NCBI RefSeq assembly: GCF_035975855.1
Contig: NZ_CP109056.1
Coordinates: forward strand, 62,001-126,000
Reading direction: 5' to 3'
DNA length: 64,000 nt
Source: Streptomyces sp. NBC_01304
GTDB taxonomy: Bacteria > Actinomycetota > Actinomycetes > Streptomycetales > Streptomycetaceae
Below the pieces are notes generated by a model, which was given only the letters and a program-made list of their open reading frames with translations, did no database searches and was not told where the DNA came from. Below are positions 1-64,000 of this stretch, in pieces; within the stretch, counting starts at the first letter, position 1; each line of letters starts with the position of its first letter. The position numbers and the translations under genes were made by a program.

Positions 1-130
1 CGCCGTTGAACTCGTACAGCCGGACCGCGGCCGCGATGAGGAGTGACTTGCGTACGCGGTTGTGAAACTCGGCCGGGTTGTAGGGGACCTTGTCGAGGTG
101 CTGGGCAAGCGGAAGCGACGGCAGGGCCAT
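1..130 (-). CDS. N-terminus of an unrecognised protein, cut by the window edge
   Basis: Reading leftward from an ATG at 130 there is an open frame to the window edge (43 codons). The N-terminus begins MALPSLPLAQHLDKVPY and continues with a helix containing RVRKSLLIAAAVRLYEF. An SD-like GGAG lies just before the ATG, and a recognisable promoter lies about 50 bases further upstream, so this is likely a real gene start. I do not recognise the family from 43 residues. Confidence 0.55.
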   Translation of the reverse strand, partial: MALPSLPLAQHLDKVPYNPAEFHNRVRKSLLIAAAVRLYEFNG

Positions 131-185
131 GGAACTCCAGGTGGTTTGAGCGGAAGGAAGGAAAGCCTTCCCCCTTGACGCGTAT

Positions 186-215
186 ATCTTACCTTGAGAA
201 CATGCTTCAAGACAA
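186..215 (-). promoter_or_regulatory. Leftward promoter with a dyad in the spacer
   Basis: On the minus strand TTGTCT (complement of 210-215) and TAAGAT (complement of 186-191) are separated by 18 bases, a good -35/-10 pair. The spacer holds an inverted repeat CTTGA-N9-TCAAG at 193-211, which could be an operator. It would drive the partial gene ending at 130. The local AT content is clearly above the surroundings. Confidence 0.5.
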
Positions 216-347
216 GTTTTACGCGTCGCTAATTCGATGCGGGCAACGCCCCGATGCTCGCGGGACGCCACAACTGACCGCTAGCTACACCAGGCCGCTG
301 TGAGCACTCACTGCGGTGCTCCGGCCCGACCGACCCATGAGGAAGAC

Positions 348-1142
348 ATGCCGCACACCACGTACTACGCGCCGCGACCGAGACTCCGATGGCTGACCGC
401 GCCGTTCGTTCTGGCCGACCGCGCCTTCCGCCCCTCCCGTCCGGGGCGGATCAGCGATGGGGCGATCGAGGCGGCGCAGATTGCCAGGACAGCCATTGGC
501 CTCGCCGCTACCGCGTGGATGGTCTACGCCTACCCGATGCAGCAGTCGGTGTCCGCGGTCGCCAAAGACAAATTCCTGGAGATCCTCCTCAGCGCTGGCG
601 TACTGGTGGTGGCCGGCCCCGCGCTTCTGGTGCTCTTCGCGACCGCGGCCAGAGCGCCGGCCCGGTCGCTGTACCTCCGCCGGCTCAAAGGGCCCATGAC
701 CGGGTTCGGCGCTCTGTTCATCTCGGTGGCCATCTTGTACGTGCTGCTCCAGAACGACGGCGGCACTCAGATGTCCCTGCAGTTCGGCCCGTTCGGCCAG
801 TTCGTGTTCCTGCTGGCCGCCCTGGCGGCGGTGCTGTTCGCGGTGCCGTTCGGGCTCACCGCGGCGTTCCTGTGCGTCCACTACGTCTTCCGTACCGCGG
901 ACGTGCACGAAGTTCTGCCCCCGCTCATCTCTCCCCTGCTCGTCTGGGCGACGCTCGGCCTCCAGCTCCTCGAGGACGCGCCCGCGTCGGCAGCGCCGCC
1001 GGGGATACGTCTGCTCTTCCTCATCGGGCCGGCCCTGTCCGTCACCGCGTTGTCGCTGTGGGAACTGCGCCGCCTGCGCGTCCGCTTCGGCAGAACGATC
1101 CGCGGCGCGCTGCATCGCGGCCGCCGGCCTCAACAGTGGTAG
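348..1142 (+). CDS. Polytopic membrane protein of unknown function
   Basis: The start at 348 was chosen because GAGGAAG sits 5-7 bases upstream; an in-frame GTG at 300 has no comparable ribosome site. The product (264 aa) shows about six hydrophobic segments: AARTAIGL-like near residues 45-65, a long LLSAGVLVVAGPALLVLF segment, ALFISVAILYVLL, a double-length segment with FLLAALAAVLFAVPFG, LLVWATLGLQLL, and a last one before an arginine-rich cytoplasmic tail. No catalytic motif is visible. It stands alone, followed by the ParA-like relic on the same strand. I do not recognise a family. Confidence 0.7.
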   Translation: MPHTTYYAPRPRLRWLTAPFVLADRAFRPSRPGRISDGAIEAAQIARTAIGLAATAWMVYAYPMQQSVSAVAKDKFLEILLSAGVLVVAGPALLVLFATAARAPARSLYLRRLKGPMTGFGALFISVAILYVLLQNDGGTQMSLQFGPFGQFVFLLAALAAVLFAVPFGLTAAFLCVHYVFRTADVHEVLPPLISPLLVWATLGLQLLEDAPASAAPPGIRLLFLIGPALSVTALSLWELRRLRVRFGRTIRGALHRGRRPQQW

Positions 1143-1268
1143 CCCCCGCCGGCAACTCCCCCGCACCATCCGGATACGCGCTACTTCCCGGATCCTTCGA
1201 CCCTCACGCTCACCCGCGTGGGACAGTTGCCTCGCTGTCCCGCCACCACCTACACCTGGAGACGGACT

Positions 1269-1511
1269 GTGTCGGACGAAGGCGCCCCGGCCCGCGTGGA
1301 TGCCGCCGTGAACGCCGGTAACGCGACGCCCGCCGCCCGCCGGCCGCTGGTCGTCTACGGGATCACCAAGGGCGGCCAGCCCAAGGATGACCGGCCCGGT
1401 TTCAGCGCCGCCGCGCTCATCACCACCCAGTACTTCGCCACCCGCGGCTACAAAGTGCGGGGCATCGACGCGGACCCGCAGGGGCAACTGGACTGGAAGA
1501 CCCAGCAGTAG
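1269..1511 (+). CDS. Short ParA-like protein with a destroyed P-loop
   Basis: The GTG at 1269 has GGAGA 8 bases upstream and gives 80 aa. The segment VVYGITKGG, then SAAALITTQYFATRGYKVRGI, then DADPQG matches the beginning of ParA/Soj partition ATPases (deviant Walker A, helix, Walker A' DADPQG). However, the residues that should read VGKT are replaced by QPKDDRPGF, so the nucleotide-binding loop is lost, and the protein stops right after DADPQG. ParA proteins are normally 250 aa or more. Either this is a decayed partition gene, or it is a short protein kept for another reason. A terminator follows immediately. Confidence 0.6.
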   Translation: MSDEGAPARVDAAVNAGNATPAARRPLVVYGITKGGQPKDDRPGFSAAALITTQYFATRGYKVRGIDADPQGQLDWKTQQ

Positions 1512-1523
1512 CCCGCGTCCCCA

Positions 1524-1550
1524 GGCCCCCGCGATGCCGTCGCGGGGGCC
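1524..1550. terminator. Strong hairpin after the ParA-like gene
   Basis: GGCCCCCGCGA at 1524-1534 pairs perfectly with TCGCGGGGGCC at 1540-1550 around a 5-base loop. It lies 13 bases past the stop of the rightward ParA-like gene and 50 bases before the end of the leftward glycosyltransferase gene, so it probably serves both directions. No U-tract, as usual in Streptomyces. Confidence 0.75.
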
Positions 1551-1600
1551 TTCCGCATGCAGGGGCGTGAGACAGACCCGGACGGCCGGCCCTGCGGCTG

Positions 1601-2422
1601 TCACGCGGCCGCGCCCGGTGCCATCTGGTAGCGCTCGCGGTTGCGTACCTCGCGGTCCGCCTTACCCATGAGGTACGCGAAGACTCGTGCGCCGTACTCG
1701 TCGGCGTCGGCGTATCCAGGGTCCTCAGTCATCTGATGCCGGTGGTCTCTGTAGTGATATGTGACAACTGGTAGCAGTTCTCCCGATGAGCGCCCCGTTA
1801 CCGACATTACGTACACATAATCCTCCCCTTTCCAAAGTCCGCCGTGGCCCCCGCTCGCCCTGGCCACATCGGTGCGGGTGAGCAGCATCGCGTGGCCCAG
1901 CGGGGGCTTACTGGCGGGCGAAGCCCAGTACGTCCACACGTCGCCGGCTTCATGCCGTCCTGGAGGAGTGGGGCATGCCCAGGTCTGCAAAGTGCCGTCG
2001 CTGAGCATGTCAGCGGACCATCCCGCCACCCATCCCAACCCGGTCTGTACCGCGTGGTGATAGCGCACGGCCAGGGAGTCGGGCGGAAGTCGATCATCGT
2101 CGTCTACGAAACAGACGTACGGGGCCGTGACGTCGTTCAAGGTGAGGTTCCGGGCAGGCGCGGCGCCCGGTTTGGGGCGCGGGCAGATCCTCGTCCGGGG
2201 GTCGTCTGTGATCTCTTGGGGTATGCGGGCGGGGTCTGCGTCCGGGCCGTTGGGGGCGATCAGCAATTCGAAGGGCACGCTCTGCCGGGTGAGGCTGCGG
2301 TAGCTCTCGAGGAGGTAGCCCATGCGGTGCGGCTCGAGTTGGGTCGGGATGATGACGGCGACCTGGGCGTCGGGACGTCGGGGCACGGGGACCTTCCAGG
2401 GGGTGGAGGCGGACGGGTTCAT
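1601..2422 (-). CDS. Family 2 (GT-A fold) glycosyltransferase
   Basis: 273 aa. The N-terminus QVAVIIPTQLEPHRMGYLLESYRSL is the nucleotide-sugar binding beta-alpha unit. It is followed by PARNLTLND and then YVCFVDDDDRLPPD near residue 110, the metal-binding DXD region of GT-A enzymes. A later GEDYVYV stretch matches the acceptor-side ED motif. No membrane segment, so probably cytoplasmic, transferring a sugar from a nucleotide donor; donor and acceptor cannot be read. It overlaps the upstream gene by 4 bases (ATGA), so the two are co-translated. Family assignment is firm, substrate unknown. Confidence 0.8.
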   Translation of the reverse strand: MNPSASTPWKVPVPRRPDAQVAVIIPTQLEPHRMGYLLESYRSLTRQSVPFELLIAPNGPDADPARIPQEITDDPRTRICPRPKPGAAPARNLTLNDVTAPYVCFVDDDDRLPPDSLAVRYHHAVQTGLGWVAGWSADMLSDGTLQTWACPTPPGRHEAGDVWTYWASPASKPPLGHAMLLTRTDVARASGGHGGLWKGEDYVYVMSVTGRSSGELLPVVTYHYRDHRHQMTEDPGYADADEYGARVFAYLMGKADREVRNRERYQMAPGAAA

Positions 2423-2787
2423 GCCGCGCGCCGGGTTGTCGGGGGTGCTGCGCCGGGCCGTTGCGCCCAGGGCCCGATGACGTACTCCTCGGGCAGGGCT
2501 ATGAGGTGCAGGCCGGGCTCCAACGAAGTCCGGAATACGCCGAGTTCAGCTGCAGTAAGGGGTGGCTTCGGGGCCCGGGTGGCGGCGGCCAGGAGGCGAT
2601 CGGGGGCTTTGTCGGCGGTGCCGGCCGGGCCGGTCCACCGCAGGGCGAGCATGCTGTGGCCCTGGCTGGACTGCCATTCGGGCAGGCCGGGGCGGGCCCC
2701 CGTGGTCCAGTGCGCACCGGGGTCGATGATCACGATGGGGAAGATGGCGCCGATGCCGTAGCAGGCCGCCTGAACGAGGGGGGTCAT
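2419..2787 (-). CDS. Hypothetical protein coupled to the GT2 glycosyltransferase
   Basis: 122 aa, ATG at 2787 preceded by GGAAGGAG. Its stop overlaps the ATG of the glycosyltransferase (ATGA). The first half carries a GIGAIFPIVIIDPGAHWTTG strand-rich stretch, the second half EPGLHLIALPEEYVIGPWAQ, and the C-terminus is basic. No known domain is recognised. Coupling suggests it works with, or in the same process as, the glycosyltransferase. Confidence 0.6.
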   Translation of the reverse strand: MTPLVQAACYGIGAIFPIVIIDPGAHWTTGARPGLPEWQSSQGHSMLALRWTGPAGTADKAPDRLLAAATRAPKPPLTAAELGVFRTSLEPGLHLIALPEEYVIGPWAQRPGAAPPTTRRAA

Positions 2788-2869
2788 GGCTCCTTCCGGG
2801 GTTGGCCCAGCTGGCTGCCGTGCGGCGGGTGTCCTCGCGTATCGCCCGGCAGCCGGCTGTGGTCGCGGG

Positions 2870-3625
2870 TCAGTTGGGGACCGGGACGGTCTTCTCGGCG
2901 GGCGCGGCGGCGCCGACCGGCTCGCCGAAGGCGCTGAACGTGAGGTCCGATCCGGCCTTGCTGCTGGACTCCTGCTTGATCAGGTGCGGTTCGCCCGTGG
3001 TGGCCACGTAGAAGGTGCCGGTGCCGCCCTCGGCGGAGATCTGGAGCGGGATGACGGGCTGGCCGTCGAGCTCGGTGACCGGCTTCTTGGTCATCTTGAC
3101 CGAGGCGGTGTCCGGGTCGGTGAACTGTTCGGAGTGGCAGTAGCTGGCGAGGGCCTTCATGAGCGGGTGCTTGTCGTTGCCGTGCAGCCACACGTTTGCG
3201 TTGATGGTGGTGCCGGCCTCGCTGAGCTCCTTGGCGAGGGTGGCGTCGGGCTTGGCCCAGATGTCGCTGTTCTTGCGGATGATGTCGAACGACCCGCGGT
3301 CGCGCTTGTCGACGGTGCCGACGCATTCGGTGGCGGACACCTTGAGGTCGGACGCGGTGTCGGTGCGCTCCATCGTTTCGTGGGCGGAGCCTGCCGTGGC
3401 GTTGGCCTTCATGGCGGCGTTGTAGATCTCGGCGGCGGTCTTCTTCTCAATGCCGTTGGCCTGCGGCTTGTCCTCGTTCGCCGGGGTGGACGCCTTGGGC
3501 CGGTCCTTGCCGTGGTCGGTGTTGTTCGCGTCGCCGTTCTCGCAGGCGGTCACGGCCAGGACAGCGGCCGCGCAGGCGACAGCGCCGAGCTGCAGGCGGG
3601 CCATGGGGGTTCGGGTGATGTGCAT
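2870..3625 (-). CDS. Secreted lipoprotein (LppX/LprG-like fold suspected)
   Basis: 251 aa. GGAGG lies 5 bases before the ATG at 3625. The first 30 residues are a lipoprotein signal peptide: basic start, hydrophobic core LQLGAVACAAAVLAV, lipobox VTAC with the lipidated cysteine near residue 28. An acidic/charged linker follows. The mature part has repeated strand-like segments and phrases such as SASECVGTV-like, DIIRKNSDIWAKPD and GEPHLIKQE that recall actinobacterial LppX/LprAFG-type lipoproteins, which carry lipids or other hydrophobic cargo. The fold assignment is inference; anchoring at the membrane surface is well supported. Confidence 0.7.
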   Translation of the reverse strand: MHITRTPMARLQLGAVACAAAVLAVTACENGDANNTDHGKDRPKASTPANEDKPQANGIEKKTAAEIYNAAMKANATAGSAHETMERTDTASDLKVSATECVGTVDKRDRGSFDIIRKNSDIWAKPDATLAKELSEAGTTINANVWLHGNDKHPLMKALASYCHSEQFTDPDTASVKMTKKPVTELDGQPVIPLQISAEGGTGTFYVATTGEPHLIKQESSSKAGSDLTFSAFGEPVGAAAPAEKTVPVPN

Positions 3626-3673
3626 CGTGTCCTCCGGGACGTTGGTGGAACTGCCAGTTGGGGTCGGAATCGG

Positions 3674-4942
3674 TCATGGGGCGGGTGCGTGGCGGGGTTC
3701 GTCGGCGCCGGTGTCCGGGGGCGATTCGGCGGGGGCCCGGCCGGGGGTGCGCAGGTTGAAGCGGGTGATCGCCCAGCGGAAGAGGAAGTAGTAGATCGCC
3801 CCGTAGGCGGCCGCGATGGGCAGGAGCAGCAACGGCCGGGTGGCGATCGAGTAGTTGAACAGGTAGTCCAGGCCGCCGGCCGAGAAGACGAAGCCGTGCC
3901 TGATCTCCAAGAGGTTCACGAGAGCGAGGCTGAGCCCGGTGAGTACGGCATGAATCACGAACAGAACCGGGGCGACGAACACGAAGGTGAGCTCGATCGG
4001 CTCGGTCACCCCCGTGACTGCACACAAGATCGCGGCGGGCAGGAGCAGGGCGCCGACACGGCGGCGCTGGTCGGGGTGGGCGCAGCGCCACATGGCGAGG
4101 GCTGCCGCCGGAAGGCCCGCCAGGGCCACGGGGTAGAAGCCGGTGAGGAACACGCCCGCGTCGGGATCGTGCGCCTGGATGAAGCACGGGACGTCGCCCT
4201 TGATGCCGTTGCCGCAGTCGCCGGTGAGGAACCAGACGACGGCGTTCAACGGCTGGTGCAGGCCGATCGGGGTGAGCAGCCGGTTGAGGAGGCCGAAGAG
4301 CCCTCCCCCGACGACGGCATGGTCCGCGACGGCTTCGGCGGCTGCGGTGAGCCCATGGTCGACGGTGGGGTAGGCGAGGCCGAGCAGGGCGCCGGCGATC
4401 GTCGCGGCGAGGGCGATGATCCCGTACGCCGCGAACTGCGGGATGCGGGGGCGTCCGGCGACGCGCTTCCAGATGGCCATGGCCAGCAGCCCGCCGATGA
4501 TGCCGGCCAGGGCTCCGTACGGCATCCGCGCCGGAGGGGTGTCGAGCTGGCCGGCAGCCAGGGGTGCGAAGACCAGGATCACCTTGGCGATCACGAGGTA
4601 GGAGACGAGGCACGCCAGGACCGGTCCCGCTGCGTCCTTGGCCCGGTTGAGTCCCAGGCCCAGGCCGACAGCGAAGAGCGCAGGGAGGTTGTCCAAGATG
4701 GCCGCGCCCGCGCTGGAGATGACCTCGGGTGCCCGGTGGAGCTGGTCGAAGCGGCCCAGGAGGTCGTCCTGGCCCAGGCGGAGCAGCAGGCCGGCCGCGG
4801 GCAGGGCCGCGATCGGCAGCGCGAGGCCCTCGCCCATACGGCGCAGCCGCTCCATGGGCGCGCTCGCGTCCGCCGACGTCGGCGCGTGCTCGTGCGGCGC
4901 CGGGGCGGGCTGCTTGGTCCGCGCGAAGGGAAGCGTCACCAC
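3674..4942 (-). CDS. PTS sugar transporter EIIC subunit, glucose/N-acetylglucosamine family
   Basis: 422 aa starting with GTG at 4942, with GGAGG 8 bases upstream. About ten membrane segments follow a 30-residue polar N-terminus. Family signatures are visible: GEGLALPIAALPAAGLLLRLG, DNLPALFAVGLGLGL, LTPIGLHQPLN and GVTEPIELTFVFVAPVLFVIHA, the last being the hallmark of GlcNAc/glucose EIIC proteins. There is no EIIB (phospho-cysteine) or EIIA domain in the protein or next to it, so it must borrow these from elsewhere. In Streptomyces GlcNAc transporters EIIC is likewise a separate protein. It would import the sugar across the membrane with phosphorylation. Confidence 0.85.
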   Translation of the reverse strand: MVTLPFARTKQPAPAPHEHAPTSADASAPMERLRRMGEGLALPIAALPAAGLLLRLGQDDLLGRFDQLHRAPEVISSAGAAILDNLPALFAVGLGLGLNRAKDAAGPVLACLVSYLVIAKVILVFAPLAAGQLDTPPARMPYGALAGIIGGLLAMAIWKRVAGRPRIPQFAAYGIIALAATIAGALLGLAYPTVDHGLTAAAEAVADHAVVGGGLFGLLNRLLTPIGLHQPLNAVVWFLTGDCGNGIKGDVPCFIQAHDPDAGVFLTGFYPVALAGLPAAALAMWRCAHPDQRRRVGALLLPAAILCAVTGVTEPIELTFVFVAPVLFVIHAVLTGLSLALVNLLEIRHGFVFSAGGLDYLFNYSIATRPLLLLPIAAAYGAIYYFLFRWAITRFNLRTPGRAPAESPPDTGADEPRHAPAP

Positions 4943-5025
4943 GCGCGCAGCCTCCGTGTCCTGGCCTGGCAGTCCATGCGACTCTGGCTCCTGATCAGCT
5001 CAAGTAGGGGAAGACGTACGGGGGT

Positions 5026-6285
5026 TCAGCGCACGCAGGCGGTGACGTACGCCGGGGTGGCAATGCGGATGTGCAGGTGCTGCTCGGCCTGGCGCAGGCG
5101 TGCGCTGCAGCTGGCCGGGGTGGGTCCGGTGACGACCAGGTGGCCGAGCCGGTCGCCGATGGTGGCGTCGGTGCCCGACCTCACGTGGTCGCCGGTCTGG
5201 TGGGTCCACACCTGGCGTTCCACCCAGTGGCCGCTGATGTCGGAGTGGACGGCATCGAGGCGGCCGGTGGCCTTGGGGTAGTGGAATTCGATGGCGGCGC
5301 TCTGCTGTCGGGTGACGGTCAGGTCGGGCTCGGCGCCGGTGGCCAGGGCCGCGCTGATCTGCGGGAGGCGGATGCCGGTGGCGAGTTGGACCAGGCGGGG
5401 GATCAGGTCGCCGCCCATGCGCGCGTTGATTTCGATGATGCGCGCGCCGCGGGCGGTCAGGCGCAGCTCGACGTGCAGGACGCCGCGGTTGATGCCGACC
5501 GCGTTGACGGCGGAGTTCACCACGGTGCGCACGGACGCGTCGGTCAGGAGCGGGTCGCGGGCGTCGACGAGGTGCGCGGTTTCCAGGAAGGCGGGCTCGG
5601 CGCTGAGGCTCTTGCGGGTGATGGCGACGATGTGGATGTCGCCGGGGCCGGTGACCACGCATTCTGCGCTGATCTCGGGGCCGTCGAGGTACTCCTCGAC
5701 GAGGACGCCGGCCGCCCCGTTGATCTCCAGTCCCATGAGGGTGACGGTCGTCGCGGCCCGGTAGTGGGCGATGACGTCCTCGGGGCTATCGGCGCGGCGG
5801 ACGCCGGAACTGCCTGCCATTCCGCGGGGTTTGACGACGACCGGGTAGCCCACGGCCTGGGCGGTCGCGATGGCATCGGCTTCGCTGGTGACGGTGTAGG
5901 AGCGGGCGGAGGGCACGCGGTGCTCGGCCAGGAGTTGGCGGGTTCGGGCCTTGTCGCGGCAGGCGGTCACCGCTGCCGGGTCGGCGCCGGGCAGCTGGAG
6001 GGCGGCGGCGAGGTGCGCGGCGAGTTCGACGTGGGTCTCGAGGTAGGTGGTGATGCCGGCGACCGTGTGGTGGGTGGCGATCTCCTTGATGGCAAGTTCG
6101 GTTGCCTGCCGGTCGTGCAGGTCGACGATCACCTGCTCGGCGACGTGCAGTGCGGCCCAGGCGGAGGGTTCGTTGTCGATGAGGACGAGGCGGTGCTGGG
6201 CCGCGAACTCGGCCAGGGCGAAGGATCTGTAGGCCTCGTCGCCGGCGCCCAGGACGAGCAGGACGGGCTGGGTGTTCTCGGTCAT
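5026..6285 (-). CDS. ATP-grasp carboxylate-amine ligase
   Basis: 419 aa. An N-terminal Rossmann-like preATP-grasp domain (VLLVLGAGDEAYRSFALAEFAA) is followed by the central ATP-grasp fold: GYPVVVKPRGMAGSSGVRRA is the phosphate-binding loop with its lysine, VEEYLDGPEISAECVV the second lid, and HVELRLTARGARIIEINARMGGDLIP the metal-binding E-x-N region. Enzymes of this class (BacD/L-amino acid ligase, CarB-like) join a carboxylate to an amine through an acyl phosphate. The adjacent downstream-facing MFS gene is 16 bases upstream in the same operon, the arrangement seen for small-peptide synthesis plus export. Substrates are unknown. Confidence 0.85.
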   Translation of the reverse strand: MTENTQPVLLVLGAGDEAYRSFALAEFAAQHRLVLIDNEPSAWAALHVAEQVIVDLHDRQATELAIKEIATHHTVAGITTYLETHVELAAHLAAALQLPGADPAAVTACRDKARTRQLLAEHRVPSARSYTVTSEADAIATAQAVGYPVVVKPRGMAGSSGVRRADSPEDVIAHYRAATTVTLMGLEINGAAGVLVEEYLDGPEISAECVVTGPGDIHIVAITRKSLSAEPAFLETAHLVDARDPLLTDASVRTVVNSAVNAVGINRGVLHVELRLTARGARIIEINARMGGDLIPRLVQLATGIRLPQISAALATGAEPDLTVTRQQSAAIEFHYPKATGRLDAVHSDISGHWVERQVWTHQTGDHVRSGTDATIGDRLGHLVVTGPTPASCSARLRQAEQHLHIRIATPAYVTACVR

Positions 6286-6301
6286 GGTGGGTGGCTCCGG
6301 T

Positions 6302-7555
6302 TCAGGGGTGGGTCAGGGCGGGGCGGCGCACGTGCTGGGCCAGGGGCAGGCAGAGGGCGGCGCCGGTCAGTCCGGCGGTGAAGGTGGCGGCCGCGCACAG
6401 CGCGCCGCCGCCGTGGGTGAGGGCCCATCCGGCCAGGGCCGGGGCGATGATCACGGCGCCGGCCAGGGTGGTGCCCCAGATGCCCGCGTAGAGGCCGCGG
6501 GCATCTGGCGGTGAGAGGCGGTTGAGGATGTCGGTGGCGCCGACGAAGAGCACGATCTCGCCGGGGACGGCGAGGGCGGCCGCGACGCTGTAGCCGGCTG
6601 TGGTGGAGGCGAACCCGGCAGCGCCCATGCTGGTGCCGAGGACGAGGGAGCCGGCCGCGAACAGGCCCGTCATCGGCTGGCCTTGGTCGGCGCGGTGGCT
6701 GAGCCAGCGGTTGAGGAACGGCGAGAGCGCCAGGACCGCGCCCGCGTTGGCGACCTGGGTCCAGCCGTAGTCGGCGGCCGTCAAGTTGTCGTCGGCCATG
6801 AGCATCGGCATCGCCGAGAACAGGCTGGAGGCGCACGTCAAGGCGGCCAGGCTGGCCAGGACCAGCAGCCACAGCCCTTGGTCGTGCAGGGCGGTCCGCC
6901 AGTGGGTGCGGCGCTGGCCGGCGTTCGCTTCCGTCTGGTGCGGGCGGTCGGGGCGCAGGAACTGCCAGACCAGGAACGCGACGAGCGCGCAGGCCGCGGC
7001 GTTGATCCAGATGAGGGCGGGGATGCCGATCCGGGCGGCGAGGAGGCCGCCGAGGGCGCCGGCGACGGCGGCGCCGACGTTGACGGCGAAGTGCCGCCAG
7101 GCGTTCACGGAGGCGCGGACCCGGTCGTCGGGGAAGGTCTCGGCGATCGCCGCGGTGAACACGGGCCGGCTGGCGTCGTACACGATGCCGGCGATGAACG
7201 TGGCGGCGAATAGGGCGGTAGTGGCTCGGACTTGGGCGAGCAGCGGGAGGGCCGCCGTGGCAAGCAGCATGGCGGTGATGAGGGTGGTGCGGTGTCCGAT
7301 CCGGTCGGCGAGCCACCCGCACAGGATGGAGCCGAGCAGCCAGCCGGCGCCGAAGACCGCCAAGACGGTGGAGACGGTGCGGGTGGACAGGTCCAAGTGG
7401 TCGAGGTGGTACGGGAGGAAGGGGTAGGTGAAGCCGAAGCCGCGCACGAGGAAGGTGGCGACCATCAGCGTCCAGATCGCCGCCGGCCAGCGGCGGGTAG
7501 TTCCCTTCACGGCCTGGCCTGTTGGGCCAAGACGCGCAGCGGTGGTGGACACACG
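6302..7555 (-). CDS. MFS transporter, probable exporter
   Basis: The start GTG at 7555 has GGAG 5 bases upstream; the longer frame to 7639 has no ribosome site and reads like non-coding sequence. The 417-aa product shows about twelve membrane helices with the typical MFS A motif GWLADRIGHRTTLI between helices 2 and 3. It has an arginine/glutamate-containing central loop (RPDRPHQTEANAGQRR) and AVIIAPALAGWALTHGGGAL near the end. It is encoded just upstream of the ATP-grasp ligase, so export of the ligase product is a natural guess. Confidence 0.85.
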   Translation of the reverse strand, partial: RVSTTAARLGPTGQAVKGTTRRWPAAIWTLMVATFLVRGFGFTYPFLPYHLDHLDLSTRTVSTVLAVFGAGWLLGSILCGWLADRIGHRTTLITAMLLATAALPLLAQVRATTALFAATFIAGIVYDASRPVFTAAIAETFPDDRVRASVNAWRHFAVNVGAAVAGALGGLLAARIGIPALIWINAAACALVAFLVWQFLRPDRPHQTEANAGQRRTHWRTALHDQGLWLLVLASLAALTCASSLFSAMPMLMADDNLTAADYGWTQVANAGAVLALSPFLNRWLSHRADQGQPMTGLFAAGSLVLGTSMGAAGFASTTAGYSVAAALAVPGEIVLFVGATDILNRLSPPDARGLYAGIWGTTLAGAVIIAPALAGWALTHGGGALCAAATFTAGLTGAALCLPLAQHVRRPALTHP

Positions 7556-7608
7556 GACTCCAGCGATGGAATGGCGCTGACGGGCATGCGCCGTGAAGGG
7601 GCGGGTGC

Positions 7609-7643
7609 GGGGGTGCCGCCCAGGCACGGGAGGCGGCACCCCC
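7609..7643 (-). terminator. 12-bp stem hairpin
   Basis: GGGGGTGCCGCC at 7609-7620 pairs perfectly with GGCGGCACCCCC at 7632-7643, with an 11-base loop. It lies downstream of the SH3 gene in its direction of transcription. Confidence 0.65.
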
Positions 7644-7657
7644 TGGTGGGCCGAGGT

Positions 7658-7690
7658 GGCCCGCTCGCCCGGGGGGACAGCGAGCGGGCC
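7658..7690 (-). terminator. 11-bp stem hairpin
   Basis: GGCCCGCTCGC at 7658-7668 pairs perfectly with GCGAGCGGGCC at 7680-7690, loop of 11 bases. It is the first of the two strong hairpins met by transcription coming from the SH3 gene. Confidence 0.65.
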
Positions 7691-7875
7691 GGCGCCCTCA
7701 CGGAAAGGGGCGCGTCCTCGGCCGGTCCCGGCCGGGCCGGGGGTGGTCCCGGCCGGGAGTCAGTGGCCCGGCGTCCGGCAACGCCGTTCGAAGTCCGATC
7801 GGCGGCAGGGCGTTATGCCGGCTCCGGCCCCGGACTCGAGGTGGTCACCGGTCAGGCGCCGGCGATGCGGCCGGG

Positions 7876-8247
7876 TCAGTCGAGCTGCATCGGCGTGTTG
7901 ATGTAGTTCCGGAACACCCAGCCCCGCTCGCCCTTGTGGGCGCCGGACAGGACCTTCACGTAGCCCCAGGACTTCCCGCTGCCGGTGCGCCCCTTGTTGC
8001 AGTCCCAGTAGACCTTTGTGCGCTTGCTGAGCTGGCCCTTCGCGACGTACTTGGTGCCCGGCCCCTTGCGGAACTTCACGGTGGTGCTGACGTCGGTGTA
8101 CAGGTCGACCGACTCGGTGCAGGCGCTGCGGCCGACTGAGCCGCTTGCTGCGCTGGCGGTCGAGGTGGTGGCCGCCGTGGCACCGGCAGCCACCGACAGG
8201 GCCAGCAGGCCGGACGTGGCCAGACGCGCGGGGGTGCGCAGGTTCAT
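7876..8247 (-). CDS. Small secreted SH3b-like protein
   Basis: The ATG at 8247 opens 123 aa with a Sec signal peptide (basic LRTPARL, core ATSGLLALSVAAGATAA, cleavage around ASAASG). The mature part is a single bacterial SH3-type domain: LYTDVSTTVKFRKGPGTKY is the characteristic N-x-R-x-GP-T/S turn, followed by YWDCNKGRTGSGKSWGYVKV and GWVFRNYI. Two cysteines could form a disulfide. Such domains bind wall peptides or other ligands outside the cell. The next gene upstream encodes a second protein of the same design, so the pair looks like a divergent tandem duplication. Confidence 0.8.
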   Translation of the reverse strand: MNLRTPARLATSGLLALSVAAGATAATTSTASAASGSVGRSACTESVDLYTDVSTTVKFRKGPGTKYVAKGQLSKRTKVYWDCNKGRTGSGKSWGYVKVLSGAHKGERGWVFRNYINTPMQLD

Positions 8248-8604
8248 GAAAGTGCTACCTCTCGGGGTGAGTTGGTCATGCATGGACGGCGCGCGAAGGC
8301 GCCGGGGGCCGGGCGAGCGATCCGACGGCCGGCCTCTGCGCGAGGTCGCGGTCGGCTTCTGGCGCGTCCGGTGTTCGGGAGCGCCAAGACGGTCGTGGTC
8401 TGGCGCATAGCTGGTGCGGGGTGATCTGCCGCCTTCGTGCATACGAAGGCGAAGCGGGAGTCCTCCGCGCGCTGCCCGTTCAGGTCCCGGGCGGGCTTGT
8501 TGGCTGATCAGCGCACGTGCCGGTCGCGGCTCTGGGGGCTGCGATGGGCCGCCGTACACGGTGCGGGCAGTGCTTCGAAGGCGCGGAAGTACGCGCGGGT
8601 GGGG
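8248..8604. other. Intergenic stretch between the two SH3 genes
   Basis: 357 bases without a supported gene. It must contain the promoter and leader of the 8247 gene. An AGAGG ribosome site lies about 10 bases before that ATG. I see no repeat or strong hairpin of note. Confidence 0.5.
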
Positions 8605-8985
8605 TCAGGTCTGCGTATAGACGCACTGGTCGAGGAACTGCTTGTGCACCCACGCCGTGGTGCCGCGCTTGAGGCCGGTCTTGGAGCGTTCTTCCAGCTT
8701 GAGCTTGATCCATGACCCCTTGGCGCCGACCTTCCGTCCCCAGTCGCCGCGGTACAGGTAGCCGATCGACCGGTACTGCGTTCCGGGTCCCGTGCGGAAA
8801 TTCACCGCGCTCTTCATCACGGACCAGTGCGGGCAGCTGTTGGCCTTGGCGAGTGCGACGGGAGCGGCGGCTGGGGCGCTCGTGCCGGCTGCGAGCGCCG
8901 ACGGTGCTGAGGCCAGGGCAGTTGCGGCTCCCATCGCGATCGTGGCGGCGGCTATACCGGCGCGTCCTGCAAGCTTGGTCGGCAT
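8605..8985 (-). CDS. Small secreted SH3b-like protein, second copy
   Basis: The ATG at 8985 has AGGAG 8 bases upstream and yields 126 aa, rather than the longer frame to 9084. A signal peptide runs to about ALAAG, followed by an Ala-rich stretch and an SH3-type domain: CPHWSVMKSAVNFRTGPGTQYRSIGYLYRG, then GSWIKLKLEERS and TAWVHKQFLDQCVY. The NFRTGPGTQY turn is diagnostic. Cysteines near both ends of the domain suggest an extracellular disulfide. Paralogous to the 7876-8247 product. Confidence 0.8.
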   Translation of the reverse strand: MPTKLAGRAGIAAATIAMGAATALASAPSALAAGTSAPAAAPVALAKANSCPHWSVMKSAVNFRTGPGTQYRSIGYLYRGDWGRKVGAKGSWIKLKLEERSKTGLKRGTTAWVHKQFLDQCVYTQT

Positions 8986-9362
8986 GCTTCTTCTCCTGGG
9001 CGTTGGTCTCCATCTCCAAATGAGCTGCCCGATACGCAGGCGCGGACAAATACGTCCGCTCCCGAGTGGCTTCGGAAAGCGCATGACAAGAATTTAGGAG
9101 TGCCGACCTGTGGATAAGTTCCGGAGATTTCGAAGCGTGCGAGGCTCTCCCGATCCGGAATGCCTGAGCGGCCGCTGAGCTTTGGCCGAATCGACCACAT
9201 TTGGGTCTTCATGCTCGGGACGCGCATGCTCGTGCCGGGCGTCCTCATCCTTCTACCCTTAACTCCCAGTGGGAGTTCCACACGAAAGGTGTTCGCCGCT
9301 CCCCCTTTCTTCCCTTGGCGCCGCCTCTCCTTGAATTTCCGGCTCACGTTGCAGCGGGGTAT
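8986..9362. other. Intergenic stretch with a palindrome
   Basis: 377 bases between two leftward genes. It carries the promoter side of the SH3 gene at 8985 and a perfect inverted repeat AACTCCC-agt-GGGAGTT at 9261-9277. No ORF is supported here. Confidence 0.5.
9261..9277. promoter_or_regulatory. Perfect 7-bp inverted repeat, possible operator
   Basis: AACTCCC (9261-9267) and GGGAGTT (9271-9277) form a perfect dyad with a 3-base centre. It is about 275 bases upstream of the SH3 gene and 85 bases past the end of the TopoVI-A-like gene. It resembles a repressor site more than a terminator because the stem is short. Confidence 0.35.
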
Positions 9363-10340
9363 TCAGGCGGGATCGCTCCCGCGGAGCGGGGGTTCGCCAA
9401 CAGTGCGAAGCCGGTCCCGGACCGCCTGCAGGAGGTCGCGCTCGCGGTCCTCCGCCTGGGCCAGCTCGTTCCAGGCGCCGACGTCGTCGATGCAGGCCTC
9501 GATGGCGTCGCTGACCCGGCGGCGCAGCAGTGCGGGGCTGAGCGCTTCGACCTCAACTGCGGCGTTCGGGTCGAGGCCTTCGCGCAGGCACTCCTGGCGG
9601 TAGCTGGTGAAGTTGACGTCTGCGGTGTTCACATCGTGCGTGGCGAGCTGGCCGGAGCGTACGTCGGCGGCGGTGACGGCGAGTTGCTCGAAGCGGAGGT
9701 CGACCTCGCCCTTGCTGTAGCGCTCCATGCGCTCGAGCACGGATCGTGGCACGGCGCGTCCGGAGGGGTCCCAGTCGCCACAGAAATATGCGCTCAAGGG
9801 CAGGCCTTGGCGCAGTTGCTCGACGACCGCTTCCCGCACGAAGGTCTTGGACGACTGCCCGCGGCACGAGTAGAGGCCCACGCCCCACGCGGCGGTGATC
9901 GGGAGGAGAACGCCGGCGACAGAGTCGCTCTCGCACCAGACTTCAACTCGGCGGGACTGCGAGGCCCACAGGTTGCGCCGGTAGGTCTCGGTGATGTGGG
10001 TGAGAGCGTGATCGAGGGATTCGAACTGCCTCTCCCGGCGGACCAGACGGGTGCCGTCCGTTATCCATTCCCAGGGCAGGTCACCTGTCTCCCGCATGTG
10101 GCCCAGTTCCCTGACCACCAGCGCGTAGTTCCGGCGGGAGCGGCCGCGGTCCTTGTCCCACAGCTGCCCGAGCCCGAGGTAGTACACGTGTCGCGTGCTG
10201 CAGGGCTGGGCCGCCTCGGTGAGTGCGTGCAAGGCGGCCCGAAGGGCTTCCACCTGTGCCTTCGTGCGTCGCGGTCGTTTTATGGGGCTTGCGCTGTAAC
10301 CCATGCTTCCAGTGAACGACCGGGGCGGTGGCGCTGTCAT
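9363..10340 (-). CDS. Stand-alone Spo11/TopoVI subunit A-like protein (Topo mini-A type)
   Basis: The N-terminal CAP-like domain contains STRHVYYLGLGQLW with a tyrosine pair (about residues 53-54), where Spo11/TopoVI-A carry the DNA-cleaving tyrosine. After it comes RSRRNYALVVRELGHMRETGDLPW and WITDGTR, as in TopoVI-A. The Toprim half has VEVWCESDSVAGVL (the conserved Glu) and AYFCGDWDPSGRAVP (the DxDxxG metal site). No TopoVI-B (GHKL ATPase) gene is nearby, as known for mini-A proteins of mobile elements. The start is uncertain: ATG 10340 is used; ATG 10304 and TTG 10421 are alternatives. Expected to cut or rejoin DNA, but activity cannot be assumed. Confidence 0.7.
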   Translation of the reverse strand: MTAPPPRSFTGSMGYSASPIKRPRRTKAQVEALRAALHALTEAAQPCSTRHVYYLGLGQLWDKDRGRSRRNYALVVRELGHMRETGDLPWEWITDGTRLVRRERQFESLDHALTHITETYRRNLWASQSRRVEVWCESDSVAGVLLPITAAWGVGLYSCRGQSSKTFVREAVVEQLRQGLPLSAYFCGDWDPSGRAVPRSVLERMERYSKGEVDLRFEQLAVTAADVRSGQLATHDVNTADVNFTSYRQECLREGLDPNAAVEVEALSPALLRRRVSDAIEACIDDVGAWNELAQAEDRERDLLQAVRDRLRTVGEPPLRGSDPA

Positions 10341-10433
10341 CCCCTCGCAGGGCCACGGCCCGGTGAAATCACGGGCGTTGGGCCTCGACGGCCGTGTCCG
10401 GCGTGGAGCCTTGGAGGGCAACTGGGCCCGGAG

Positions 10434-11150
10434 CTACAGCGTGCGCAGCACTCCGGTCACCTTGCCCAGGATGGTGGCGCCGTTGCCAGGCAGGGGCGGG
10501 TACGCCGGGTTGTCAGCGACGAGCCATACGTCTGTGCCGTCGCGCTTGAACCGCTTGACCGTGGCTTCGCCGTCGACCATGGCGGCGACGATGTCGCCGG
10601 TCTCCGCGGCAGGCTGGCTCCTCACCGCGACGATGTCGCCGTTGAGGATCTTGCCGTGCGGGCCGGCCATGGAGTCGCCGACGACGGTCAGGGCGAAGAT
10701 CGTGCCGGAGCCGACGACCTGACGGGGGAAGACGACAATGCCGGCCACTTCCTGCTCGGCGGTGATCGGTGGTCCTGCGGCGATCCGGCCGAGGAGCTGG
10801 GCGTGAACTGCCGTATCCGGCGTGGGAGTGGCGGCTTCGGCAGACGCGTTGTCCGAGGTGGGGGCTGCCGACTTCCCGGTGATGCGGTAGGTGCGCGACC
10901 GGTTGGACGTCGACTCGATCCGCCCCATCTCCTCCAGCTGTGTCAGCTGGTAGGACACCGACGACACGCTGGTGAGCCCGACTTCGCGGCCGATTTCGCG
11001 CATGGAAGGCGGATAGCCGTGCTGCGCCACGTGCTCGTCGATTGCCTGCAGAATTCTCAACTGCCGGTCGCTCAGCGCGCTATCGGGTATCCCCGTCTGC
11101 TGCCCGTGACTTCCGGTGCCTGCGGGTTGATTCGCGACGCTGGTTTCCAT
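10434..11150 (-). CDS. lexA: LexA repressor (SOS regulator)
   Basis: 238 aa. The N-terminal winged helix reads LSDRQLRILQAIDEHVAQHGYPPSMREIGREVGLTS-type LexA sequence. The C-terminal S24 domain shows the self-cleavage bond Ala125-Gly126 in RIAAGPP, the catalytic Ser160 in VVGDSM and Lys199 in ATVKRF, all intact. It should repress SOS genes and be cleaved on RecA-ssDNA. No canonical GAAC-N4-GTTC box was found in its own upstream region, so it may not autoregulate. A good SOS box does sit between dnaE2 and the ligase gene about 15 kb away. Probably an accessory copy beside the chromosomal lexA. Confidence 0.92.
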   Translation of the reverse strand: METSVANQPAGTGSHGQQTGIPDSALSDRQLRILQAIDEHVAQHGYPPSMREIGREVGLTSVSSVSYQLTQLEEMGRIESTSNRSRTYRITGKSAAPTSDNASAEAATPTPDTAVHAQLLGRIAAGPPITAEQEVAGIVVFPRQVVGSGTIFALTVVGDSMAGPHGKILNGDIVAVRSQPAAETGDIVAAMVDGEATVKRFKRDGTDVWLVADNPAYPPLPGNGATILGKVTGVLRTL

Positions 11151-11259
11151 ACGTCCCCCCTCTTCTAGTTCCAGTCAGAAGAACCGTAGCGTGCGCCACT
11201 GACAACTCACCAAGGGGTATCGGACGGCGGGCGCCAGTTCTCATTGGCGACGGCTCTGC

Positions 11260-11865
11260 CTAGTTCTTGCGTGGCCCTGGAATGGGGTTGGAGAGGTGTT
11301 CGTACGGCTTCACGTTCGGCCGCTGGCCGGGGCCGCAATTATGGGCGAAAGGCAGGTAGGCCCGGGCTCCGGTGCGAAATACGATGCCAATGCCGAACGA
11401 GCGGCCCGCGCCGGCCCCGGAGTACGTGTAGACCTTCGCGATCCCGCTGCCCGACGCACTACTCGCCGAGCCGTCCTGCGGATCCGACGAGCCGAGCACT
11501 GCGGCCAGGTACTCCTCGGCGTTCTGGAGTGCGATGGCGCCGTTCTGGTCGTACAGGTGTGGAAGCGGGGCGGCTTCAGCCGCCGCAGCAGTGGGAGCAG
11601 TGGGTCCTTCGTCGGTGCCTGGTGGAGTGCCTGCCACGCCCGCGACGGTGATCGCTACCCAGAGGCGGGCCCCGGTGGTGAACGTGAGGATCAGGCCGAA
11701 TGGCCGGGAGTCGTCCTGCCATGCCTCGGCGCCCTCCAGGTCGGGGGCTGCCTTCTGGTCTCCGAGCAGCGCAAGGCACAGCTCCTGGACGTCCTGAGGA
11801 CTCACCGGTTGGGCCTCCTGCGCAGCGTGGGGTACGAGGTCGAGCCTATGCGGCGGGTCTGACAT
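11260..11865 (-). CDS. Hypothetical protein with an internal duplication
   Basis: 201 aa, no signal peptide or membrane segment. Two halves share a beta-hairpin-like phrase: FGLILTFTTGARLWVAI near residue 60 and FGIGIVFRTGARAYLPF near residue 160. A Pro/Ala-rich linker separates them. The first half also carries VSPQDVQELCLALLGDQKAAPDL. I recognise no named family. It sits between the accessory lexA and the end of the long leftward operon. Ribosome site before ATG 11865 is weak. Confidence 0.6.
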   Translation of the reverse strand: MSDPPHRLDLVPHAAQEAQPVSPQDVQELCLALLGDQKAAPDLEGAEAWQDDSRPFGLILTFTTGARLWVAITVAGVAGTPPGTDEGPTAPTAAAAEAAPLPHLYDQNGAIALQNAEEYLAAVLGSSDPQDGSASSASGSGIAKVYTYSGAGAGRSFGIGIVFRTGARAYLPFAHNCGPGQRPNVKPYEHLSNPIPGPRKN

Positions 11866-11899
11866 ACGCCGCAGGTGAGGAGCCGTTTGGACGCCGCCC

Positions 11900-12010
11900 C
11901 TACGGACGAAGGACTGCGTCGGGGGCGCCGGTCAGGACCGTCTTCCCGGAGCCGGTGATGCCGACGAGCAAAACGGCGATCGGCCCGCTCACGTCCACTC
12001 CCCCGCTCAT
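11900..12010 (-). pseudogene. Truncated P-loop kinase N-terminus
   Basis: The ATG at 12010 overlaps the stop of the shikimate-dehydrogenase-like gene (ATGA), as do all genes of this operon. The product is only 36 aa: a first beta strand IAVLLV, a perfect Walker A GITGSGKT, and a stop soon after. Enzymes with this start (small-molecule or nucleotide kinases, AAA ATPases) are 170 aa or more. The remaining sequence to the next gene is too short to hold the missing part in another frame. So the last gene of the operon seems to have been cut off by a deletion or rearrangement. Confidence 0.6.
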
Positions 12011-12840
12011 TCGACGAGGGGATCTACGTCCATGATCGCCGCTCCCTCGGCGGCTCTGCACATGGCCGAGTGCACCGAATCCTTGCGTCCCGTCTGCAGC
12101 GCGCACTGCTCGGCCGCCTGGTGGATCAGCATGGGCAGGCCACCGATCACGCGGCTGCCGAGCCTTGCTGCGGTGCGGGCGAGCCGGCTCGGCCACGGTC
12201 GGTAGGTCACATCCATCAGGGTCGGCCAAGGACCGGGCCAGGAGACGGCGAGCGAGTCGGCGGCATGGGGTGGCACAGCGGCGATGACAAGACCGGCATC
12301 GAGGTGCTGGGCCGCCTGTGTCCACGGCCGGAGGCGGATGTTGATGCCGATGCGTTCTGCTGCGGTCTGTAGCTTCCGGGATCGCAGCAGATCTCGAGTG
12401 ACCACGGTTGCAGTGCGGCATCCCAGTCGGTGTGCTGCTGCGAGGGCTGTGCTCGCTGTGGCTCCAGCGCCGAGGACGGTCACGTCGGTGACGGCGGTCA
12501 TGCCGGTGTCAGCAAGGGCCTGGAGCATGCCGTGCAGGTCGGTGTTCTCGCCGCGGAGCCTGCCCGCGTCGGTGACCACGATGGTGTTCGCCGTTCCCGT
12601 GGTCCTCACGGTGGCCGATGTCTCGTCCAGCAGATCCACGACGGTCTGCTTGAGGGGCATGGTCAGGGAGAACCCGGCCCAGGTGCTGTCGAGTTCGGCA
12701 AGGAATGGGCCGAGCTGGTCGGGCTGCAGGTCGATCGCTTCGTAGGTCCAGGGCAGTCCGAGTTCCGCGTACGCGGCGCGGTGCAGGGCGGGCGAGAGGG
12801 CCTGGTCGACCGGGGAGCCGAGCAGGGCGAGGCGTTTCAC
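12007..12840 (-). CDS. Shikimate dehydrogenase-like NADP oxidoreductase
   Basis: 277 aa from GTG 12840, which overlaps the CofE-like stop (GTGA). It has the full AroE layout: LALLGSPVDQALSPALHRAAYAEL substrate-binding start, FSLTMPLKQ with the catalytic lysine, TANTIVV, GENTDLHGML with the catalytic aspartate, and a Rossmann loop VLGAGATASTALAA. The end GLPMLIHQAAEQCALQTG matches the AroE terminal helix. AroE-like proteins reduce 3-dehydroshikimate, quinate or related cyclitols. In this operon it may act on a cyclic polyol of the pathway rather than in aromatic amino-acid synthesis (inference). Confidence 0.85.
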   Translation of the reverse strand: MKRLALLGSPVDQALSPALHRAAYAELGLPWTYEAIDLQPDQLGPFLAELDSTWAGFSLTMPLKQTVVDLLDETSATVRTTGTANTIVVTDAGRLRGENTDLHGMLQALADTGMTAVTDVTVLGAGATASTALAAAHRLGCRTATVVTRDLLRSRKLQTAAERIGINIRLRPWTQAAQHLDAGLVIAAVPPHAADSLAVSWPGPWPTLMDVTYRPWPSRLARTAARLGSRVIGGLPMLIHQAAEQCALQTGRKDSVHSAMCRAAEGAAIMDVDPLVE

Positions 12841-13580
12841 CGTGGCGCCTTGTGAAGGATGGAGGCAACGCCGGTGTCGTCGGCCTCGTAGGCGATGCCG
12901 CGCAGGACGGCGACGGGTGCGCCGCGACCGCGCTGGCCGAGGATGACTCCCGCCGCGGCGGCGACGAGGTCGCTGAGTGTCTCTTCCTGGCGTTTGGTCT
13001 TCCCGCCGGGTTCGGCGTGTTCGCTGACGCGCAGCGGTGCGATGCCAGCGGCGCCGATGGAGATGACGGTGGCGCCGCGCCGGTCGGCCCGCCCGTCGGA
13101 GTCGGCGATGACGACGGCGATCTGGGCGCCGGCGGCCTTGGCCAAGGTGTCGCGCAGCGCGCGGGCGGAGGCGTCCGGGTCGGCCGGCAGGAGCCAGGCA
13201 CCGTTGGAGCCCGCGCGGTCGATGCCTGCGGAGGTCAGCTGGAGGCCGAGCTGGTGGGTGGCGATGATGGGGCCGCGGTCGGTGCCAAGGAAGTGGTCCG
13301 TGGAGTGGTCCAGGACCAGTTGGACGACTTCGGGGCTCTTGCCGGTTCGCTGGGCGATGTCCAGGGCCTGGGCGCTGGGTGTGATCGTGCTCAGGTCGAC
13401 GTAGCGGTCTTCCGCGATCGACACGATCTTGCTGGCCACGACGAGGATGTCGCCGTCTTCCAGAACGAGGTCCTGCTCGTTTAGGACCGTCGTGATCGCA
13501 GCGGCGATGTCGCTGCCGGCCTCGATGGTGGGGAACGGCTCCAGCGCGAACGCGCTGAAGCCGTTGGTGATGTGGGTCAT
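12837..13580 (-). CDS. CofE-like amino-acid ligase (coenzyme F420 gamma-glutamyl ligase family)
   Basis: 247 aa; ATG 13580 overlaps the glycosyltransferase stop. Visible CofE features are LEDGDILVVASKIVSIAEDRYVDL, AQRTGKSPEVVQLVL, LTSAGIDRAGSNG, LLPADPDASARALRD and VVIADSDGRADRRG. CofE enzymes add glutamate to F420-0 using GTP. Actinobacteria normally use FbiB, where this domain is fused to a nitroreductase. A free-standing, archaeal-sized CofE inside a biosynthetic operon suggests recruitment to attach an amino acid to another carboxylate or phosphate-bearing acceptor (inference). Confidence 0.85.
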   Translation of the reverse strand: MTHITNGFSAFALEPFPTIEAGSDIAAAITTVLNEQDLVLEDGDILVVASKIVSIAEDRYVDLSTITPSAQALDIAQRTGKSPEVVQLVLDHSTDHFLGTDRGPIIATHQLGLQLTSAGIDRAGSNGAWLLPADPDASARALRDTLAKAAGAQIAVVIADSDGRADRRGATVISIGAAGIAPLRVSEHAEPGGKTKRQEETLSDLVAAAAGVILGQRGRGAPVAVLRGIAYEADDTGVASILHKAPR

Positions 13581-14632
13581 GGGTGCGGGCTCCAGACGGG
13601 GCGGGCGGCCAGATGATCGGCCAATCGTGCGTGCGTGGCGGTGAGTTCGGCGGCGCGCTGCGCGGGCGAGCGGTGGGGTGTGAGCCAGCCGCGGACGCGG
13701 TGGATGTAGTGCGGCCACAGTATGGCGGCGGCCTGGTGGGGCGGCGTGCCGTTTCGGACAGCGTGCCAGGCCTCCGCCAGATGCCGGGGCCACGACTCCA
13801 TGTCGCTGCCGGCGGGCCCGGAGGCGAGCTGGTCAAGGACCTGGTGCATGAACTCAAGCCGCTCGCCGGTCAGTTCGCGATCGGTGGTGCGATATCGGGC
13901 CGTGGGCGAGGCGGGCGGTGGTGTCCAGCGGGCGGTGAGTGCGAGCAGGACCGGAACGGCCTGGTGGTAGATGTCGGTCAGGTGCGGGAAGGACGCGGCG
14001 TGCTGCTTGGGCGTGGTCAGCGGCACCGAGGTGATGCGGCCGGCGTGTGCGGCGGTGAGCAGCAGGAAGGCGTCGATGCCGTACCCGTTGACGCTGGACC
14101 GCAGGTCGGCGGAGAGGCCTCGGGCGGCCGCCCGGAGGATGTCGAGGGTGCTGGGGGCGAGGGCGAGGTCGCCGGCGAGGGGCTGGGGGACGTCCCAGCC
14201 GGTGGTCGCGGCGATCAGCGGGCGGGCGAGGTGGGAGGTGAGGTTGGCCTCGTCCCAATAGCGGGGGTAGTCGGCGATCGCGCAGCCAGGCTCGGCGGCT
14301 CGGGCCAGGGCCCGGTAGATGCGGGGATCGGGGGTGCGGGTGTCGGTGTCGGCGATCAGGAGCGGGCCGTCGCTGACGGGCAGGCGGTCCAGTGCGGCAA
14401 GGATCTGGGCGCCCTTGCCGCGGGGCAGGCCAGTGAGGCTGATCTTGCGGGCGCGGGTGGGGGTCTGGGCGAACTGCTGGGCGGTGGCGGGGTGGTCGGA
14501 GGAGTCGGCGTTGATAATGAGCGCGCCTGGGTGGTCGAGCGCGTCGTCGACTGCGGTGGTGACGGCGGCGATCGTGTCCGGCTCGTTGCGGCTGGGCAAG
14601 ATCGCGGCCGCCGGTACCGGGCGGCTGTTCAC
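13577..14632 (-). CDS. GT-A glycosyltransferase (GpgS/GT81-like)
   Basis: 351 aa from GTG 14632, overlapping the HprK-like stop (GTGA). The start AAAILPSRNEPDTIAAVTTAV and IINADSSDHPATAQ correspond to the PA(R/Y)NEE and DSxSxD motifs of glucosyl-3-phosphoglycerate-type synthases. RGKGAQILAALD and LLIADTDTRTPDP give the KG and DXD sugar-nucleotide sites. The C-terminal third is helical with AAELTATHARLADHLA. GpgS-like enzymes transfer sugars to phospho-acids. The acceptor here is unknown, but a phosphorylated or acidic acceptor would fit the neighbours. Confidence 0.75.
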   Translation of the reverse strand: MNSRPVPAAAILPSRNEPDTIAAVTTAVDDALDHPGALIINADSSDHPATAQQFAQTPTRARKISLTGLPRGKGAQILAALDRLPVSDGPLLIADTDTRTPDPRIYRALARAAEPGCAIADYPRYWDEANLTSHLARPLIAATTGWDVPQPLAGDLALAPSTLDILRAAARGLSADLRSSVNGYGIDAFLLLTAAHAGRITSVPLTTPKQHAASFPHLTDIYHQAVPVLLALTARWTPPPASPTARYRTTDRELTGERLEFMHQVLDQLASGPAGSDMESWPRHLAEAWHAVRNGTPPHQAAAILWPHYIHRVRGWLTPHRSPAQRAAELTATHARLADHLAARPVWSPHP

Positions 14633-15522
14633 GTGGTGATCTCCTTGGTGATCAGGTCGGCGGCGTGTGCGGCGCTCGGGGCGCGCAGGTAGGCGTACGG
14701 GCCGGCTTCCATCCGGTCGATCACGTGCCCACGCCAAAGCGCCAAGTCCGGGGTGTCCAGCGGCCAGACGGGCGCGTACGGGGTGCGGGTGGGCCCGGTG
14801 AGAGGGGTGGGCAGACCGGAGATGTAGCGCGCGGTCGCCTCGCTCAGCCGCAGGACCTCGTTGGTGTTGAACGGGATGGCGGATGCCATGCGGGCCACGG
14901 GCTGTGCGGGGTGCACGGTCAGTCGGACGAACAGGGTGACGTCGGCGGGGCCGGTGGCGAACGGCGCGAGGTCGATGAGGGGCTTGGGAGCATCCCAGCG
15001 GTCGGGCGCGGCCGGCGGGCGGACGGCGGCTGTCGGCTTGCCGGGCAGCACCGCGAGGCCGCCGCTGTGCTCGGTGAGGACGATCAGGTCGTCGCCGGCG
15101 TGGGTCCAGCCCCGCTCGGCGAGGGCGAGGATTGTGCTGGTCTTGCCCGCGCCCTTGTTGCCGAGCAGCACGACGGCCAGGCCGCTCGGGCTGATCATCG
15201 CGTTGGCGTGCAGGGTGAGCATCTGCCGTTGCTGGCGGGCCCGTTCAAGAGCGGTGTAGACGACGTAGCCCAGGGTCGCCGAGGTGAGCGCCTGATGCGG
15301 CAGCCGCAGGCGAACCATCTGCCCGTGCACGCTCACCTCGGGATGGTGCTGCAGGGCGTCCTCGACGACCACCCGTGCTTCACCGCCTGCTGTTGTGGCC
15401 GGGGTGAGGTGCCAGCCGCCGGGCAGGAACCGGTCCACCTGCCGGGCGAGGGCCTCACCGTCGACGGGGGCGGGCAGTTCGAGGGCTGCGGTGATGTGCC
15501 CGGTGGACACGCTGGTGTTCAT
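14629..15522 (-). CDS. HPr kinase-like P-loop protein
   Basis: 297 aa from ATG 15522, overlapping the AdoMet synthetase stop. The central part LTLHANAMISPSGLAVVLLGNKGAGKTSTILAL holds a Walker A in the setting typical of HprK C-terminal-domain relatives, and AERGWTHAGDDLIVL supplies the DD pair. These relatives recur in peptide and natural-product clusters as small-molecule or peptide kinases. The C-terminus LIDLAPFATGPADVTLFVRL is also family-like. A phosphorylation step in the operon's pathway is the likely role; the substrate is unknown. Confidence 0.7.
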   Translation of the reverse strand: MNTSVSTGHITAALELPAPVDGEALARQVDRFLPGGWHLTPATTAGGEARVVVEDALQHHPEVSVHGQMVRLRLPHQALTSATLGYVVYTALERARQQRQMLTLHANAMISPSGLAVVLLGNKGAGKTSTILALAERGWTHAGDDLIVLTEHSGGLAVLPGKPTAAVRPPAAPDRWDAPKPLIDLAPFATGPADVTLFVRLTVHPAQPVARMASAIPFNTNEVLRLSEATARYISGLPTPLTGPTRTPYAPVWPLDTPDLALWRGHVIDRMEAGPYAYLRAPSAAHAADLITKEITT

Positions 15523-16730
15523 GACGGGGGCGGGCTGTCGAGCTGGGCCAGGAGGTCGTCGACGGGGGCGAGGCGGGGCAGGTAGCGCTCCTGGTCGACG
15601 AGGTCGCTCATCCAGTCGGTACGGGCCAGGCTCTCGCGCACCAGCCTCTCCGCGCCGGCCGGGTCCTTGGTGGTGATCTCCACGGAGGCGGGGTCGGGGT
15701 AGCGGGCGCCGTTGCGCCACATCACCGCCACACGGCAGGGCCCCGCGGTGGTGGCCAGGGTGCGGGCGGCGGTGTCGGTGAGCCAGCCTCCGACCTTGCC
15801 GACGTGGTAGGCGGGATTCTTGCCGAACAGGGCCTCGTTGCCGGCCTGCTGGGCTGGGGTGATCAGGCCGGAGCGGGCGTTGCCGCGGCCGACCATGCCG
15901 TCCTCGCCGTAGTCGACGGCGGAGCCGGTGAGGGTGAAGTACTGCTGCGACAGCGGCCCGGTACGGGTGTTGCGCGTGTTGCACACCACCTCGATGGGTC
16001 CGGGGAGGCGCTTGCTGAGCTCGGCGGTGAGCCGGGCGGTGGCGTCCTGGGTGGCGTCGGCGAGCTCGGCGGCCGTCGAGAGGTGTCCGGCCAGGGCCGG
16101 CACGCACGCGGTGACGGTGAAGGCCTGGCCGTCGCGGACGACGAGGGCCTTGATGTCGCTGCCCGCCCACGGCTGCCGGCGGAACCAGGCCTCGGTCAGC
16201 AGCGCGAGCGTCTCTGCCCTGCTCGGGCTGCCGGTGGCGACGAGGTACGCGGTGTCGTTCGCGAAGGCCGTCGGCCGCTCGGGCAGGTCTTCCAGGCCGT
16301 GCGGCGCGAACCAGCGCGCGAACTTGGAGGAGTCGGTGGTCTCGTGCCGCACCACCCAGTTCAGATGCGCGTAGCCGGGCAGGGCGTCCTGCAGCTGTTC
16401 GCGGGCGGCCTGCTCGAGGATGTCGCGGACCGGAAGCAGGCGGCCGGCGAACGAGGTGGAGATCCTGCCGCCGAAGACGACCCGCAGCGGCCGGTCGTAG
16501 ACGCCGTCGGTGGCGCCGAAGCGGGCGCGGCCGCCGAGGACGGCGACCTTGTCCAGGTTGTGGTGCAGGACCGCGCCGAATTCGGCGAGGCAGTAGCGGG
16601 CGTAGAGGATCGAGGCGCGCTCGGCGATGGCGTCGGCGAGGGTGTCGGGGTGGCCGACGCCCTTGCGTTCGACGACCTCGACGGCGAGTTCATGCGGCAG
16701 CCGGGACGGGGCGGGCGCTGTCGTAGACAT
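15519..16730 (-). CDS. Archaeal-type S-adenosylmethionine synthetase
   Basis: 403 aa from ATG 16730 with GGAGG 9 bases upstream. It matches the archaeal MAT family (COG1812), not bacterial MetK. Features are VERKGVGHPDTLADAIAERAS, EFGAVLHHNLDKVAVLGG, VVFGGRISTSF and MVGRGNARSGLITPAQQAGNEA, followed by LFGKNPAYHVGKVGG. It should make AdoMet from methionine and ATP. The first 41 bases overlap the oxidoreductase gene, and its stop overlaps the HprK-like start. No methyltransferase is encoded in the operon, so it either supplies AdoMet to an enzyme elsewhere or works on an analogue. Confidence 0.9.
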   Translation of the reverse strand: MSTTAPAPSRLPHELAVEVVERKGVGHPDTLADAIAERASILYARYCLAEFGAVLHHNLDKVAVLGGRARFGATDGVYDRPLRVVFGGRISTSFAGRLLPVRDILEQAAREQLQDALPGYAHLNWVVRHETTDSSKFARWFAPHGLEDLPERPTAFANDTAYLVATGSPSRAETLALLTEAWFRRQPWAGSDIKALVVRDGQAFTVTACVPALAGHLSTAAELADATQDATARLTAELSKRLPGPIEVVCNTRNTRTGPLSQQYFTLTGSAVDYGEDGMVGRGNARSGLITPAQQAGNEALFGKNPAYHVGKVGGWLTDTAARTLATTAGPCRVAVMWRNGARYPDPASVEITTKDPAGAERLVRESLARTDWMSDLVDQERYLPRLAPVDDLLAQLDSPPPS

Positions 16731-17622
16731 GGGTGATGACCTCCAATAGGCGCCGCAGCGCCGACAGCGGGTACAGGCAGGGATGGGGCATGGCGGGCTG
16801 CTCGGTGGCGGCCAGCAGGGCCCGGTACATGTGCTGGCGCAGGATCTGGTGATCGGGCGCGGCCGCCTCGGGGCCGAGTCCGGCTTCGAGGTTGCGCCCG
16901 CGGACCACCAGGCGCTGGCCGTCGGCCAGGTGCAGGATCACGTGATGGTGCGGGGGCGCGTCACTGTCCACGCGGGCTCGGACCTTGAGCGTGGCGCCGG
17001 TCTCGAAGCGAACGTCGGCGTCGATGCGGTCCTCGGTCTCCGCCCAGTCCCGGGTGTGGGTGCGGGCGGCCGTGCACGCGGAGATGGCGCTGGTGTTCAT
17101 CAGGCGCACGGCAAGGGCGAGGCCGTGGATGGCCTGCTGGTGCAGGACGCCTCCGGCGGTGGCGTACTGGGTGCGCCAGCCGCGGTAGTAGGGCCGGTCC
17201 CGGCGGCACACCAGCGTCACCTCGGCGTGCTCGACGACGGGGGGCTTGTGCAGCAGCTCGGCGAGGCCGGGGGCGAAGTGCGGCTGGAACCCGACGAACA
17301 CCCGCTCATCGCCCGGTTGGGGCGCCAGTTGCGCGGCATCGAGCGCGGCTGGCTTCTCGACCAGGACGTACGCGCCGGTCGCGGCCGCGGTGCGGGCGAT
17401 CTTCAGAGCGGTGCCTGGCGGGGTGGCGACGGTGACCAGGTGGGGACGCAGGGCGGCGAGCGCGGTCTGCCAGTCGTCGAACCGCCGCCATCCCGCCGCG
17501 ACGATCGTGCTGGGGGCGGGGTCGGCGATCCCTGCCACCTGGGCGCCCTCGATCTGTCCGAGGGCGTGAAGGTGCTTGGCGCCGACCTCGCCCGCGCCCA
17601 CGAGCAGTACCCGAGCGGTCAT
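16690..17622 (-). CDS. Gfo/Idh/MocA-family oxidoreductase
   Basis: 310 aa from ATG 17622 (ATGA with the TIM-barrel gene). An N-terminal Rossmann fold VLLVGAGEVGAKHLHALGQI is followed by the family lysine motif VLVEKPAAL. A C-terminal sheet domain contains GGVLHQQAIHGLALAVRL, whose His lies in the catalytic helix position, and RARVDSDAPPHHHVILHLADG. These enzymes oxidise or reduce sugar and inositol hydroxyls with NAD(P). Paired with a xylose-isomerase-like TIM barrel, the usual partner in inositol/sugar routes, it points to a cyclitol or sugar substrate. Confidence 0.85.
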   Translation of the reverse strand: MTARVLLVGAGEVGAKHLHALGQIEGAQVAGIADPAPSTIVAAGWRRFDDWQTALAALRPHLVTVATPPGTALKIARTAAATGAYVLVEKPAALDAAQLAPQPGDERVFVGFQPHFAPGLAELLHKPPVVEHAEVTLVCRRDRPYYRGWRTQYATAGGVLHQQAIHGLALAVRLMNTSAISACTAARTHTRDWAETEDRIDADVRFETGATLKVRARVDSDAPPHHHVILHLADGQRLVVRGRNLEAGLGPEAAAPDHQILRQHMYRALLAATEQPAMPHPCLYPLSALRRLLEVITHVYDSARPVPAAA

Positions 17623-18458
17623 GTCCGCGTTCCGGAGGTCGCGGTGCGCAGGAAGGCGGCGCCCTCGCGCAGCGCGGCCGCGGGGTCGTCGCGGACGTGG
17701 GTTTCCAGCGCGTACGGCAGCCCGGGACGGACCTGTTCCAGGACGGGCAGCAGCCGGGAGTAGGGGACGTGTCCGGCGCCGGCCGCGACGAAGTCCTTCC
17801 ACCCCTCATGACCGGGGATGAAGTCCTTGATGTGGACGTAGTCGACGTACGGGGCGAGCTCGGCGACCGTGCCGGCATCGGCCTGGCCGACCTCGTGCAG
17901 GTTGCCCAGGTCGAGCCAGAGCCGCAGCCGGTCATGACGCCGCAGTACCTCGAGCAGCGGGTGGGCCGTGGCGATCGTGCACACTGGTTCGTTCTCCAGC
18001 AGCAGGCGCACGTTGGCCCGGTCGGCCTGGTCCAGGGCGTAGGTGAGCAGCCGGTCCCCCAGGAGCGCGTCCTGGGGGCCGTGTTCGACCTTCAGGTGGG
18101 AGAAGATCCGGACCCGCTCGGTGCCCAGCAGTTGCGCGACGTGCAGCGCCCGGTCGATCCACTGGGTCCGTTCGGAGGCTGGAACTCGGGTGGGGAAGCC
18201 GAAGCTGTCCACCTGTCCCGTGGCCGCCTCGGGGCGGCACCACTTCCATAGCGGGGAGGCCAGCGCGGCCACCGTCAGCTCTCGCTCGTCGGCCAACTCC
18301 CGGATGTGAAGGAGCTGTTCATCGGCGAGCAGGAGGGCGTTGGCCCCGTAGGCGGACCGGATCTCCAGCCGCCCGATACCCAGGGCAACCGCGAGATCCA
18401 TTCCCGCCACCGGGTCTGCTCCGAGTTCATCCGGGTTGAGCACGAGGTGACCGTGCAT
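17619..18458 (-). CDS. Xylose isomerase-like TIM-barrel enzyme
   Basis: 279 aa; ATG 18458 has AAGGAG about 8 bases upstream and heads the operon. Barrel strands carry the expected metal ligands: LLLENEP (Glu), LRLWLDLGNLHEVG (Asp), DYVHIKDFIPG (His/Lys/Asp) and YALETHVRDDP (Glu). This is the AP-endonuclease-2/sugar isomerase-epimerase family (IolE, IolI, dehydratases and epimerases). Together with the next gene it forms the cyclitol/sugar module of the operon. Confidence 0.85.
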   Translation of the reverse strand: MHGHLVLNPDELGADPVAGMDLAVALGIGRLEIRSAYGANALLLADEQLLHIRELADERELTVAALASPLWKWCRPEAATGQVDSFGFPTRVPASERTQWIDRALHVAQLLGTERVRIFSHLKVEHGPQDALLGDRLLTYALDQADRANVRLLLENEPVCTIATAHPLLEVLRRHDRLRLWLDLGNLHEVGQADAGTVAELAPYVDYVHIKDFIPGHEGWKDFVAAGAGHVPYSRLLPVLEQVRPGLPYALETHVRDDPAAALREGAAFLRTATSGTRT

Positions 18459-18494
18459 AAGACCATCTCCTTCAGATCGGCGGACTGCGGTCGG

Positions 18495-18581
18495 TCACCC
18501 TCGCGGCGGGCCGGGCGGGGGCGGCTGGGGAACCGGTGGCGGAGGCGGTGGCGGGGGCGGGGGAGGAGGCGGTTGAGGCAT
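18495..18581 (-). CDS. Poly-proline leader peptide candidate
   Basis: ATG 18581 opens 28 codons encoding M-P-Q followed by thirteen consecutive prolines, then V-P-Q, four prolines and a short Gly/Pro/Arg tail, ending 36 bases before the first operon gene. Mixed CCG/CCC/CCT/CCA codons argue against simple slippage of a repeat. Ribosomes stall on proline runs and need EF-P, so translation of this leader could gate the operon. The ribosome site is weak (AGG about 14 bases upstream) and GC-rich DNA produces such runs by chance, so this is a hypothesis. Confidence 0.35.
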   Translation of the reverse strand: MPQPPPPPPPPPPPPPVPQPPPPGPPRG

Positions 18582-18706
18582 GGCGACGAGACCTGCCCTT
18601 CAGGGATTCGTCGAGAACGGGAGCCGCGAGAGGCGACAACTCCGCTGGTTCAACGTGGTGTTGAGCCGCCTTCACCTTGCTCGCGCGCCCCGGGCCACAG
18701 CCATCT

Positions 18707-18730
18707 GACGGCCCTATAGGACGGCCCTAT
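18707..18730. promoter_or_regulatory. Direct repeat of GACGGCCCTAT, possible operator
   Basis: GACGGCCCTAT occurs at 18707-18717 and again at 18720-18730, spaced 13 bases, about 90 bases before the XRE gene. A tandem site next to a regulator gene suggests autoregulation or control of the divergent operon. Confidence 0.4.
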
Positions 18731-18816
18731 GCGGCCTCGCCCGGAGTGACTGACAACACGTCACTGGGCATCTACGCTGGGTAGGCCGATCTCCCCCTCC
18801 CCCAAGGGGATCCACG

Positions 18817-20235
18817 ATGCGCCCCACCGCTGCGTTAACCGTGCCCCCCGATCTGTGGGAGCGAGAAGAGCTCCGCGTCGCACTGGCCGTGCGCCCGCCG
18901 GACATCCGGACGGTGTTCAAGACCGTCCGGAAGTACACCGGCGCGAGCCAGACCACCGTCGGTGCCCTGGTGGGCCTGGCCCAGTCCGATGTGAGCGAGA
19001 TCGAGCGCGGTGAGCGCGAAGTTCAGACCTTCGAAGTCCTCGACCGCATCGCCGCCGGCCTGAACATCCCCCCAGATCTCCTGCATTCCTCCCCGGACAC
19101 GTCATTCACTCAACCGGATGCGGCCGAGCGCTTCTCCGCCGTCGCACGCACCACGGCCACTAGGGTGAGGACCGGACCCGAGCAGGCGCTGGAGGACGAT
19201 GTGCGACGTCGCAAACTGATGACCGGCGCCCTGGGCCTGAGCCTCGGCATTCTGGCCAACCCGACCGCAGCGTCCGCGGCAACCGGCGCCCCGACCGGGG
19301 CTCTGGAACTGTCCCTGTTCGAGCCTGCACCGGCCGAGCCGGTCACCGTCCGCGATCTCACCGTGGCCCTCGCGCACGCCCGCGCCGCATTCACCGACGC
19401 CCACTACGCCGCCCTCGGCCAGGCCCTGCCCGGGTTGATCGCTGCGGCCGAAGCCACCCGCGACGCCTCGTCCGGGCGGCAGCGGGAGTACGCCCACGCC
19501 TGCGTCGCCCGTTCCTACATTCTGGCCACCGAACTCGCGGTCAAGGAACATTCGGAGGCCGCCTGGGTCACCGCCGACCGGTCGCTCACCGCGGCCCGGT
19601 CCAGCGGAGATGCCCAGGTCGTCAGCGAAGCCGCGCGGGTCGTCGCCATCACCATGCGACGTGCCGGCCGCAGCCGCGCTGCTGTCGACTTCCTGCACCG
19701 CACCGCCCTGTCCGTCACCGAGAACCCGCGGACACCCGACGCTTCCGCGCTCGCAGCGCAGACCTGCCTCCTGCTCACCGCGGCCTACACCGCCGCGTGC
19801 GGGCGCCAGCGCGGCGAAGCCCTCGACCTGCTCGACCACGCCGAGGAGACCGCGGGCCGCATCCCGGCCGGCCATCCTCAACTCGGGCTGCTCACCATCG
19901 CCGCGAGCCCTGCCGAGTGCGCCATGTACCGGATCAGCGTCCACAACGCCCTCGGCACCCCGGACGAGGCCGTCGGCGCCGCGCGCACGATCACGGCCGA
20001 GCAGCTGTCCAGCACGGAGCGCGTCGCCCGGTGGATGACCGAGACCACACGCATGTGGCACAAGATGGGCGACGACCAGCGCGCGTACGCGGGCCTGCGC
20101 GCCCTGGACCGTGTGGCGCCGGAGGAACTGCGGCGACCGGCGATGAAGGCCTTCACCGCGGACATGCTGTACTCGCCCCAACACCTTCCCGGTTTCAAGG
20201 ATTTCGCGATCCGTACCGGCGCGGTCGCAGCCTAG
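18817..20235 (+). CDS. XRE-family regulator with TPR-like C-terminus
   Basis: 472 aa, AGGGG 8 bases before ATG 18817. The helix-turn-helix is at about residues 30-85 (TVFKTVRKYTGASQTTVGAL, VGLAQSDVSEIERGER). It is followed by a basic RRRKLMTGALGLSLG stretch, then helical tetratricopeptide-like repeats to the end. This design is common in Streptomyces cluster-situated regulators. It is divergent to the eight-gene operon, whose expression it probably controls. Its stop overlaps the imuB stop on the other strand in the palindrome CTAG. Confidence 0.85.
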   Translation: MRPTAALTVPPDLWEREELRVALAVRPPDIRTVFKTVRKYTGASQTTVGALVGLAQSDVSEIERGEREVQTFEVLDRIAAGLNIPPDLLHSSPDTSFTQPDAAERFSAVARTTATRVRTGPEQALEDDVRRRKLMTGALGLSLGILANPTAASAATGAPTGALELSLFEPAPAEPVTVRDLTVALAHARAAFTDAHYAALGQALPGLIAAAEATRDASSGRQREYAHACVARSYILATELAVKEHSEAAWVTADRSLTAARSSGDAQVVSEAARVVAITMRRAGRSRAAVDFLHRTALSVTENPRTPDASALAAQTCLLLTAAYTAACGRQRGEALDLLDHAEETAGRIPAGHPQLGLLTIAASPAECAMYRISVHNALGTPDEAVGAARTITAEQLSSTERVARWMTETTRMWHKMGDDQRAYAGLRALDRVAPEELRRPAMKAFTADMLYSPQHLPGFKDFAIRTGAVAA

Positions 20236-21254
20236 TGACGTGCTGGCCGCCGGGTGACGGCTAGGGCCGCAGGTTTGATCACGTCGGCTCCGTACCGCCG
20301 TCGTGCGCGGTCCGCGACCGCCTCAACGAGGAGCGCCTTGTCGACGCCTTGGTCGAAGGTGAGTTGACGGCTGGAGAGTTCGGCGGCGCGCAGTCCCTCG
20401 GCCTTCAGAGAGATGGCCCGGACGCGGGCTCGTTGGAGGCCGAGTGTCTCGTAGAGGTCGTACGCGGAGCGGGCCAGGACCACGGTGTGGTTGGTGGCCT
20501 CGGCCAGTGTCCGGCTCCTGGACGTGGTGGAGCGGTCCGCGTAGCGAATCTCGATGGCGATGCCCTTGGCCGCTTGTGCTTCCGATCTGAGCCGACTGCC
20601 GAGTTGGCCGGCCAGCTCCAGCAGAGCCCGCCGGTGTTGAGCAGGCTCGAGTTCGTCGCGTGCGAAACGGTGCGAGGCACTTGCGGATTGCGCAACTGGC
20701 TCGGGCACCACGAGGCGGTCATCGCGTCCATGAGCACGTTCGTGCAGGGCACGGCCGACAGAGCCGCCGAGGATTCGCTGCAGGGTGAGGAGCGGGGTGT
20801 CCGCGACGTCGCCGATGGTATGGAGACCGTACTGGGAAAGCGCCCTGGCGGTCGTGGGCCCGACGCCCCACAGCGAGGCGGTGGCCCGGGGCCGCAGGAA
20901 CGCGCGGATCTCCGCGGGGTCGTGGCCGATCACGGTCGTCTCACCGGGTGGGGTGACGGCGGCCGCCATGGCCGACACCATTCGGGAAGGGCCCGCGGCC
21001 GCGGTCGTCTCGACTCCGAGCAAGGCGAGGGCACGCAGCCGGATAAGGGCCGCTATGCCTGCCGCGTCCCGGTCCCAGAAGCGCAGCGCGCCAGTGAGGT
21101 CGACCGCAATGGCGTCCGGGGGAAGAGCCATCACCTGCGGGGTGACATCGCGGACCAGGGCAAGGACCTGGTCGTACAGTTCGCCGTCGGCGGGGCCGAT
21201 GTTGTGCAGGCACAGGTGGAGGATGCTGCGCGGGGCCTTGGACACGGCGCTCAC
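20232..21254 (-). CDS. imuB: ImuB-type Y-family polymerase homologue, probably non-catalytic
   Basis: 340 aa from GTG 21254. Y-family features are visible: the palm with VTPQVMALPPDAIAVDLTGAL, the helix-hairpin-helix LWGVGPTTARALSQYGLHTIGDVAD and the little-finger region with LQRILGGSVGRALHERAHG. The two catalytic acidic motifs of active enzymes (DxDxFxxxVE, SIDE) are not present; the first reads HLCLHNIGP. This is the ImuB pattern, a scaffold for the DnaE2 polymerase in SOS mutagenesis. Its start codon and the bases before it are a duplicate of the dnaE2/imuB junction found 1022 bases away, so it was once directly coupled to dnaE2. Confidence 0.8.
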   Translation of the reverse strand: MSAVSKAPRSILHLCLHNIGPADGELYDQVLALVRDVTPQVMALPPDAIAVDLTGALRFWDRDAAGIAALIRLRALALLGVETTAAAGPSRMVSAMAAAVTPPGETTVIGHDPAEIRAFLRPRATASLWGVGPTTARALSQYGLHTIGDVADTPLLTLQRILGGSVGRALHERAHGRDDRLVVPEPVAQSASASHRFARDELEPAQHRRALLELAGQLGSRLRSEAQAAKGIAIEIRYADRSTTSRSRTLAEATNHTVVLARSAYDLYETLGLQRARVRAISLKAEGLRAAELSSRQLTFDQGVDKALLVEAVADRARRRYGADVIKPAALAVTRRPARH

Positions 21255-21315
21255 CGTGCCGATCCGGGTCTGCGGCGCGAGAGGCTGCGCAGGTCGGCCG
21301 AGCGGAGCCCAGCAG
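21191..21315. repeat. 125-bp direct repeat, copy next to intact imuB
   Basis: This copy aligns without gaps to 22213-22337 with roughly 14 mismatches. On the minus strand it reads the end of a dnaE2-like C-terminus (LRSADL...PGSAR, stop) and the first 22 codons of imuB, starting at GTG 21254. The offset is 1022 bases. Confidence 0.85.
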
Positions 21316-21529
21316 TCTGAATAGTGGAGATCCGGTGGGTTCCCTGGCTCCCCGCGATACAGTCGCAGCGCGCCCCTCCCGAGGCGTGCCCCGGCCTGGG
21401 CCCACCACCTGGCCGTGATCGGCGAACCGTGCTGCCGCGCGGCGGTGAGGCTGAATTGGTGCCGTTCTTCCGCACCTTCGGTGTCGGTCGGGGTGGGCCG
21501 CCGAGTCCGAAGATGCAGGAGTCCAGGCG

Positions 21530-22198
21530 ATGACACCCCCCTCTGGCAAGCGTCCGAACACAAGCAACCGACAGCGGGTCGCCAAGGCCCTCCAGCGCGC
21601 GACCGGATGGACCTACCAGCAGGCACTCCAGCGTGTCGAAGACGCCGCTACCCGCGGCCTGCTCCCGCCCGTGCTGGACGCAGCCGGCCGTGAAGCCGCC
21701 GTACGGATGCTGAGCAGCGGCAACACGCTTCCCCCGGCGCCGGGCTCGGACAGCCCACCCCCGAACCCCGGCGGGCCGGACGAGCGCACGGGCGGCACCA
21801 TCCCGCAGGGCATCACGGTGATCCCCGACGGCCGCGGCAGCGTGTACATGCGGCCTCTCACGCCGGAAGAAGAGGCTGCACTCCCCAAGCGGCCGTACAA
21901 CGCCGGCTCGCTCACGTACGTCCAGGATCCGATGCGCTATCGGGCCACCTTTGAGAGCTCCGGCCATTACGAGCCGCTGGCCCGCCCCTTCGACAACCTG
22001 AGCGATGCGCAACGGTGCTGCGAACAGAAGTTGCTGACCCAACACCCTGACGCTCAGATGCGCTGGGAGCCGATCGACGAACCCAATACGAGCTGGGCGA
22101 TGGAGGTGTACACCGCCGAGCTCGGCTCCTTCGCGGAGTTCGGCTACCGCGTGACCCTTCTCGGTTCCGACTTCGACTACGGGCCGAATCACTGGTAG
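21530..22198 (+). CDS. Unknown 222-aa protein lying between imuB and dnaE2
   Basis: ATG 21530, AGGAG 9 bases upstream, opposite in direction to the polymerase genes around it. The N-terminal 50 residues are helical and basic (NRQRVAKALQRATGWTYQQALQRV), followed by a Pro/Gly-rich linker. The second half has strands and aromatic residues (MRYRATFESSGHYEPLARPF, RVTLLGSDFDYGPNHW). I do not recognise it. It is flanked by the 125-bp direct repeats, so it is cargo inserted into a former dnaE2-imuB operon. Confidence 0.6.
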   Translation: MTPPSGKRPNTSNRQRVAKALQRATGWTYQQALQRVEDAATRGLLPPVLDAAGREAAVRMLSSGNTLPPAPGSDSPPPNPGGPDERTGGTIPQGITVIPDGRGSVYMRPLTPEEEAALPKRPYNAGSLTYVQDPMRYRATFESSGHYEPLARPFDNLSDAQRCCEQKLLTQHPDAQMRWEPIDEPNTSWAMEVYTAELGSFAEFGYRVTLLGSDFDYGPNHW

Positions 22199-22212
22199 CC
22201 CTGCTCTGCCCG

Positions 22213-22276
22213 CGGGGCCGACGTTGTGCAGGCACCGGTGGAGGACGCTGTGCGCAGCCTTGGACACGGCGCTCAC
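22213..22276 (-). pseudogene. Remnant of imuB start after dnaE2
   Basis: GTG 22276 overlaps the dnaE2 stop in GTGA, the usual coupling, and the first residues (VSAVSKAAHSVLHRCLHNVG) match the intact imuB start (VSAVSKAPRSILHLCLHNIG). Homology ends after about 22 codons where the cargo segment begins. It marks the ancestral junction. Confidence 0.75.
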
Positions 22277-22337
22277 CCTGCCGAACCGGGACTGCGGTGC
22301 GAGAGGTGGCGCAGGTCCGCCGAGCGGAGCCCGGCAG
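22213..22337. repeat. 125-bp direct repeat, copy at the end of dnaE2
   Basis: Matches 21191-21315. On the minus strand it covers the real last codons of dnaE2 (stop at 22273-22275) and a broken imuB start. Confidence 0.85.
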
Positions 22338-25300
22338 GCTGGAGATCGGAGCCGGGGTGCAGTTTCGCTCCAGCGGTGCCGTCCCGCAACGTCCGCCCGG
22401 TGTCCGCGGTTTGGGCGGGCGTGGGCGCCGGGGTGGCGCGGCCCAGGGCGTCGAGCGCGGCCTGGGGTCCATGGTCGCGGCGGATCGCGGCGATCTCATC
22501 GAGGTCCCAGGCCATGGCGCCGATGACGGTGCGCCGGTTGCCGCGCCGAGCTTCGACCGTCCCGCGCACGAGCAGCAGGCTGGAGTGGAAAACGGTCTTG
22601 GCGCAGGTGTGAGAGTCCTCGAAGAAGGCCAGATCAACAAGCCCTGAAACATCCTCAATTGTGGCAAATATGACTCTTTTGCCTGAGGGGATGGGCGGGG
22701 TCTGGGTGGCGGCCTTGACGCCCGCGACGAGAACCGGCTGTCCGTGGTGCAGGCCCTGCAGGTGTTTGGCGTCGGTGGCGCCGAGTTCGCGCAGCAGGCG
22801 GTGGTGGTGCTCGAGGAGGTGGTGGGTGAGGTCGACGCTGAGGACCTCGAGTTCGGCGGACAGGGTCTCGCGGCTGGTCATCTCGGGCAGGCCGGTGGCC
22901 TCGGCGGCCACGAGGTCGCCTCCGAGGGGCAGTTGTCCGTCCGCGGCGGTGCGGTTGCGGGACTGGCGGTGCAGTTCGGTGGCCTGGAGCAGGAGGTCCC
23001 GGCGGTTCAGGGTGCCCTGCAGTTCTCCGAGGGCGCCGATCTGGATCAGGCGCTGGGCGAGCGGGAGGGAGGGGCGGGCGCGCTGCCACAGGTCCTGAAG
23101 CGAGAAGTAGGGCTGGCCGGCCTCGATCCGGGCCGCTTCGGCATCGCTGATGCCGCGGACCGTGGACAGGGCCAGGCGTACTCCCCAGCCCTGCGCGGTC
23201 TGCTCCACGCGGTAGGTGGTGTGGGAGGCGCTGACGTCGACGGGCAGGATCTCGACGCCCTGCCGTCGGGCGTCCTGGACCAGGATGCGCCGGCTCCACA
23301 TGCCGGGGTCGTGCTCCAGTACGCCGGCGAAGAAGGCGGCCGGGTGGTGCGTCTTGAGCCATGCGGACTGGATGGCGGGCACGGCGAAGGCAAGAGCGTG
23401 TGCCCGACAAAATCCGTATGCCCCGAACTCGCGGACGTCCGCCCAGACTTCGTCGGTCACGGTGGTGCTGTAGCCGCGGGCGGTGGCGGCCTGCCGGAAC
23501 CATGTCTCGACCCTGGGGAGGCGGTTGGGGTCGGCCAGGGCCCGGCGGGCGACGTCGCCGGCGGCACGGTCGCATCCGGTCAACTGCACGAAGATCATGA
23601 TTAGTTGCTCGTGCCAGATCACGACGCCGTACGTGTCGTCCATGATCGGCACGAGGTCGGGGTGCGGATAGTGCGGCTCCTCACGCCTGTGACGTGCGTT
23701 AATAAACCGTTCGGGCATCCCACTCGCGACGGGTCCCGGACGGAAAAGACTGATGTCGGCGACGATGTCCGCGAGGTTCTGCGGCTGCAGCCGCGAGATG
23801 AGGTCCTGCTGCCCGCTCGACTCAATGTTGAAGCAGCCCAGGACTCGCCCGCTGCGGATGAGCTCGAAGGTCGCCTCATCGGCGAGGTCGACGTGGTCGG
23901 GCGAGTCGAGGTCGAGCTGGCGGCCGGTGGTGCGGCGGATCTCGCCGACTGCGTGCGCCATCGCCGATTGGAGTCTCACGCCGAGCACATCAAGCTTCAG
24001 GAGCCCGAGATCCTCGACGTCGACCTTGTCGGCTTGCAACATGGGATATCCGGCTGGGGTGGGCTGGACGGGCAGTCGGTCCAGGAGCGACGCGTTGGAG
24101 ATGATCACGCCGCAGGGGTGCATGGCGTACCCGCGCGGAAGACCGTCGAGGCCCGCCGCGAGCTCCCACAGAGGTCCGAACTGCTCGGCTTCCGCCGCGA
24201 GTTGCTGCAGTTCGGGCAGCTCTCGCAAGGCGCTGGGAATGTCGCAGGCCCTGACGTGCGGAAAGGCCTTCGCGATCCGGTCGACGGTCTGCGGCTCCAA
24301 CCCCAGGGCGAGGCCGGTGTCCCGCAGGGCGTGTCGAGCCCGGTACGTCTCGGGCATCCCGGTGACCGCGACGCGTGCGCTCCCGAATCTCTTGAAGATC
24401 GCGTCATACACCTCGAGCCGGCGGGCCGACTCCACGTCCAGGTCGATGTCGGGCAGCGAGGTCCGCCGCGGGGACAGGAACCGTTCGAACAAAAGCCGGT
24501 TCTTGAGGGGATCGGCGGTGGCGACGAACAAGGCGTGGTTGACCATGGAGCCGGCGCCCGAGCCGCGCGCGGCCACGCGGATTCCCATCGCCCGGACGTC
24601 CGCGACGACTTGGGCGACCGCGATGAAGTAGCCCTCGAAGTGCATGTCCCCGATGATCTTGAGTTCGTAGTTCAGTTGGGCCATCGCGTGCTCGTCGCGG
24701 TCCAGGCCGCGGGCGACCATCCCGGCCTCGCAGCGCTGGCGCAGCAGCCGCATCCCGTCTCCCGGCTCCCGGCCGGCCCCCACTACCTGCGGTTCGGGAA
24801 AGTGCGGCCGGCCCAGCCCCAGATCCCGGACCGGATCGACTCGGCAGGCTTCGGCGGTCTGGACGGTCTCTTCCAGCAGTTGCTCGGCGCGCCGGGCGGG
24901 TGCGTCTGCGGCCGCGGCGACTTCCTCGGCGATCCGGCGCATCGCGGTCGCGTCCTTGAGGTAGCGCTCGCCGCAGTCGACGGGACCCTTGCGCGGGATG
25001 GGGCGCAGCAGCCGGGCGGCGTCCAGGACGTCGGCGAGCCGGTGCTGGCCGGCGGTGGCGTACCGGGCTGCGTTGCTCAGCACCACGGGGACGCCGGCCC
25101 GGTCGCCCAGCCTCAGGGTGTGGCCGGCCAGCCGCCGCGATCCCGGACCCAGGCCGGACAGTCCGTAGGACACCGCTTCGAGGCGCAGGTTCTCGCCCGC
25201 GACGTCCCGCCAGGGGGTCAGCAGTTGTTCGGCGAGGTCCGCGCGGCCGGCGGAGAGCGCCCGCGCCGGCTCCGAGGCGGGACCGAGCAGCACCATCAGC

Positions 25301-25725
25301 CCGCCGCCGATGTGTGCGCGCAGGGCTTCCCAGGATGCGATCGGGAAGGCGGCCTCCTGGTCGGCGTGCGCGGCAGAGACCAGCCGGACCAGCTGCGCCC
25401 AGCCGTCGGCTTCTTTCGCGAGCAGAGTGATGCGCAGCGGGGGTTCGGTGACGTGGGCGCCGCCGCGGACGGGGGTGCGCGGCCGCGTAGGCCGCGCTGC
25501 GTGGGCGACGGGGGCGACGGCCAGGTCCACGCCGAAGATGGGGCGCACCCCGTGGCGGGCGCATGCCTTCGCGAAGCGCACCGTACCGGCGACGGTGTCG
25601 CGGTCGGTCAACGCGAGCGCGGGAATGGCGAGCTCCGCGGCGCGGGCGACCAGCTGGTCGGGGGAGGAAGCGCCGTACCGCGCCGAATAGCCGGAATGGA
25701 CATGCAGGTGGCCCAGGCCCTCCAT
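22273..25725 (-). CDS. dnaE2: Error-prone DNA polymerase DnaE2 (ImuC)
   Basis: 1150 aa, GGAG 6 bases before ATG 25725. N-terminal PHP domain: HLHVHSGYSARYGAS, LTDRDTVAGTVRF, GVRPIFGVDL. The polymerase palm has the catalytic acidic cluster SLPDIDLDVESARR and RGSGAGSMVNHAL. Other landmarks are GVIISNASLLDRLPVQPT and an OB-fold near the C-terminus (KRVIFATIEDVSGLVDLAFF). Size fits DnaE2 rather than DnaE1 (about 1180 aa). DnaE2 with ImuB performs damage-induced mutagenic synthesis. The SOS box 55 bases upstream of the start supports LexA control. The partner imuA was not seen. Confidence 0.9.
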   Translation of the reverse strand: MEGLGHLHVHSGYSARYGASSPDQLVARAAELAIPALALTDRDTVAGTVRFAKACARHGVRPIFGVDLAVAPVAHAARPTRPRTPVRGGAHVTEPPLRITLLAKEADGWAQLVRLVSAAHADQEAAFPIASWEALRAHIGGGLMVLLGPASEPARALSAGRADLAEQLLTPWRDVAGENLRLEAVSYGLSGLGPGSRRLAGHTLRLGDRAGVPVVLSNAARYATAGQHRLADVLDAARLLRPIPRKGPVDCGERYLKDATAMRRIAEEVAAAADAPARRAEQLLEETVQTAEACRVDPVRDLGLGRPHFPEPQVVGAGREPGDGMRLLRQRCEAGMVARGLDRDEHAMAQLNYELKIIGDMHFEGYFIAVAQVVADVRAMGIRVAARGSGAGSMVNHALFVATADPLKNRLLFERFLSPRRTSLPDIDLDVESARRLEVYDAIFKRFGSARVAVTGMPETYRARHALRDTGLALGLEPQTVDRIAKAFPHVRACDIPSALRELPELQQLAAEAEQFGPLWELAAGLDGLPRGYAMHPCGVIISNASLLDRLPVQPTPAGYPMLQADKVDVEDLGLLKLDVLGVRLQSAMAHAVGEIRRTTGRQLDLDSPDHVDLADEATFELIRSGRVLGCFNIESSGQQDLISRLQPQNLADIVADISLFRPGPVASGMPERFINARHRREEPHYPHPDLVPIMDDTYGVVIWHEQLIMIFVQLTGCDRAAGDVARRALADPNRLPRVETWFRQAATARGYSTTVTDEVWADVREFGAYGFCRAHALAFAVPAIQSAWLKTHHPAAFFAGVLEHDPGMWSRRILVQDARRQGVEILPVDVSASHTTYRVEQTAQGWGVRLALSTVRGISDAEAARIEAGQPYFSLQDLWQRARPSLPLAQRLIQIGALGELQGTLNRRDLLLQATELHRQSRNRTAADGQLPLGGDLVAAEATGLPEMTSRETLSAELEVLSVDLTHHLLEHHHRLLRELGATDAKHLQGLHHGQPVLVAGVKAATQTPPIPSGKRVIFATIEDVSGLVDLAFFEDSHTCAKTVFHSSLLLVRGTVEARRGNRRTVIGAMAWDLDEIAAIRRDHGPQAALDALGRATPAPTPAQTADTGRTLRDGTAGAKLHPGSDLQPAGLRSADLRHLSHRSPGSAG

Positions 25726-25778
25726 CGCCGTCTCCGATCGTGCACTGGTCTCGTTCTGGATCCCCTCCCGAACCGCAT

Positions 25779-25794
25779 TCGAACATGCGTACGA
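25779..25794. promoter_or_regulatory. SOS box (LexA operator) shared by dnaE2 and the ligase gene
   Basis: TCGAAC-atgc-GTACGA matches the actinobacterial LexA consensus TCGAAC-N4-GTTCGA at 11 of 12 positions. It lies between the divergent dnaE2 (start 25725) and ligase (start about 25933) genes, where one repressor could control both. Confidence 0.75.
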
Positions 25795-25932
25795 TCCAGA
25801 GAGTACAGCCAGATACCTGATGTGGGAAAAGGGGCGCGAGCAACATCATGCGAACGAGGGACACGAGGGCCTGCTGCGGCGGCTGGCGTACGCCGTCGGG
25901 CACATCCAGCGATGCGATCGCAGGCTGAGGGC

Positions 25933-26799
25933 GTGGAGTTTCCCGTGGCGCTCGCGCTCGCCCAGGCCGTGCAGACGCTCCCGACCGCGCCCGGGCTCTG
26001 GTACGAGCCGAAAGCGGACGGTCACCGGGTCGCGCTGTGGCGGGAGGAAGACGGCGTGCGGCTGCAGGCCCGCTCCGGCCGGGACGTCACGGATGTCTGG
26101 AGCGATCTGGCTCGCGCCGGGATGCAGCTGGAGCCGGGGACGATTCTCGACGGGGAGGCCGTGGTCTACCGCGACGGGAAGATCGACTTCAGCGCGGCGC
26201 AGGCGCGTGCCGCGTCCTCCCCCACCCGGGCCCGTCTGCTCGCGCGGCAGTTGCCGGCGTCGTACGCGGTCTGGGACATCCTGGCCCACGCCGAGCTCGG
26301 CGATGTACGGATGCGCCCCTATGTGGAGCGCCGTGCCCTCCTGCTCGAGGTGCTCGAGGACGTCGGCCCGCCGATCCAGGCTCTGCCCACCACCCCCGAT
26401 CCGAAGACCGCGCTGCTCTGGTACGAGGCGCTGCAGGACCAGGGCGTGGAGGGTCTCGTGATCAAGCCGGGGGCGTCGGTGTACCGGACCACCGGCCGGG
26501 TGTGGCAGAAGCTGAGGCATGCGGAGACCGTGGATGTGCCGGTGGTCGGCTACACCGGTCCGCCCGCCCGGCCGCGGGCGATCGTGGTGCAGCTGCCGGA
26601 CGGGCGGATCGCGCTGTCGCAGGCGCTGACCGCGCCGGTGGCCGCTCAGGTCGCGGCGTACCTGATGGCGGCAGGCCCGCCCGGCCGCGCGCGTACGGAC
26701 GCGGGCGATCCGTACCGCACCGCTCCCGCGGGACTGCTGGTCGAGGCGCTCGCCGGCACCACGCGGCATGCGGTGGTGACGGTCACCCGGGTGCGCTGA
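25933..26799 (+). CDS. ATP-dependent DNA ligase (LigC/LigD adenylation-domain type)
   Basis: GTG 25933 was chosen because GAGG precedes it and homologues begin with a similar (D/E)xPV-ALA phrase; ATG 25912 is the alternative. 288 aa. Motif I reads YEPKADGHR with the adenylated Lys near residue 27. Further motifs are ARSGRDVT, ILDGEAVVYRDGKIDFSAAQ (III), YAVWDIL (IIIa), GVEGLVIK (IV) and VWQKLRH (V). It seals nicks using ATP. Divergent from dnaE2 with a shared SOS box, so it is a likely DNA-damage repair ligase. Confidence 0.88.
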   Translation: MEFPVALALAQAVQTLPTAPGLWYEPKADGHRVALWREEDGVRLQARSGRDVTDVWSDLARAGMQLEPGTILDGEAVVYRDGKIDFSAAQARAASSPTRARLLARQLPASYAVWDILAHAELGDVRMRPYVERRALLLEVLEDVGPPIQALPTTPDPKTALLWYEALQDQGVEGLVIKPGASVYRTTGRVWQKLRHAETVDVPVVGYTGPPARPRAIVVQLPDGRIALSQALTAPVAAQVAAYLMAAGPPGRARTDAGDPYRTAPAGLLVEALAGTTRHAVVTVTRVR

Positions 26800-26824
26800 C
26801 CGCCGGGCTGCGCGGGGTGTCGCG

Positions 26825-27589
26825 TCAGAATTTCCAGGGGACGCGGGCGAGGACCAGGCCGCGCACTTCGCGGGCGCCGGAGTTCAGCAGGCCGCCGGCG
26901 ATGTAGTTGAGCTGGATGCCGGTGGTGCAGACGTCGTCGATCAGCAGGACCCTCCGGTCTTGAATTGCTGAGCTCAACGCCGGGGTGCCGCGAATGGCCA
27001 GACGGTGGTTCCAGGCGGCCTCTTCCTTGCCCACGAACCCGCGGTCCTTGGATGCCTCGGTGGTTCCGGCCTTCACCAGGAGGGGGTCGTTGGGGGTGGT
27101 CAGCGGCCAGCGCTCGGCGGTGTCCTCGGCGTACGCCGCGCCCATGATCGCTTCGATGTGCTGGAGGGGTTTGCGGTCGGCGTGGGTCGGGTTGCCGACG
27201 ACGAGGTCGATGTCGTGGACCAGGTGCGGGTGGGTTTCCATCCAGCCGATGAGCAGGCGGCCGAAGATTGCGGCGAGGAACTCGTACCCGGGTGTCTCTT
27301 TGAAGATGCGCAGGTAGGCGGCGAAGGTGCCGCTGTACTGGGCGACGGCGTCGATGCGGGTGATGCTGCGGGCTCGGCGCTCGCGGCCTTCGGGCCATCC
27401 GCACAGCGTGTTCACGCAGGCGCGGCCGGGGGCGAGGGCCTGGCTGCAGATCAGGCAGTGGTCGTCCGGGATCGGCTGCAGCGTCTTGCCGGCGCAGGCT
27501 CCGCAGATGCGGGGCGTGCCGTTGATGAGGTAGGCGCAGCGGCGGCAGTTGGGAAATCCGAGGGGCTCGGGAAGGGCGTACTGGCTCAC
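26825..27589 (-). CDS. ComF-like phosphoribosyltransferase protein (ShosT-like candidate)
   Basis: 254 aa from GTG 27589, overlapping the DprA-like stop (GTGA). The N-terminus has zinc-ribbon cysteines (CRRC, CGAC, CLIC pairs), typical of ComF. The C-terminal part carries the phosphoribosyltransferase loop VLLIDDVCTTG. An extra segment sits between, with HDIDLVVGNPTHADRKPLQHIEAIM. In competence operons ComF helps DNA uptake. When paired with a DprA homologue in a two-gene unit, the same fold is the toxin (ShosT) of the ShosTA antiphage toxin-antitoxin system. The overlapping pair here fits the latter (inference). Confidence 0.75.
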   Translation of the reverse strand: MSQYALPEPLGFPNCRRCAYLINGTPRICGACAGKTLQPIPDDHCLICSQALAPGRACVNTLCGWPEGRERRARSITRIDAVAQYSGTFAAYLRIFKETPGYEFLAAIFGRLLIGWMETHPHLVHDIDLVVGNPTHADRKPLQHIEAIMGAAYAEDTAERWPLTTPNDPLLVKAGTTEASKDRGFVGKEEAAWNHRLAIRGTPALSSAIQDRRVLLIDDVCTTGIQLNYIAGGLLNSGAREVRGLVLARVPWKF

Positions 27590-28545
27590 AGCACCGCCAG
27601 CGCGAGCTGGATGCGCTGCTGGCTGGCCTGGTGAATCCGCTCGGGGGTGGTCAGGCGCTGGAGGACGTCGTCGAGATCGGTGACCTCGGTTGCTCTGTGC
27701 TCGTCGAGCATCTTGCGGGCCCAGGGCTGGGCGGTGGCCAGGGAGCGGAGCAGGAAGACCTGTTTGCCATGCTCGGCGGCGATGCGGGCCTGCATTTTGG
27801 CGCCGGAGGTGCTGGAAGCCTCGATGACGACGGAGCCCATGGTCGCGCCGGAGGTGACGACGTTGCGGCGCGGGAAGGTCCACTTGGCCGGTGGACTGGT
27901 CGGCCAGAACTGGGAGAGCAGGGCGCCGCCTTCGGCGAGGATGCGGTCGGCCAGGGGCCGGTTCTCCGCCGGGTAGATGCGCGCGGCGATGCCGGTGCCC
28001 ATGACCGCGACGGTGCGGCCCTGCGCGTCGAGGGTGGCCTGGTGGGCGGCGGCGTCGACTCCCTTGGCGAGCCCGGAGAAGACCGCAACGTCGTGCTCGA
28101 CGAGGCCACGGGCCATGCGGGCGGCGCGTTTGAGGCCGATGTCGGTGGCGTTGCGGGTGCCTACGACGGCGACCGAGCGCGCGTCGGTTGGCTGGAGTGG
28201 ACCGCGGTGGAAGAGGAACGGGGGCAGGTTCGGGACCAGACGCAGATTGTCCGGGTAGTGCGCGTCGATGACGGTGACCAGCTCGGCGCCTGCCTTCTCG
28301 GCGGCCTCGAGTTCCGTCTCGGCGCGGGCGCGGGCGTCGTCGAGGCCCTCGGCCAGGGCACCGCGCAGGATCGGCAGGCACCTGCGGGCGGCAGTGGATT
28401 CCTCGGGAATGTCGCCGTTGAGGAGGGCTTCGAGGCCTGCGGGGCTCTGGCTGGTGCGAGCGAGCAGGTGCCAGTCGAGCGTGTGGTCCTCGTGCCGTAG
28501 GGCACACAGCGTGAGCAGGTTCTCCTGCTCTTGAGAGAGGTTCAT
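27586..28545 (-). CDS. DprA/Smf-family protein (ShosA-like candidate)
   Basis: 319 aa from ATG 28545 with AAGGA 6-7 bases upstream. The Rossmann-like DprA core is clear: SVAVVGTRNATDIGLKRAAR, DVAVFSGLAKGVDAAAHQAT, TVAVMGTGIAARIYPAENRPLA, LLSQFWPTSPP and SVVIEASSTSGA. DprA binds single-stranded DNA and loads RecA; homologues serve as the antitoxin ShosA. A short helical N-terminal domain precedes the core. No other competence genes are nearby, which favours the ShosTA reading over natural transformation. Confidence 0.88.
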   Translation of the reverse strand: MNLSQEQENLLTLCALRHEDHTLDWHLLARTSQSPAGLEALLNGDIPEESTAARRCLPILRGALAEGLDDARARAETELEAAEKAGAELVTVIDAHYPDNLRLVPNLPPFLFHRGPLQPTDARSVAVVGTRNATDIGLKRAARMARGLVEHDVAVFSGLAKGVDAAAHQATLDAQGRTVAVMGTGIAARIYPAENRPLADRILAEGGALLSQFWPTSPPAKWTFPRRNVVTSGATMGSVVIEASSTSGAKMQARIAAEHGKQVFLLRSLATAQPWARKMLDEHRATEVTDLDDVLQRLTTPERIHQASQQRIQLALAVL

Positions 28546-28899
28546 GCGGGTTCCTTCTACTCGTGGCCCGGTGCTGTTCGAAGGAGAAGCGTGCTCTTGG
28601 GCCGTTCTCATCATCCCATCGACCCGGTGGTGGTGTCAGGCAGCTAGGCCCGGAGCGGGTCGCGCAGGCGTGGGGGTGACGGGCTACTGGTGGCCGCTGT
28701 GACGTTCGAGGCCACCGGGACACCGGGACGGGTCGGCGGCTCCGCCGGCGCCCTTGAATGATCACCAGTGTGCGGTGGTCGGTCGGCTGGGTTCGGTTCG
28801 GACCGGGTTTGTCCGCTGCGGCTGTCGGTGGCACTTCAAGGCAGCCCGGGCCGATAGCGTCCGGGCAGGCCCTGGCAGTGAGTACAAGGTGGGATTCCC
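28546..28899. other. Divergent intergenic region
   Basis: 354 bases between the leftward DprA-like gene and the rightward 591-aa gene. It contains the promoters for both directions and no supported ORF. I see no strong repeat. Confidence 0.5.
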
Positions 28900-30675
28900 G
28901 TGGCGCGTCGCCGGATGGCGTTGACGGTGTTGATGCGCGCCGAGCTGTCCGAGGCCGGTGTGGACGTGCCGGCCGTCGTGGGGGCGAGCGCGGCGCTGGT
29001 GCATTCCGGCGGCGCCAAGTGGCACGTGCCGGTGACGGGCAAGGCGTACGGGCAGTGTCAGCACGCCGCGAAATTGCGGACCACCGAGCCTCAGGTCGTG
29101 GTGCTGCTCGACGTACTGCCGCAGGTGTGCGCGCACTGCGTCGCGGCCGTGCCGGTCGACGACGGGGTGCGAGCTTTGTGGCATGCGTGTGAGGAGATCG
29201 TCGCGGCCGCCCGGACCGTGCGCGGTCTGCGCGACGCGATGGGCGGCAAGACCGTCAAGACCTGGTCCGGGTATGCGCGGGCGCTTGCGGCGGCCGCGCA
29301 CCATCATGACGCCGACGTACGTCGGCTGCTCAAGCCCTGGCTCGTGGATGCGGTTCTCGGCTCACAGGCCTGGCGGGTGCTGCGCGCCTGGACGCGCGTG
29401 GTGGAGAAGTCGCAGGCCGCGCTGGACGACTACCGGGCTGCCGCGCCGGCGGCCGGGCAGACCGCGGCGATCACGGGGGCCTGCGACGCGGTCGCCTCGG
29501 CTCCTGAGGTACATCAGCAGTCCCGGGCTCTGGCGAGGGCGGTCCACGGCTCGGGAAGTCCGTACACGTGGGGACGGGCGGATGTGTGGTCGGTGGTGCG
29601 CGAGGCCTGGGGTCTGGCCCGTGCCCAGGGCCAAGACGCTGCCGCTGCGCATGAGTTCGCTCGGTCCAAGGTGGCCCAGCTGTGGGGCGAGGCGAAGGTG
29701 ACGGACGTGTCTGCGCTGCCGACGCCGGCGCACACCACGCCGTGCGGGCACAGCTCGCCGGCGTCCTGGGCGAACGCCGAGTTCGACCATCTGTTGCGCG
29801 AGCACGTTGCTGCCTGGTGCCGCCTGTTGGAGGAGGCGCTGTCGGCGACCGTGGTGGTCGAGGACACCGAGGAGTGTCTGCTGCTCGTGGCGGCCTGGCC
29901 GCTGATCGCCCCGGAGGACCGTGACTTGGCGTACTTGGCGCAGTGGCCGCAGGTCGGGCCGAGCGTCCCCTCCCCCGCCCGGCGCGATCCGTACGCAGCT
30001 GACCGGGAAGCCCTTGCCGTCGTGCTGAGCGTGCCGGCGTTCGCCGCCGAGCAGGCCGTCCAGCATGCTCGCTTCGACAAGGGCCGCCTCACGATCGGAC
30101 CGCGGCTGCCGGTGGGGGCGGCGGCCAGCGACACGGTCCAGGAAGCGGCCCGCGCGCTGCTGCGTACCGTCTACCCATTCCTCGCCGAGGACCTTGCCAC
30201 GGACGGACGCCGGCCGCGGCCGTCCGCCGAGGTCCGCACCGCCCGGGCGGTGGAACGCGACGTACGGGAGGCCGACTTGGCGCTGCGGCTCGTCCACGAG
30301 CCCGACGCGGAATCGAAGCAGCGTCGGCGGGACGACTTGGAGCGGGGGATCTGGTCGTGGGTCCCCGACGACACCGCTTCCGGGCCGGCGGCCCGCGAGC
30401 TGCACGAGCTGTGCGACCCGTACGGGCTGTACGGCGATCTGCGGCTGCGGGTGGAGTGCGGGCCTCGCGGCACGACCAGCCTGAAGACGCTCTTCGGCCG
30501 CCTGGTCGTCTGGGACGTCGGCCGGCGGATGCTGGAGTTCGCTCCCGTCGGCGGACACGGAACGTTGACGGTGCCCATGCACCGCATCGTTGCTCTCACC
30601 GGTGACCGGTATCGGCGCGGCCGTGACGAGCCGCCGCTGTGGGAGGACTACGAAGCCCCGCGACGCCGCTGGTGA
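28900..30675 (+). CDS. Large hypothetical protein, 591 aa
   Basis: GTG 28900 with AAGGTGGG about 8 bases upstream. Mostly alpha-helical and Ala-rich, with no signal peptide or membrane segment. Histidines and cysteines near the N-terminus (QCQHAAKLR, VCAHCVAAVP) could bind a metal. A helical middle (TWGRADVWSVVREAWGLARA) leads to a C-terminal strand-rich part ending VGGHGTLTVPMHRIVALTGDRYRRGRDEP. It stands alone, divergent from the DprA/ComF-like pair. I do not recognise the family. Confidence 0.7.
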   Translation: MARRRMALTVLMRAELSEAGVDVPAVVGASAALVHSGGAKWHVPVTGKAYGQCQHAAKLRTTEPQVVVLLDVLPQVCAHCVAAVPVDDGVRALWHACEEIVAAARTVRGLRDAMGGKTVKTWSGYARALAAAAHHHDADVRRLLKPWLVDAVLGSQAWRVLRAWTRVVEKSQAALDDYRAAAPAAGQTAAITGACDAVASAPEVHQQSRALARAVHGSGSPYTWGRADVWSVVREAWGLARAQGQDAAAAHEFARSKVAQLWGEAKVTDVSALPTPAHTTPCGHSSPASWANAEFDHLLREHVAAWCRLLEEALSATVVVEDTEECLLLVAAWPLIAPEDRDLAYLAQWPQVGPSVPSPARRDPYAADREALAVVLSVPAFAAEQAVQHARFDKGRLTIGPRLPVGAAASDTVQEAARALLRTVYPFLAEDLATDGRRPRPSAEVRTARAVERDVREADLALRLVHEPDAESKQRRRDDLERGIWSWVPDDTASGPAARELHELCDPYGLYGDLRLRVECGPRGTTSLKTLFGRLVVWDVGRRMLEFAPVGGHGTLTVPMHRIVALTGDRYRRGRDEPPLWEDYEAPRRRW

Positions 30676-30705
30676 GGCGCACCCGACGTCGAGGGCTTCG
30701 GTGCG

Positions 30706-31359
30706 TCAGCAGCCGTACGACGTCAGGATCTTTCGGGACGCCCGGTTGGCCGGGGTGAGGTGGTGGATGCCCCCGTCGACCGCGTTGTCCAGGCGCAGGG
30801 CCGGCAGGCCGGGCTCGAGCGGATCGACGATGAGCCGGCCGGGATGGTCGGCGTCGTAGGCGCTCTGGGAGCGGTTGAGGTCGTACGGCGTGGAGTGCAG
30901 GCAACGCCCCGGACCTCCGAGTTCGGCTTCGTACCGGTCCAACGCCCGCGGGAAGATCGCGTGGGCCCAGTCGTACGCCGAGCTCATGACGACCAGCAGC
31001 ACGACGCCGGCGAGGGCGCTCTGCCAGAGATAGAGGCCGGTACGGGCGAGGAGCCGGTGCGCGAGGTGGTAGACCGCCGCGGCCGCGAGGAGCGCGCCGG
31101 CGTACACGGCGGCCAGGGCGAAGTGCTGGTGGTGGTGCCAGAACTTCGAGGCCAGCGCCAGGTGGAAGCCGGTGAACATGGCGACGAAGGCGGTGAAGAC
31201 GGCGAGCACTGCGGCGGGTGGCCGGTAGTCGGGCTGTCCGGCCGCGTTTCGGGGCGGATCCAGTCTGCGCAGGATCGGCGGCATCCTGCTCCGCGCCGCG
31301 CGAGTGGCGGGCGAGGGCGTACGGCGGCCGCGGGCCGGCTCAGGGGTGTGGTTGGTCAT
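30706..31359 (-). CDS. Membrane protein of unknown function
   Basis: 217 aa. A basic 45-residue N-terminus precedes three hydrophobic helices: AVLAVFTAFVAMFTGFHLAL, FALAAVYAGALLAAAAVYHL and WQSALAGVVLLVVMSSAYDW. The last 80 residues are polar, with CLHSTPYDLNRS and a terminal cysteine. No known domain. Probably inner-membrane with an outside C-terminal tail. Confidence 0.65.
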   Translation of the reverse strand: MTNHTPEPARGRRTPSPATRAARSRMPPILRRLDPPRNAAGQPDYRPPAAVLAVFTAFVAMFTGFHLALASKFWHHHQHFALAAVYAGALLAAAAVYHLAHRLLARTGLYLWQSALAGVVLLVVMSSAYDWAHAIFPRALDRYEAELGGPGRCLHSTPYDLNRSQSAYDADHPGRLIVDPLEPGLPALRLDNAVDGGIHHLTPANRASRKILTSYGC

Positions 31360-31407
31360 GCTTCCGTCCGGTGAGGGTGAGCTGCGCGATGCCTGGGCAG
31401 CACGGGT

Positions 31408-31848
31408 TCAGAATGTCGCTTCCTGGAACGGGTCCAGGTCGGCGCCGGCCTCCCATTCGGTGAGGACGGCGCGGAACCTGGCCACGAACTGGGGGCTGGC
31501 GTACGGCCTGGCCTCCACGTGCCGCAGGTAGGACTCGGCGCCTTGGAGGAGACCCGATCGCGGGTACTTGATGACGAGCGCTTTGTGCGTCCCGGGGGTC
31601 AGGAGGTGACTCCAGGCGTCGAAGTCGGCGCCGTCGGGGACCGATGCGGGGATGTGGCCGTCGACGAAGCCGCCGGTCGGCAGTTCGCATCTCCAATGGG
31701 TTCGCGTCGCGCAGCGCTCGCAGGCAAGGACACCGGGCAGGGCCGGGAAGCGGCGCTTCCACTCTCGGTCGAGGGCGTGGACATCCTGCGACAGCGGGAT
31801 CGGCTTGCGGCACAGGGCGCAGGTGATGCGGAACTTCGGGACGGCCAT
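31408..31848 (-). CDS. Small protein with a putative zinc ribbon
   Basis: ATG 31848 has GGAG 8 bases upstream; 146 aa. ITCALCRKPI and LACERCATRTHWRCE give CxxC...CxxC plus a further Cys/His, a likely zinc site at residues 9-50. The second half is helical (GAESYLRHVEARPYASPQFVARF). Seen here as a single gene; role unknown. Confidence 0.6.
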   Translation of the reverse strand: MAVPKFRITCALCRKPIPLSQDVHALDREWKRRFPALPGVLACERCATRTHWRCELPTGGFVDGHIPASVPDGADFDAWSHLLTPGTHKALVIKYPRSGLLQGAESYLRHVEARPYASPQFVARFRAVLTEWEAGADLDPFQEATF

Positions 31849-31953
31849 CAGGCGGCTCCAGGTGAAAGGGGCAGAAGATCTCGGCGTGGCCACGGATCGG
31901 GGCTGAGGCAGGACGGCCGGCAGTCGCGACGCGTGGGGTGCGGACGGGCGGTG

Positions 31954-32907
31954 TCAGCGGACCGCCTTGGGGCGCGGGCCGGGGCGGGGTTCGCTCACCG
32001 TGGCCTCGTGCTGCCGGCCGGGCGGCGTGTGGACCTTGCGCGAGAGGCGTATGCGGCGGGAGGGCCATCGGCTGGCGGGGCGTAGCGCGTCGTCGCAGGC
32101 CTGCTCGAGGGCGGCGAGGAACTCGGCGGGGTGCTGGGTGGGGATGCGGTGTCCGCCGCCGGCGATGACGTGGAGCTGGGCGGTGGGGATCTGCGCGGCG
32201 AGCCGCAGCGCGTGGACGGGCGGGATGGTCTGATCGCTGTCGCCGACGAGGATGTGAACGGGGATGCGGCTCAGTGCGTCGAGGCGCTGTGCCACGTCGT
32301 GGCTCATGAGTGCTTTGAACCAGCGGCCGGCGATGTCGATGGGTGGCTGGGCGTAGGGCCGGGGACGGACGAGTTCCCGGATCCGGGCTGCAGGGCGCGG
32401 CGCGTGGATGGCGACGGCCGCCATGGCGTGGCGGGACAGGCCGACGAGCCGGGTGAGCGGCGGGTGGTGGGCGGCGGTGAGGTCGAGGTCGCCGCCGGTG
32501 GTCGCGACGAGCAGGGCGCTGGTGACCTTGTCGCCGATGAGGTGCGGGAACTGCGCGGCGAAGGACAGGGCGGCCATGCCGCCCATGGAGTGCCCCACGA
32601 CGAGGACCGGGAGCCGGCCCGGTGCGGTGGCGGTGATGACGGCGTTGAGGTCGTCGGCGAGCAGGGGGATGGAGGGCAGCGCACGGCCTGACGTGGAGTT
32701 GCCGTGTCCGCGTTGGTCGTAGCGGACGATGCGGGTGCGGGGACGGGGTAGTTGGCGGACATGTTCGTCCCACAGGGAGGCGGCGGCCTGCCAGCCGTGC
32801 GACAGGACGATGACGAGGTCGGGGTCGTCGGGGCCGTCGACGTAGAGGGCGAGGCGGGCGCCGTCGGCGCGTTGGAGTTCGGCGCGGGTGGCGGGGTGGG
32901 TTGTCAT
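31954..32907 (-). CDS. Alpha/beta-hydrolase
   Basis: 317 aa from ATG 32907 (GGAG 7 bases upstream). Features are VIVLSHGWQAAASLW (oxyanion HG), RTRIVRYDQRGHGNS, VLVVGHSMGGMAALS (nucleophile Ser in GHSMG), VHILVGDSDQTIPP (Asp) and VIAGGGHRIPTQHP (His). All catalytic residues of a serine hydrolase are present. A basic C-terminal tail follows the fold. It starts 2 bases past the end of the GNAT gene, so the two are probably co-transcribed. Substrate unknown. Confidence 0.85.
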   Translation of the reverse strand: MTTHPATRAELQRADGARLALYVDGPDDPDLVIVLSHGWQAAASLWDEHVRQLPRPRTRIVRYDQRGHGNSTSGRALPSIPLLADDLNAVITATAPGRLPVLVVGHSMGGMAALSFAAQFPHLIGDKVTSALLVATTGGDLDLTAAHHPPLTRLVGLSRHAMAAVAIHAPRPAARIRELVRPRPYAQPPIDIAGRWFKALMSHDVAQRLDALSRIPVHILVGDSDQTIPPVHALRLAAQIPTAQLHVIAGGGHRIPTQHPAEFLAALEQACDDALRPASRWPSRRIRLSRKVHTPPGRQHEATVSEPRPGPRPKAVR

Positions 32908-32909
32908 GG

Positions 32910-33440
32910 TCAGCTCCGGGCGGCCAGGGGGATGGTGAGGTCGATGAGGCCGTCTGCGGCGCGGGGGACCCAGATGTTGCGGCGTCGCAGGATGGCGAGG
33001 GCCCGGGTGTTGGTGGCGCCGAACTGGGCGGTGACGGTGTGGCAGTCGGGCTCGGCGGCCGCGGCGGCCAGGGCGTGGTCGGTGAGCTGGGTGCCCAGGC
33101 CGCGGCCCTGCCACAAGTCGCCGACCAGGACGGCGAGTTCGTAGGCGTGCGAGGTGCGGGTCTTGAGGAGATGCGTGAGAGCGACGGCGGTGTCCGGGGC
33201 GTCGCGGAGTGTGGTGAGCCAGCTGGTGCCCGCGGATGGATGCAGCAGTCTGGCGTACTCGGCTCGTTTCAGCTCCCGGCGTGGGGTGGCATAGCGGGCG
33301 TAGCGGCTGGCGAGTGAGCAGCCACGGTGCAGTTCGTTCACCGCTTCCAGGTCCCCGAGTCGGGCTCGGCGGGTGAGGAACGGCGATTCGGGTGGGGCCG
33401 GCTCTGCCGGGGCCTGCGTGAGGGTCGTGGTGGTGGTCAA
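32910..33440 (-). CDS. GNAT-family N-acetyltransferase
   Basis: TTG 33440 has AAGGAG 8 bases upstream and is preferred over ATG 33554. 176 aa. After a threonine-rich start, RRARLGDLEAVNELHRGC leads into the fold. YELAVLVGDLWQGRGLGTQLTDHAL contains the acetyl-CoA pyrophosphate loop (Q/R-x-x-G-x-G/A), and TNTRALAILRRRNIWVPR matches the later beta6 region. Acceptor unknown. Coupled to the hydrolase downstream. Confidence 0.8.
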   Translation of the reverse strand: MTTTTTLTQAPAEPAPPESPFLTRRARLGDLEAVNELHRGCSLASRYARYATPRRELKRAEYARLLHPSAGTSWLTTLRDAPDTAVALTHLLKTRTSHAYELAVLVGDLWQGRGLGTQLTDHALAAAAAEPDCHTVTAQFGATNTRALAILRRRNIWVPRAADGLIDLTIPLAARS

Positions 33441-33550
33441 CGCCGCTGCTCCTTGGCTCGTCGTGAGGGCGCGCCCGGACGGGGGCGGGCCGGCTTCGCG
33501 GCTCAAGGTGGCAAGGCGGACCTGTGGACAGAGACCGCCGCCGAGCAGGC

Positions 33551-33757
33551 TCATCCCTCGGGTTCGGCGAACGGGATCTTGCCCTTGGAGCGTCGCTGGC
33601 GGTCCACGGCCCGCCGTGCGGCCCGGTTCAGGCGGGGGTGTTCCGTGTCCCAGTCCTCGTCGGGGACGACTACCTCCTCGCTCCCGACGAATCTCTCCCA
33701 CCGTGTTCCGGGCGTGGCACGTCGCTCGTTCCAGGGGTTGCTGGAGGGTCCGGACAT
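33551..33757 (-). CDS. Small hypothetical protein
   Basis: 68 aa, ATG 33757 with AAGGAG 8 bases upstream, so translation is credible. Sequence is polar: acidic middle (GSEEVVVPDEDWDTEHP), basic helix (NRAARRAVDRQRRSKGK). No known domain. Lies between WhiB and GNAT genes on the same strand. Confidence 0.5.
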   Translation of the reverse strand: MSGPSSNPWNERRATPGTRWERFVGSEEVVVPDEDWDTEHPRLNRAARRAVDRQRRSKGKIPFAEPEG

Positions 33758-33791
33758 GTCGCATCTCCTTCGGGGTGGCGGGTCAGGCTGG

Positions 33792-34199
33792 CTACTTGGT
33801 GCGGGCGGGGTTGTTCTTGCGGCGCAGCCGGCGCCGGGCCCGCTGCTCGCCGGCGCGCACGGATTCGGCCTGCTTGCACGGCTCGCACGCGGTCTCGCCG
33901 GCGCGCATGTGGCGCTGGTAGGCGGCCGGGGTGCCGCAGGGGTGGGTGAATCTCGTGTAGCCGCGGCCTGTCCAGCCGACTGGCGGATAGCCGGCGGCGG
34001 CCCGCTCAGCACTGGTTTCGCCGCCCCAGGTGCCCCACTCGCCGCTGTTGCGGGCCTGGGTGCGGCACGCCTCGGCCAGCGGGCACCCCGCGCACAGTTG
34101 CTTGGCCGTGGGGGCGAGCACGTCGTCGTGGAAGATCTCGGGGTCGGCGTCGGCGCAGGCGGTGAACTCGACGTTGGGCCGGGTGAGTTGGGTGATCAT
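33792..34199 (-). CDS. WhiB-family iron-sulfur regulator with an added Cys/His tail
   Basis: 135 aa. The WhiB core has four cluster cysteines C15, C36, C39 and C45 (ACADADPEIFHDD, LCAGCPLAEAC) and the G(V/I)WGG-like turn EWGTWGGET. WhiB proteins hold a [4Fe-4S] cluster and bind sigma factor. Beyond residue 80 comes HPCGTPAAYQRHMRAGETACEPC, a compact Cys-x-His-x-Cys-x2-Cys element found alone in many actinobacterial phage and plasmid proteins, then a basic tail. ATG 34199 overlaps the small upstream ORF (ATGA). Confidence 0.88.
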   Translation of the reverse strand: MITQLTRPNVEFTACADADPEIFHDDVLAPTAKQLCAGCPLAEACRTQARNSGEWGTWGGETSAERAAAGYPPVGWTGRGYTRFTHPCGTPAAYQRHMRAGETACEPCKQAESVRAGEQRARRRLRRKNNPARTK

Positions 34200-34369
34200 G
34201 CGGCGGTGCCTCCGGTGACGGCGAGGAGGAGCAGGAGGCCGTCGCGCTGGTTGTAGAGGTCCTCGAGCTCGGGGTCGGTGATGGTCGATACGGTCCGGCG
34301 CGTGGCCGGTGCCGGGTGCTGCTGGTCGAGGTCGGCCTCCCACAGGGGGCGGACGGTGCTGGTGTTCAT
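34196..34369 (-). CDS. Small ORF coupled to the WhiB gene
   Basis: 57 aa, ATG 34369 to a stop overlapping the WhiB start by ATGA. Begins MNTSTVRPLWEADLDQQHP, contains DPELEDLYNQRDGLLLLLAV, and is probably a short helical protein. Coupling and composition support translation; no family is recognised. Confidence 0.5.
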   Translation of the reverse strand: MNTSTVRPLWEADLDQQHPAPATRRTVSTITDPELEDLYNQRDGLLLLLAVTGGTAA

Positions 34370-34401
34370 GTGGCTTCTGCTCTCGTTCGGTGCGGGGTGG
34401 G

Positions 34402-35271
34402 CTACTTGGGGCGCCGGATGCGGCTCTTGCCTTCCAGGAGGGCCCGGCGGGTCTGCTGGTATTCGGTGGAGCCGCTGTTCGGGGTCCGCATGGTCCGCGG
34501 CAGCGTGCCTGGCGCGGGGGTGGTGCTGCCGACCAGGGCGCGGACCTCCTGGTAGTGGGCGGATCCGTCCTCGCGGGTACGGGCCGGCTCGCGATCGGGC
34601 GGCGCCTTGGCCGGCGTGGACTTCACCAGGGCCCGGGTGGCCTGGTAGCCGGCGGCCCCGTCCTCGCGGGTGCGCAGTCGACCCGGGATGACGGGCGCGG
34701 GCGACGTCTGCAGTGCCGCGCGCACCTGCTCACGGCCCCGCGCCCCGATCGGCGACGTGCGCAGCGGAGCGCGAGCGGCCACTTCAACCGGCTCGTCCGC
34801 CGGGCTGTCCTGGGTGTGCGTCGGGCGGATGCGGGAGCCGACCGGAAGGACCCGGATCTTCTGCACGGTCTGCGAGCCGACCGCCTTGTTCACCTGCTCG
34901 ATGAGCTGGGCGCTGATCAGCTGGGCCTGAAAGGCCCAGGAGGGGTTGTCCGGGACCAGGTCGAGGCGGCCGCTGTCCGGGTGGAAGGCCGCGGGCTGCA
35001 GGTGCGCTGCCACCTCGGGGGTGACGATGTCCTTCCACCGGCCGATCACCTCTCCCCCGCCCTTGGGCTTCTCCCAGCCGCGCTCGATCACGAGCCGGGC
35101 CACGGCGCCGCCGAGGCCGAGGGGTTCGCGGCCGGTGCCGTGCAGCGCGGTGGCCGGCCGCTTCGTGCTCGGCTTGCGCTGGGCGCCGGCGCCTCGGCGT
35201 CGGGCGGCTTCCTTCTGCGCGATCAGGGCGAGGCGGCAGAGGTCCAGGCCGGTCGGCTGGTCGGCGCTCAT
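34402..35271 (-). CDS. DciA/DUF721-like protein with C-terminal repeats
   Basis: 289 aa from ATG 35271, overlapping the upstream gene (ATGA). Residues about 50-150 match the DUF721/DciA fold: GGAVARLVIERGWEKPKGG, WKDIVTPEVAAHLQPAAF, SGRLDLVPDNPSWAFQAQL and QVNKAVGSQTVQKIRVLP. DciA is the ancestral loader of the replicative helicase DnaB. The C-terminal 120 residues hold about four copies of a 25-30 residue motif with R-T-R-E-D-G, Y-Q and R-A-L-V-x-S. Coupled to the winged-helix Rep candidate, it looks like a plasmid replication pair (inference). Confidence 0.7.
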   Translation of the reverse strand: MSADQPTGLDLCRLALIAQKEAARRRGAGAQRKPSTKRPATALHGTGREPLGLGGAVARLVIERGWEKPKGGGEVIGRWKDIVTPEVAAHLQPAAFHPDSGRLDLVPDNPSWAFQAQLISAQLIEQVNKAVGSQTVQKIRVLPVGSRIRPTHTQDSPADEPVEVAARAPLRTSPIGARGREQVRAALQTSPAPVIPGRLRTREDGAAGYQATRALVKSTPAKAPPDREPARTREDGSAHYQEVRALVGSTTPAPGTLPRTMRTPNSGSTEYQQTRRALLEGKSRIRRPK

Positions 35272-36653
35272 GCGGGCCTCCAGGTGTGGACGATGCCGCG
35301 GCCGAGACGGGCGAGGCGCTGGGCCTGCTCGACCAGGGCGTTGGTGAACAGCCGGCGGGCATAGTCCTCGCCGCAGGTGCTGACCGTGGCGTGGATGAGC
35401 GCGTGGTCCTTCAGCGCGGCCGCGCGCAGGTCGATGACCTCGTCGCGGGTGAGCTGGGCGAGATCGACCAGTCCGTCGTCGCCGACGGTGAGGTCCCGCT
35501 GCTCCGGGGCGGCCGACGGCTGCTGCAGCTGGGCGAAGGCGCTCTCGACCTCGCGGGCGACGGCGCGGCTGGCCGGCTGCTGCCACTGGCCGTCCCACTC
35601 GGCGTGCCGTTCCTGGGCGGCGGCGCGGGAGTTGCGCCACCAGGTCACGATGGCTGCCCGCTTGGCGGGGGTGTCGTACAGGCGCTCGGCGCCCTTGAGG
35701 CGGTAGGCGAGGAATCCGGAGGGCCGGCGTACGTGACCTGCGGCGCTGTCCTGGCTGATGACGGCGATGACTTCGGTGGCGCTCCAGCCGGCGTCGGCGA
35801 CGTGCCGGACGATCCAGGCGATCCGCGGGACTGCGGCTCGGCCGAGCCACGGGACCTGTGCGACGAGTTCGGCGGCGAGCTGGTAGCGGCGGCCGGTGGT
35901 GTTGAGCTTCTTCTGGGTGGACTTCTTCTGGGTGGGGGACTCGTGCTGCCCGCTGGCGAGCTTGCTCTCAGAGGGAGGGGGAGTATCACCGGTAGAAGAA
36001 GAACCAGAAGTACCAACCACCATTGGGGTGCAAGGCGATGCCGCCGAAGTCCCCTTCACCGGCTGCCGATTAGCGGTGTTTGTCCGCTTCCGGCGCAGGG
36101 GGCGGCGGGCGGCGGCGTGCAGTTCCTTCAGCAGCGGGATGCGGTCCCGGGCGAAGCCCCGTACGGCGCGGATGAGCGTGTCCGAGGGGCCGGTGCGCAG
36201 GCCGGCCGCCTCGTCGAAGACCGGGGGGATGGTGCGGGCGAACTCGGAGGCCCTGCCGCCGACGCCGCGGATGCGGGTGCCCTTGGCGAGGTACGTGAGC
36301 AGACCGGCCTCGCGCAGGATGGCGAGGTGGTACTTCACCGTGCGGGCGGACATCTTCAGCCACGTGACGAGGTTGGCGATGCTGGGGCGGCACTCGGTGA
36401 GGTGGGCGATGGCGTGGGCCGTGCGCCAGGTGGTCTCGCCGACCTTGGCCGGGCCGTGGGACTTGCCAGCGGTGCGCGGCGCGTACTTGTAGTGCCAGTA
36501 CACGGCCTCGAGCCAGGCGTAGCCGTCGGGCGCGATACGGCCGCGGGTGTTCTGAATCCACTGGGCAGCTTCCGGCACGTTCAGCACAGCGGCATCAGGA
36601 TTCGCCGACGCGGCGGCCGGGGGGTACGCGGGTGGAGCGGTGAGCGTGGGCAC
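35268..36653 (-). CDS. Winged-helix protein, candidate replication initiator
   Basis: 461 aa from GTG 36653. Residues about 40-150 form a winged helix: WLEAVYWHYKYAPRTAGKSHGP, CRPSIANLVTWLKMSARTVKYHLAIL, REAGLLTYLAKGTRIRGVGG. The middle is a Ser/Thr/Lys-rich linker encoded by an unusually AT-rich stretch (about 35900-36080) with a 14-bp direct repeat. The C-terminal half is helical (RRYQLAAELVAQVPWLGRAA). Streptomyces linear-plasmid initiators such as pSLA2 Rep1 carry their origin inside the rep gene beside a helicase-related partner gene. The DciA-like neighbour fits that plan. Rep function is inference. Confidence 0.6.
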   Translation of the reverse strand: MPTLTAPPAYPPAAASANPDAAVLNVPEAAQWIQNTRGRIAPDGYAWLEAVYWHYKYAPRTAGKSHGPAKVGETTWRTAHAIAHLTECRPSIANLVTWLKMSARTVKYHLAILREAGLLTYLAKGTRIRGVGGRASEFARTIPPVFDEAAGLRTGPSDTLIRAVRGFARDRIPLLKELHAAARRPLRRKRTNTANRQPVKGTSAASPCTPMVVGTSGSSSTGDTPPPSESKLASGQHESPTQKKSTQKKLNTTGRRYQLAAELVAQVPWLGRAAVPRIAWIVRHVADAGWSATEVIAVISQDSAAGHVRRPSGFLAYRLKGAERLYDTPAKRAAIVTWWRNSRAAAQERHAEWDGQWQQPASRAVAREVESAFAQLQQPSAAPEQRDLTVGDDGLVDLAQLTRDEVIDLRAAALKDHALIHATVSTCGEDYARRLFTNALVEQAQRLARLGRGIVHTWRPA

Positions 36654-36726
36654 GGTCAGTCCTGGGTGATTTTGGGTGTGCTGGAGGAGCCCCGTGGCGT
36701 TGGCCGCGAGGTCGGGGGGAGTCGGT

Positions 36727-37146
36727 TCAGTCGAGAGGGAAGGCCATCTGGACCGGTTCTTCGGCCGGCTCGGTCCGAGCCGCGCGCGGCCGGGCCGGCT
36801 GGATGATCGCGTGGCGCGGGGCCGGCTCTCCGGGCTTCTGCCGGGGGACGGTTCGGGCGCCGGTGAACCGCGGGCGGATGGGCCGAACCGGGCGCTCTGA
36901 GCGGCCGACGATGCGCGGAGCCCGTGGCTCCTGCGCTTCTTCCGCAGCGATCTTGGCGAGCCGGCGAATCTCCCTGGTTGACAGCTTGGTCATGCGGGCG
37001 ATGCGGTTCTCGGGCACTCCGCGGGTGAGGAGCTCAAGGACCTGCAGCTCGGAGAGCGCCCGGTCCGGGTTGAACTTCGGCCAGGGAGCGGCAGGCTGGA
37101 CGGTCGCCTTCTCGCTCGAGGCGCTGGAGTCCTGCTCGCTGCTCAA
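36727..37146 (-). CDS. Small helix-turn-helix protein
   Basis: A perfect AGGAGG lies 6 bases before TTG 37146 (a second TTG at 37149 is also possible). 139 aa. Residues 30-70 form an HTH: ALSELQVLELLTRGVPENRI, ARMTKLSTREIRRLAKIA. The rest is a basic/proline-rich tail with PRFTGARTVPRQKPG and ends QMAFPLD. It precedes the Rep candidate on the same strand and may regulate it or assist at the origin. Confidence 0.65.
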   Translation of the reverse strand: MSSEQDSSASSEKATVQPAAPWPKFNPDRALSELQVLELLTRGVPENRIARMTKLSTREIRRLAKIAAEEAQEPRAPRIVGRSERPVRPIRPRFTGARTVPRQKPGEPAPRHAIIQPARPRAARTEPAEEPVQMAFPLD

Positions 37147-37149
37147 CAA

Positions 37150-37761
37150 CTGCCTCCTGTCTTGAGGGGCACCGGGTCAGTCGGTGCGAAATGGGGTGGG
37201 TGCACACCTGCCGAAGACCTCGCGGACCCAACACCCGGTCAAATCGCGCCAATTGGGCAATTCGGCAGATGGTGAGCAACTTGATGTCTCGCTCGGGTGG
37301 ATTTCCGCCGCTGCTCGGGCGGCACGTGAAGCCGAACCGGGCGGCTGGATTCGAACGCCGCCCGCTGTGCGACTAGTTGCTGCTCACGCGGGCGGACGCG
37401 CTGCCGCAGTCCCGGCCGCATGGCTGAAAGTCGATGCTCCGGTCCCGTGGGACGCGAGCACGATCAGATACCGAAAACCCTGACTGACCTGCCGCTGCGC
37501 GCGGCGTGATGGCACACTCATCCTGTCTCCACGAGGTGACGCCGGAACTGGCCACCGGGTTTGCGACGCCGAGGTTGGCCAGTTCCGGCCCCGCGCAGCC
37601 CTCTTGGGCATGCGGGAGCTGATGGGACGAGGGTTGACGGATGCTTCCCGCCAAGATCCTCGATGCCGCAATCTATGCTAGTTAGGCTCTGGCATCAAGT
37701 TTGTGGTTAGAGTGCCTCCGACGCATGATCGACCTGCCCCGCGCCTATCAGGAGTCCCTGG
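37150..37761. other. Divergent 612-bp non-coding region with a long inverted repeat
   Basis: Lies between the leftward replication-like genes and the rightward XRE gene. It contains a 14-bp perfect inverted repeat (37541-37589), several AATTGGGC/CAATTCGG half-dyads near 37240, and an AT-richer segment at 37660-37720 before the XRE gene. No ORF is supported. Location and dyads make it a candidate control or origin region. Confidence 0.5.
37541..37589. repeat. 14-bp perfect inverted repeat, 21-bp spacer
   Basis: GCCGGAACTGGCCA (37541-37554) and TGGCCAGTTCCGGC (37576-37589) are exact complements. Genes on both sides point away, so a terminator role is unlikely; a binding site for a dimer pair, an origin element or a recombination site is more plausible. 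Confidence 0.6.
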
Positions 37762-38649
37762 ATGCCCGCACGCAACTTCGACGGACGCCGCCTGAGAGCC
37801 GAGCGTCGAGCAGCGGACCTCTTTCAGGCGGACATCGCATCGGGCGTGGGCGTCAGCAAGCCCACCGTCGCCGACTGGGAGAACGGGAACGCCTTCCCTC
37901 AGCCGGAGAAGCTGCCGTCCATCGCCGCGGCCCTGCGCAAGCATGTGGACGATCTCTTCCCGCGGTACGGCGACCCGGACTTGGCGGACCTGCGATGCGA
38001 TGCCGGGCACACCCAGCGCAGCGCCGCCGAGGCGCTTGGCGTCAGCCGGGGTCCCCTTCAGAACGCCGAGCGCGCGAAGCGCAGACTGGACCCGAAGCTC
38101 CTGCCGCGGGTGGCTGCTGTGTACGGGGTGACCGAGGCCGAGGTGGAGGCCGCCCAGGCCCGCTCCTTCGGTGAGTTCCGCCCCCCTGCGCCTTCGTCGG
38201 CGCCGGCGCTGCAGCACGAGCGGCTGGCACAGAAGATCAACCGGCTGCTGGCGACCTTCCCGACGCCCCCCTTGGACGAAGAGCTCGCCGAGGCCATCAA
38301 CGAGACCGCCGGCGCCGACGTCATCACCGCCGGCCAGGTCGCCGAGCTGCGGCAGGGCACTCGCCCCACCCCCGAGGTCCTGGCCGGCACTCCCGAGGTC
38401 ATCGTGCACGAGGGACTGGGCAAGTTCTTCGACGTAACCCCGCAGTTCTTCCTGCCGGTCAAGGACGCCGAGCAGCAGGTGCTGGACATCATGGCGCTGC
38501 TCGCCGGCGAGGACGAGACCTCCAGGCTCGCCCTGGCCGCGCGCGGCGGCGAGGGCGGCCTCTCCGACGGGTTCGTGAACAGGCTTCAGGAGCTGGTCGC
38601 GCAGATGAAGCAGGGCCAGGCCCCCCGCGCCGGCGACCCGAAGATCTAG
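37762..38649 (+). CDS. XRE regulator with two HTH units
   Basis: 295 aa, AGGAG 7 bases before ATG 37762. First HTH residues 7-65 (LRAERRAADLFQADIASGVG, VSKPTVADWENGNAFP). Second at 75-125 (LRCDAGHTQRSAAEALGVSR, GPLQNAERAKRRLDPKLLP). After a Pro/Ala linker a third helical block (LDEELAEAINETAGADVITA) recalls EspR-like proteins. It is convergent with a PAP2-like gene and two more leftward genes, a gene set repeated in actinomycetes. Probably the regulator of that set. Confidence 0.82.
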   Translation: MPARNFDGRRLRAERRAADLFQADIASGVGVSKPTVADWENGNAFPQPEKLPSIAAALRKHVDDLFPRYGDPDLADLRCDAGHTQRSAAEALGVSRGPLQNAERAKRRLDPKLLPRVAAVYGVTEAEVEAAQARSFGEFRPPAPSSAPALQHERLAQKINRLLATFPTPPLDEELAEAINETAGADVITAGQVAELRQGTRPTPEVLAGTPEVIVHEGLGKFFDVTPQFFLPVKDAEQQVLDIMALLAGEDETSRLALAARGGEGGLSDGFVNRLQELVAQMKQGQAPRAGDPKI

Positions 38650-38663
38650 TTCGCCTCGAGCAC

Positions 38664-39227
38664 CTACAGCAGCCACAGGCCTGCCGTGGCCAGGCCCAGT
38701 GACGCGCCTGCGGCCGTCTGCGCCACCGAGTGGTAGCCCAGGGCTACCCGGGACCAGCAGACCGCCAGCACCACGGGGTAGACGAGGAGCCACCACGGCG
38801 AGTGGACCACGGCGAGCAGGGTCACCACTGAGGAGGCCACAGCCGAATCCACGGAGATCTTCCAGGACTCGTTGACGGTGAGCAGCCCGACCGTCATCAG
38901 CCATAGCGCGATCATCGCAAGCAGGATGTCGCGGGGGGCGTGTGCGGCCAGCATGATGAGTGATCCGGTGCCGATGGAGGCAAGGATCACCAGGAAGATC
39001 GGCAGGCGCTGGGTGCGGTCGACGACGTGCCGGTCTCCCCAGGTGCCCTTCCTGCGTTCGTAGTTGATGTACGCGGCCGGCACCACGCCGGCGCACAGCG
39101 CCGCGAGCAGTCCCCACAGCGCCCCGCCCCAGTGCCCGGCGGCCGCGATGCCGATTCCGGTGAGGCCGGCGACGAGCACGTTGCGCGGCTGGAAGACGTC
39201 GGTGACCGCGCGCGCCGCGCTCAGCAT
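38664..39227 (-). CDS. PAP2-like membrane phosphatase
   Basis: 187 aa; ATG 39227 has GGAG 5 bases upstream and overlaps the preceding gene by 7 bases. About five membrane helices. ERRKGTWGDRHVVDRTQRL resembles the first PAP2 motif region (K-x6-R-P), and SRVALGYHSVAQTAAGASLG near the end matches the third PAP2 motif (SRxxxxxHxxxD) with the last Asp replaced by Gln. So the fold is supported but activity is uncertain. Confidence 0.7.
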   Translation of the reverse strand: MLSAARAVTDVFQPRNVLVAGLTGIGIAAAGHWGGALWGLLAALCAGVVPAAYINYERRKGTWGDRHVVDRTQRLPIFLVILASIGTGSLIMLAAHAPRDILLAMIALWLMTVGLLTVNESWKISVDSAVASSVVTLLAVVHSPWWLLVYPVVLAVCWSRVALGYHSVAQTAAGASLGLATAGLWLL

Positions 39228-40453
39228 GAGGACTCCCGGGCGGCGTGCAGCAGTTCGCGGGCCTGCGCGTCGCTGATGGTCACGTAGACGCCCTGGACAC
39301 GCAGCAGCCAGGTGGCCTCGGCGCCGCTGTCGCCGATGGGTTTGTCCGGCAGTGCGCCCGAGGGGAGCTCGTCGCGTTCGCCGGCGGCCACGGCGACCAG
39401 CGCGGCCTTGATCCAGAAAGCCTCGGCGGCCGGCGCCTCGTCGAGGTGATCCACCACTGCGTCCTCGGCGGCCTCGAGCAGCCCGGGCGGAGAGAAGTGC
39501 CGCAACTGCTCGACTGCGTCCGCGATGTCCTGGACCCAGCGATCCAGGCGTACGTCCAAGGGCGGGGCGATACGGGTGAGTTCGCGCAGGCGAGAGCCGG
39601 GCGGGTCGAAGCTGATCTGCGGGATCGCGGTCATCAGGTCCCGCCACAGCGGGTAGAGCTGCTGCAGCGCCCGCCAGTTGCCCCAGCGTGCGTTGGCCGC
39701 GTTGGTGGTGGGCACGGAGGCGCCGAGCGCGAAGAAGAAGAACAGCACCTGCTGCAGTACGTCCGTGGTGTTGCCGACCAGCTGGTCGACCTGAGCAGAG
39801 GCCGGGGCGGCCAGCGTGACCCACAGGTAGGCGGTGCGGGTCACGACGTAGAGAACGCCCAGGGCCATGGCGAACGCCATGAGCGCCAGGCCGATGCGCA
39901 GGAGCCGGGTCTCGGCGCGCCGTGCGGCGCTGGTCCACTGGTAGCCGCAGACCGCGCTCGCGGCGCCGAGGAACAGATAGAAGATCGTCATGTAGGCCGT
40001 GGCGCCCCACTGGCCGGAGTGCTCGGCGATGAAGTCGTCGGACGGGTGCGAGCGGTTCACGACGGTGAAGAACATGACCGTCATCAACAGCATGGCGGCG
40101 AACGCGGTCTTGTAGGCGAGGCGCTGGATCCAGCGGGACACCAGGACGTGGCGGGGAACCTCATCGCCTGCTTCCGCCCGGCCGTAGGCGGTGACGACGA
40201 ACGTGAGGATCGACAGGATCGCGATCACGCTGACGTAGTGCTTGACCAGGATGGATATGTCGGTCGCGGGGGAGGTGTTCAGCGCCTCCTTGACCGCGGG
40301 TGTCTTGAGCCAGAGCGCCAGGGCGAAGCCTGCGAAACAGCCCCACAGGGCTCGCCGCCGGGTGTCGGAGTCCTTGGCCAGGGCGCCGCGCGAACGCCAC
40401 ACGGCCACCCCGGTCATGGTGGCGGCCACCGCGTAGGCGAGGAAGTCGATCAC
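39221..40453 (-). CDS. MAB_1171c-like polytopic membrane protein
   Basis: 410 aa from GTG 40453 with GGAG 5 bases upstream. Seven hydrophobic helices occupy the first 240 residues (for example FAGFALALWLKT, SVIAILSILTFVVTAYG, AMLLMTVMFFTVV, MTIFYLFLGAASAVCG). The last 170 residues are a soluble helical domain with ARWGNWRALQQLYPLWRDL, the signature phrase of this family. The family always sits near XRE and ImmA/IrrE-like genes in actinomycetes, as here. Function is unknown. Confidence 0.72.
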   Translation of the reverse strand: MIDFLAYAVAATMTGVAVWRSRGALAKDSDTRRRALWGCFAGFALALWLKTPAVKEALNTSPATDISILVKHYVSVIAILSILTFVVTAYGRAEAGDEVPRHVLVSRWIQRLAYKTAFAAMLLMTVMFFTVVNRSHPSDDFIAEHSGQWGATAYMTIFYLFLGAASAVCGYQWTSAARRAETRLLRIGLALMAFAMALGVLYVVTRTAYLWVTLAAPASAQVDQLVGNTTDVLQQVLFFFFALGASVPTTNAANARWGNWRALQQLYPLWRDLMTAIPQISFDPPGSRLRELTRIAPPLDVRLDRWVQDIADAVEQLRHFSPPGLLEAAEDAVVDHLDEAPAAEAFWIKAALVAVAAGERDELPSGALPDKPIGDSGAEATWLLRVQGVYVTISDAQARELLHAARESSC

Positions 40454-40465
40454 GGAGTCTCCGAG

Positions 40466-41026
40466 TCAGTTCTGGGTGCGCCGGCGCACGGCGACGGGGT
40501 GGGACAGCGAGGCCTCCAGGAGGCTGAGCATGTCGTCACCAACGGGCTGGCTGCGGGCAATGCGCTTGATGAGGGAGGCGGCGAGTTCGGCCTCTCGCTC
40601 CTCTGGGGTCTCGTAGCGGGTCCGGGCCTGGAAGACGGCCTCGGAGCCCATGCGTTCGGCGATCCTGTCCCGAACGGCCTGGGGCAGGTGCTGCTCGAGT
40701 TCCTTGCAGCTGAGCGTGGTGCCGTGGTTGAACCACTCGTGGGCGAGCTCGTGCAGGACGGTGTGCTGGGTCTGGTTCGGGGTGGGCCGGCCCCGGTAGA
40801 AGATGAACGTCACGTCGTCGAAGCGCGCTCTGAGGCCGCAGGCCGTGCGCAGGTCGGCATCCGGCTCGATGATCTCCACGAGCTCGATCTTCCGGTTCCG
40901 GGCCCTCTCGATGTTCTCGACGAGAGCCGGGATGCTGAACGGCACGGGCAGCGGGAAGTCCTCCAGGCCGCGCTCGCACCTCTGACGCAGGCGGCGCATT
41001 TCACGCCAGTCCCCCAAACCACCCAT
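40466..41026 (-). CDS. ImmA/IrrE-like metallopeptidase
   Basis: ATG 41026 has GGGGGAG 5 bases upstream and is preferred over ATG 41098. 186 aa. TVLHELAHEWFNH carries the zinc motif HELAH. A conserved Tyr-containing strand TFIFYRGRPTPNQTQH precedes it. ImmA/IrrE proteases cleave or relieve an XRE repressor. The nearby XRE gene at 37762 is the obvious partner. It starts a leftward unit with the MAB_1171c-like and PAP2-like genes. Confidence 0.8.
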   Translation of the reverse strand: MGGLGDWREMRRLRQRCERGLEDFPLPVPFSIPALVENIERARNRKIELVEIIEPDADLRTACGLRARFDDVTFIFYRGRPTPNQTQHTVLHELAHEWFNHGTTLSCKELEQHLPQAVRDRIAERMGSEAVFQARTRYETPEEREAELAASLIKRIARSQPVGDDMLSLLEASLSHPVAVRRRTQN

Positions 41027-41196
41027 CGTGTCTCCCCCGTTGGCCACATGTCCCGCTGGGCCATGCTCCAGCGGCTCGGTCTCGCTTTGGCGAATCATCT
41101 CGCACGTACGTTCTAATCGTTTGGGAGGGGTGGTCCCCGCCTCCCGACAGAGTTGCCGCCCGGTCCCACCCCCGTGGGGCCCGGGCCGCGGGGGCG

Positions 41197-41916
41197 TCAG
41201 TGCCCCATGCCGCCGCCACCGTCGACCGGGATGACGGCGCCGGTGATGTAGCTGGCCTCGTCGGAGGCCAGGAAGGTGATCGCGGCAGCGATCTCCCCGG
41301 GCTGAGCCATCCGCTGCAGCGGTATCTGGCGCACCATGGACGCCTTGATCTCGTCGGACAGCGCGGCGGTCATCGCCGTCTCGGTGGCGCCGGGGGCGAC
41401 CACGTTGACCGTGATGCCGCGGCTGCCGTACTCGCGAGCGAGCGAGCGGGCGAAGCCGACCAGGCCGGCCTTCGATGCCGCGTAGTTGGCCTGTCCGGCC
41501 TCGCCCCGCAGGGCGACCGTGGAGGAGACGAGGATGATGCGGCCGGCGCGGGCCCGCAGCATCCCTCGGCTGACCCGCTTGGCCAGCCGGAATGCGCTGG
41601 TGAGGTTGGTATCGAGGACCGAGGTGAAGTCGCCCTCGCTCATCCGCATGAGCAGTTGGTCGCGGGTGGCGCCGGCGTTGGCGACCAGGACCTCGACAAA
41701 GCCGTGGGCTTCCTCGGCCTGCTTGAAAGCGAGGTCGATCTCTTCGGTGTCGGTGATGTCACACCGGACCGGCAGGCATCCGAGCTCCACGAGGTCCGCC
41801 GGCGGCTCGCCGCTGCGGTAGGTGAACGCAACCTTGTGGCCTGCCTGGGCGAACGCGCGGGCGGTGGCGTGGCCGATTCCGCGGCTTCCTCCGGTCACGA
41901 AGATCGAGCGGGACAT
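41197..41916 (-). CDS. fabG: 3-oxoacyl-ACP reductase, SDR family
   Basis: 239 aa; AAGGA 8 bases before ATG 41916. SDR features are complete: FVTGGSRGIGHATARAFA (cofactor loop), VLVANAGATRD (NAG), ILVSSTVALRGEAGQANYAASKAG (Ser, Tyr, Lys catalytic set), VNVVAPGATETAM. The length and GGGGMGH end fit FabG. Reduces beta-keto groups on acyl-ACP with NADPH. A type III polyketide synthase gene lies 1.6 kb away on the other strand, so it may tailor or supply its chemistry (inference). Confidence 0.88.
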   Translation of the reverse strand: MSRSIFVTGGSRGIGHATARAFAQAGHKVAFTYRSGEPPADLVELGCLPVRCDITDTEEIDLAFKQAEEAHGFVEVLVANAGATRDQLLMRMSEGDFTSVLDTNLTSAFRLAKRVSRGMLRARAGRIILVSSTVALRGEAGQANYAASKAGLVGFARSLAREYGSRGITVNVVAPGATETAMTAALSDEIKASMVRQIPLQRMAQPGEIAAAITFLASDEASYITGAVIPVDGGGGMGH

Positions 41917-42239
41917 GCGACTGTCCTTTGCGCAAGCACCCCAACCGGGGTGGTGTGAATGGTCCTTGACGCCTGCATCCGGTGCGTGCGTTGCGCCGAC
42001 CATACGACCGCCCACTGACGCCCCTGGGCCCTTTAAGTTGGGGATAAGCACCCCGAGGGGAACTGTCAGTTCCCTTCATGGACAATGGAAACTGACAGTT
42101 TCCATAGCGGAGGGTGACGGCGCAGGCCAACTTCCTTCCGGCAATTGGCCTTTCGCGAATCCGGCGCCGCTTCACCGAGTGGAGTAGACCACTGGAATCT
42201 GTGATCCAGGTCACATCAACGGGGTGTTATTCAAACGTT
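41917..42239. other. Divergent control region fabG / MmyB-type XRE
   Basis: 323 bases holding two perfect palindromes (42058-42074 and 42085-42105) with related cores. No ORF is supported. Transcription starts for both directions must lie here. Confidence 0.6.
42058..42105. promoter_or_regulatory. Two perfect palindromic operators
   Basis: GGGAACTG-t-CAGTTCCC (42058-42074) and a 21-bp palindrome with core GGAAACTG-a-CAGTTTCC (42085-42105). Their centres are 29 bases apart, close to three helical turns, on the same face of DNA. The adjacent MmyB-type XRE regulator is the likely binder, controlling itself and fabG. Confidence 0.65.
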
Positions 42240-43070
42240 ATGAGCGCGCAGCGAACGGCCAGCCCGTCCATTACGCGAGCCCTGCAGAATGCGCGCGCAC
42301 GTCTTGTATCGAGTGAAATTCCCGAGTTCGAGGAGAAGACGGGCAATCGCCCATCCATGAGGCCCGGCATCACCCAAGTGCAGGCCGCAGCCCTTCTCGG
42401 CCGGAGCCGCCAGTGGTTCGCGAAGCTGGAGAACGGCAGACCGGCCAACTACAGCGACGCATTCCTGGACGACGTACGCCAGACGCTGGCGCTGACCCGA
42501 GAAGAATGGGCAGTCGTAAAACTTGCCACCGGGCACCTTGCCGCCCGGTCTGCCGAGCACGCGGGCGACCTTCCCTCCCCGAAGGTTCCAACTGCCCTGC
42601 GCAGGTTCGTGGAGGGCGTCGAACCGTTCGCGGCCTACATCAACGACTTCCGCTGGGACGTGCTCGTCTACAACAAGCACATGGCCCGCACCCACCCCTG
42701 GGTCGAGCACAACGAGAACGTCATGGTCTGGGCCCTGACCTACGCCGAGGCCAGGCACCGCCTGATCAACTGGGAGCAGGACTGGGCGCTGCCCATGCTT
42801 GCCCAGCTCAAGCTCCACGACGAGCAGTGGGGCGCAACGGACCGCCGCATGCGGGAAGTCGTCGCCCGGGTCCGTGCCGACCGCAGAATCCGGGAGCTTT
42901 GGGACTCCCCGCACGTGCCCTCGCTGCAGCACCCTCCCGGCGACGGACAGCGCCGCTTGCGCATGCCCGGGTACGGAAACCGCGAGTTCACTATCAGCCT
43001 GCTGCCCATGTCCCCTGCAGGTGAGGACGAATTGCGCTTCATGGCCGTGGTCCCCGCGGACGACGCGTAG
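42240..43070 (+). CDS. MmyB-type XRE transcriptional regulator
   Basis: 276 aa. After a short tail, HTH residues about 40-90 read ITQVQAAALLGRSRQWFAKLENG and LDDVRQTLALTREEW. The C-terminal ligand-binding domain has the MmyB signature: FAAYINDFRWDVLVYNKHM, HPWVEHNENVMVWALTYAEA, RHRLINWEQDWALPMLAQLK. A second protein of the same architecture is encoded at 47956-48771. MmyB-like domains bind fatty-acid-like ligands in some members, fitting the fabG and PKS neighbours. Confidence 0.82.
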   Translation: MSAQRTASPSITRALQNARARLVSSEIPEFEEKTGNRPSMRPGITQVQAAALLGRSRQWFAKLENGRPANYSDAFLDDVRQTLALTREEWAVVKLATGHLAARSAEHAGDLPSPKVPTALRRFVEGVEPFAAYINDFRWDVLVYNKHMARTHPWVEHNENVMVWALTYAEARHRLINWEQDWALPMLAQLKLHDEQWGATDRRMREVVARVRADRRIRELWDSPHVPSLQHPPGDGQRRLRMPGYGNREFTISLLPMSPAGEDELRFMAVVPADDA

Positions 43071-43500
43071 AGACCCGCCAGCGGGTTCTGTGAAGTTCCT
43101 GTGCGCCTGCGGAGGTGGTCTATTGCTTTCCTCCAAGGATCCTCAGCGATTACTCCAACGCCGCAATCCGAACTGGTAGGACACTTTCCTATCGCTGATG
43201 TGACGGCTCGCATAGTCATCGTCCGCACACCTCGCTTAGATTGCGCTCACGCACGTGCGCCTGCGAACCAGTCGAGACTTCTTCACCACCACGCAGGAGC
43301 ACGAGGTCCGCTGCGATTGCAATGAACTCAAGTGCCGCAGTCCGAGCAATGCTCTGCCCCCCAACCCCGTGGGGCAGGAAGGTCCCGCGGTCCGCACCCA
43401 GACCGCGCCCACGGCTTCGCCGGCTGCTGCACCGCACTTCCCCCCACCGTGCGCGTCCAGCCTCCTGCGGCCCATTCGTCCGTTCTGCCTCGGAGCTCCC
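43071..43500. other. Upstream region of the type III PKS
   Basis: 430 bases between the XRE stop and the PKS start, both rightward. A small CCCGC/GCGGG dyad follows the XRE stop. A GCGCTCACGCACGTGCGCC segment near 43240 is partly symmetric. No ORF here has a ribosome site. Confidence 0.45.
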
Positions 43501-44580
43501 ATGACGCACGCCCATGTCACCCGGCCCAGCATCGTGCTGGGTGCCTACCCGGTCACCATGGACGACATCTGCGACGACATCGCGCGGGCTCACGGGGACG
43601 ACCCCAAGATCGCCCGGAACCTGCGGATCGCCCGCCACACCCAGGTCGCGTGCCGGCACTTCAGCCGCCCCCTGACCGATGCCGTGGTCGGCGGCGATGC
43701 CCGGATCACCGAACGGAACCAAGCCGCTTTCGCCGACTCCGCGGCTCTCGGTGTGCAGGCGGCGAGCCGGGCCATCGCGGACGCCGGCCTCGCCCCCGGT
43801 GACATCGACTGCGTAGTGAGCAGCCACACCACGTCCTGGACAGTGCCGGGCCTCGACGTGCACCTCGTGCAGAACATCGACGGGATGCGCCCGGACGTCG
43901 CGCGCATGCCCATGAGCACCCTGGGATGCGCCGGCGGCGCCCAGAGCCTGGTCAAAGCAGCCCAGTTCGTACGAGCCCACCCCGGCAGCCGGGTCCTGGT
44001 CGTGGTCGCCGAGACGCTCAGCACCGTCTACAACCACCGCGACACCAGCACCGAGTCCATGATCTACAAGTCGTTGTTCGGGGACTCCGCCGGCGCCTGC
44101 GTGGTCAGCGACACCCCTCTGGGGCCCGGCCTTCGGATCGACTCCACCTGGGAGTACCTGCTGCCTTCCAGCCAGACGCGCTACTCCGGGCGGCTCGACG
44201 GCGCCGGGCTGCACTTCGATTCCACAAAGGCTGCCGTCGCGGCCACATCCGACGTGATGCCCGCCCTCACGGCATATCTGGCCCAGCGCGGCCTGCACAC
44301 ACCGGACTTCGCCGTCATCCACCCCGGCGGCCCGCGCATCATCGACGACGCCGCCCGCGGACTCGGCCTTGACCAGGACACCGGACTTGAGGACAAGCAG
44401 CGCATCGCACGGCACTCCTGGGCGTCCCTGCGCGAGGAAGGCAATCTCGGCGGAGTTGCTGTGCTCTCCGTACTCTCCCGCACCCACGACGATCCGCCGG
44501 CCGACGGCGACCGCGGCGTCCTGGTCGCCTTCGGCCCCGGCTTCGCTGCCGCCGCGTGCACGGCCACCTGGAACGCCTGA
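43501..44580 (+). CDS. Type III polyketide synthase (chalcone-synthase fold)
   Basis: 359 aa; GGAG 6 bases before ATG 43501. Catalytic triad in place: Cys143 in TLGCAGGAQSLVKAA, His274 in AVIHPGGPRIIDDAA and Asn315 in EEGNLGGVAVLSVL. GDSAGACVVS and the C-terminal GFGP-like VAFGPGFAAAACTATW complete the family pattern. These enzymes extend an acyl starter with malonyl-CoA and cyclise it to pyrones or phenols. Followed 54 bases later by a short Lsr2-like gene, an arrangement that recurs as a relic at 49.3 kb. Product unknown. Confidence 0.9.
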   Translation: MTHAHVTRPSIVLGAYPVTMDDICDDIARAHGDDPKIARNLRIARHTQVACRHFSRPLTDAVVGGDARITERNQAAFADSAALGVQAASRAIADAGLAPGDIDCVVSSHTTSWTVPGLDVHLVQNIDGMRPDVARMPMSTLGCAGGAQSLVKAAQFVRAHPGSRVLVVVAETLSTVYNHRDTSTESMIYKSLFGDSAGACVVSDTPLGPGLRIDSTWEYLLPSSQTRYSGRLDGAGLHFDSTKAAVAATSDVMPALTAYLAQRGLHTPDFAVIHPGGPRIIDDAARGLGLDQDTGLEDKQRIARHSWASLREEGNLGGVAVLSVLSRTHDDPPADGDRGVLVAFGPGFAAAACTATWNA

Positions 44581-44633
44581 TCCAGGTCGGCTTCCTGCGT
44601 CCTCCCCTCCCGTCTGCCTTCCAAGGACCTGCC

Positions 44634-44876
44634 ATGGCACAGCGCCTGATCCCGTACCTCGTCGACGACCTGACCGGGGAACGCGGCGATGTCGCGCGTC
44701 ATCATGTGGCCCTGGACGGGAGGGTGTACGAGGTGGACCTGGCGCCCGACACGTACGCCCAGCTGGCGCTGCTCCTCAGGCCCTACCTCCAGGCCGGCCG
44801 GCGAGTCACCACCGCACCCGGCGCCTGGACGGCTGCACCACCCGCCGAGTCGTTCCCCGTCTCCTCGACTACCTGA
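44634..44876 (+). CDS. Truncated Lsr2-like protein (oligomerisation domain only)
   Basis: 80 aa; AAGGA 6 bases before the ATG. MAQRLIPYLVDDLTGERGD and HVALDGRVYEVDLAPDTYAQL match the N-terminal dimerisation domain of Lsr2. The DNA-binding C-terminal domain is missing; a weakly similar stretch (RVVPRLLDYLIPRDSPRGPR) lies directly downstream in another frame, suggesting a frameshift. If made, it could pair with full-length Lsr2 and act as an antagonist, as H-NS fragments do. Confidence 0.7.
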   Translation: MAQRLIPYLVDDLTGERGDVARHHVALDGRVYEVDLAPDTYAQLALLLRPYLQAGRRVTTAPGAWTAAPPAESFPVSSTT

Positions 44877-44951
44877 TCCCGCGGGACAGTCCGCGCGGGC
44901 CGCGCGGCATCGACGGCGGGCGCTCCGGCCTGCGTCGCACGGTGCCGGCGA

Positions 44952-45932
44952 TCAGTCCGGGAGATGGCGTTCCTCGCTCGTGGCCCACCAGCCCACCAGC
45001 TGTGCCAGCGTCTTGTGTCCCAGCTTCAGCCGCAGTTCGGCCAGCGCGGCGTTGACGGTCTTCGAGCTCACCTTCAGCTCCGTTGCCGCCTGCTGCTGCG
45101 TCCGGCCGGCGAGCAGTTCACGCAGCACGGACCGCTGGAAGGCATTGCTGATGGTGTTCACGGTGGGGTCCTCGGTCCCCCGCCACACTGCGGCGCGATG
45201 CCATTTCAGTTCGAACTCCGCGACCAGCAGCGCCACGACGGCGGGATGCCGGATGCAGTAGGCCCCCCGCATGTGAGTACGCCCTTCCACGTGGTCAAGG
45301 ACGAACGCGCAGTCGTCGATGATGACGGAGCGGTGGAACTCCTCGGTCATCGTTCTCACCTGCGCCCCGGCGGCCGTGACGCGGGCTACATAGGCCCGCT
45401 GGTGCTCCACGGCTCTGCCTGCGCCCGAGTACAGGGTGCGCATACTCACTCCCCGCGCGAGCATGCCCAGGTCTCGCGTTGTGGAGCGAACGAGGCTGTC
45501 GGGAGGGCGTGGCCCCGGCTGGGCGGTGAGGAGGTGCTTCGTTGCGATGAGCGAGGCGTTGGTGATGGCGTCGTTGACAGCGTCGAGGCCGTCGATCCAT
45601 TCGATCCCGCTCTCGCCCCGCCCCGTCGCGCAGTGCGCGAGTTCGATCTGTTCCAGCAGGCCCGGCAGGCCGCGCAGATCGGCCAGACCCGCGGCGACCT
45701 TCGCATGCGCGGACTCCCGCAGCAGCGCCTCCGCCTCACGGCGGCCGGTATGCACGAACTGGCCCGGGGAGTACGGGTCTTCGACGACCAGCTTGAGTTC
45801 CACCAGCCGCTCGAAGTGCTCCTTGTCGCCAAGGTCGAGCGCTTCCCGGCGGCGCACCTTCCGGTAGACGGCCAGGTCCGCCTCCGTCAATGCCGGGATA
45901 GCACCGGAATGAAGCAGTTCATCCGCATCCAT
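44952..45932 (-). CDS. LuxR-type HTH regulator with a PLD-like sensor region
   Basis: 326 aa. Residues 1-70 include an N-terminal winged-helix-like segment (LTEADLAVYRKVRRREALDL). The middle has RTMTEEFHRSVIIDDCAFVLDH, a TrmB/phospholipase-D-like pattern. The C-terminus is a LuxR HTH: QRSVLRELLAGRTQQQAATE, LKVSSKTVNAALAELRLKLG. It is divergent from a gene for a small secreted peptide. Many Streptomyces regulators of this build respond to unknown cues. Confidence 0.8.
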   Translation of the reverse strand: MDADELLHSGAIPALTEADLAVYRKVRRREALDLGDKEHFERLVELKLVVEDPYSPGQFVHTGRREAEALLRESAHAKVAAGLADLRGLPGLLEQIELAHCATGRGESGIEWIDGLDAVNDAITNASLIATKHLLTAQPGPRPPDSLVRSTTRDLGMLARGVSMRTLYSGAGRAVEHQRAYVARVTAAGAQVRTMTEEFHRSVIIDDCAFVLDHVEGRTHMRGAYCIRHPAVVALLVAEFELKWHRAAVWRGTEDPTVNTISNAFQRSVLRELLAGRTQQQAATELKVSSKTVNAALAELRLKLGHKTLAQLVGWWATSEERHLPD

Positions 45933-45962
45933 ACGGCTCTGTCCTTCCGGTGTTGCACCTTA

Positions 45963-45972
45963 CGTACGTACG
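45963..45972. promoter_or_regulatory. CGTACGTACG palindrome between LuxR and peptide gene
   Basis: A self-complementary CGTACGTACG, followed by an AGCTCGTTACG half-site, lies 31 bases upstream of the LuxR gene and 125 bases before the secreted-peptide gene. A possible operator for the LuxR protein. Confidence 0.35.
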
Positions 45973-46095
45973 AAGCTCGTTACGCATTGATCTTATGGTG
46001 TGACCTTCGGTGAACTAGAGCCACCGTCTGCATATGCCAGACGTGTACGCCCGCACGGCGGTTGCACGCCGCCGACCAGCGAAGGAACCACCCTG

Positions 46096-46293
46096 ATGCC
46101 CACGAAGAACCTGCACCGGACCATCACGCTCCTGCTCGGCGCCGCTGCCGCACTGCTCCTGGCACTGGCCGCCGCGCCTGCCCACGACGCCCTCACCTCG
46201 TCGGCCACACACATCACCGCCGGCGAGAACGACAGCGACTGGGGCCGGGCGCCGCTCACCACGACCGGCGACTCCGACAGCGACTGGGGCTGA
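46096..46293 (+). CDS. Small secreted peptide with a repeated DSDWG motif
   Basis: 65 aa; AAGGA 9 bases before ATG 46096. A strong Sec signal (RTITLLLGAAAALLLALAAA) is followed by a cleavage site near APAHDA. The mature 35 residues contain ENDSDWGRAP and end GDSDSDWG: two copies of DSDWG. Divergent from the LuxR gene. It could be a signalling peptide, a small toxin or a surface-acting peptide; the repeat argues it is not a random ORF. Confidence 0.65.
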   Translation: MPTKNLHRTITLLLGAAAALLLALAAAPAHDALTSSATHITAGENDSDWGRAPLTTTGDSDSDWG

Positions 46294-46366
46294 CGTCACA
46301 GCGCAGCAGGCGACACGTACCACCGCTCCCCACTCCGCCCGCACACGTGAGACCTCGAGGCACCGC

Positions 46367-46906
46367 ATGTCAACGAGCCAACTGCGCGCCAGCAGGACGG
46401 CCGGGCCGACCGAAAGGCCAGACCTGGACCTCCTCAACATCCCCCATCTGCTGCGCGACGTAGAAGTCATCACCGGTCGGCAGATGATCCTGCGTCCGCT
46501 GCCCGATTACATGGACAGCGTTACCGCCGGCTGCGGTCTGCGGCTGTCCGCCCCCGGCATCACGCGAATCCTTCATCCGCACGGCGCCGGCCGCCGCGAC
46601 ACACAGCGGCACATCCTGCACAGCCTGGCCCACGCGCTCCTCGACCACGGCCGGCCGCTCACCTACGGCGAGATGCAGCGGCTCATCCCCCAGCTCGGCC
46701 CCAGCATGGTCGGGAGAATCCAGCAGGGCGCCGGGACCACGCTCGTCGGGTCCTACACAGCAGAGGACGAGACCGTCGCCGACGCCCTGGCCGACGCGTT
46801 CCCCACCCTGGACACCACGGCCTCGAACAACCGCGGCGGCCTCACTTCCCTCCTGCGCAGCCGGCCCGGGATCAAGTACCCGCGTCTGCTGGGACGTTGC
46901 GGCTGA
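46367..46906 (+). CDS. ImmA/IrrE-like protein with a broken zinc motif
   Basis: 179 aa. DTQRHILHSLAHALLDHGRPLTYGEMQ mirrors the ImmA/IrrE helix (compare HTVLHELAHEWFNHG at 40.7 kb), but the catalytic Glu is Ser: HSLAH instead of HExxH. So it probably does not cleave. VGSYTAEDETVADALADAF matches the C-terminal part that usually carries a zinc-ligand Glu (E-x2-A-D). It may be a sensing or decoy member. Same strand as the secreted peptide, 73 bases downstream. Confidence 0.6.
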   Translation: MSTSQLRASRTAGPTERPDLDLLNIPHLLRDVEVITGRQMILRPLPDYMDSVTAGCGLRLSAPGITRILHPHGAGRRDTQRHILHSLAHALLDHGRPLTYGEMQRLIPQLGPSMVGRIQQGAGTTLVGSYTAEDETVADALADAFPTLDTTASNNRGGLTSLLRSRPGIKYPRLLGRCG

Positions 46907-47003
46907 CCCACGCCGCATTCCTCAAGCCCAGCACCGGCCGGGACGGCGAACTCGTCCCGGCCCTCGTGTGTGCGGACGCGGCAACGCACCGGGCAGGAGC
47001 GGC

Positions 47004-47942
47004 TCAGACCGTGCAGGGCATGGGGCGGCCGCCGTTGAACGCGACCATGTCGCCAAGCGGTGGCCCGATGGGCAGCTCTGCACCGAGCGGCTGTCCGGTG
47101 TGCTCGGCGTAGGCGCGGTGGAGATTGCCGACGATCCGTTCGGCCTCTGGAAGATCCCGATACGGGCCGAGGTCGCTGCGTTGAGCCGTCTCCAAGGGAC
47201 TCCATCCCGCAGCGAGTCCCTCGGCGGCAAGGTGGTCGATCCACCTCAGGTACGCAAGGTTCTCGTCGATGACCTCGACGCCGGCGATGGGTCCGTGTCC
47301 GCTCACGATGGCCTGCGGGTCGAGCGCGCGCAGCTGCTCCAGGACGCGCAGGCTCCCCTTGACCGAGCCCATGAAGACGAACGGGGTGGCCTGCGAGAAG
47401 ACCAGGTCTCCGGCGAAGAGGATCCGGTGTTCAGGCAGCCAGGCCACGATGTCGCCGGTGGTGTGGGCCGGCCCGAAGTGAATGAGTTCGACCGGCAGGC
47501 TGCCGAGGTGCAGCGTGAGCCGGTCGGTGAACGTCACCTGCGGCACGGTGAGTTCAAGTTGCCCCCAGCCGGCGTCGGGCCAGATCTGGGTCAGGTTCAG
47601 ACCGTCGCGCAGGATCGCGGAGCGGGTGTGCTCGTGCGCGATGACGGTGGCCTCGGGGAAGGCGCTCGCCCCATAGTGGTGATCACCATGGTGATGGCTG
47701 ATCACCAGCCTGGTGATGGGCAGTTGAGTCCGACTTGCGATCTGGGCCCGCAAGCGGGCCGCGCTCCGCGGCGTCGCGGTGCAGTCGATGAGGGTCACGC
47801 CGTCCGGCCCGGCCAGGACGCCGGCGTTGCTGACGCACCATCCTCCCCGCGGTTGGAGATGGGCGTAGACCTGACCTGCGACGAGCTCGTGCAGGCGCGG
47901 GTCGGGCGTCGGTTGTTGAGCCGGGAGGAGCGGGCTGGGCAC
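47004..47942 (-). CDS. Metallo-beta-lactamase-fold hydrolase
   Basis: 312 aa from GTG 47942 with AAGGA 6 bases upstream. LVISHHHGDHHYGASAF is the HxHxDH metal motif; further ligands are in HFGPAHTTGDIVAWL and RILFAGDLVF and SGHGPIAG. N-terminal GWCVSNAGVLAGPDGVTLID is typical of the MBL fold. Members hydrolyse lactones, thioesters or other esters. It follows the MmyB-type regulator gene by 13 bases, so both are probably transcribed together. Confidence 0.85.
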   Translation of the reverse strand: MPSPLLPAQQPTPDPRLHELVAGQVYAHLQPRGGWCVSNAGVLAGPDGVTLIDCTATPRSAARLRAQIASRTQLPITRLVISHHHGDHHYGASAFPEATVIAHEHTRSAILRDGLNLTQIWPDAGWGQLELTVPQVTFTDRLTLHLGSLPVELIHFGPAHTTGDIVAWLPEHRILFAGDLVFSQATPFVFMGSVKGSLRVLEQLRALDPQAIVSGHGPIAGVEVIDENLAYLRWIDHLAAEGLAAGWSPLETAQRSDLGPYRDLPEAERIVGNLHRAYAEHTGQPLGAELPIGPPLGDMVAFNGGRPMPCTV

Positions 47943-47955
47943 GTGCTTCCTTCTG

Positions 47956-48771
47956 CTAGGCCATGGGGACGAGCGCCATGAGTCGGTGGTGACGCAAGTC
48001 CATGGGCTCCATGGGCAGAAGTATCACGCGGAACTCCTTGCGGCCCTGCCGGGGCAGGTACAGGCGCCTGGTCTGGTCGGCCGGCGGGTGGGAGAGGGTC
48101 GGAAGATCCGTGGCATCCCACATCTTCCCGGCCACGGGATCCGACCGAACCTTGTCGATCACCGCGTGGAGTCCCTCGTCGTCCGGCCACTGCTCGGCGT
48201 GCATCTGCAGCTGAGCAATCATGGGGCGGGCCCAGTCCTGCTCCCAGTTGATGAGCTGGGTACGGGCCTCGAAGAAGGTGAGCACCCACTCCATGACGTT
48301 GTTGCCGTGCCGGATCCACGGATAGTCCGTGATCAGCTGATCGTTATAGGCGAGAACATCCCACCGGTGGTTGCTGAGGTAGACGCTCCAGGGCTTCAGC
48401 TCCCGGATGAAGAGCCGCATCGCCTCGGGCACTTCCCGGGCCGCGGGCGGCGAGCTCAGCTCAACCGGAGGGGCCTGGCCTCGGGCAGAGCGGTAGACGA
48501 TGTCCCACTCCGCCGGCTCGAGGTCAAGGACCCGGCGCACGGCCTGCAGGAACCGATTCGAATAGTTGAGGCGCTTGCCCGTTTCGAGGTTTCCGTACCA
48601 CTTCTTGCTCGCGTCGGCGAGGTACGCCACTTCCCGCTGATGGATGCCGGGGGCGGTGCGCGGTTCAAAGGCCGCGGCGAAGCCGGGGATGTCGGCTGGG
48701 TTCCTGCGGGCACGAGCCTGACGCAGCACCCGGGTCACCGTCTGCTGCTGCGACTTGTTCGGCAGGTTCAT
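47956..48771 (-). CDS. MmyB-type XRE regulator, second paralogue
   Basis: 271 aa from ATG 48771. HTH region: IHQREVAYLADASKKWYGNL, ETGKRLNYSNRFLQAVRRVL. Ligand domain: WSVYLSNHRWDVLAYNDQLI, YPWIRHGNNVMEWVLTFFEA, RTQLINWEQDWARPMIAQLQ, nearly parallel to the 42240-43070 protein. The two probably recognise related DNA and ligands. It faces the Lsr2 gene, with half-sites resembling the 42-kb palindromes in between. Confidence 0.82.
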   Translation of the reverse strand: MNLPNKSQQQTVTRVLRQARARRNPADIPGFAAAFEPRTAPGIHQREVAYLADASKKWYGNLETGKRLNYSNRFLQAVRRVLDLEPAEWDIVYRSARGQAPPVELSSPPAAREVPEAMRLFIRELKPWSVYLSNHRWDVLAYNDQLITDYPWIRHGNNVMEWVLTFFEARTQLINWEQDWARPMIAQLQMHAEQWPDDEGLHAVIDKVRSDPVAGKMWDATDLPTLSHPPADQTRRLYLPRQGRKEFRVILLPMEPMDLRHHRLMALVPMA

Positions 48772-48914
48772 AACCTTCTCGCGACGACACTCGTGGCGCG
48801 GAACACTCTTCCGTGATCGGGCCCCTGAGCTGCAGTGCATCTTCCATCTCAGGACATGCCGAATCGCGCCAGCACGACAGAATTCGGGCGCCCCATCCAT
48901 CTCGTAGAGATCAA

Positions 48915-48955
48915 GTTAGGGCTGCCTAACACTATAGGGGAGTTCGGAGTTCCCC
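48915..48955. promoter_or_regulatory. Two adjacent dyads, probable regulator sites
   Basis: GTTAGG-gctg-CCTAAC at 48915-48930 is a perfect dyad. GGGGA-gttcggagt-TCCCC at 48937-48955 shares the half-site AGTTCCC with the operator at 42058-42074. Position 145 bases upstream of the MmyB-type gene suggests autoregulation. Confidence 0.45.
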
Positions 48956-49291
48956 TCGTGGGCCGTAGGTCCCAACCTGCACGCCATAGGGCCTGAGGGC
49001 AGCGTGCTGCCCCGATCAGCCGCGCACCCGTGTGAGCAGAGAACGGAGAGAACGGGCGGACGACCGGCAGTGGCCAATGACTGCGCGGTGTGCCAGTTCG
49101 TGGCTACCTGAGCTGATTCCTTCGGGTCGCCCGGCCCTCGCGTACCCCCTGCGAGCGGTTCCCGGCCCCCACCGTGCAGTGACCGACGTGGTGTAGAGAT
49201 CATCGTGGCATCAGCTCTTGGTCTGGGGGTGCGGTGCTCACGGCACTGGTCGTTCGGCGTGGGGGGCCGAAGCGGATCAGCCGGGCAGTGC

Positions 49292-49339
49292 GGCCCGGGG
49301 TTCGCCGCGGCCGCATGCACCGCCGCCTGGACGTCCTGA
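49292..49339 (+). pseudogene. C-terminal relic of a second type III PKS
   Basis: The frame reads GPGFAAAACTAAWTS then stop, against GPGFAAAACTATWNA then stop in the intact PKS at 43501-44580. It is followed at the same distance by the same Lsr2 start. Upstream homology fades with frameshifts by about 49230. It shows that a whole PKS-Lsr2 unit was once duplicated. Confidence 0.65.
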
Positions 49340-49398
49340 CCGCCGCTCGCTGGGGAAGCGACCTCCTCATCAACCACCTCTGAAGGAACAGATTCCAC

Positions 49399-49935
49399 AT
49401 GGCACAGCGCCTCATCAGGTACTTCGTCGACGACCTTGACGGCGGGCGGGACGACGTCGCGCGCCGCCGCTTCGCGCTCGATGGCGTGGAGTATGAGATC
49501 GACCTGTCGGCGGACAACTTCGCAGCGCTGGTTCAGTCGCTTGCCCCGTACGTGCGAGCGGGGCGCAAGACGCACTCCCCCGTGGCCGCGGCCGTCGTGG
49601 ACCGGACCGTGGGGCGCCCGAAGCCTGATGTCGTGCGGCGCTGGCTGCTCGAGCAGGGCATCGCTGTTAGCCGCCGCGGGCGTATCCCGGAGCATCTGGT
49701 CCGCCGCTTCGAGGCTGAGGCCCACGGCGGCGACTCCACCGTGGCGCTGTCCGCGTGGGAGGCCCAGGGCCTCGAGCTCGAGCGCACGCAGCAGCACGAG
49801 CGGGAGCAGCTTGATCAGCGCGACCGGTCCAGCACCGACGGCGCCGCCAAGTTCGACGCGCTCGACGAGCAGTTCGCCCGGCACGAGGACGAGTACGCCC
49901 GGTGGCAGGCCCTGCGCCCCCTGCAGGCCGCGTAG
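49399..49935 (+). CDS. lsr2: Lsr2-family nucleoid protein with an extended C-terminus
   Basis: 178 aa; GAAGGA 11 bases upstream. N-terminal domain MAQRLIRYFVDDLDGGRDDV, FALDGVEYEIDLSADNFAAL as in Lsr2. C-terminal DNA-binding domain KPDVVRRWLLEQGIAVSRRGRIPEHLVRRFE with the arginine-glycine-arginine minor-groove hook. An extra 50-residue acidic helical tail (ELERTQQHEREQLDQRDRSS) is not found in standard Lsr2 (about 110 aa). Lsr2 silences AT-rich acquired DNA; an accessory copy could tune silencing of this element. Confidence 0.85.
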   Translation: MAQRLIRYFVDDLDGGRDDVARRRFALDGVEYEIDLSADNFAALVQSLAPYVRAGRKTHSPVAAAVVDRTVGRPKPDVVRRWLLEQGIAVSRRGRIPEHLVRRFEAEAHGGDSTVALSAWEAQGLELERTQQHEREQLDQRDRSSTDGAAKFDALDEQFARHEDEYARWQALRPLQAA

Positions 49936-50104
49936 GGCGGACAGGTACCGGCGTTGGGACCTCCGGGGTGAAGTGCTCGGTGAAGCGAAGAGCTTCTGCG
50001 TCCTCGTCTTCCGCGGCGTGGCCGCGGCGGGACTGGCCCCCGAGCAAGGCCAGATGATGTGCATCGCGCACGTGGGCGGCCGGCTGTCTGACCGTCGTCG
50101 CTTC

Positions 50105-50680
50105 CTACGGACGCAGGACGTAGCAGGCGAGATGGTCGAGGTCGACGGAGGTCACCCTCGACCAGCCGGAGGTGAGGACTTCGGTCTCGGCCGCGGTGAT
50201 GCCCAGGGCCTTGAGCGGGTCGTCCGCCGCGCGCCGGTCGGCCAGTTCGGTGACCACCCACACCATCCCGCCCGGCGCCAGGACGCGGCGGACCCGGTCG
50301 AGGAAGGCGGGCTTGTCGGCCACGAACCGGTACACCAGCCGGCAGGTGATGACGGCGTAGGCCGGGGCGGGCAGCAGGCTCAGATCGTCGGTGGCGAAGT
50401 CCATGACCTGAAAGCACGGCCTGCCGTCGGCGCCGTCGGCGGCTGTGGTGGCAAGGGAGACGGCGCTGGGTGCGCAGTCGATGCCGGTGACCTGGTAGCC
50501 GAGGTGGTCGTGAAGATGTTGGGCGAGCATTCCGTCGCCGGATCCGATGTCGAGTGCCGGCCGGCCGCGGCCGGCGCCGAGATGCTCGGTGAGCAGTCCG
50601 GCTTCCGCATCGTTGATCTGCCGATAGCGGCGGCCCACGGCCCACAGGGGCTCCCAGTACGCCCGCGGGGAGTCGATCAC
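50105..50680 (-). CDS. SAM-dependent methyltransferase
   Basis: 191 aa from GTG 50680; GGAGG upstream; GTGA overlap with the ABC gene. Class I fold: PALDIGSGDGMLAQHL (SAM loop), VTGIDCAPSAVSLA, FQVMDFATDD, VLAPGGMVWVVTELAD. The short N-terminus RAYWEPLWAVGRRYRQINDA fits Ubi/SAM methyltransferases. Last gene of the small-ORF/ABC operon; its substrate may be the exported compound. Confidence 0.82.
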   Translation of the reverse strand: MIDSPRAYWEPLWAVGRRYRQINDAEAGLLTEHLGAGRGRPALDIGSGDGMLAQHLHDHLGYQVTGIDCAPSAVSLATTAADGADGRPCFQVMDFATDDLSLLPAPAYAVITCRLVYRFVADKPAFLDRVRRVLAPGGMVWVVTELADRRAADDPLKALGITAAETEVLTSGWSRVTSVDLDHLACYVLRP

Positions 50681-52650
50681 GTGTCCTCCTTCGCCGGACG
50701 GTAGGCGTCGCGGTCCTGCTGAAGGCGCCACAAGTCCCGCATCAGACCGGGCTGGTTGACCAGGTCGTGGAAGGCGCCCATCTGCACGACGCGCCCCTTG
50801 TCCATGACCACGACGCGGTCCGCGATCGAGGTGTTGGCGAGGTTGTGGGTCACCAGGACCACGGCCCGGTCGCCCGCCAGGTCCCGCAGCCCGGTGAAAA
50901 TCCGGTGCTCAGCACGTGGGTCGAGGTCGGAGGTCGGCTCGTCCATGACGAGCAGGCCGGCGTCACGGTGGACCGCGCGGGCGACCGCGATGCGCTGCCA
51001 CTGCCCTGGCGAGAGCGCCACCCCGCCCCACCACTCCCTGGCCAGCAGGGTGTTGAGCCCCGAGCGGAGGGTGGCGATCACGTCGTCGGCGCCGCTGGCC
51101 GCGGCAGCCCGGCGCGCTGCCACATCGCCGTCGGGGCCAGGCTGGCCGAGGGTGATGTTCTCCCGTGCGGTCATGGGCCAGCGGGCGAAGTCCTGCGGGA
51201 CCACGGACGTCTGGCGCCACATCGCGTGCGCGTCGAGGTCGGTGACGCTGCGGCCGTCCCAGGTGACGACACCGCGGGTTGCGAGGTTGAGTCCGGACAG
51301 GAGTTTCATCAACGTCGACTTGCCGGAGCCATTTTCGCCGACGACGGCCACGATCTCGCCCTGGTGGACGTCGAAGTCGACGTCGTGCAGGGTGTCGTCC
51401 TTGGCTTCCGGGTAGCGGAAGGTGACGTTGCGCAGCGCGATGTGGCGGGGGCGCTGCGGCGTGAGGGTGCCGCGGTCGAGGCGCTGGCCGGCGGCTTCGT
51501 TGACGAACCGTTCCCAGTCGTCCAAGTACAGGCCGGTGCGCATCAGTTCGCGGCCGTAGCCGACGAGTCCTTGCAGGCCGGTGGCTGCGGAGCGCAGGGC
51601 GAACACGGCGGTGCCGGCGGCGGCCGCCGAGATGCGTCCGGTGCCCAGCAGGACGAAGACGGCGCCCCACAGCACGGTGGACGCCAGTCCGGTGGCGGCG
51701 GACCCCACCAGGGCGATCTTGGCTCGCTTGAAGGTGGCGGTGTTGCTGGTGGCCTCCACCCGGACAGCACTGGTCTTGTACTTCTCCAGGAGGTACGGGG
51801 CCAGGGTGTCGGTGCGGACCTGGTCGGACTGGTCCTTGGCGATCAGGTACCAGCGGAGCATGCCCATCATGCGGCGGTCCTTGTGGGTGGCGACCGTGGC
51901 CAGGTAGGTGATGCGCTCGCCCCGCACGGACGCGATCGCCTGCGGTACCGCGGCCAGCAGCAACAGCGGCAGGAGCAGCGGGTACAGGCTGGCCAGCACC
52001 GCGCCGGCCGCGATCAGGGTGGTGAGGGAGGAAATGTAGTTCTGGGACTGGCCGATCATCTGCCGGCTGACGTCGACTCCCCGCTCGGCGGCGTCGTAGC
52101 GGTCGTTGAAGCCGGGGTGGTCGTACGCGCTCTGCTCGGCGTTGGTCGCCGCTTCCAGCATCTTGTACTCCGCCTCGCGGCAGATGCGCGGAGAGAGCCG
52201 GTTGGACAGGGCTTCGATGGCGATGCCCAGCAGAGCCCGCACTCCGGCCATAGCGGCCAGCACGACCACCGCCGGGACGGCCGCGCGCAGACGGCCAGGA
52301 TCGGCGGCCGTCTCGATCAGTACCGCCAGGGCTCGGGTCATCGCGAGCAGGCCCAGCGCCCCGGACACCCCGGACACGATCTGGCAGGCCAGCAGCGCGA
52401 GGACCGATTTGCGATCGACTTCCCAGGCCAGGGCGAACGTGCGCCGGATCAGTGAGGGAAGCCGGCGGGCCATGCTGCGCCCGGTCAACAGGTCCGCCAA
52501 CTCGAGGCTGTCGCCGCCGGGATGGTTGAGCGCCAGCGTCTCCTCGACGGACGCCTCAGTGCTGCCGCTGTCCGGGGCGGTCGCCGGGGACGGCGGGTCC
52601 GCGGCCGCCTGCTTCGGGGTCTGTGCGGGCAGTCTGAAGGAGCGCTTCAT
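50677..52650 (-). CDS. ABC exporter, fused permease and ATPase
   Basis: 657 aa; ATG 52650 overlaps a small upstream ORF (ATGA). About 70 polar residues precede six membrane helices. The ATPase has Walker A VVGENGSGKSTLMKLLSGL, Q-loop SVVPQDFARWP, signature LSPGQWQRIAVARAV, Walker B GLLVMDEPTSDLD and the H-loop VLVTHNLAN. No C39 peptidase is attached. Half-size exporter that should act as a homodimer to expel a small molecule or peptide. Coupled on both sides: to three small ORFs before it and a methyltransferase after it. Confidence 0.9.
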   Translation of the reverse strand: MKRSFRLPAQTPKQAAADPPSPATAPDSGSTEASVEETLALNHPGGDSLELADLLTGRSMARRLPSLIRRTFALAWEVDRKSVLALLACQIVSGVSGALGLLAMTRALAVLIETAADPGRLRAAVPAVVVLAAMAGVRALLGIAIEALSNRLSPRICREAEYKMLEAATNAEQSAYDHPGFNDRYDAAERGVDVSRQMIGQSQNYISSLTTLIAAGAVLASLYPLLLPLLLLAAVPQAIASVRGERITYLATVATHKDRRMMGMLRWYLIAKDQSDQVRTDTLAPYLLEKYKTSAVRVEATSNTATFKRAKIALVGSAATGLASTVLWGAVFVLLGTGRISAAAAGTAVFALRSAATGLQGLVGYGRELMRTGLYLDDWERFVNEAAGQRLDRGTLTPQRPRHIALRNVTFRYPEAKDDTLHDVDFDVHQGEIVAVVGENGSGKSTLMKLLSGLNLATRGVVTWDGRSVTDLDAHAMWRQTSVVPQDFARWPMTARENITLGQPGPDGDVAARRAAAASGADDVIATLRSGLNTLLAREWWGGVALSPGQWQRIAVARAVHRDAGLLVMDEPTSDLDPRAEHRIFTGLRDLAGDRAVVLVTHNLANTSIADRVVVMDKGRVVQMGAFHDLVNQPGLMRDLWRLQQDRDAYRPAKEDT

Positions 52651-52733
52651 CGGGCCTCACTCTCGCCGGGGGCCCAGCCGGTGGCGTGCGCCCCGCCGAG
52701 CAGGGCGGGCGCAAGGGTCTTGGTGTCGCTCAT
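52647..52733 (-). CDS. 28-residue ORF coupled to the ABC exporter
   Basis: ATG 52733 to a stop overlapping the exporter start (ATGA). GAGGTGG lies upstream. Sequence begins MSDTKTLAPALLGG and continues AHATGWAPGESEAR. The LLGG pair resembles a double-glycine leader end, but the exporter has no C39 protease. Could be a peptide precursor or a coupling ORF. Weak evidence beyond the overlap chain. Confidence 0.4.
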   Translation of the reverse strand: MSDTKTLAPALLGGAHATGWAPGESEAR

Positions 52734-52990
52734 GCCCCCCACCTCGATGACGGGCGTGATGCCGCCGAGAACGGGGCACGGCGGGCGTCAACCGGCCGCC
52801 TCTGCACGGACGTGGCGACCGCGATGGCCGCGCTTCGGGGAGGGATGGTCTCGAACGCAGGGTGAAGGCGGGCAGGCGCTGGCACGGGATTCACGGTGTC
52901 TCCAAAGGGTGTGGGCGTCGGGGTGAGCGACCGGACAACTGGCCTGTTCAGAGAGCCGTAACGGGAGCCCGAGAGCGAAGCGTCGTTCAC
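52730..52990 (-). CDS. 86-residue ORF in the same overlap chain
   Basis: GTG 52990 overlaps the stop of the 46-residue ORF (GTGA) and its own stop overlaps the 28-residue ORF (ATGA). The product starts with NDASLSGSRYGSLNRPVVRS and is rich in Pro/Thr/Ala/Arg, with no domain. Third-codon GC is clearly lower than in neighbouring genes (about three quarters), so coding status is uncertain. Confidence 0.35.
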   Translation of the reverse strand: MNDASLSGSRYGSLNRPVVRSLTPTPTPFGDTVNPVPAPARLHPAFETIPPRSAAIAVATSVQRRPVDARRAPFSAASRPSSRWGA

Positions 52991-53127
52991 AGGTTCGAGC
53001 AGGTGACGGAGGGCCGGGCGCCCCATGGCGCCCGAGCCGTAATGATCAGTTCGAACCACTCTTGAGAGTGGTGATCCGCCGGGGGTAACCCGGACGGGGG
53101 ATTGTCGGTCGGCGGGGGCGGCGGCAT
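52987..53127 (-). CDS. 46-residue ORF heading the exporter operon, with a TTA codon
   Basis: GGAGGG 5-6 bases before ATG 53127 is the best ribosome site of the cluster. The peptide starts with five prolines (MPPPPPTDNPPSGLPP) and continues DHHSQEWFELIITARAPWG, ending CSNL. Codon 14 is TTA, the rare leucine codon read by bldA tRNA in Streptomyces, which would tie the operon to development. The proline run recalls the leader at 18.5 kb. Confidence 0.45.
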   Translation of the reverse strand: MPPPPPTDNPPSGLPPADHHSQEWFELIITARAPWGARPSVTCSNL

Positions 53128-53317
53128 CGTTTCCCTCCGGCAAGGCGCTGGCACCAGCTGCGGGCGCCCACTCTCGCGGGCGGCACTGACACCGGACCTG
53201 CTGTCCCCCGCGGCGGTGCCGCTCCCAGGCGCGCGCCGTGTGCGCAGTCGCGCCGGCCGAGAGCGGGCGGACGGCGTGTGCCGGCCTTGGGTACCGAGCG
53301 GATGGAGACGCACGAGG

Positions 53318-55093
53318 ATGGCGATTCGCGCCGAGCATGTGCAGGGCGTCGTGGCGGCCTACCTGGGCCGCTATCCCGACGAGGAGCTGGCGTTGCGGTC
53401 CCTGATCGGGCGGTTCGGATCGGGCGAACCCGCCACGAGCCGCACGGACTTCACGGGCCATGTCACCGTGTCCGGCGTCATCGTCAACGATGACGGCCAG
53501 GTCCTGCTGGTGGACCACCTGGCGTCCGGTCGGCGACTTCAGCCAGGGGGCCACTGCGAGGACACGGACGAGACGCTGATCGGCGCGGTCCTGCGGGAGA
53601 TCGACGAGGAGACGGGCATCACCGGCCTGGAGTTCTACGCCGATGATCAGCCGCTGCACATCGACGTGCACACGATCGTGGCCCGGCCGGCGAAGAACGA
53701 GCCGGCGCACCAGCACTTCGACGTCCGCTTCCTGTTCCGTGTCCACGGCCGCGTCAAAGTCGAGCTGCAGGTCGAGGAGGTCGCCGGCGCCGCATGGCGC
53801 GGGCCCTCCGAGCTCGGCGACCCCGTGCTGCGGGCGCGGGTGTTGAAGGCGCTCGGGCGCCCGCGGGAGGACCGCGCGGCCGACGAAGACCCGTACGGCA
53901 CGCTCGTGGTGCTCACCGACGCGGCCGGCCGGGTCCTGATGCATTTGCGCGACGACCTGCCGGGTATCTGGGCGCCGGGGACGTGGGCACCGTTGGGCGG
54001 CGGCGCGGAGCCGGCCGACGCTGATCCGCACGCCACCGGGGTGCGGGAGCTGTACGAGGAAGTCGGGCTGCAGGACGTCGAGTTGACGGCGATGTTCACC
54101 ATCGACTCGGACGGCTACCCGGTCCACGTGCTGCACGGATACTGGGACGGCGACCCGGCCGACCTGGTCCTGACCGAAGGCACCGACCTTGCCTTCATCG
54201 ACCCGGCCGACTTCGACCGCGTGCCCATGCACGGCTCGGTGAAGGCGGACACCCGGCGAGTCTTGGACCTCATCACCCCCAAGCCCGCCCCGTACGGCTA
54301 TGGGACTCTCGCCCTGATCTCCAACGCCGACGGACACCTGCTCATGCACCGGCGCGATGACCGGCCCGGCATCTGCTGGCCGGGCACCTGGTCCCCCAAC
54401 GGAGGCAAGCCCGAAGCCGCGGACGCCGGACCCCGGGGCACGATCCTGCGCGAAGTCGACGAGGAGATCGGTCTGCGGATCCCCCTCGAGCATCTGCTCA
54501 CCCATCGCGCCGACGACACCGGGCACTTGACGTACGTCTTTCGCGGACGCTGGGACGGCGACCCCGCCGACCTGGTCCTGACCGAAGGCACCGACCTCGC
54601 CTTCGTCGACCCCAAGAACATGGGCGATCGGCCCATGAGCCCGCTGGCCCGCTACACGGCCTTGAGCGGACTCAGCGCTGCCCTGGAAGAGCAGGCCCAC
54701 GCTGATGGCATCCGCGACCTCGTCGCAGCTGGCCTGATCGTGCAAAACGAACACGTCCTCGTCGTACGCCGAAACCCGGACGACTACCTCGGCGGCAGCT
54801 GGGAGATCCCCGGCGGTGGCGTCGGGGCGGAGTCCATCGTCGACGGCCTCCTGCGCGAACTGGATGAGGAGACCGGCCTGCCGATCGCCAGGGTCGACAC
54901 GTACCTCGGGCACTACGACTACCTGAACGCCCGCGGCCGCATCAGCCGGCAGTTCGTCTTCACCGTCGTCCCCGACAAGTGCGCCCCGGTGGTCCTTTCC
55001 GAGCACGACCGCCACCAGTGGGTGAGCGATCCGACGGAACTTCTCGTCATGGCGCCCGAGTTGCGTCGCTTCCTGAAACAGCACGGGCTGTAG
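53318..55093 (+). CDS. Protein with four tandem Nudix domains
   Basis: 591 aa from ATG 53318. Four Nudix units: box 1 GGHCEDTDETLIGAVLREID near residue 85, box 2 GGGAEPADADPHATGVRELY near 230, box 3 NGGKPEAADAGPRGTILREV near 365 and box 4 GGGVGAESIVDGLLRELDEE near 505. Boxes 1, 3 and 4 keep the REx2EE core; box 2 reads RELYEE. Domains 2 and 3 share an almost identical stretch WDGDPADLVLTEGTDLAF. Nudix enzymes hydrolyse X-linked nucleoside diphosphates. A nucleotide house-cleaning or biosynthetic role next to the ThyA-fusion operon is likely (inference). Confidence 0.85.
   Translation: MAIRAEHVQGVVAAYLGRYPDEELALRSLIGRFGSGEPATSRTDFTGHVTVSGVIVNDDGQVLLVDHLASGRRLQPGGHCEDTDETLIGAVLREIDEETGITGLEFYADDQPLHIDVHTIVARPAKNEPAHQHFDVRFLFRVHGRVKVELQVEEVAGAAWRGPSELGDPVLRARVLKALGRPREDRAADEDPYGTLVVLTDAAGRVLMHLRDDLPGIWAPGTWAPLGGGAEPADADPHATGVRELYEEVGLQDVELTAMFTIDSDGYPVHVLHGYWDGDPADLVLTEGTDLAFIDPADFDRVPMHGSVKADTRRVLDLITPKPAPYGYGTLALISNADGHLLMHRRDDRPGICWPGTWSPNGGKPEAADAGPRGTILREVDEEIGLRIPLEHLLTHRADDTGHLTYVFRGRWDGDPADLVLTEGTDLAFVDPKNMGDRPMSPLARYTALSGLSAALEEQAHADGIRDLVAAGLIVQNEHVLVVRRNPDDYLGGSWEIPGGGVGAESIVDGLLRELDEETGLPIARVDTYLGHYDYLNARGRISRQFVFTVVPDKCAPVVLSEHDRHQWVSDPTELLVMAPELRRFLKQHGL
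54142..54204 (+). repeat. 63-bp direct repeat inside the Nudix gene, copy 1
   Basis: Differs from 54550-54612 at only 3 of 63 positions. Encodes WDGDPADLVLTEGTDLAFID. Conservation even at third codon positions points to recent duplication or gene conversion between domains 2 and 3. Confidence 0.9.
54550..54612 (+). repeat. 63-bp direct repeat inside the Nudix gene, copy 2
   Basis: Partner of 54142-54204, offset 408 bases, in frame, in Nudix domain 3. Confidence 0.9.
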
Positions 55094-55170
55094 GCGAACG
55101 GCCGCTGCGGCTCGGCTGTCGGGCATCGCCCCGTCCATGGAGCAGTGCCCGACAGCCGAGGAGGTGGCCG

Positions 55171-56055
55171 TCAGCTGGGCTGAGCGATTCGCCCGTCGGC
55201 CCGCTCAGCGATCCGCTGCAGGTGCGACGTGTAGGTGTCCGCGGCGTTGGCGTCGATGGCCCACAGGTTGACGGCGGCGGTGGCGATGACGTCGCAGAGT
55301 TCTTTCTTGACGTCGTCGATGGTGTGGGTCTTGCCCTTGCGCGGGTTGAAGGCTGTCACTCCGATGAGGGCCTCGGCCACCTCGCCCACCTCCTCGGTCA
55401 GCTTGTGTACGAGCAGCGACTGGAAGTGCATCTCGTCAAGGCCGGGGTTCTCTTCCTTGAACCACTTCGCGATCCGGGCGATGTTGGCCCACATGTCGGC
55501 GGTCATGACCGTTCCTCTCAGTGCTGTTGGTGGTCGACGGAGCAGGGCCGCGGACCTCGGGCGCAGGACTGCCGGGAGTCCCCGTACAAGACGGGCGACG
55601 GGTCCGACAGCGGGGGCCTGCAGGGCGAGTTCGGCGCGCGGACGGCCCTGCTCGGGCAGCGCGGCGATCGCTTCCTCGGTGGGGATGATCCGCAGGTACG
55701 CCCGCGGGTCGCGGTAGGTGAGGTGACGGGCCTCTGCTCGGGTGAGCGGATCGGTGATGAGTACGCAGACGGTGACCTTCCGGCGCCGCATCTGTGCTTC
55801 GTCCACGACGACGCACCGCAGGCCCGGCAGACCGTGCGCGGTGCCTTGGAGGACCACGTTCGCGGCCTGCTCGGGTGTCTGCTCCTCGGTCATAGGCCCG
55901 ACGGGAAGCATGAGAGCGCCGTGGAGTTCGGCCATGAGCAGCCCGCCGCCTTCGACGGGGACCACGAGACAGACGCCGAGGAGCGGCGGGCGCCAGTTCT
56001 CGTACGGTGCCCGCGGGCGGGCCGACGTCGCGGTGGCCGCGGCGCGGGCGTGCAT
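55171..56055 (-). CDS. Degenerate Nudix domain fused to a MazG-like pyrophosphohydrolase
   Basis: 294 aa from ATG 56055 (TGATG junction with the reductase gene). Residues 1-140 have a Nudix-like layout (PPLLGVCLVVPVEGGGLLMA, ELHGALMLPVGPMTEEQTPE) but lack the REx2EE box. Residues about 184-294 are a MazG-type helical domain: HFQSLLVHKLTEEVGEVAEA with the metal-binding EEVGE, and DDVKKELCDVIATAAVNLWA with the second acidic set ELCDV. An internal ATG at 55506 with AGAGG upstream could also give MazG alone (111 aa). MazG enzymes cut NTPs or dNTPs to monophosphates. Last gene of the nucleotide operon. Confidence 0.75.
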   Translation of the reverse strand: MHARAAATATSARPRAPYENWRPPLLGVCLVVPVEGGGLLMAELHGALMLPVGPMTEEQTPEQAANVVLQGTAHGLPGLRCVVVDEAQMRRRKVTVCVLITDPLTRAEARHLTYRDPRAYLRIIPTEEAIAALPEQGRPRAELALQAPAVGPVARLVRGLPAVLRPRSAALLRRPPTALRGTVMTADMWANIARIAKWFKEENPGLDEMHFQSLLVHKLTEEVGEVAEALIGVTAFNPRKGKTHTIDDVKKELCDVIATAAVNLWAIDANAADTYTSHLQRIAERADGRIAQPS

Positions 56056-56828
56056 CAGACCCACCCCGCCACCGCGGTGACGATCTCCTTGAGGTGGTGG
56101 GGGTTGCTGGTGCCGGGGATCGGGGCGACGTGCGAGCCGAGGTTGAGGAGCCAGTCCAGCGCGGCCAGAACGCCGTGCGACTGGGCGAGGCTGCCGGCGC
56201 CGAGCGGCCGGTAGGGCACATACGGGATGTCGAGGTCACGGCAGAGTTCCAGGGCCGGGTCGTCGCGGTCGATGATGCTGAGGGCGTTCTGTACCGCGGC
56301 GACGGGCTGTTCCTTGTGGACCCGGCGGATGTCCTCGGGGGTGACCTTGGACAGGCCGATGTGCCCGATCTTGCCCTCCTGCTGCAGGGCTTGGAGGACG
56401 GCGACCTGGTCGTCGAGCAGGATCTCCGGGTCGATGCGGTGCAGGTAGCACAGCTCGAGCCGCTCGACGCCGAGCCGGCGCAGGCTGGCCTCGACGCTGG
56501 CGCGCAGGTAGGCGGGGTGCCCGTGCGGGGCCCACATTTCCGGGGCGGGGCGGATCATGCCGACCTTCGTGGCGATCAGCACGTCCTGCGGGTACGGGTG
56601 GAGGGCGTCTCGGATCAACTCCTCGACGGTGTGCGGGCCGTAGGCGTCCGCGGTGTCGATGTGGGTGATGCCGTGGTCGTGGACGGCCTGGCGCAGCACG
56701 TTCAGCGCGGTGTCCCGGTCGGTCGGGTCGCCCCAGGTGCCGGGGCCGGTCAGGCGCATGGTTCCGAACCCGAGGCGGGAGACGGTCTTGCCGGCGAGGG
56801 TGATGGTGCCGGCCGGTGCGCGGCTCAT
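56055..56828 (-). CDS. Aldo/keto reductase
   Basis: 257 aa from ATG 56828 (ATGA with the P-loop gene). AKR barrel: VSRLGFGTMRLTGPGTWGDP, HIDTADAYGPHTVEELI (catalytic Asp/Tyr), VLIATKVGM (Lys), LELCYLHRIDPE (His position) and IPGTSNPHHLKEIV (cofactor end). NADPH-linked reduction of an aldehyde or ketone. In this operon it may reduce an aldehyde made on a nucleoside or its side chain. Confidence 0.87.
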   Translation of the reverse strand: MSRAPAGTITLAGKTVSRLGFGTMRLTGPGTWGDPTDRDTALNVLRQAVHDHGITHIDTADAYGPHTVEELIRDALHPYPQDVLIATKVGMIRPAPEMWAPHGHPAYLRASVEASLRRLGVERLELCYLHRIDPEILLDDQVAVLQALQQEGKIGHIGLSKVTPEDIRRVHKEQPVAAVQNALSIIDRDDPALELCRDLDIPYVPYRPLGAGSLAQSHGVLAALDWLLNLGSHVAPIPGTSNPHHLKEIVTAVAGWV

Positions 56829-57442
56829 ACGACGGCCTCCTTGAGGCAGAGCTTGACGGCTCGGTCGACGGCGCGGGCCTGACTGTCCGGGTCGCTGGTC
56901 ACCCGGTGGTGCTCGATTCCCTCCGCGGCGAGGAGGCGGTGGGTGTGCTGGTCGACCAGGGTGCGGTAGCGGGTGTCGTAGGCGTGCCGGCTGTCGACCG
57001 GGATGTCCGGGTCGAGGGCGGTGGCCAGGAGCAGGTGGTACTTCGGGGCCTGGGTGGCTGCCAGGACGAGCAGCCGCTCGCGGTCGTGCCGGTGCGGTGT
57101 CTCCTGGCGCCATTCCTGGGCGGCGTGCCAGTAGGCGAGCGCGTCCCAGGCGGCGCGGTCGGCGAGGACGACCTGGATGGGCTCGGGGCCCGGCCGGGCG
57201 GCTGCGGCGATCTCGTCGGCGATGCCCTGGGCGAGGACCCACTCGGTGGAGGCCACGGTGTGGTGCTGCATCTTGGGCAGCGGAACGAGGGCGGCGCGCT
57301 TGCCGAGTTGACCGGTGCGGTTCACCGGGATGCCGTAGCCGCGCAGCGTCATCTCGATGCGCTGGAGGAGCAGGGTCTTGCCGGTGGAGTGGGCTCCCAT
57401 CACGCCGATGCGGATGGGAGCGGTCGTGGAGGTCGCGGTCAC
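56825..57442 (-). CDS. P-loop ATPase/kinase (NadR- or dNMP-kinase-like)
   Basis: 205 aa from GTG 57442, GTGA overlap with the exonuclease gene. Walker A GVMGAHSTGKTLLLQRIEMT, then a Walker-B-like VVLADRAAWDALAYW (ADR as in nucleotide kinases) and a lid region with arginines (HRHDRERLLVLAATQAPKYH). Proteins with this pattern include NadR-type and thymidylate-kinase-like enzymes. Phosphorylation of the operon's nucleotide is a fair guess. Confidence 0.72.
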   Translation of the reverse strand: MTATSTTAPIRIGVMGAHSTGKTLLLQRIEMTLRGYGIPVNRTGQLGKRAALVPLPKMQHHTVASTEWVLAQGIADEIAAAARPGPEPIQVVLADRAAWDALAYWHAAQEWRQETPHRHDRERLLVLAATQAPKYHLLLATALDPDIPVDSRHAYDTRYRTLVDQHTHRLLAAEGIEHHRVTSDPDSQARAVDRAVKLCLKEAVV

Positions 57443-58041
57443 CACAGGGTGGGTTCCTCTTCTGGTTGGGGGGCACCGGGCAGGCCGGGCGGCACGGCCG
57501 CGGCGACGAGCTGGTCCCAGGTGTCGTAGTGGCCGGCCATGGCGATCAGGAGTTGCGCCGTGGCGTAGGTGTCGAAGGTGGCGCGGTGGCGCTGGGCGGG
57601 AGCGGCGCTGAGGTCCAGCTCGGCGTGCTCGATCAGCGCGTCCAGGGAGTACTTGCGCAGCCCCGGAAAGGTCGCCTTGGCCAGGCGGAGTGTGTCGAGG
57701 ACTCCGTCCGGCGCCCAGGTGGGCAGGTGCGCGGTCAGCACCTGGTATTCGGTGTGGGCGCGGTGCGCGCAGATCCACGACGTGCCGAGCAGCTCCTGGA
57801 CCTGGCCCGCGATTTCGGGCCAGGTGGGCTCGTGGGCGAGCTTCTCATTGGTCAGGCCGTGGATCCTCGCGGCGTGGAAGGTGACCGGCTGCTTCGGGCG
57901 GGTCAGCCAGGCGCCGGCCGTGGTGGCGTCCAGGTGCCCGTCGCGTACGGGCAGGGCGGCGACCTCGACGAGGTCGGGCGGGTTACCGCCGTTGCCCTCG
58001 ACGTCGACGACGAGCAGCGGCGGCCAGGCGGTGAAGTTCAT
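57439..58041 (-). CDS. DEDDh 3'-5' exonuclease
   Basis: 200 aa from ATG 58041 (ATGA with the radical SAM gene). Exo I LLVVDVEGNGGNPPDLVEVA (Asp and Glu), HAARIHGLTNEKL, Exo II WICAHRAHTEYQVL (usual Asp is His here or displaced) and Exo III HRATFDTYATAQLLI. Close in shape to DnaQ/RNase T proteins. The Exo II change deserves attention. Likely trims nucleic acid to nucleotides or acts on dinucleotides. Confidence 0.75.
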   Translation of the reverse strand: MNFTAWPPLLVVDVEGNGGNPPDLVEVAALPVRDGHLDATTAGAWLTRPKQPVTFHAARIHGLTNEKLAHEPTWPEIAGQVQELLGTSWICAHRAHTEYQVLTAHLPTWAPDGVLDTLRLAKATFPGLRKYSLDALIEHAELDLSAAPAQRHRATFDTYATAQLLIAMAGHYDTWDQLVAAAVPPGLPGAPQPEEEPTLW

Positions 58042-59219
58042 TCGGAGTCGGGTCCGTCCTCCGCCTGCCAGCCGATGGGGGCCCGGCCGTGCTGGCGGTA
58101 GTGGTGGGGCTTGGCGCGGTCGTGGCACTGGTAGCCGAAGCCGTGCTGCAGGTAGTAGCGCGGCGGCTCGTCCAGTCCCTCCACGACGATGGCACGGTCG
58201 TTGACCTCAACTTCGCCGGTCGCGCCGAGGAGACGGGCCTGCTGGGTGACGGCGGCGAGGTCGGGCCGTATCCAGGCCTTGCGGCACAGTGCGAGCTGCT
58301 TGGGCGGGCAGATCTCGCACAACTCGCGGATGCCGTAATGCCCGTTGTAGTCGGCCTCCCCGTGCGCGAAGGCGACCCCGCAGCTCGTCTTGCGGAACAA
58401 GGTCCCCCACTCCTTGCCGGGCTGCGGGTTCGCGAATGCCTCGAGGATCCGCTGCTCGGCCTCCTCCGGCATGATCTTGCGGCGGGCGGTGCCCTCGTAC
58501 GGCGAGGGCAGGCCGACCGACTCGTAGTAGGCGGCGATCTCGTCCCGGTAGAACAGGCCGGTGAACACGGTGGCGTGCGCGCTCAGGGACAGTTCGCGGG
58601 CGCGCTCCAGGTGCTCGTCGGAGTCGTTGAGGCCGGGCACGATCGGCCGCCAGTAGTGGACGGTGCGGTACCGGTCGGCGTTGGCGTACAGGGTGCGCAG
58701 ACTGTCGGCGGCGATGGTGGAGTTGACCGGCTCGATGCCGCCGTGCTCGATGCCGGAGTGGGTGACCAGCACGGTCAGGCGCAGGTTCGCGAAGGAGTTG
58801 AGGACCGCGCAGTCCTCCTCGTCGACCTTCCAGCGGGTGATGATCAGGACGTGGTTGGTCAGCCCCTGCTCGTCCAGCATGCGCAGCACCTTGAACAGGT
58901 GCGGCTTCACGATGGGGAGCATCGGGTCGGTGGCGCGGTTGAGGAGCTGGAGCGGCGTCTGGTGCGGCCGGAAGTAGGGGTGGCCGACCAGCAGGGCGAC
59001 GGCCTCCTCGTCGGTCATCAGCCGGCGGGGCGTCTTCAGGTCGAAGTTGTCGAAGAGGTGGCGCACGCAGTAGGCGCACTCCAGAGGGCAGCCGACGATC
59101 CAGTTCACGCTCAGGCCGGACTTGCGGTACTCCACCGGGTCGGCCAACTCCGGTTTGAGCGCGCCTATTTGCTCCTTGTTCAGGATCGGCAGCGGGCGGC
59201 GGTGCGTGGCGGTGACCAT
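58038..59219 (-). CDS. Radical SAM enzyme
   Basis: 393 aa; GGAGG 5-8 bases before ATG 59219. Cluster cysteines Cys44, Cys48 and Cys51 in GCPLECAYC give CxxxCxxC. Barrel phrases: TDPMLPIVKPHLFKVLRMLD, VLIITRWKVDEEDCAVL, HYWRPIVPGLNDSDEHLERA. Extra cysteines at TSCGVAF and ELCEICPPKQLALC suggest a second metal site near the C-terminus. The layout is that of SplB/Rv2578c-type enzymes. Catalyses a radical step on an unknown substrate. Confidence 0.87.
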   Translation of the reverse strand: MVTATHRRPLPILNKEQIGALKPELADPVEYRKSGLSVNWIVGCPLECAYCVRHLFDNFDLKTPRRLMTDEEAVALLVGHPYFRPHQTPLQLLNRATDPMLPIVKPHLFKVLRMLDEQGLTNHVLIITRWKVDEEDCAVLNSFANLRLTVLVTHSGIEHGGIEPVNSTIAADSLRTLYANADRYRTVHYWRPIVPGLNDSDEHLERARELSLSAHATVFTGLFYRDEIAAYYESVGLPSPYEGTARRKIMPEEAEQRILEAFANPQPGKEWGTLFRKTSCGVAFAHGEADYNGHYGIRELCEICPPKQLALCRKAWIRPDLAAVTQQARLLGATGEVEVNDRAIVVEGLDEPPRYYLQHGFGYQCHDRAKPHHYRQHGRAPIGWQAEDGPDSE

Positions 59220-59245
59220 CAGGGCCTCCAGAGCAGGGGGAAGGT

Positions 59246-59809
59246 TCAGCCGTCGCCGCGCGAGGGCTGCAGCGGGAGGGAGGGGGCGGTGAGCAGGACG
59301 CGGCGCCGGGCTCCGAACCAGGTGCCGAAGTCGCGGCGGGCCGCTTCCGGGTCATCGGAGGTGTGCACGAGGTTGCGGACCAGGCGCTTGCCGGCGAGGG
59401 CGGCCTGAAGGCTGTCGTTGCCGAGGGCGCCGCGGATGGTGTCCGGCGCGGCCTGCGACGGGTCGAAGTGCCCGAGGAGCTTGCGGAGTTGGGTGTGCAG
59501 GCCGGGCTCGCCGTGCGCGAGGGCGATGGTGACGCGGCGGCCGGCGTACGCGTCGTCCAGGCAGGCGGGGATGTCTCGGTCGGGGAACCAGTCGGCGTCG
59601 ACGAGGAGGTCCCAGTAGTGGACGTGCGCCTGCCAGGCCTCGGCCGTCAGGTCGAGCCGGTCGGTGACCGTGACGCCGGCGTCGGCGATCCGGTCCAGAA
59701 CGGCGCCGACCAGGCCCCGCTCGACCGCGTCGGGCTTGCACAGGATCACGGCCCAGCGGGCGAAGTCGACGCCCTCGACCACCGTGCCGCTGGCGGGTTT
59801 GCGGCTCAC
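59246..59809 (-). CDS. Nucleoside-diphosphate-kinase-like protein
   Basis: 187 aa from GTG 59809 (GTGA with the GntR-ThyA gene). NDK start ARWAVILCKPDAVERGLVGAVLDRI with KPDAxxRGL. TIRGALGNDSLQAALAGKRLVRNLVHTSD corresponds to the NDK segment R-x-N-x-x-H-G-S-D with the phosphorylated His kept and Gly to Thr. A 30-residue insertion (FPDRDIPACLDDAYAGR) follows the first third. Should transfer gamma phosphate to a nucleoside diphosphate, perhaps a modified one. Confidence 0.82.
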   Translation of the reverse strand: MSRKPASGTVVEGVDFARWAVILCKPDAVERGLVGAVLDRIADAGVTVTDRLDLTAEAWQAHVHYWDLLVDADWFPDRDIPACLDDAYAGRRVTIALAHGEPGLHTQLRKLLGHFDPSQAAPDTIRGALGNDSLQAALAGKRLVRNLVHTSDDPEAARRDFGTWFGARRRVLLTAPSLPLQPSRGDG

Positions 59810-61371
59810 CGGGCACCGCCGTCTTCCGCCGCGGCCGCGCACTGGGGCCAGCGTTGGGCCAGCAGCCAGCGCAGCCCCGGCTGCAGCGCGGTCATGATCT
59901 GCCGGTCCACCTGGCCGGTCTTCTCGTGCTGGAGCTGCCGGTAGACCTCGAAGAGGAGGAGGACCTGCTGCCAGTACGGGTCCACGTCAAGGCCGCGGAT
60001 GTGTGCGGCGCTGTAGCGGGCCTCGTTGGTCCTGAGCGCCTGCTCGTGTTCGAGGAGCAGGGTCACGGTCTGTTCGGTGGTGTCCTTCGGCATGGACGGG
60101 AAGTCGAAGGTGACCGGGGGCCGGGTATCTGCTTCGTCGAGGACGCGCTGGACACGCTGGGCGTTGGCGTCGTTCACGTGGCCCGCGTTGATGAGGTGGG
60201 TGTAGGTGCCCAGTTCCAGGCCGAGTTGGACGGCGGCGAACTCGTGGATGACGGTGAAGCTGAAGACGTCGGAGAGCAGGCCGCAGTCGAGGTCGTTGGC
60301 CCTCATGTTGCACACCATGTGCAGCTGGCCGTCGCGCGGCAGGAGGTGCAGGCCGGCGAGGCACGCCACGTCGGGGTTGTCCTCGATGGCGAGTTCGCCG
60401 GAGGAGAAGACCTGGAGGTATCCGCGCTTGGAGTCCTGCTCGGTGCGCAGCAGCTCAAGGACCTGGTGGAACGGGGAGAGCACGTCACTGGCGGCCGGGG
60501 TGAACAGGGTATGGCCGTAGGCCGATCCGCCGAGGTGGATGCCGTCGCGGGAGCTGGCGCGCATGGAGGGCGCGTAGTAGCCGATCATCTCCAGGTCGCG
60601 GCGGCCGGCGAGGTACCAGAGCGCTTCGGCCCATTGGAAGATCGGGTTCGCTCGGCGCTGTGCGAGGTAGGGCAGGCGCTGGCGGGGGTCATCGAGCTGG
60701 AACCCGGCGCCGATCACCTCCCGGGCGTGGTTGCCGCGCGCGGCGATGCGGTGCTCGTGCTGCTGGGTGGCCCGCCGGAGCAGCGCCAGGTAGGCGCCTT
60801 CAACATTCGGGTAGTTCGGCATCGCGTGCATGAATCCTCCGTGGATGAGTCCGTCGGGATCCGCGGTCGTCGCCGGAGCGGAGGGGCGCTCGAGGACCAG
60901 GGCGCCGAACCGAGGCTGGAGGGCGAGCAGGCCCTCAACGGCCAGCAGTCGCAGGGCGGTGCGGACGGTGCCGGGGTGAGCGGCGCACTGCCGGGCCAGC
61001 CTGTGCAGGGCGGGAAGCCGGGTGCCGAGAGGGTAGTAGCCATCCGCGATCCGACTGCGCAACATCGCAGCCAGCGACACGGCTTCAGGCGGCGCCTCAG
61101 GCACCTCCACGCGCCACCGTGCTCTCGTGGCCACCCTCAGATGCTGCTGCCCGTCGGATTCCAGCACCCGATACATGGCCAGCTGCTGCCGCGCAGCCCG
61201 CACTGTCTGGTCCGCCACGCCGAGCCGCTCGGACAGCTGCCATGCCGGCGGGAGCCGCTTGCCGACTGCGTAGCGGCCTTCGTGGATCTGGCGCAGGAGT
61301 ACGTGACCGGTGTCGGAGAGCCGGTCGGTGGACCGGAACCCGGCCCGACGCCCCTCTCCCCCGCCGCTCAT
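59806..61371 (-). CDS. Double GntR DNA-binding domain fused to a thymidylate-synthase-like enzyme
   Basis: 521 aa from ATG 61371 (ATGA with the DUF5999-like gene). First GntR winged helix about residues 20-80 (VLLRQIHEGRYAVGKRLPPA, LGVADQTVRAARQQLA). Second at 98-160 (LRSRIADGYYPLGTRLPALH, AHPGTVRTALRLLAVEGLL). From 185 on a ThyA fold: NPIFQWAEALWYLAGRRDLE, catalytic Cys337 in DVACLAGLHLLPRDGQLHMV, MRANDLDCGLLSDVFSFTVI and GTYTHLINAGHVNDANAQRV. The PCH motif is ACL and RSxD is RAND, so the substrate may not be dUMP; dCMP-hydroxymethylase-like chemistry is possible. Regulator and enzyme in one chain. Confidence 0.85.
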   Translation of the reverse strand: MSGGGEGRRAGFRSTDRLSDTGHVLLRQIHEGRYAVGKRLPPAWQLSERLGVADQTVRAARQQLAMYRVLESDGQQHLRVATRARWRVEVPEAPPEAVSLAAMLRSRIADGYYPLGTRLPALHRLARQCAAHPGTVRTALRLLAVEGLLALQPRFGALVLERPSAPATTADPDGLIHGGFMHAMPNYPNVEGAYLALLRRATQQHEHRIAARGNHAREVIGAGFQLDDPRQRLPYLAQRRANPIFQWAEALWYLAGRRDLEMIGYYAPSMRASSRDGIHLGGSAYGHTLFTPAASDVLSPFHQVLELLRTEQDSKRGYLQVFSSGELAIEDNPDVACLAGLHLLPRDGQLHMVCNMRANDLDCGLLSDVFSFTVIHEFAAVQLGLELGTYTHLINAGHVNDANAQRVQRVLDEADTRPPVTFDFPSMPKDTTEQTVTLLLEHEQALRTNEARYSAAHIRGLDVDPYWQQVLLLFEVYRQLQHEKTGQVDRQIMTALQPGLRWLLAQRWPQCAAAAEDGGAR

Positions 61372-61568
61372 GCGGCGACCGGCCGCGCGAGCACGTCCCG
61401 GTGGGGTGCCACGATCTGACCGTCGGGCAGTAACTCTCCGGTGTCGTCGAAGAGCACCACCCCGTTGCAGAGCAGGGACCATCCCTGCTGTGGGTGGTGC
61501 GCCACCCTCACCGCGGCCTCGCGATCGCTGTCGGCCGTGGTCGGGCAATGCGGCTGGTGCAGGCACAT
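61368..61568 (-). CDS. DUF5999-like small protein
   Basis: 66 aa; AGGAAG 7 bases before ATG 61568. MCLHQPHCPTTADSDREAAV and HHPQQGWSLLCNGVVLFDDT and GELLPDGQIVAPHR match the short Streptomyces family DUF5999. Cys/His residues at the start may bind a metal. Function unknown. First gene of the nucleotide operon; its stop overlaps the GntR-ThyA start. Confidence 0.75.
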   Translation of the reverse strand: MCLHQPHCPTTADSDREAAVRVAHHPQQGWSLLCNGVVLFDDTGELLPDGQIVAPHRDVLARPVAA

Positions 61569-61717
61569 GATCGTCTTCCTTGCGTGATGGGAACGGCCTG
61601 GAATGGGCCGAGGGCTGCGAGTTCGGCTCCGCGAGCGCGCCGGTGGCCGCACCACGGCGAACCCAGTGGGTCGCGGCCGGCCCTCAGAACGGCAGGGGGC
61701 CCGCGTCGAAGGCGTGG

Positions 61718-62209
61718 TCACTCGGTGGGGCGCTGAGGGGGGCGAGCAGTTCGGGTGTGCTCCCCGTGCGCGGTCGCCTCGTCGAGCTCGGTACTCGCGC
61801 GGAGGACTGCCTGGACCAGCAAGCCGGTGTGCACGGCCCGGGCAGCTGCGGCTACGGGTGCTCGCCGTGCGGCGGGGGCGGTCAGGCGTACGTCCGCCTC
61901 GCCAAGGGTCACCTGTATCCGCCGGCGCAGCGCGGATTCGCGCGGGAAGTGCGCCAGCTTCGCGCGCACCTCCTCGACCAGTTGGGCCAGGTACTCGCAC
62001 AGGCGCTCTGTTTGCTCGAGGCTGCGGTCCGGGTGCGGCAGGCTTGTGGGGACGTCGATGTCGTAGGCCAGGACTTCCTCGAGGTCCTCGCGCGGATCGA
62101 CGGTGACCGACGGTGCCTTACTCATGGGCGCGGCCCTCCGTTGGTGGATGCTGATCAAGATGGCCATGGCCCCGACGGCCGTGAGCCCGATGAGGAGGCT
62201 GGCCGTCAC
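61718..62209 (-). CDS. Hypothetical protein with one membrane helix (DUF6415-like)
   Basis: GTG 62209 overlaps the upstream stop (GTGA) and adds a clear helix TASLLIGLTAVGAMAILIS; ATG 62125 with GGAGG is an internal alternative without it. 163 aa. The soluble part (VLAYDIDVPTSLPHPDRSLE, LCEYLAQLVEEVRAKLAHF) resembles DUF6415, a helical Streptomyces family of unknown role. Confidence 0.6.
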   Translation of the reverse strand: MTASLLIGLTAVGAMAILISIHQRRAAPMSKAPSVTVDPREDLEEVLAYDIDVPTSLPHPDRSLEQTERLCEYLAQLVEEVRAKLAHFPRESALRRRIQVTLGEADVRLTAPAARRAPVAAAARAVHTGLLVQAVLRASTELDEATAHGEHTRTARPPQRPTE

Positions 62210-62856
62210 GAGGCACCTGCTATCGGGCCACCCGCCGGCGGCTTCGGAGCCGGGGCGGGCGGAGGCTCCGGCCGATGCCGGCTCAGCGCCTGGGCGAGCA
62301 TGCCGGGCCCGACCAGATGGGTGTGCCGCATGGGGCGCAGCCAGTACGTGCCGAACGGATGGGTGTGGCTCGCCGGAGGCATGAGCATCCACTGCCTGGG
62401 CCGCCCGTAGCAGACCGCGTAGGGGCTCACCCAGCGGGCATGCGTGCCCGGCGGGACGAGGGCGTACAGCCAGGGCAGACCGTGCTGCGCCACAACTGGC
62501 CCACAGCCGCCGGGCTGCAGCGCGTCGAGTTCGGCTACCACCCGGTGGCCCCGCTCCATCGCGGAGAACACCACCACGTCGAAGGCGGAGCCGAGCGGCT
62601 GCCGCCAAGTTGTCTCTGCGTCCAGGCCCTGAACGGCGCGGACCAGACCGGCCAGGCGGCGAATCCAAGCGGAGTCGTCCGTCTCTTCGGTCGCTCCGGT
62701 GGGCTTGGCCTGACCTTCCGGAGCGCCCCCAGCGCGGCCCGGGTTAGCGTTCAAGGTCACTAACTCGCCGGCGGGCAGCTCGGGTTGCGTAGGAGGAATG
62801 GGTCTGTTCGGTCTCTGGCTCAAGAGGGTCTCTGAGATGAGCGCGACGGGAGGCAA
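62206..62856 (-). CDS. Hypothetical protein, prim-pol-like fragment
   Basis: TTG 62856 has GGAG 6 bases upstream. 216 aa. FDVVVFSAMERGHRVVAELD, GPVVAQHGLPWLYALVPPGT and YGRPRQWMLMPPASHTHPFG, followed by TYWLRPM, resemble the small bifunctional primase/polymerase-like proteins of Streptomyces, which lack the catalytic acidic residues. Role unknown. Confidence 0.6.
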   Translation of the reverse strand: MPPVALISETLLSQRPNRPIPPTQPELPAGELVTLNANPGRAGGAPEGQAKPTGATEETDDSAWIRRLAGLVRAVQGLDAETTWRQPLGSAFDVVVFSAMERGHRVVAELDALQPGGCGPVVAQHGLPWLYALVPPGTHARWVSPYAVCYGRPRQWMLMPPASHTHPFGTYWLRPMRHTHLVGPGMLAQALSRHRPEPPPAPAPKPPAGGPIAGAS

Positions 62857-62882
62857 TCGGGGCTCCGGAGCAAGTTGAGTGG

Positions 62883-63356
62883 TCAGGGCTGCTCGGCAGG
62901 GGGCGGGTCAGCGATGAAGAGCCAGATGTCCTTGCCAGTGGTGGTGCGCGTGACGGAGGTTTCATCGGCCAGGTCCCGCAGAATGTGCCAGCCCCTACCG
63001 CTCTCGCCGGAGAGGGAAGCCACGGCGTGGACCGGCACCTGCGTGTCCTGGTCGCTGACTATCGCGGTGACGCCGTCAGGGACTTGCTGGACCAGCAGCC
63101 GGGTCAGCCGGCGGCCTTCCTCGTCCGCTTCAGTGTGCTGAAGGACGTTCGTCAGCAGTTCATTGACGGCCATCGCCATGCGCCAGGCCGCATGGTCACC
63201 GACGTGCCACCAGGTCATGTACGTGGCGATGACGCGTCGTACGAAGCCGAGGTCTCGTGGGCAGATATTGAAGGACATGTCGAGCTGCCCCTGAGCATTT
63301 CTGGCCGCGGTAGACCCCGGAGTGCCCTGCCCCGGGTCGCTGAGGAGAACTTCCAT
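62883..63356 (-). CDS. ATP-binding protein, RsbW/HATPase_c_2 type
   Basis: 157 aa; GGAG 5 bases before ATG 63356. MAMAVNELLTNVLQHTEADE is the N-box of the GHKL ATPase fold, ESGRGWHILRDLADETSVTR the G-box. Anti-sigma-factor kinase relatives are abundant in Streptomyces. No sigma factor or anti-anti-sigma gene is adjacent. Divergent from an XRE gene at the window edge, a common pairing. Confidence 0.82.
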   Translation of the reverse strand: MEVLLSDPGQGTPGSTAARNAQGQLDMSFNICPRDLGFVRRVIATYMTWWHVGDHAAWRMAMAVNELLTNVLQHTEADEEGRRLTRLLVQQVPDGVTAIVSDQDTQVPVHAVASLSGESGRGWHILRDLADETSVTRTTTGKDIWLFIADPPPAEQP

Positions 63357-63472
63357 CGCTGCTCCGTCCGCTTTGCCTGAACCCCCTTCAACAAGGGGTG
63401 GTTGCGGTGTGTACTGAGACCGATTCGATCCGCAACCATTCAGGCAGAGCAGGCCCAGAGCGTGCAGAGCCT

Positions 63473-63500
63473 GATGCCGACAACAAAAAAGTTCGGCATC
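63473..63500. promoter_or_regulatory. GATGCCGA inverted repeat before the XRE gene
   Basis: GATGCCGA (63473-63480) and TCGGCATC (63493-63500) form a perfect dyad around an A-rich 12-base spacer, 21 bases before ATG 63521. Two further GATGCCGA copies are inside the gene (63782, 63803). A probable autoregulatory operator. Confidence 0.55.
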
Positions 63501-63520
63501 ACCGAATTCGGGGGCAGGAC

Positions 63521-64000
63521 ATGCCGCAGCCGATGAAGAAGCTCAATCCAGGTGCCTCACCCCAGGAGTGGTTCGGCAACGAACTGCGAACGCGCCGCCT
63601 CGCCGAGGAACTGTCGGCAGACGCCCTCGGGCTGCTTGTGCAGGTCAGCGGGGACATGATCCTGCTGATCGAGAAGGGCATCTACCCCAGCTGCCGACAG
63701 GTCGTGGCCCAGCGCCTCGATAACGTCCTGGGCACCGAGGGCCTCTTCGACCGGGCCTGGCCAATGGTCTTCGGCACCCGTGATGCCGAAAAAAAGCGGG
63801 CTGATGCCGATAAGCGAACTCAGCGCACCCGGCCGGGAGTTGCTCAGCCGTACACAAGCAGCATCCTGGGCAGAGACGAATCATCGCCTCGCACCGGGAG
63901 CCGTGAGTCTGTGGACCGACGTAACTTCCTTCACCTCGGCGGCCTCGCCGCACTTGCTCCCTACGAACTCGCCCAGGCCTTCGCCCCCGCCGAGCTGCCC
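63521..64000 (+). CDS. XRE-family regulator, cut by the window edge
   Basis: 160 codons visible from ATG 63521. HTH about residues 18-70: WFGNELRTRRLAEELSADAL, LLVQVSGDMILLIEKGIYPS. A charged linker and VDRRNFLHLGGLAALAPYEL near the edge suggest the start of the usual TPR-bearing C-terminal region. Divergent from the RsbW-like gene. Confidence 0.78.
   Translation, partial: MPQPMKKLNPGASPQEWFGNELRTRRLAEELSADALGLLVQVSGDMILLIEKGIYPSCRQVVAQRLDNVLGTEGLFDRAWPMVFGTRDAEKKRADADKRTQRTRPGVAQPYTSSILGRDESSPRTGSRESVDRRNFLHLGGLAALAPYELAQAFAPAELP

Follow-up and report, generated by a model that had tools for sequence, protein, structure and literature searches.

The closest described relatives of the locus reported here are the mildiomycin and bacimethrin clusters, which start from 5-hydroxymethyl-CMP (hmCMP), as is also predicted for our operon, and in whose pathways an N-glycosidase releases the base (PMC4081090, PMC11784345). 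Compared by description, the thmA-C genes for 4'-thiothymidine likewise combine a radical SAM enzyme, a nucleoside kinase and a phosphate-handling protein in a small cassette with varying surroundings; unlike in our operon, no hydroxymethylase, NDK or exonuclease is named among them in the portion of that account drawn on here (PMC12691670). Viperin and CMPK2 (ddhCTP), again compared by description, join a nucleotide-acting radical SAM enzyme to an NMP kinase, and in the viperin system an exonuclease can remove the analogue (PMC9415739). For blasticidin S, too, a radical SAM enzyme is described, the decarboxylase BlsE (PMC3715490).

We analysed a window of 64,000 nucleotides from Streptomyces sp. 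NBC_01304 and confirmed eight leftward reading frames at 55171-61568 (Table 1). The preliminary description had them nearly all joined by 4-base overlaps, which holds for five of the seven junctions, the others being a 1-base overlap and a 26-base gap. Current annotation (thymidylate synthase, NDK, radical SAM protein, exonuclease) hides a conserved mobile operon, of which no printed description was found in open-access papers. Where the mildiomycin and bacimethrin pathways have the N-glycosidase, it carries an NDK, a radical SAM enzyme, a DEDDh exonuclease, a P-loop kinase and a reductase. A modified-nucleotide operon, as first proposed, is still the best reading, and we put at about even probability its specific form, namely that a mobile operon of actinobacteria makes an unusual cytidine nucleotide and that NBC_01304 has one copy of it.

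Table 1. Features of the operon, by position in the window.
Feature	Position	Strand	Evidence or remark
DUF5999 protein, 66 aa	61368..61568	-	PF19462 E 3e-32; overlaps next gene by 4 bases
GntR-GntR-ThyA whole frame	59806-61371	-	521 aa
Two GntR winged-helix domains, N-terminal, in frame with ThyA part	60841..61371	-	PF00392, 2 stretches, E 1.4e-19
GGAGG, likely ribosome-binding site	60836..60840	-	sequence; alignment with unfused relatives
MilA-like CMP 5-hydroxymethylase (predicted), 341 aa from internal start	59806..60831	-	MilA match, residues
NDK-like (nucleoside diphosphate kinase) protein	59246..59809	-	PF00334 E 2.7e-17
Radical SAM enzyme	58038..59219	-	CxxxCxxC, predicted fold
DEDDh 3'-5' exonuclease	57439..58041	-	PF00929 (RNase_T) E 1.6e-13
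P-loop kinase (AAA_28)	56825..57442	-	PF13521 E 7e-7
Aldo/keto reductase	56055..56828	-	PF00248 E 6e-55
Nudix-like/MazG whole frame	55171-56055	-	open reading frame
Degenerate Nudix-like domain	55507..56055	-	alignment A5 of 7
MazG-like domain, in frame with Nudix part	55171..55506	-	PF03819 E 0.0033, below cut-off

The ThyA part matches the Pfam ThyA family (E 1.6e-12), and its nearest solved structure is by far MilA, the CMP 5-hydroxymethylase of the mildiomycin pathway (PDB 5jnh, E 1e-74; profile 2.4e-89), thymidylate synthases reaching 1e-7 at best. It retains Cys337 and has altered PCH and RSxD motifs (VACLA and RAND), both as the preliminary description had noted. In the numbering of the 521-aa frame its key residues are E249, K315, C337, A358, D368, H398 and N400. 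K315, A358 and D368 correspond to MilA Lys133 and Ala176, which set the preference for ribose, and Asp186, which sets that for cytosine (PMC5175136); all three are present in each of the 120 homologues listed (of 275), as are C337 and H398 (MilA Cys155 and His216), and E249 (Glu68) is present in 119. MilA (also PDB 5b6d) and BcmA of the bacimethrin pathway thus share these six positions with the ThyA part. They differ from it at the ribose-binding Tyr218, extremely conserved in the comparison given for MilA (PMC5175136), whose equivalent at position 400 is Asn in 108 and Cys in 12 of the 120 listed homologues, and never Tyr, and they belong to another operon. Since position 400 lacks the ribose-binding Tyr, we call the group a MilA-like sister group rather than MilA, and in a tree the radical-SAM-linked hydroxymethylases form a single group (99/99) beside the mildiomycin/bacimethrin type. 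Four distant homologues (L112, L115, L149 and L150) have Lys and Gly at the positions of MilA 133 and 176. A canonical thymidylate synthase was rejected as an identity by the residues, Ala358 and Asp368 standing against the Ser (of RSxD) and the uracil-binding Asn of the genome's own canonical copy (L001), which is encoded elsewhere (E 6e-124). Given MilA as nearest structure, the ribose and cytosine residues kept and a separate canonical ThyA in the genome, we read the enzyme as belonging to a CMP pathway; the earlier suggestion that it may hydroxymethylate another pyrimidine can be narrowed to a prediction, by the MilA/BcmA criteria Lys133, Ala176 and Asp186, of CMP itself.

Pfam gives no hit for the radical SAM protein, whose identity, as given in the preliminary description, is backed instead by an invariant CxxxCxxC, a relative (L118) with a below-cut-off match to PF04055 (7e-5) and the predicted fold. 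The motif (C44, C48, C51) and four further cysteines (C280, C301, C304, C312) are all kept in 34 of 34 full-length rows. The predicted model is a partial barrel with a fold close to those of spore photoproduct lyase, PFL-activating enzyme and viperin; among others it resembles enzymes acting on thymine dimers and on CTP. Spore photoproduct lyase, which acts on pyrimidines, is its first Foldseek hit, but identity is about 11%, the gene context is another one and the C-terminal Cys set is particular to our protein. No viperin sequence-model match was seen, and relative to viperin our system has the four extra invariant Cys and a hydroxymethylase besides. The family mostly escapes Pfam: with one relative as query, 2328 of 8000 scored proteins matched at E 1e-5, a number that may include more distant families, and many of the homologues listed bear the name DNA repair photolyase. 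Of 17 loci fetched from other actinobacteria, 6 have a thymidylate-kinase-like gene (in one case a remnant) after the radical SAM-DEDDh pair, which, judged by sequence, is again a nucleotide context.

The catalytic residues tested in the remaining enzymes are conserved, an Asp/Glu change in the exonuclease excepted. NDK, which has two domains per chain in many relatives, keeps its active-site His in 36 of 37 rows; the P-loop kinase, probably a nucleotide or nucleoside kinase, keeps the Walker A Lys in 25 of 26, and the aldo/keto reductase its tetrad D58, Y63, K88 and H130 in all 23 full-length rows. In the exonuclease D13 and E15 are found in 31 of 32 rows (one gap) and H152 and D157 in 32 of 32, while the third acid is Glu98 in the window and in L037 and Asp in 14 of 16 aligned. 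The Nudix-MazG fusion fared less well: a single open frame does exist, but the MazG match, at 18.1 bits, stays below the cut-off of 22 and the Nudix catalytic box, judged by eye, looks lost, the relative in L037 likewise matching PF00293 below cut-off (E 0.039). In relatives the Nudix part is encoded without MazG, and MazG here possesses a start of its own at 55506, with a GAGAGG site, so the frame may yield two products.

The neighbours of the ThyA part are conserved. NDK, radical SAM, exonuclease, kinase, reductase and Nudix-like genes accompany it in other genomes, so the lack of conservation on which the original proposal could have foundered is not what we observe. Hydroxymethylase, NDK, radical SAM enzyme and DEDDh exonuclease occur together in 27 of 30 named loci, the P-loop kinase in 24, the aldo/keto reductase in 23 and the degenerate Nudix in 19; NDK stands with the hydroxymethylase gene in all 30. 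MazG and DUF5999, first counted as operon partners, are not core (2/30 and, on the same strand, 9/30). Gene order and short overlaps are kept while the upstream genes vary. An ABC exporter gene lies downstream in six loci, the window among them, outside the conserved core. Within the genus 13 of 295 genomes, its own included, have a copy at at least 53% identity, three of these being partial matches. Copies are found on plasmids, and some have a phage portal gene 1-2 kb downstream of them or an endolysin gene next to them. As a look for anti-phage defence islands, PADLOC at 1e-10 matched at most 5 of 110 scanned flanking proteins (110 of 268 eligible), which gives no signal of defence genes in a count made without a control set, and against PHROGs the same 110 gave scattered regulators, transposases and unknowns.

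From these enzymes a five-step pathway can be proposed. The MilA-type enzyme, with methylene-tetrahydrofolate, would hydroxymethylate CMP, or a sugar-altered CMP, at C5 to give hmCMP, a step for which the case is strong and which is directly checkable through three residue tests. As a search of the window and of the surroundings of the fetched radical-SAM-linked loci gave no gene for a MilB/BcmB-like hydrolase there (tblastn, four such proteins, E 1e-3; L073 and L074 were the only matches among the fetched loci searched), the base would not be released and the nucleotide would stay intact. The P-loop kinase and NDK could then phosphorylate hmCMP to its di- and triphosphate forms, the aldo/keto reductase and the radical SAM enzyme, which is like spore photoproduct lyase, might remodel the 5-substituent or the sugar, and the DEDDh exonuclease may remove analogue built in by a host polymerase, or trim it from RNA ends. 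On these steps we infer a product that is likely to be either an antimetabolite nucleotide or a nucleoside-antibiotic precursor. The combination of a MilA-like enzyme with kinases, an exonuclease and a radical enzyme that has been little studied suggests that the operon may make an undescribed nucleotide, which, if true, would be a possible antibiotic or antiviral lead, extend the CMP-hydroxymethylase pathways by one more kind besides those of mildiomycin and bacimethrin, and give a large radical SAM family a substrate class.

Possible, if rather unlikely, is secondary metabolism after the manner of mildiomycin and bacimethrin, in which a compact cluster would make a secreted nucleoside antibiotic through hmCMP, the kinases serving transient phosphorylation only. 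The nearest enzymes are of MilA type, a patchy distribution such as that in the genus is usual for antibiotic clusters, the downstream exporter would fit, and the logic resembles the thmA-C cluster, with radical SAM enzyme, kinase and triphosphatase, where transient phosphorylation may happen (PMC12691670). However, no MilB-type gene is near, the exporter is outside the core, and the presence of NDK in every named locus suggests that the triphosphate matters. Membership of a mildiomycin or bacimethrin cluster proper was rejected, the MilB-type gene (MilB/BcmB being the cluster gene searched) missing. We hold it improbable that the operon is a phage- or plasmid-borne weapon, viperin-like but of independent origin, whose radical SAM enzyme would turn hmCMP into a chain-terminating or mis-pairing CTP analogue, activated by the operon kinases, with DEDDh excision protecting the carrier; in that case the absence of Tyr218 would imply a hydroxymethylase acting on sugar-modified CMP.

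The operon has the classic phage tool set of ThyA homologue, kinase and NDK, and some copies lie near phage portal or endolysin genes. Hypermodification of phage DNA, by which ribonucleotide reduction of hmCDP would lead to a modified dCTP protecting phage or prophage DNA, is nevertheless very unlikely: the hydroxymethylase residues are of ribose type, the radical SAM protein had no match in 50,697 phage records of cultured phages at E 1e-5, and copies are on plasmids too. The tested portal/amidase proteins matched one (L065) of 50 genome loci (L033-L082), and PF04860 reveals no portal gene in the genome to which the window belongs. With the ThyA part 140 phage records matched, none of them reaching 60% identity, and the 20 listed lie at 21-31%. 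We give the same small weight to repair or pool cleaning, in which the radical SAM enzyme would be a DNA repair photolyase, the exonuclease would free damaged nucleotides and the kinases would recycle them. The first Foldseek hit and the photolyase name of many homologues agree with this, and exonuclease, kinase, Nudix and MazG would suit cleaning, but the product of a MilA-type hydroxymethylase is a modified nucleotide and not a repaired one, the Nudix box appears to be inactive, and few of the loci have MazG.

The GntR-GntR-ThyA frame is open, with both HTH domains and the complete enzyme in one chain by reading frames and Pfam, but the fusion, around which the system had first been organised, is seen in the present genome only. 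Fusion as a conserved system is rejected, given that all 120 listed of the 275 ThyA-part homologues are unfused and that the GntR part finds no same-strand match in any of the 30 named loci. No close relative of that part turned up in 294 other genomes of the genus (next best E 7e-12); GntR residues 1-180 gave no match among 7089 candidates in a search that also missed the window's own protein and whose E-values, for a 5.8-billion database, conceal mere GntR-domain similarity. Four bases past GGAGG the ThyA part retains an internal ATG (60831), near the start of unfused relatives, so that a separate enzyme may be produced besides the fusion. It is most improbable that the chain is a regulator-enzyme through which the nucleotide governs its own pathway, as first modelled: for all that two HTH domains and an enzyme share one open frame, the fusion is confined to a single genome, the enzyme likely has its own ribosome-binding site, and upstream of the operon there was no clear operator, only 7-base inverted repeats. 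The GntR part looks like a private addition in the NBC_01304 strain that may tune that copy. Weaker GntR-like matches lie near a few loci, on the opposite strand in L059 (E 2e-5), L054 (5e-4) and L058 (0.002) and on the same strand near L042 (E 0.006), and phrog_10724 and phrog_9285, two models to which the GntR part in the window has matches as well, are each matched by 2 of the 110 flanking proteins; unfused GntR genes may thus be near some copies.

What makes this locus worth following is not the regulator-enzyme fusion but a mobile, hitherto hidden operon of CMP-hydroxymethylase/radical SAM type. When solved structures were searched with the ThyA part of the fused chain, MilA, the CMP 5-hydroxymethylase of mildiomycin, matched at 1e-74 and thymidylate synthases from 1e-7, while an 18-sequence profile gave 2e-89 and 2e-12, respectively. 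The MilA paper attributes ribose preference to Lys133 and Ala176, both present also in BcmA, the bacimethrin counterpart, and cytosine preference to Asp186, and describes His216 and Tyr218 as extremely conserved (PMC5175136). Lys315, Ala358 and Asp368 of the window (521-residue numbering) align with MilA Lys133, Ala176 and Asp186 in the structure-search alignment. A database search scored 8000 candidates and returned 275 homologues, the best 120 of which were examined: all 120 carry Lys, Ala and Asp at these three sites and all 120 keep the His216 equivalent, while the Tyr218 site holds Asn (108 sequences) or Cys (12). Tyr is retained there in the mildiomycin/bacimethrin-type loci L073, L074, L109 and L110, and the site is occupied by Gly, Asn or Ala in copies of Frankia type or from prophages; Gly replaces Ala176 in four distant copies (L112, L115, L149 and L150). 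A tree of 27 rows has a branch, supported at 99/99, with the 15 radical-SAM-type rows on one side; next to them stands the mildiomycin/bacimethrin type, which was not resolved as a single group. Given this tree and the loss of Tyr218 in the group as against its retention in the mildiomycin/bacimethrin loci, an altered sugar site is a mark of the radical-SAM-linked hydroxymethylases. The alteration hints at a non-standard sugar or substrate. In a second ThyA-like group of the genus (L017-L032; motif MRGQD or MRSQD), the three signature sites are filled by Arg, by Gly or Ser, and by Asp, and its members are predicted to be cytosine-type enzymes in other gene contexts.

All eight leftward reading frames of the preliminary description were confirmed with their boundaries, and the 4-base overlaps said to join nearly all of them were found at five of seven junctions and not at the other two. 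Pfam supported the calls of DUF5999, two GntR domains, ThyA, NDK, an RNase_T exonuclease, AAA_28 and an aldo/keto reductase; MazG fell below the cut-off and the radical SAM protein had no Pfam match. The contig that holds the window has 237,824 bases; the genome totals 11 Mb in four contigs, and the 10.7-Mb contig carries a canonical thymidylate synthase; the operon copy is therefore probably not the housekeeping enzyme.

We counted gene co-occurrence as same-strand matches inside the fetched stretch of 30 named related loci. The neighbours do recur in other genomes: NDK in 30/30, radical SAM and DEDDh exonuclease in the same 27, P-loop kinase in 24, aldo/keto reductase in 23 and the Nudix-like protein in 19. 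MazG (2/30) and DUF5999 (9/30) are not conserved partners. Of the three loci that lack radical SAM, two (L049 and L056) have the look of remnants, and the third, L058, stops 850 bases past the hydroxymethylase gene. Genes upstream of the operon vary between loci and so serve as a built-in control for its conservation. Active-site residues are kept in the reductase (tetrad, 23/23), the P-loop kinase (Walker A Lys, 25/26) and NDK (His, 36/37), two NDK domains sharing one chain in many relatives. Four of the five catalytic positions are conserved in the exonuclease; as third acid, the window and L037 have Glu where 14 of 16 aligned sequences have Asp. The Nudix box, judged by eye, is lost.

Across 394 genomes from the class, a radical SAM profile matched 19, the window's own among them, and 17 loci were fetched from 16 of these, one (L119) from the window's genus. 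The DEDDh gene follows radical SAM in 16/17, a thymidylate-kinase-like gene follows in 6/17, one a remnant (PF02223 1.6e-30 to 5e-29 in the three scanned), and hydroxymethylase and NDK precede it in three. In other actinobacteria (L113, L114, L117, L118, L120 and L127) we observed a trio of radical SAM, DEDDh exonuclease and thymidylate-kinase-like genes, the L113 kinase being only a remnant, with no hydroxymethylase match in these six loci. With a relative as query, 2328 of 8000 scored proteins reached E 1e-5; the 120 of them listed include Frankia, Nocardia and Micromonospora, many are labelled DNA repair photolyase, and two have PF04055. All seven cysteines are kept in 34/34 rows, and the four extra ones suggest that a second cluster may be bound. 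Foldseek with the predicted structure (mean pLDDT 82, pTM 0.86) placed spore photoproduct lyase first (E 2.7e-6, TM 0.45) and also matched pyruvate formate-lyase activating enzyme and viperin; the first two are level on Z score, at 14.3 and 14.5.

The radical SAM gene occurs on eight virus-collection contigs, seven with hydroxymethylase and NDK; the eighth, L148, matches radical SAM, DEDDh, kinase and reductase, with no match to hydroxymethylase or NDK. In L143, L145 and L146 a portal gene follows at 1-2 kb from the operon (PF04860 6e-42 in L143, the others by similarity), the L146 portal being identical to one of genome locus L065, and in L149 and L150 the operon adjoins an amidase endolysin; a capsid gene (PF05065) is present in 3/8 records. 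PF04860 found no portal gene in the window's own genome, and 50,697 phage records held no match to the radical SAM protein. The ThyA part has matches in forty plasmid records; five of these share 60-80% identity with it, and those five are from Streptomyces. Three plasmid records show the same gene order, annotated thymidylate synthase, NDK, radical SAM, 3'-5' exonuclease and AAA ATPase, followed in two by aldo/keto reductase. Flanking genes gave no clear defence signal (at most 5/110, with no control set).

The fusion was not seen in the homologues examined, the other genus genomes or the named loci. The best 120 of 275 homologues are 326-362 aa long with PF00303 as sole domain. In the genus, 36/295 genomes (own included) match at E 1e-20, 13 with at least 53% identity (own and three partial matches counted) and 23 with at most 41%; a phylum-wide sample gave 3/296, namely the own genome and two distant ones (L104, L105) with other residues. 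For the double-GntR part, the remaining 294 genomes of the genus yielded no close relative (self 2e-113, best other match 7e-12), nor did 7089 candidates, and the 30 named loci gave no same-strand match at E 1e-4; weaker GntR-like matches lie near four loci. As the fusion is unseen in relatives and the ThyA part has an ATG behind GGAGG, near the start point of unfused relatives, the fusion is probably recent and confined to this genome, and an unfused product is possibly also made.

The conserved gene set and signature residues occur with no neighbour of the type of MilB, the nucleotide hydrolase partner of MilA. The ThyA part would convert CMP to 5-hydroxymethyl-CMP, which kinase and NDK would raise to higher phosphates; radical SAM enzyme and reductase may act on base or sugar, with the exonuclease as putative editor or protector. 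Two systems are analogies to this scheme and not tests of it: removal by nsp14 exonuclease of a natural cytidine analogue made by a radical SAM enzyme (PMC9415739), and production of 4'-thiothymidine by a radical SAM-kinase-triphosphatase cassette (PMC12691670). Unlike the operon, related loci on one S. microflavus and one Priestia plasmid join the hydroxymethylase with a methyltransferase and a nucleoside 2-deoxyribosyltransferase; no gene for the latter was found in the window or the fetched radical-SAM-linked loci.

Position and content of the operon and other features in the window
Feature	Position	Strand	Content
Hydroxymethylase/radical SAM operon	55171-61568	-	Eight genes
Four-Nudix protein	53318-55093	+	PF00293, 4 stretches; converges on operon
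ABC exporter, then methyltransferase gene	50105-52650	-	
Second tight operon	12007-18458	-	Shikimate dehydrogenase-like N-terminal domain, F420 ligase-like, AdoMet synthetase, Gfo/Idh/MocA oxidoreductase, xylose isomerase-like barrel; two proteins without Pfam match at 1e-5

The four-Nudix protein has a same-strand match near only one of the 30 named loci. The ABC exporter was found again near the operon in L033, L043, L045, L060 and L069, together with MazG in L043 and L069.
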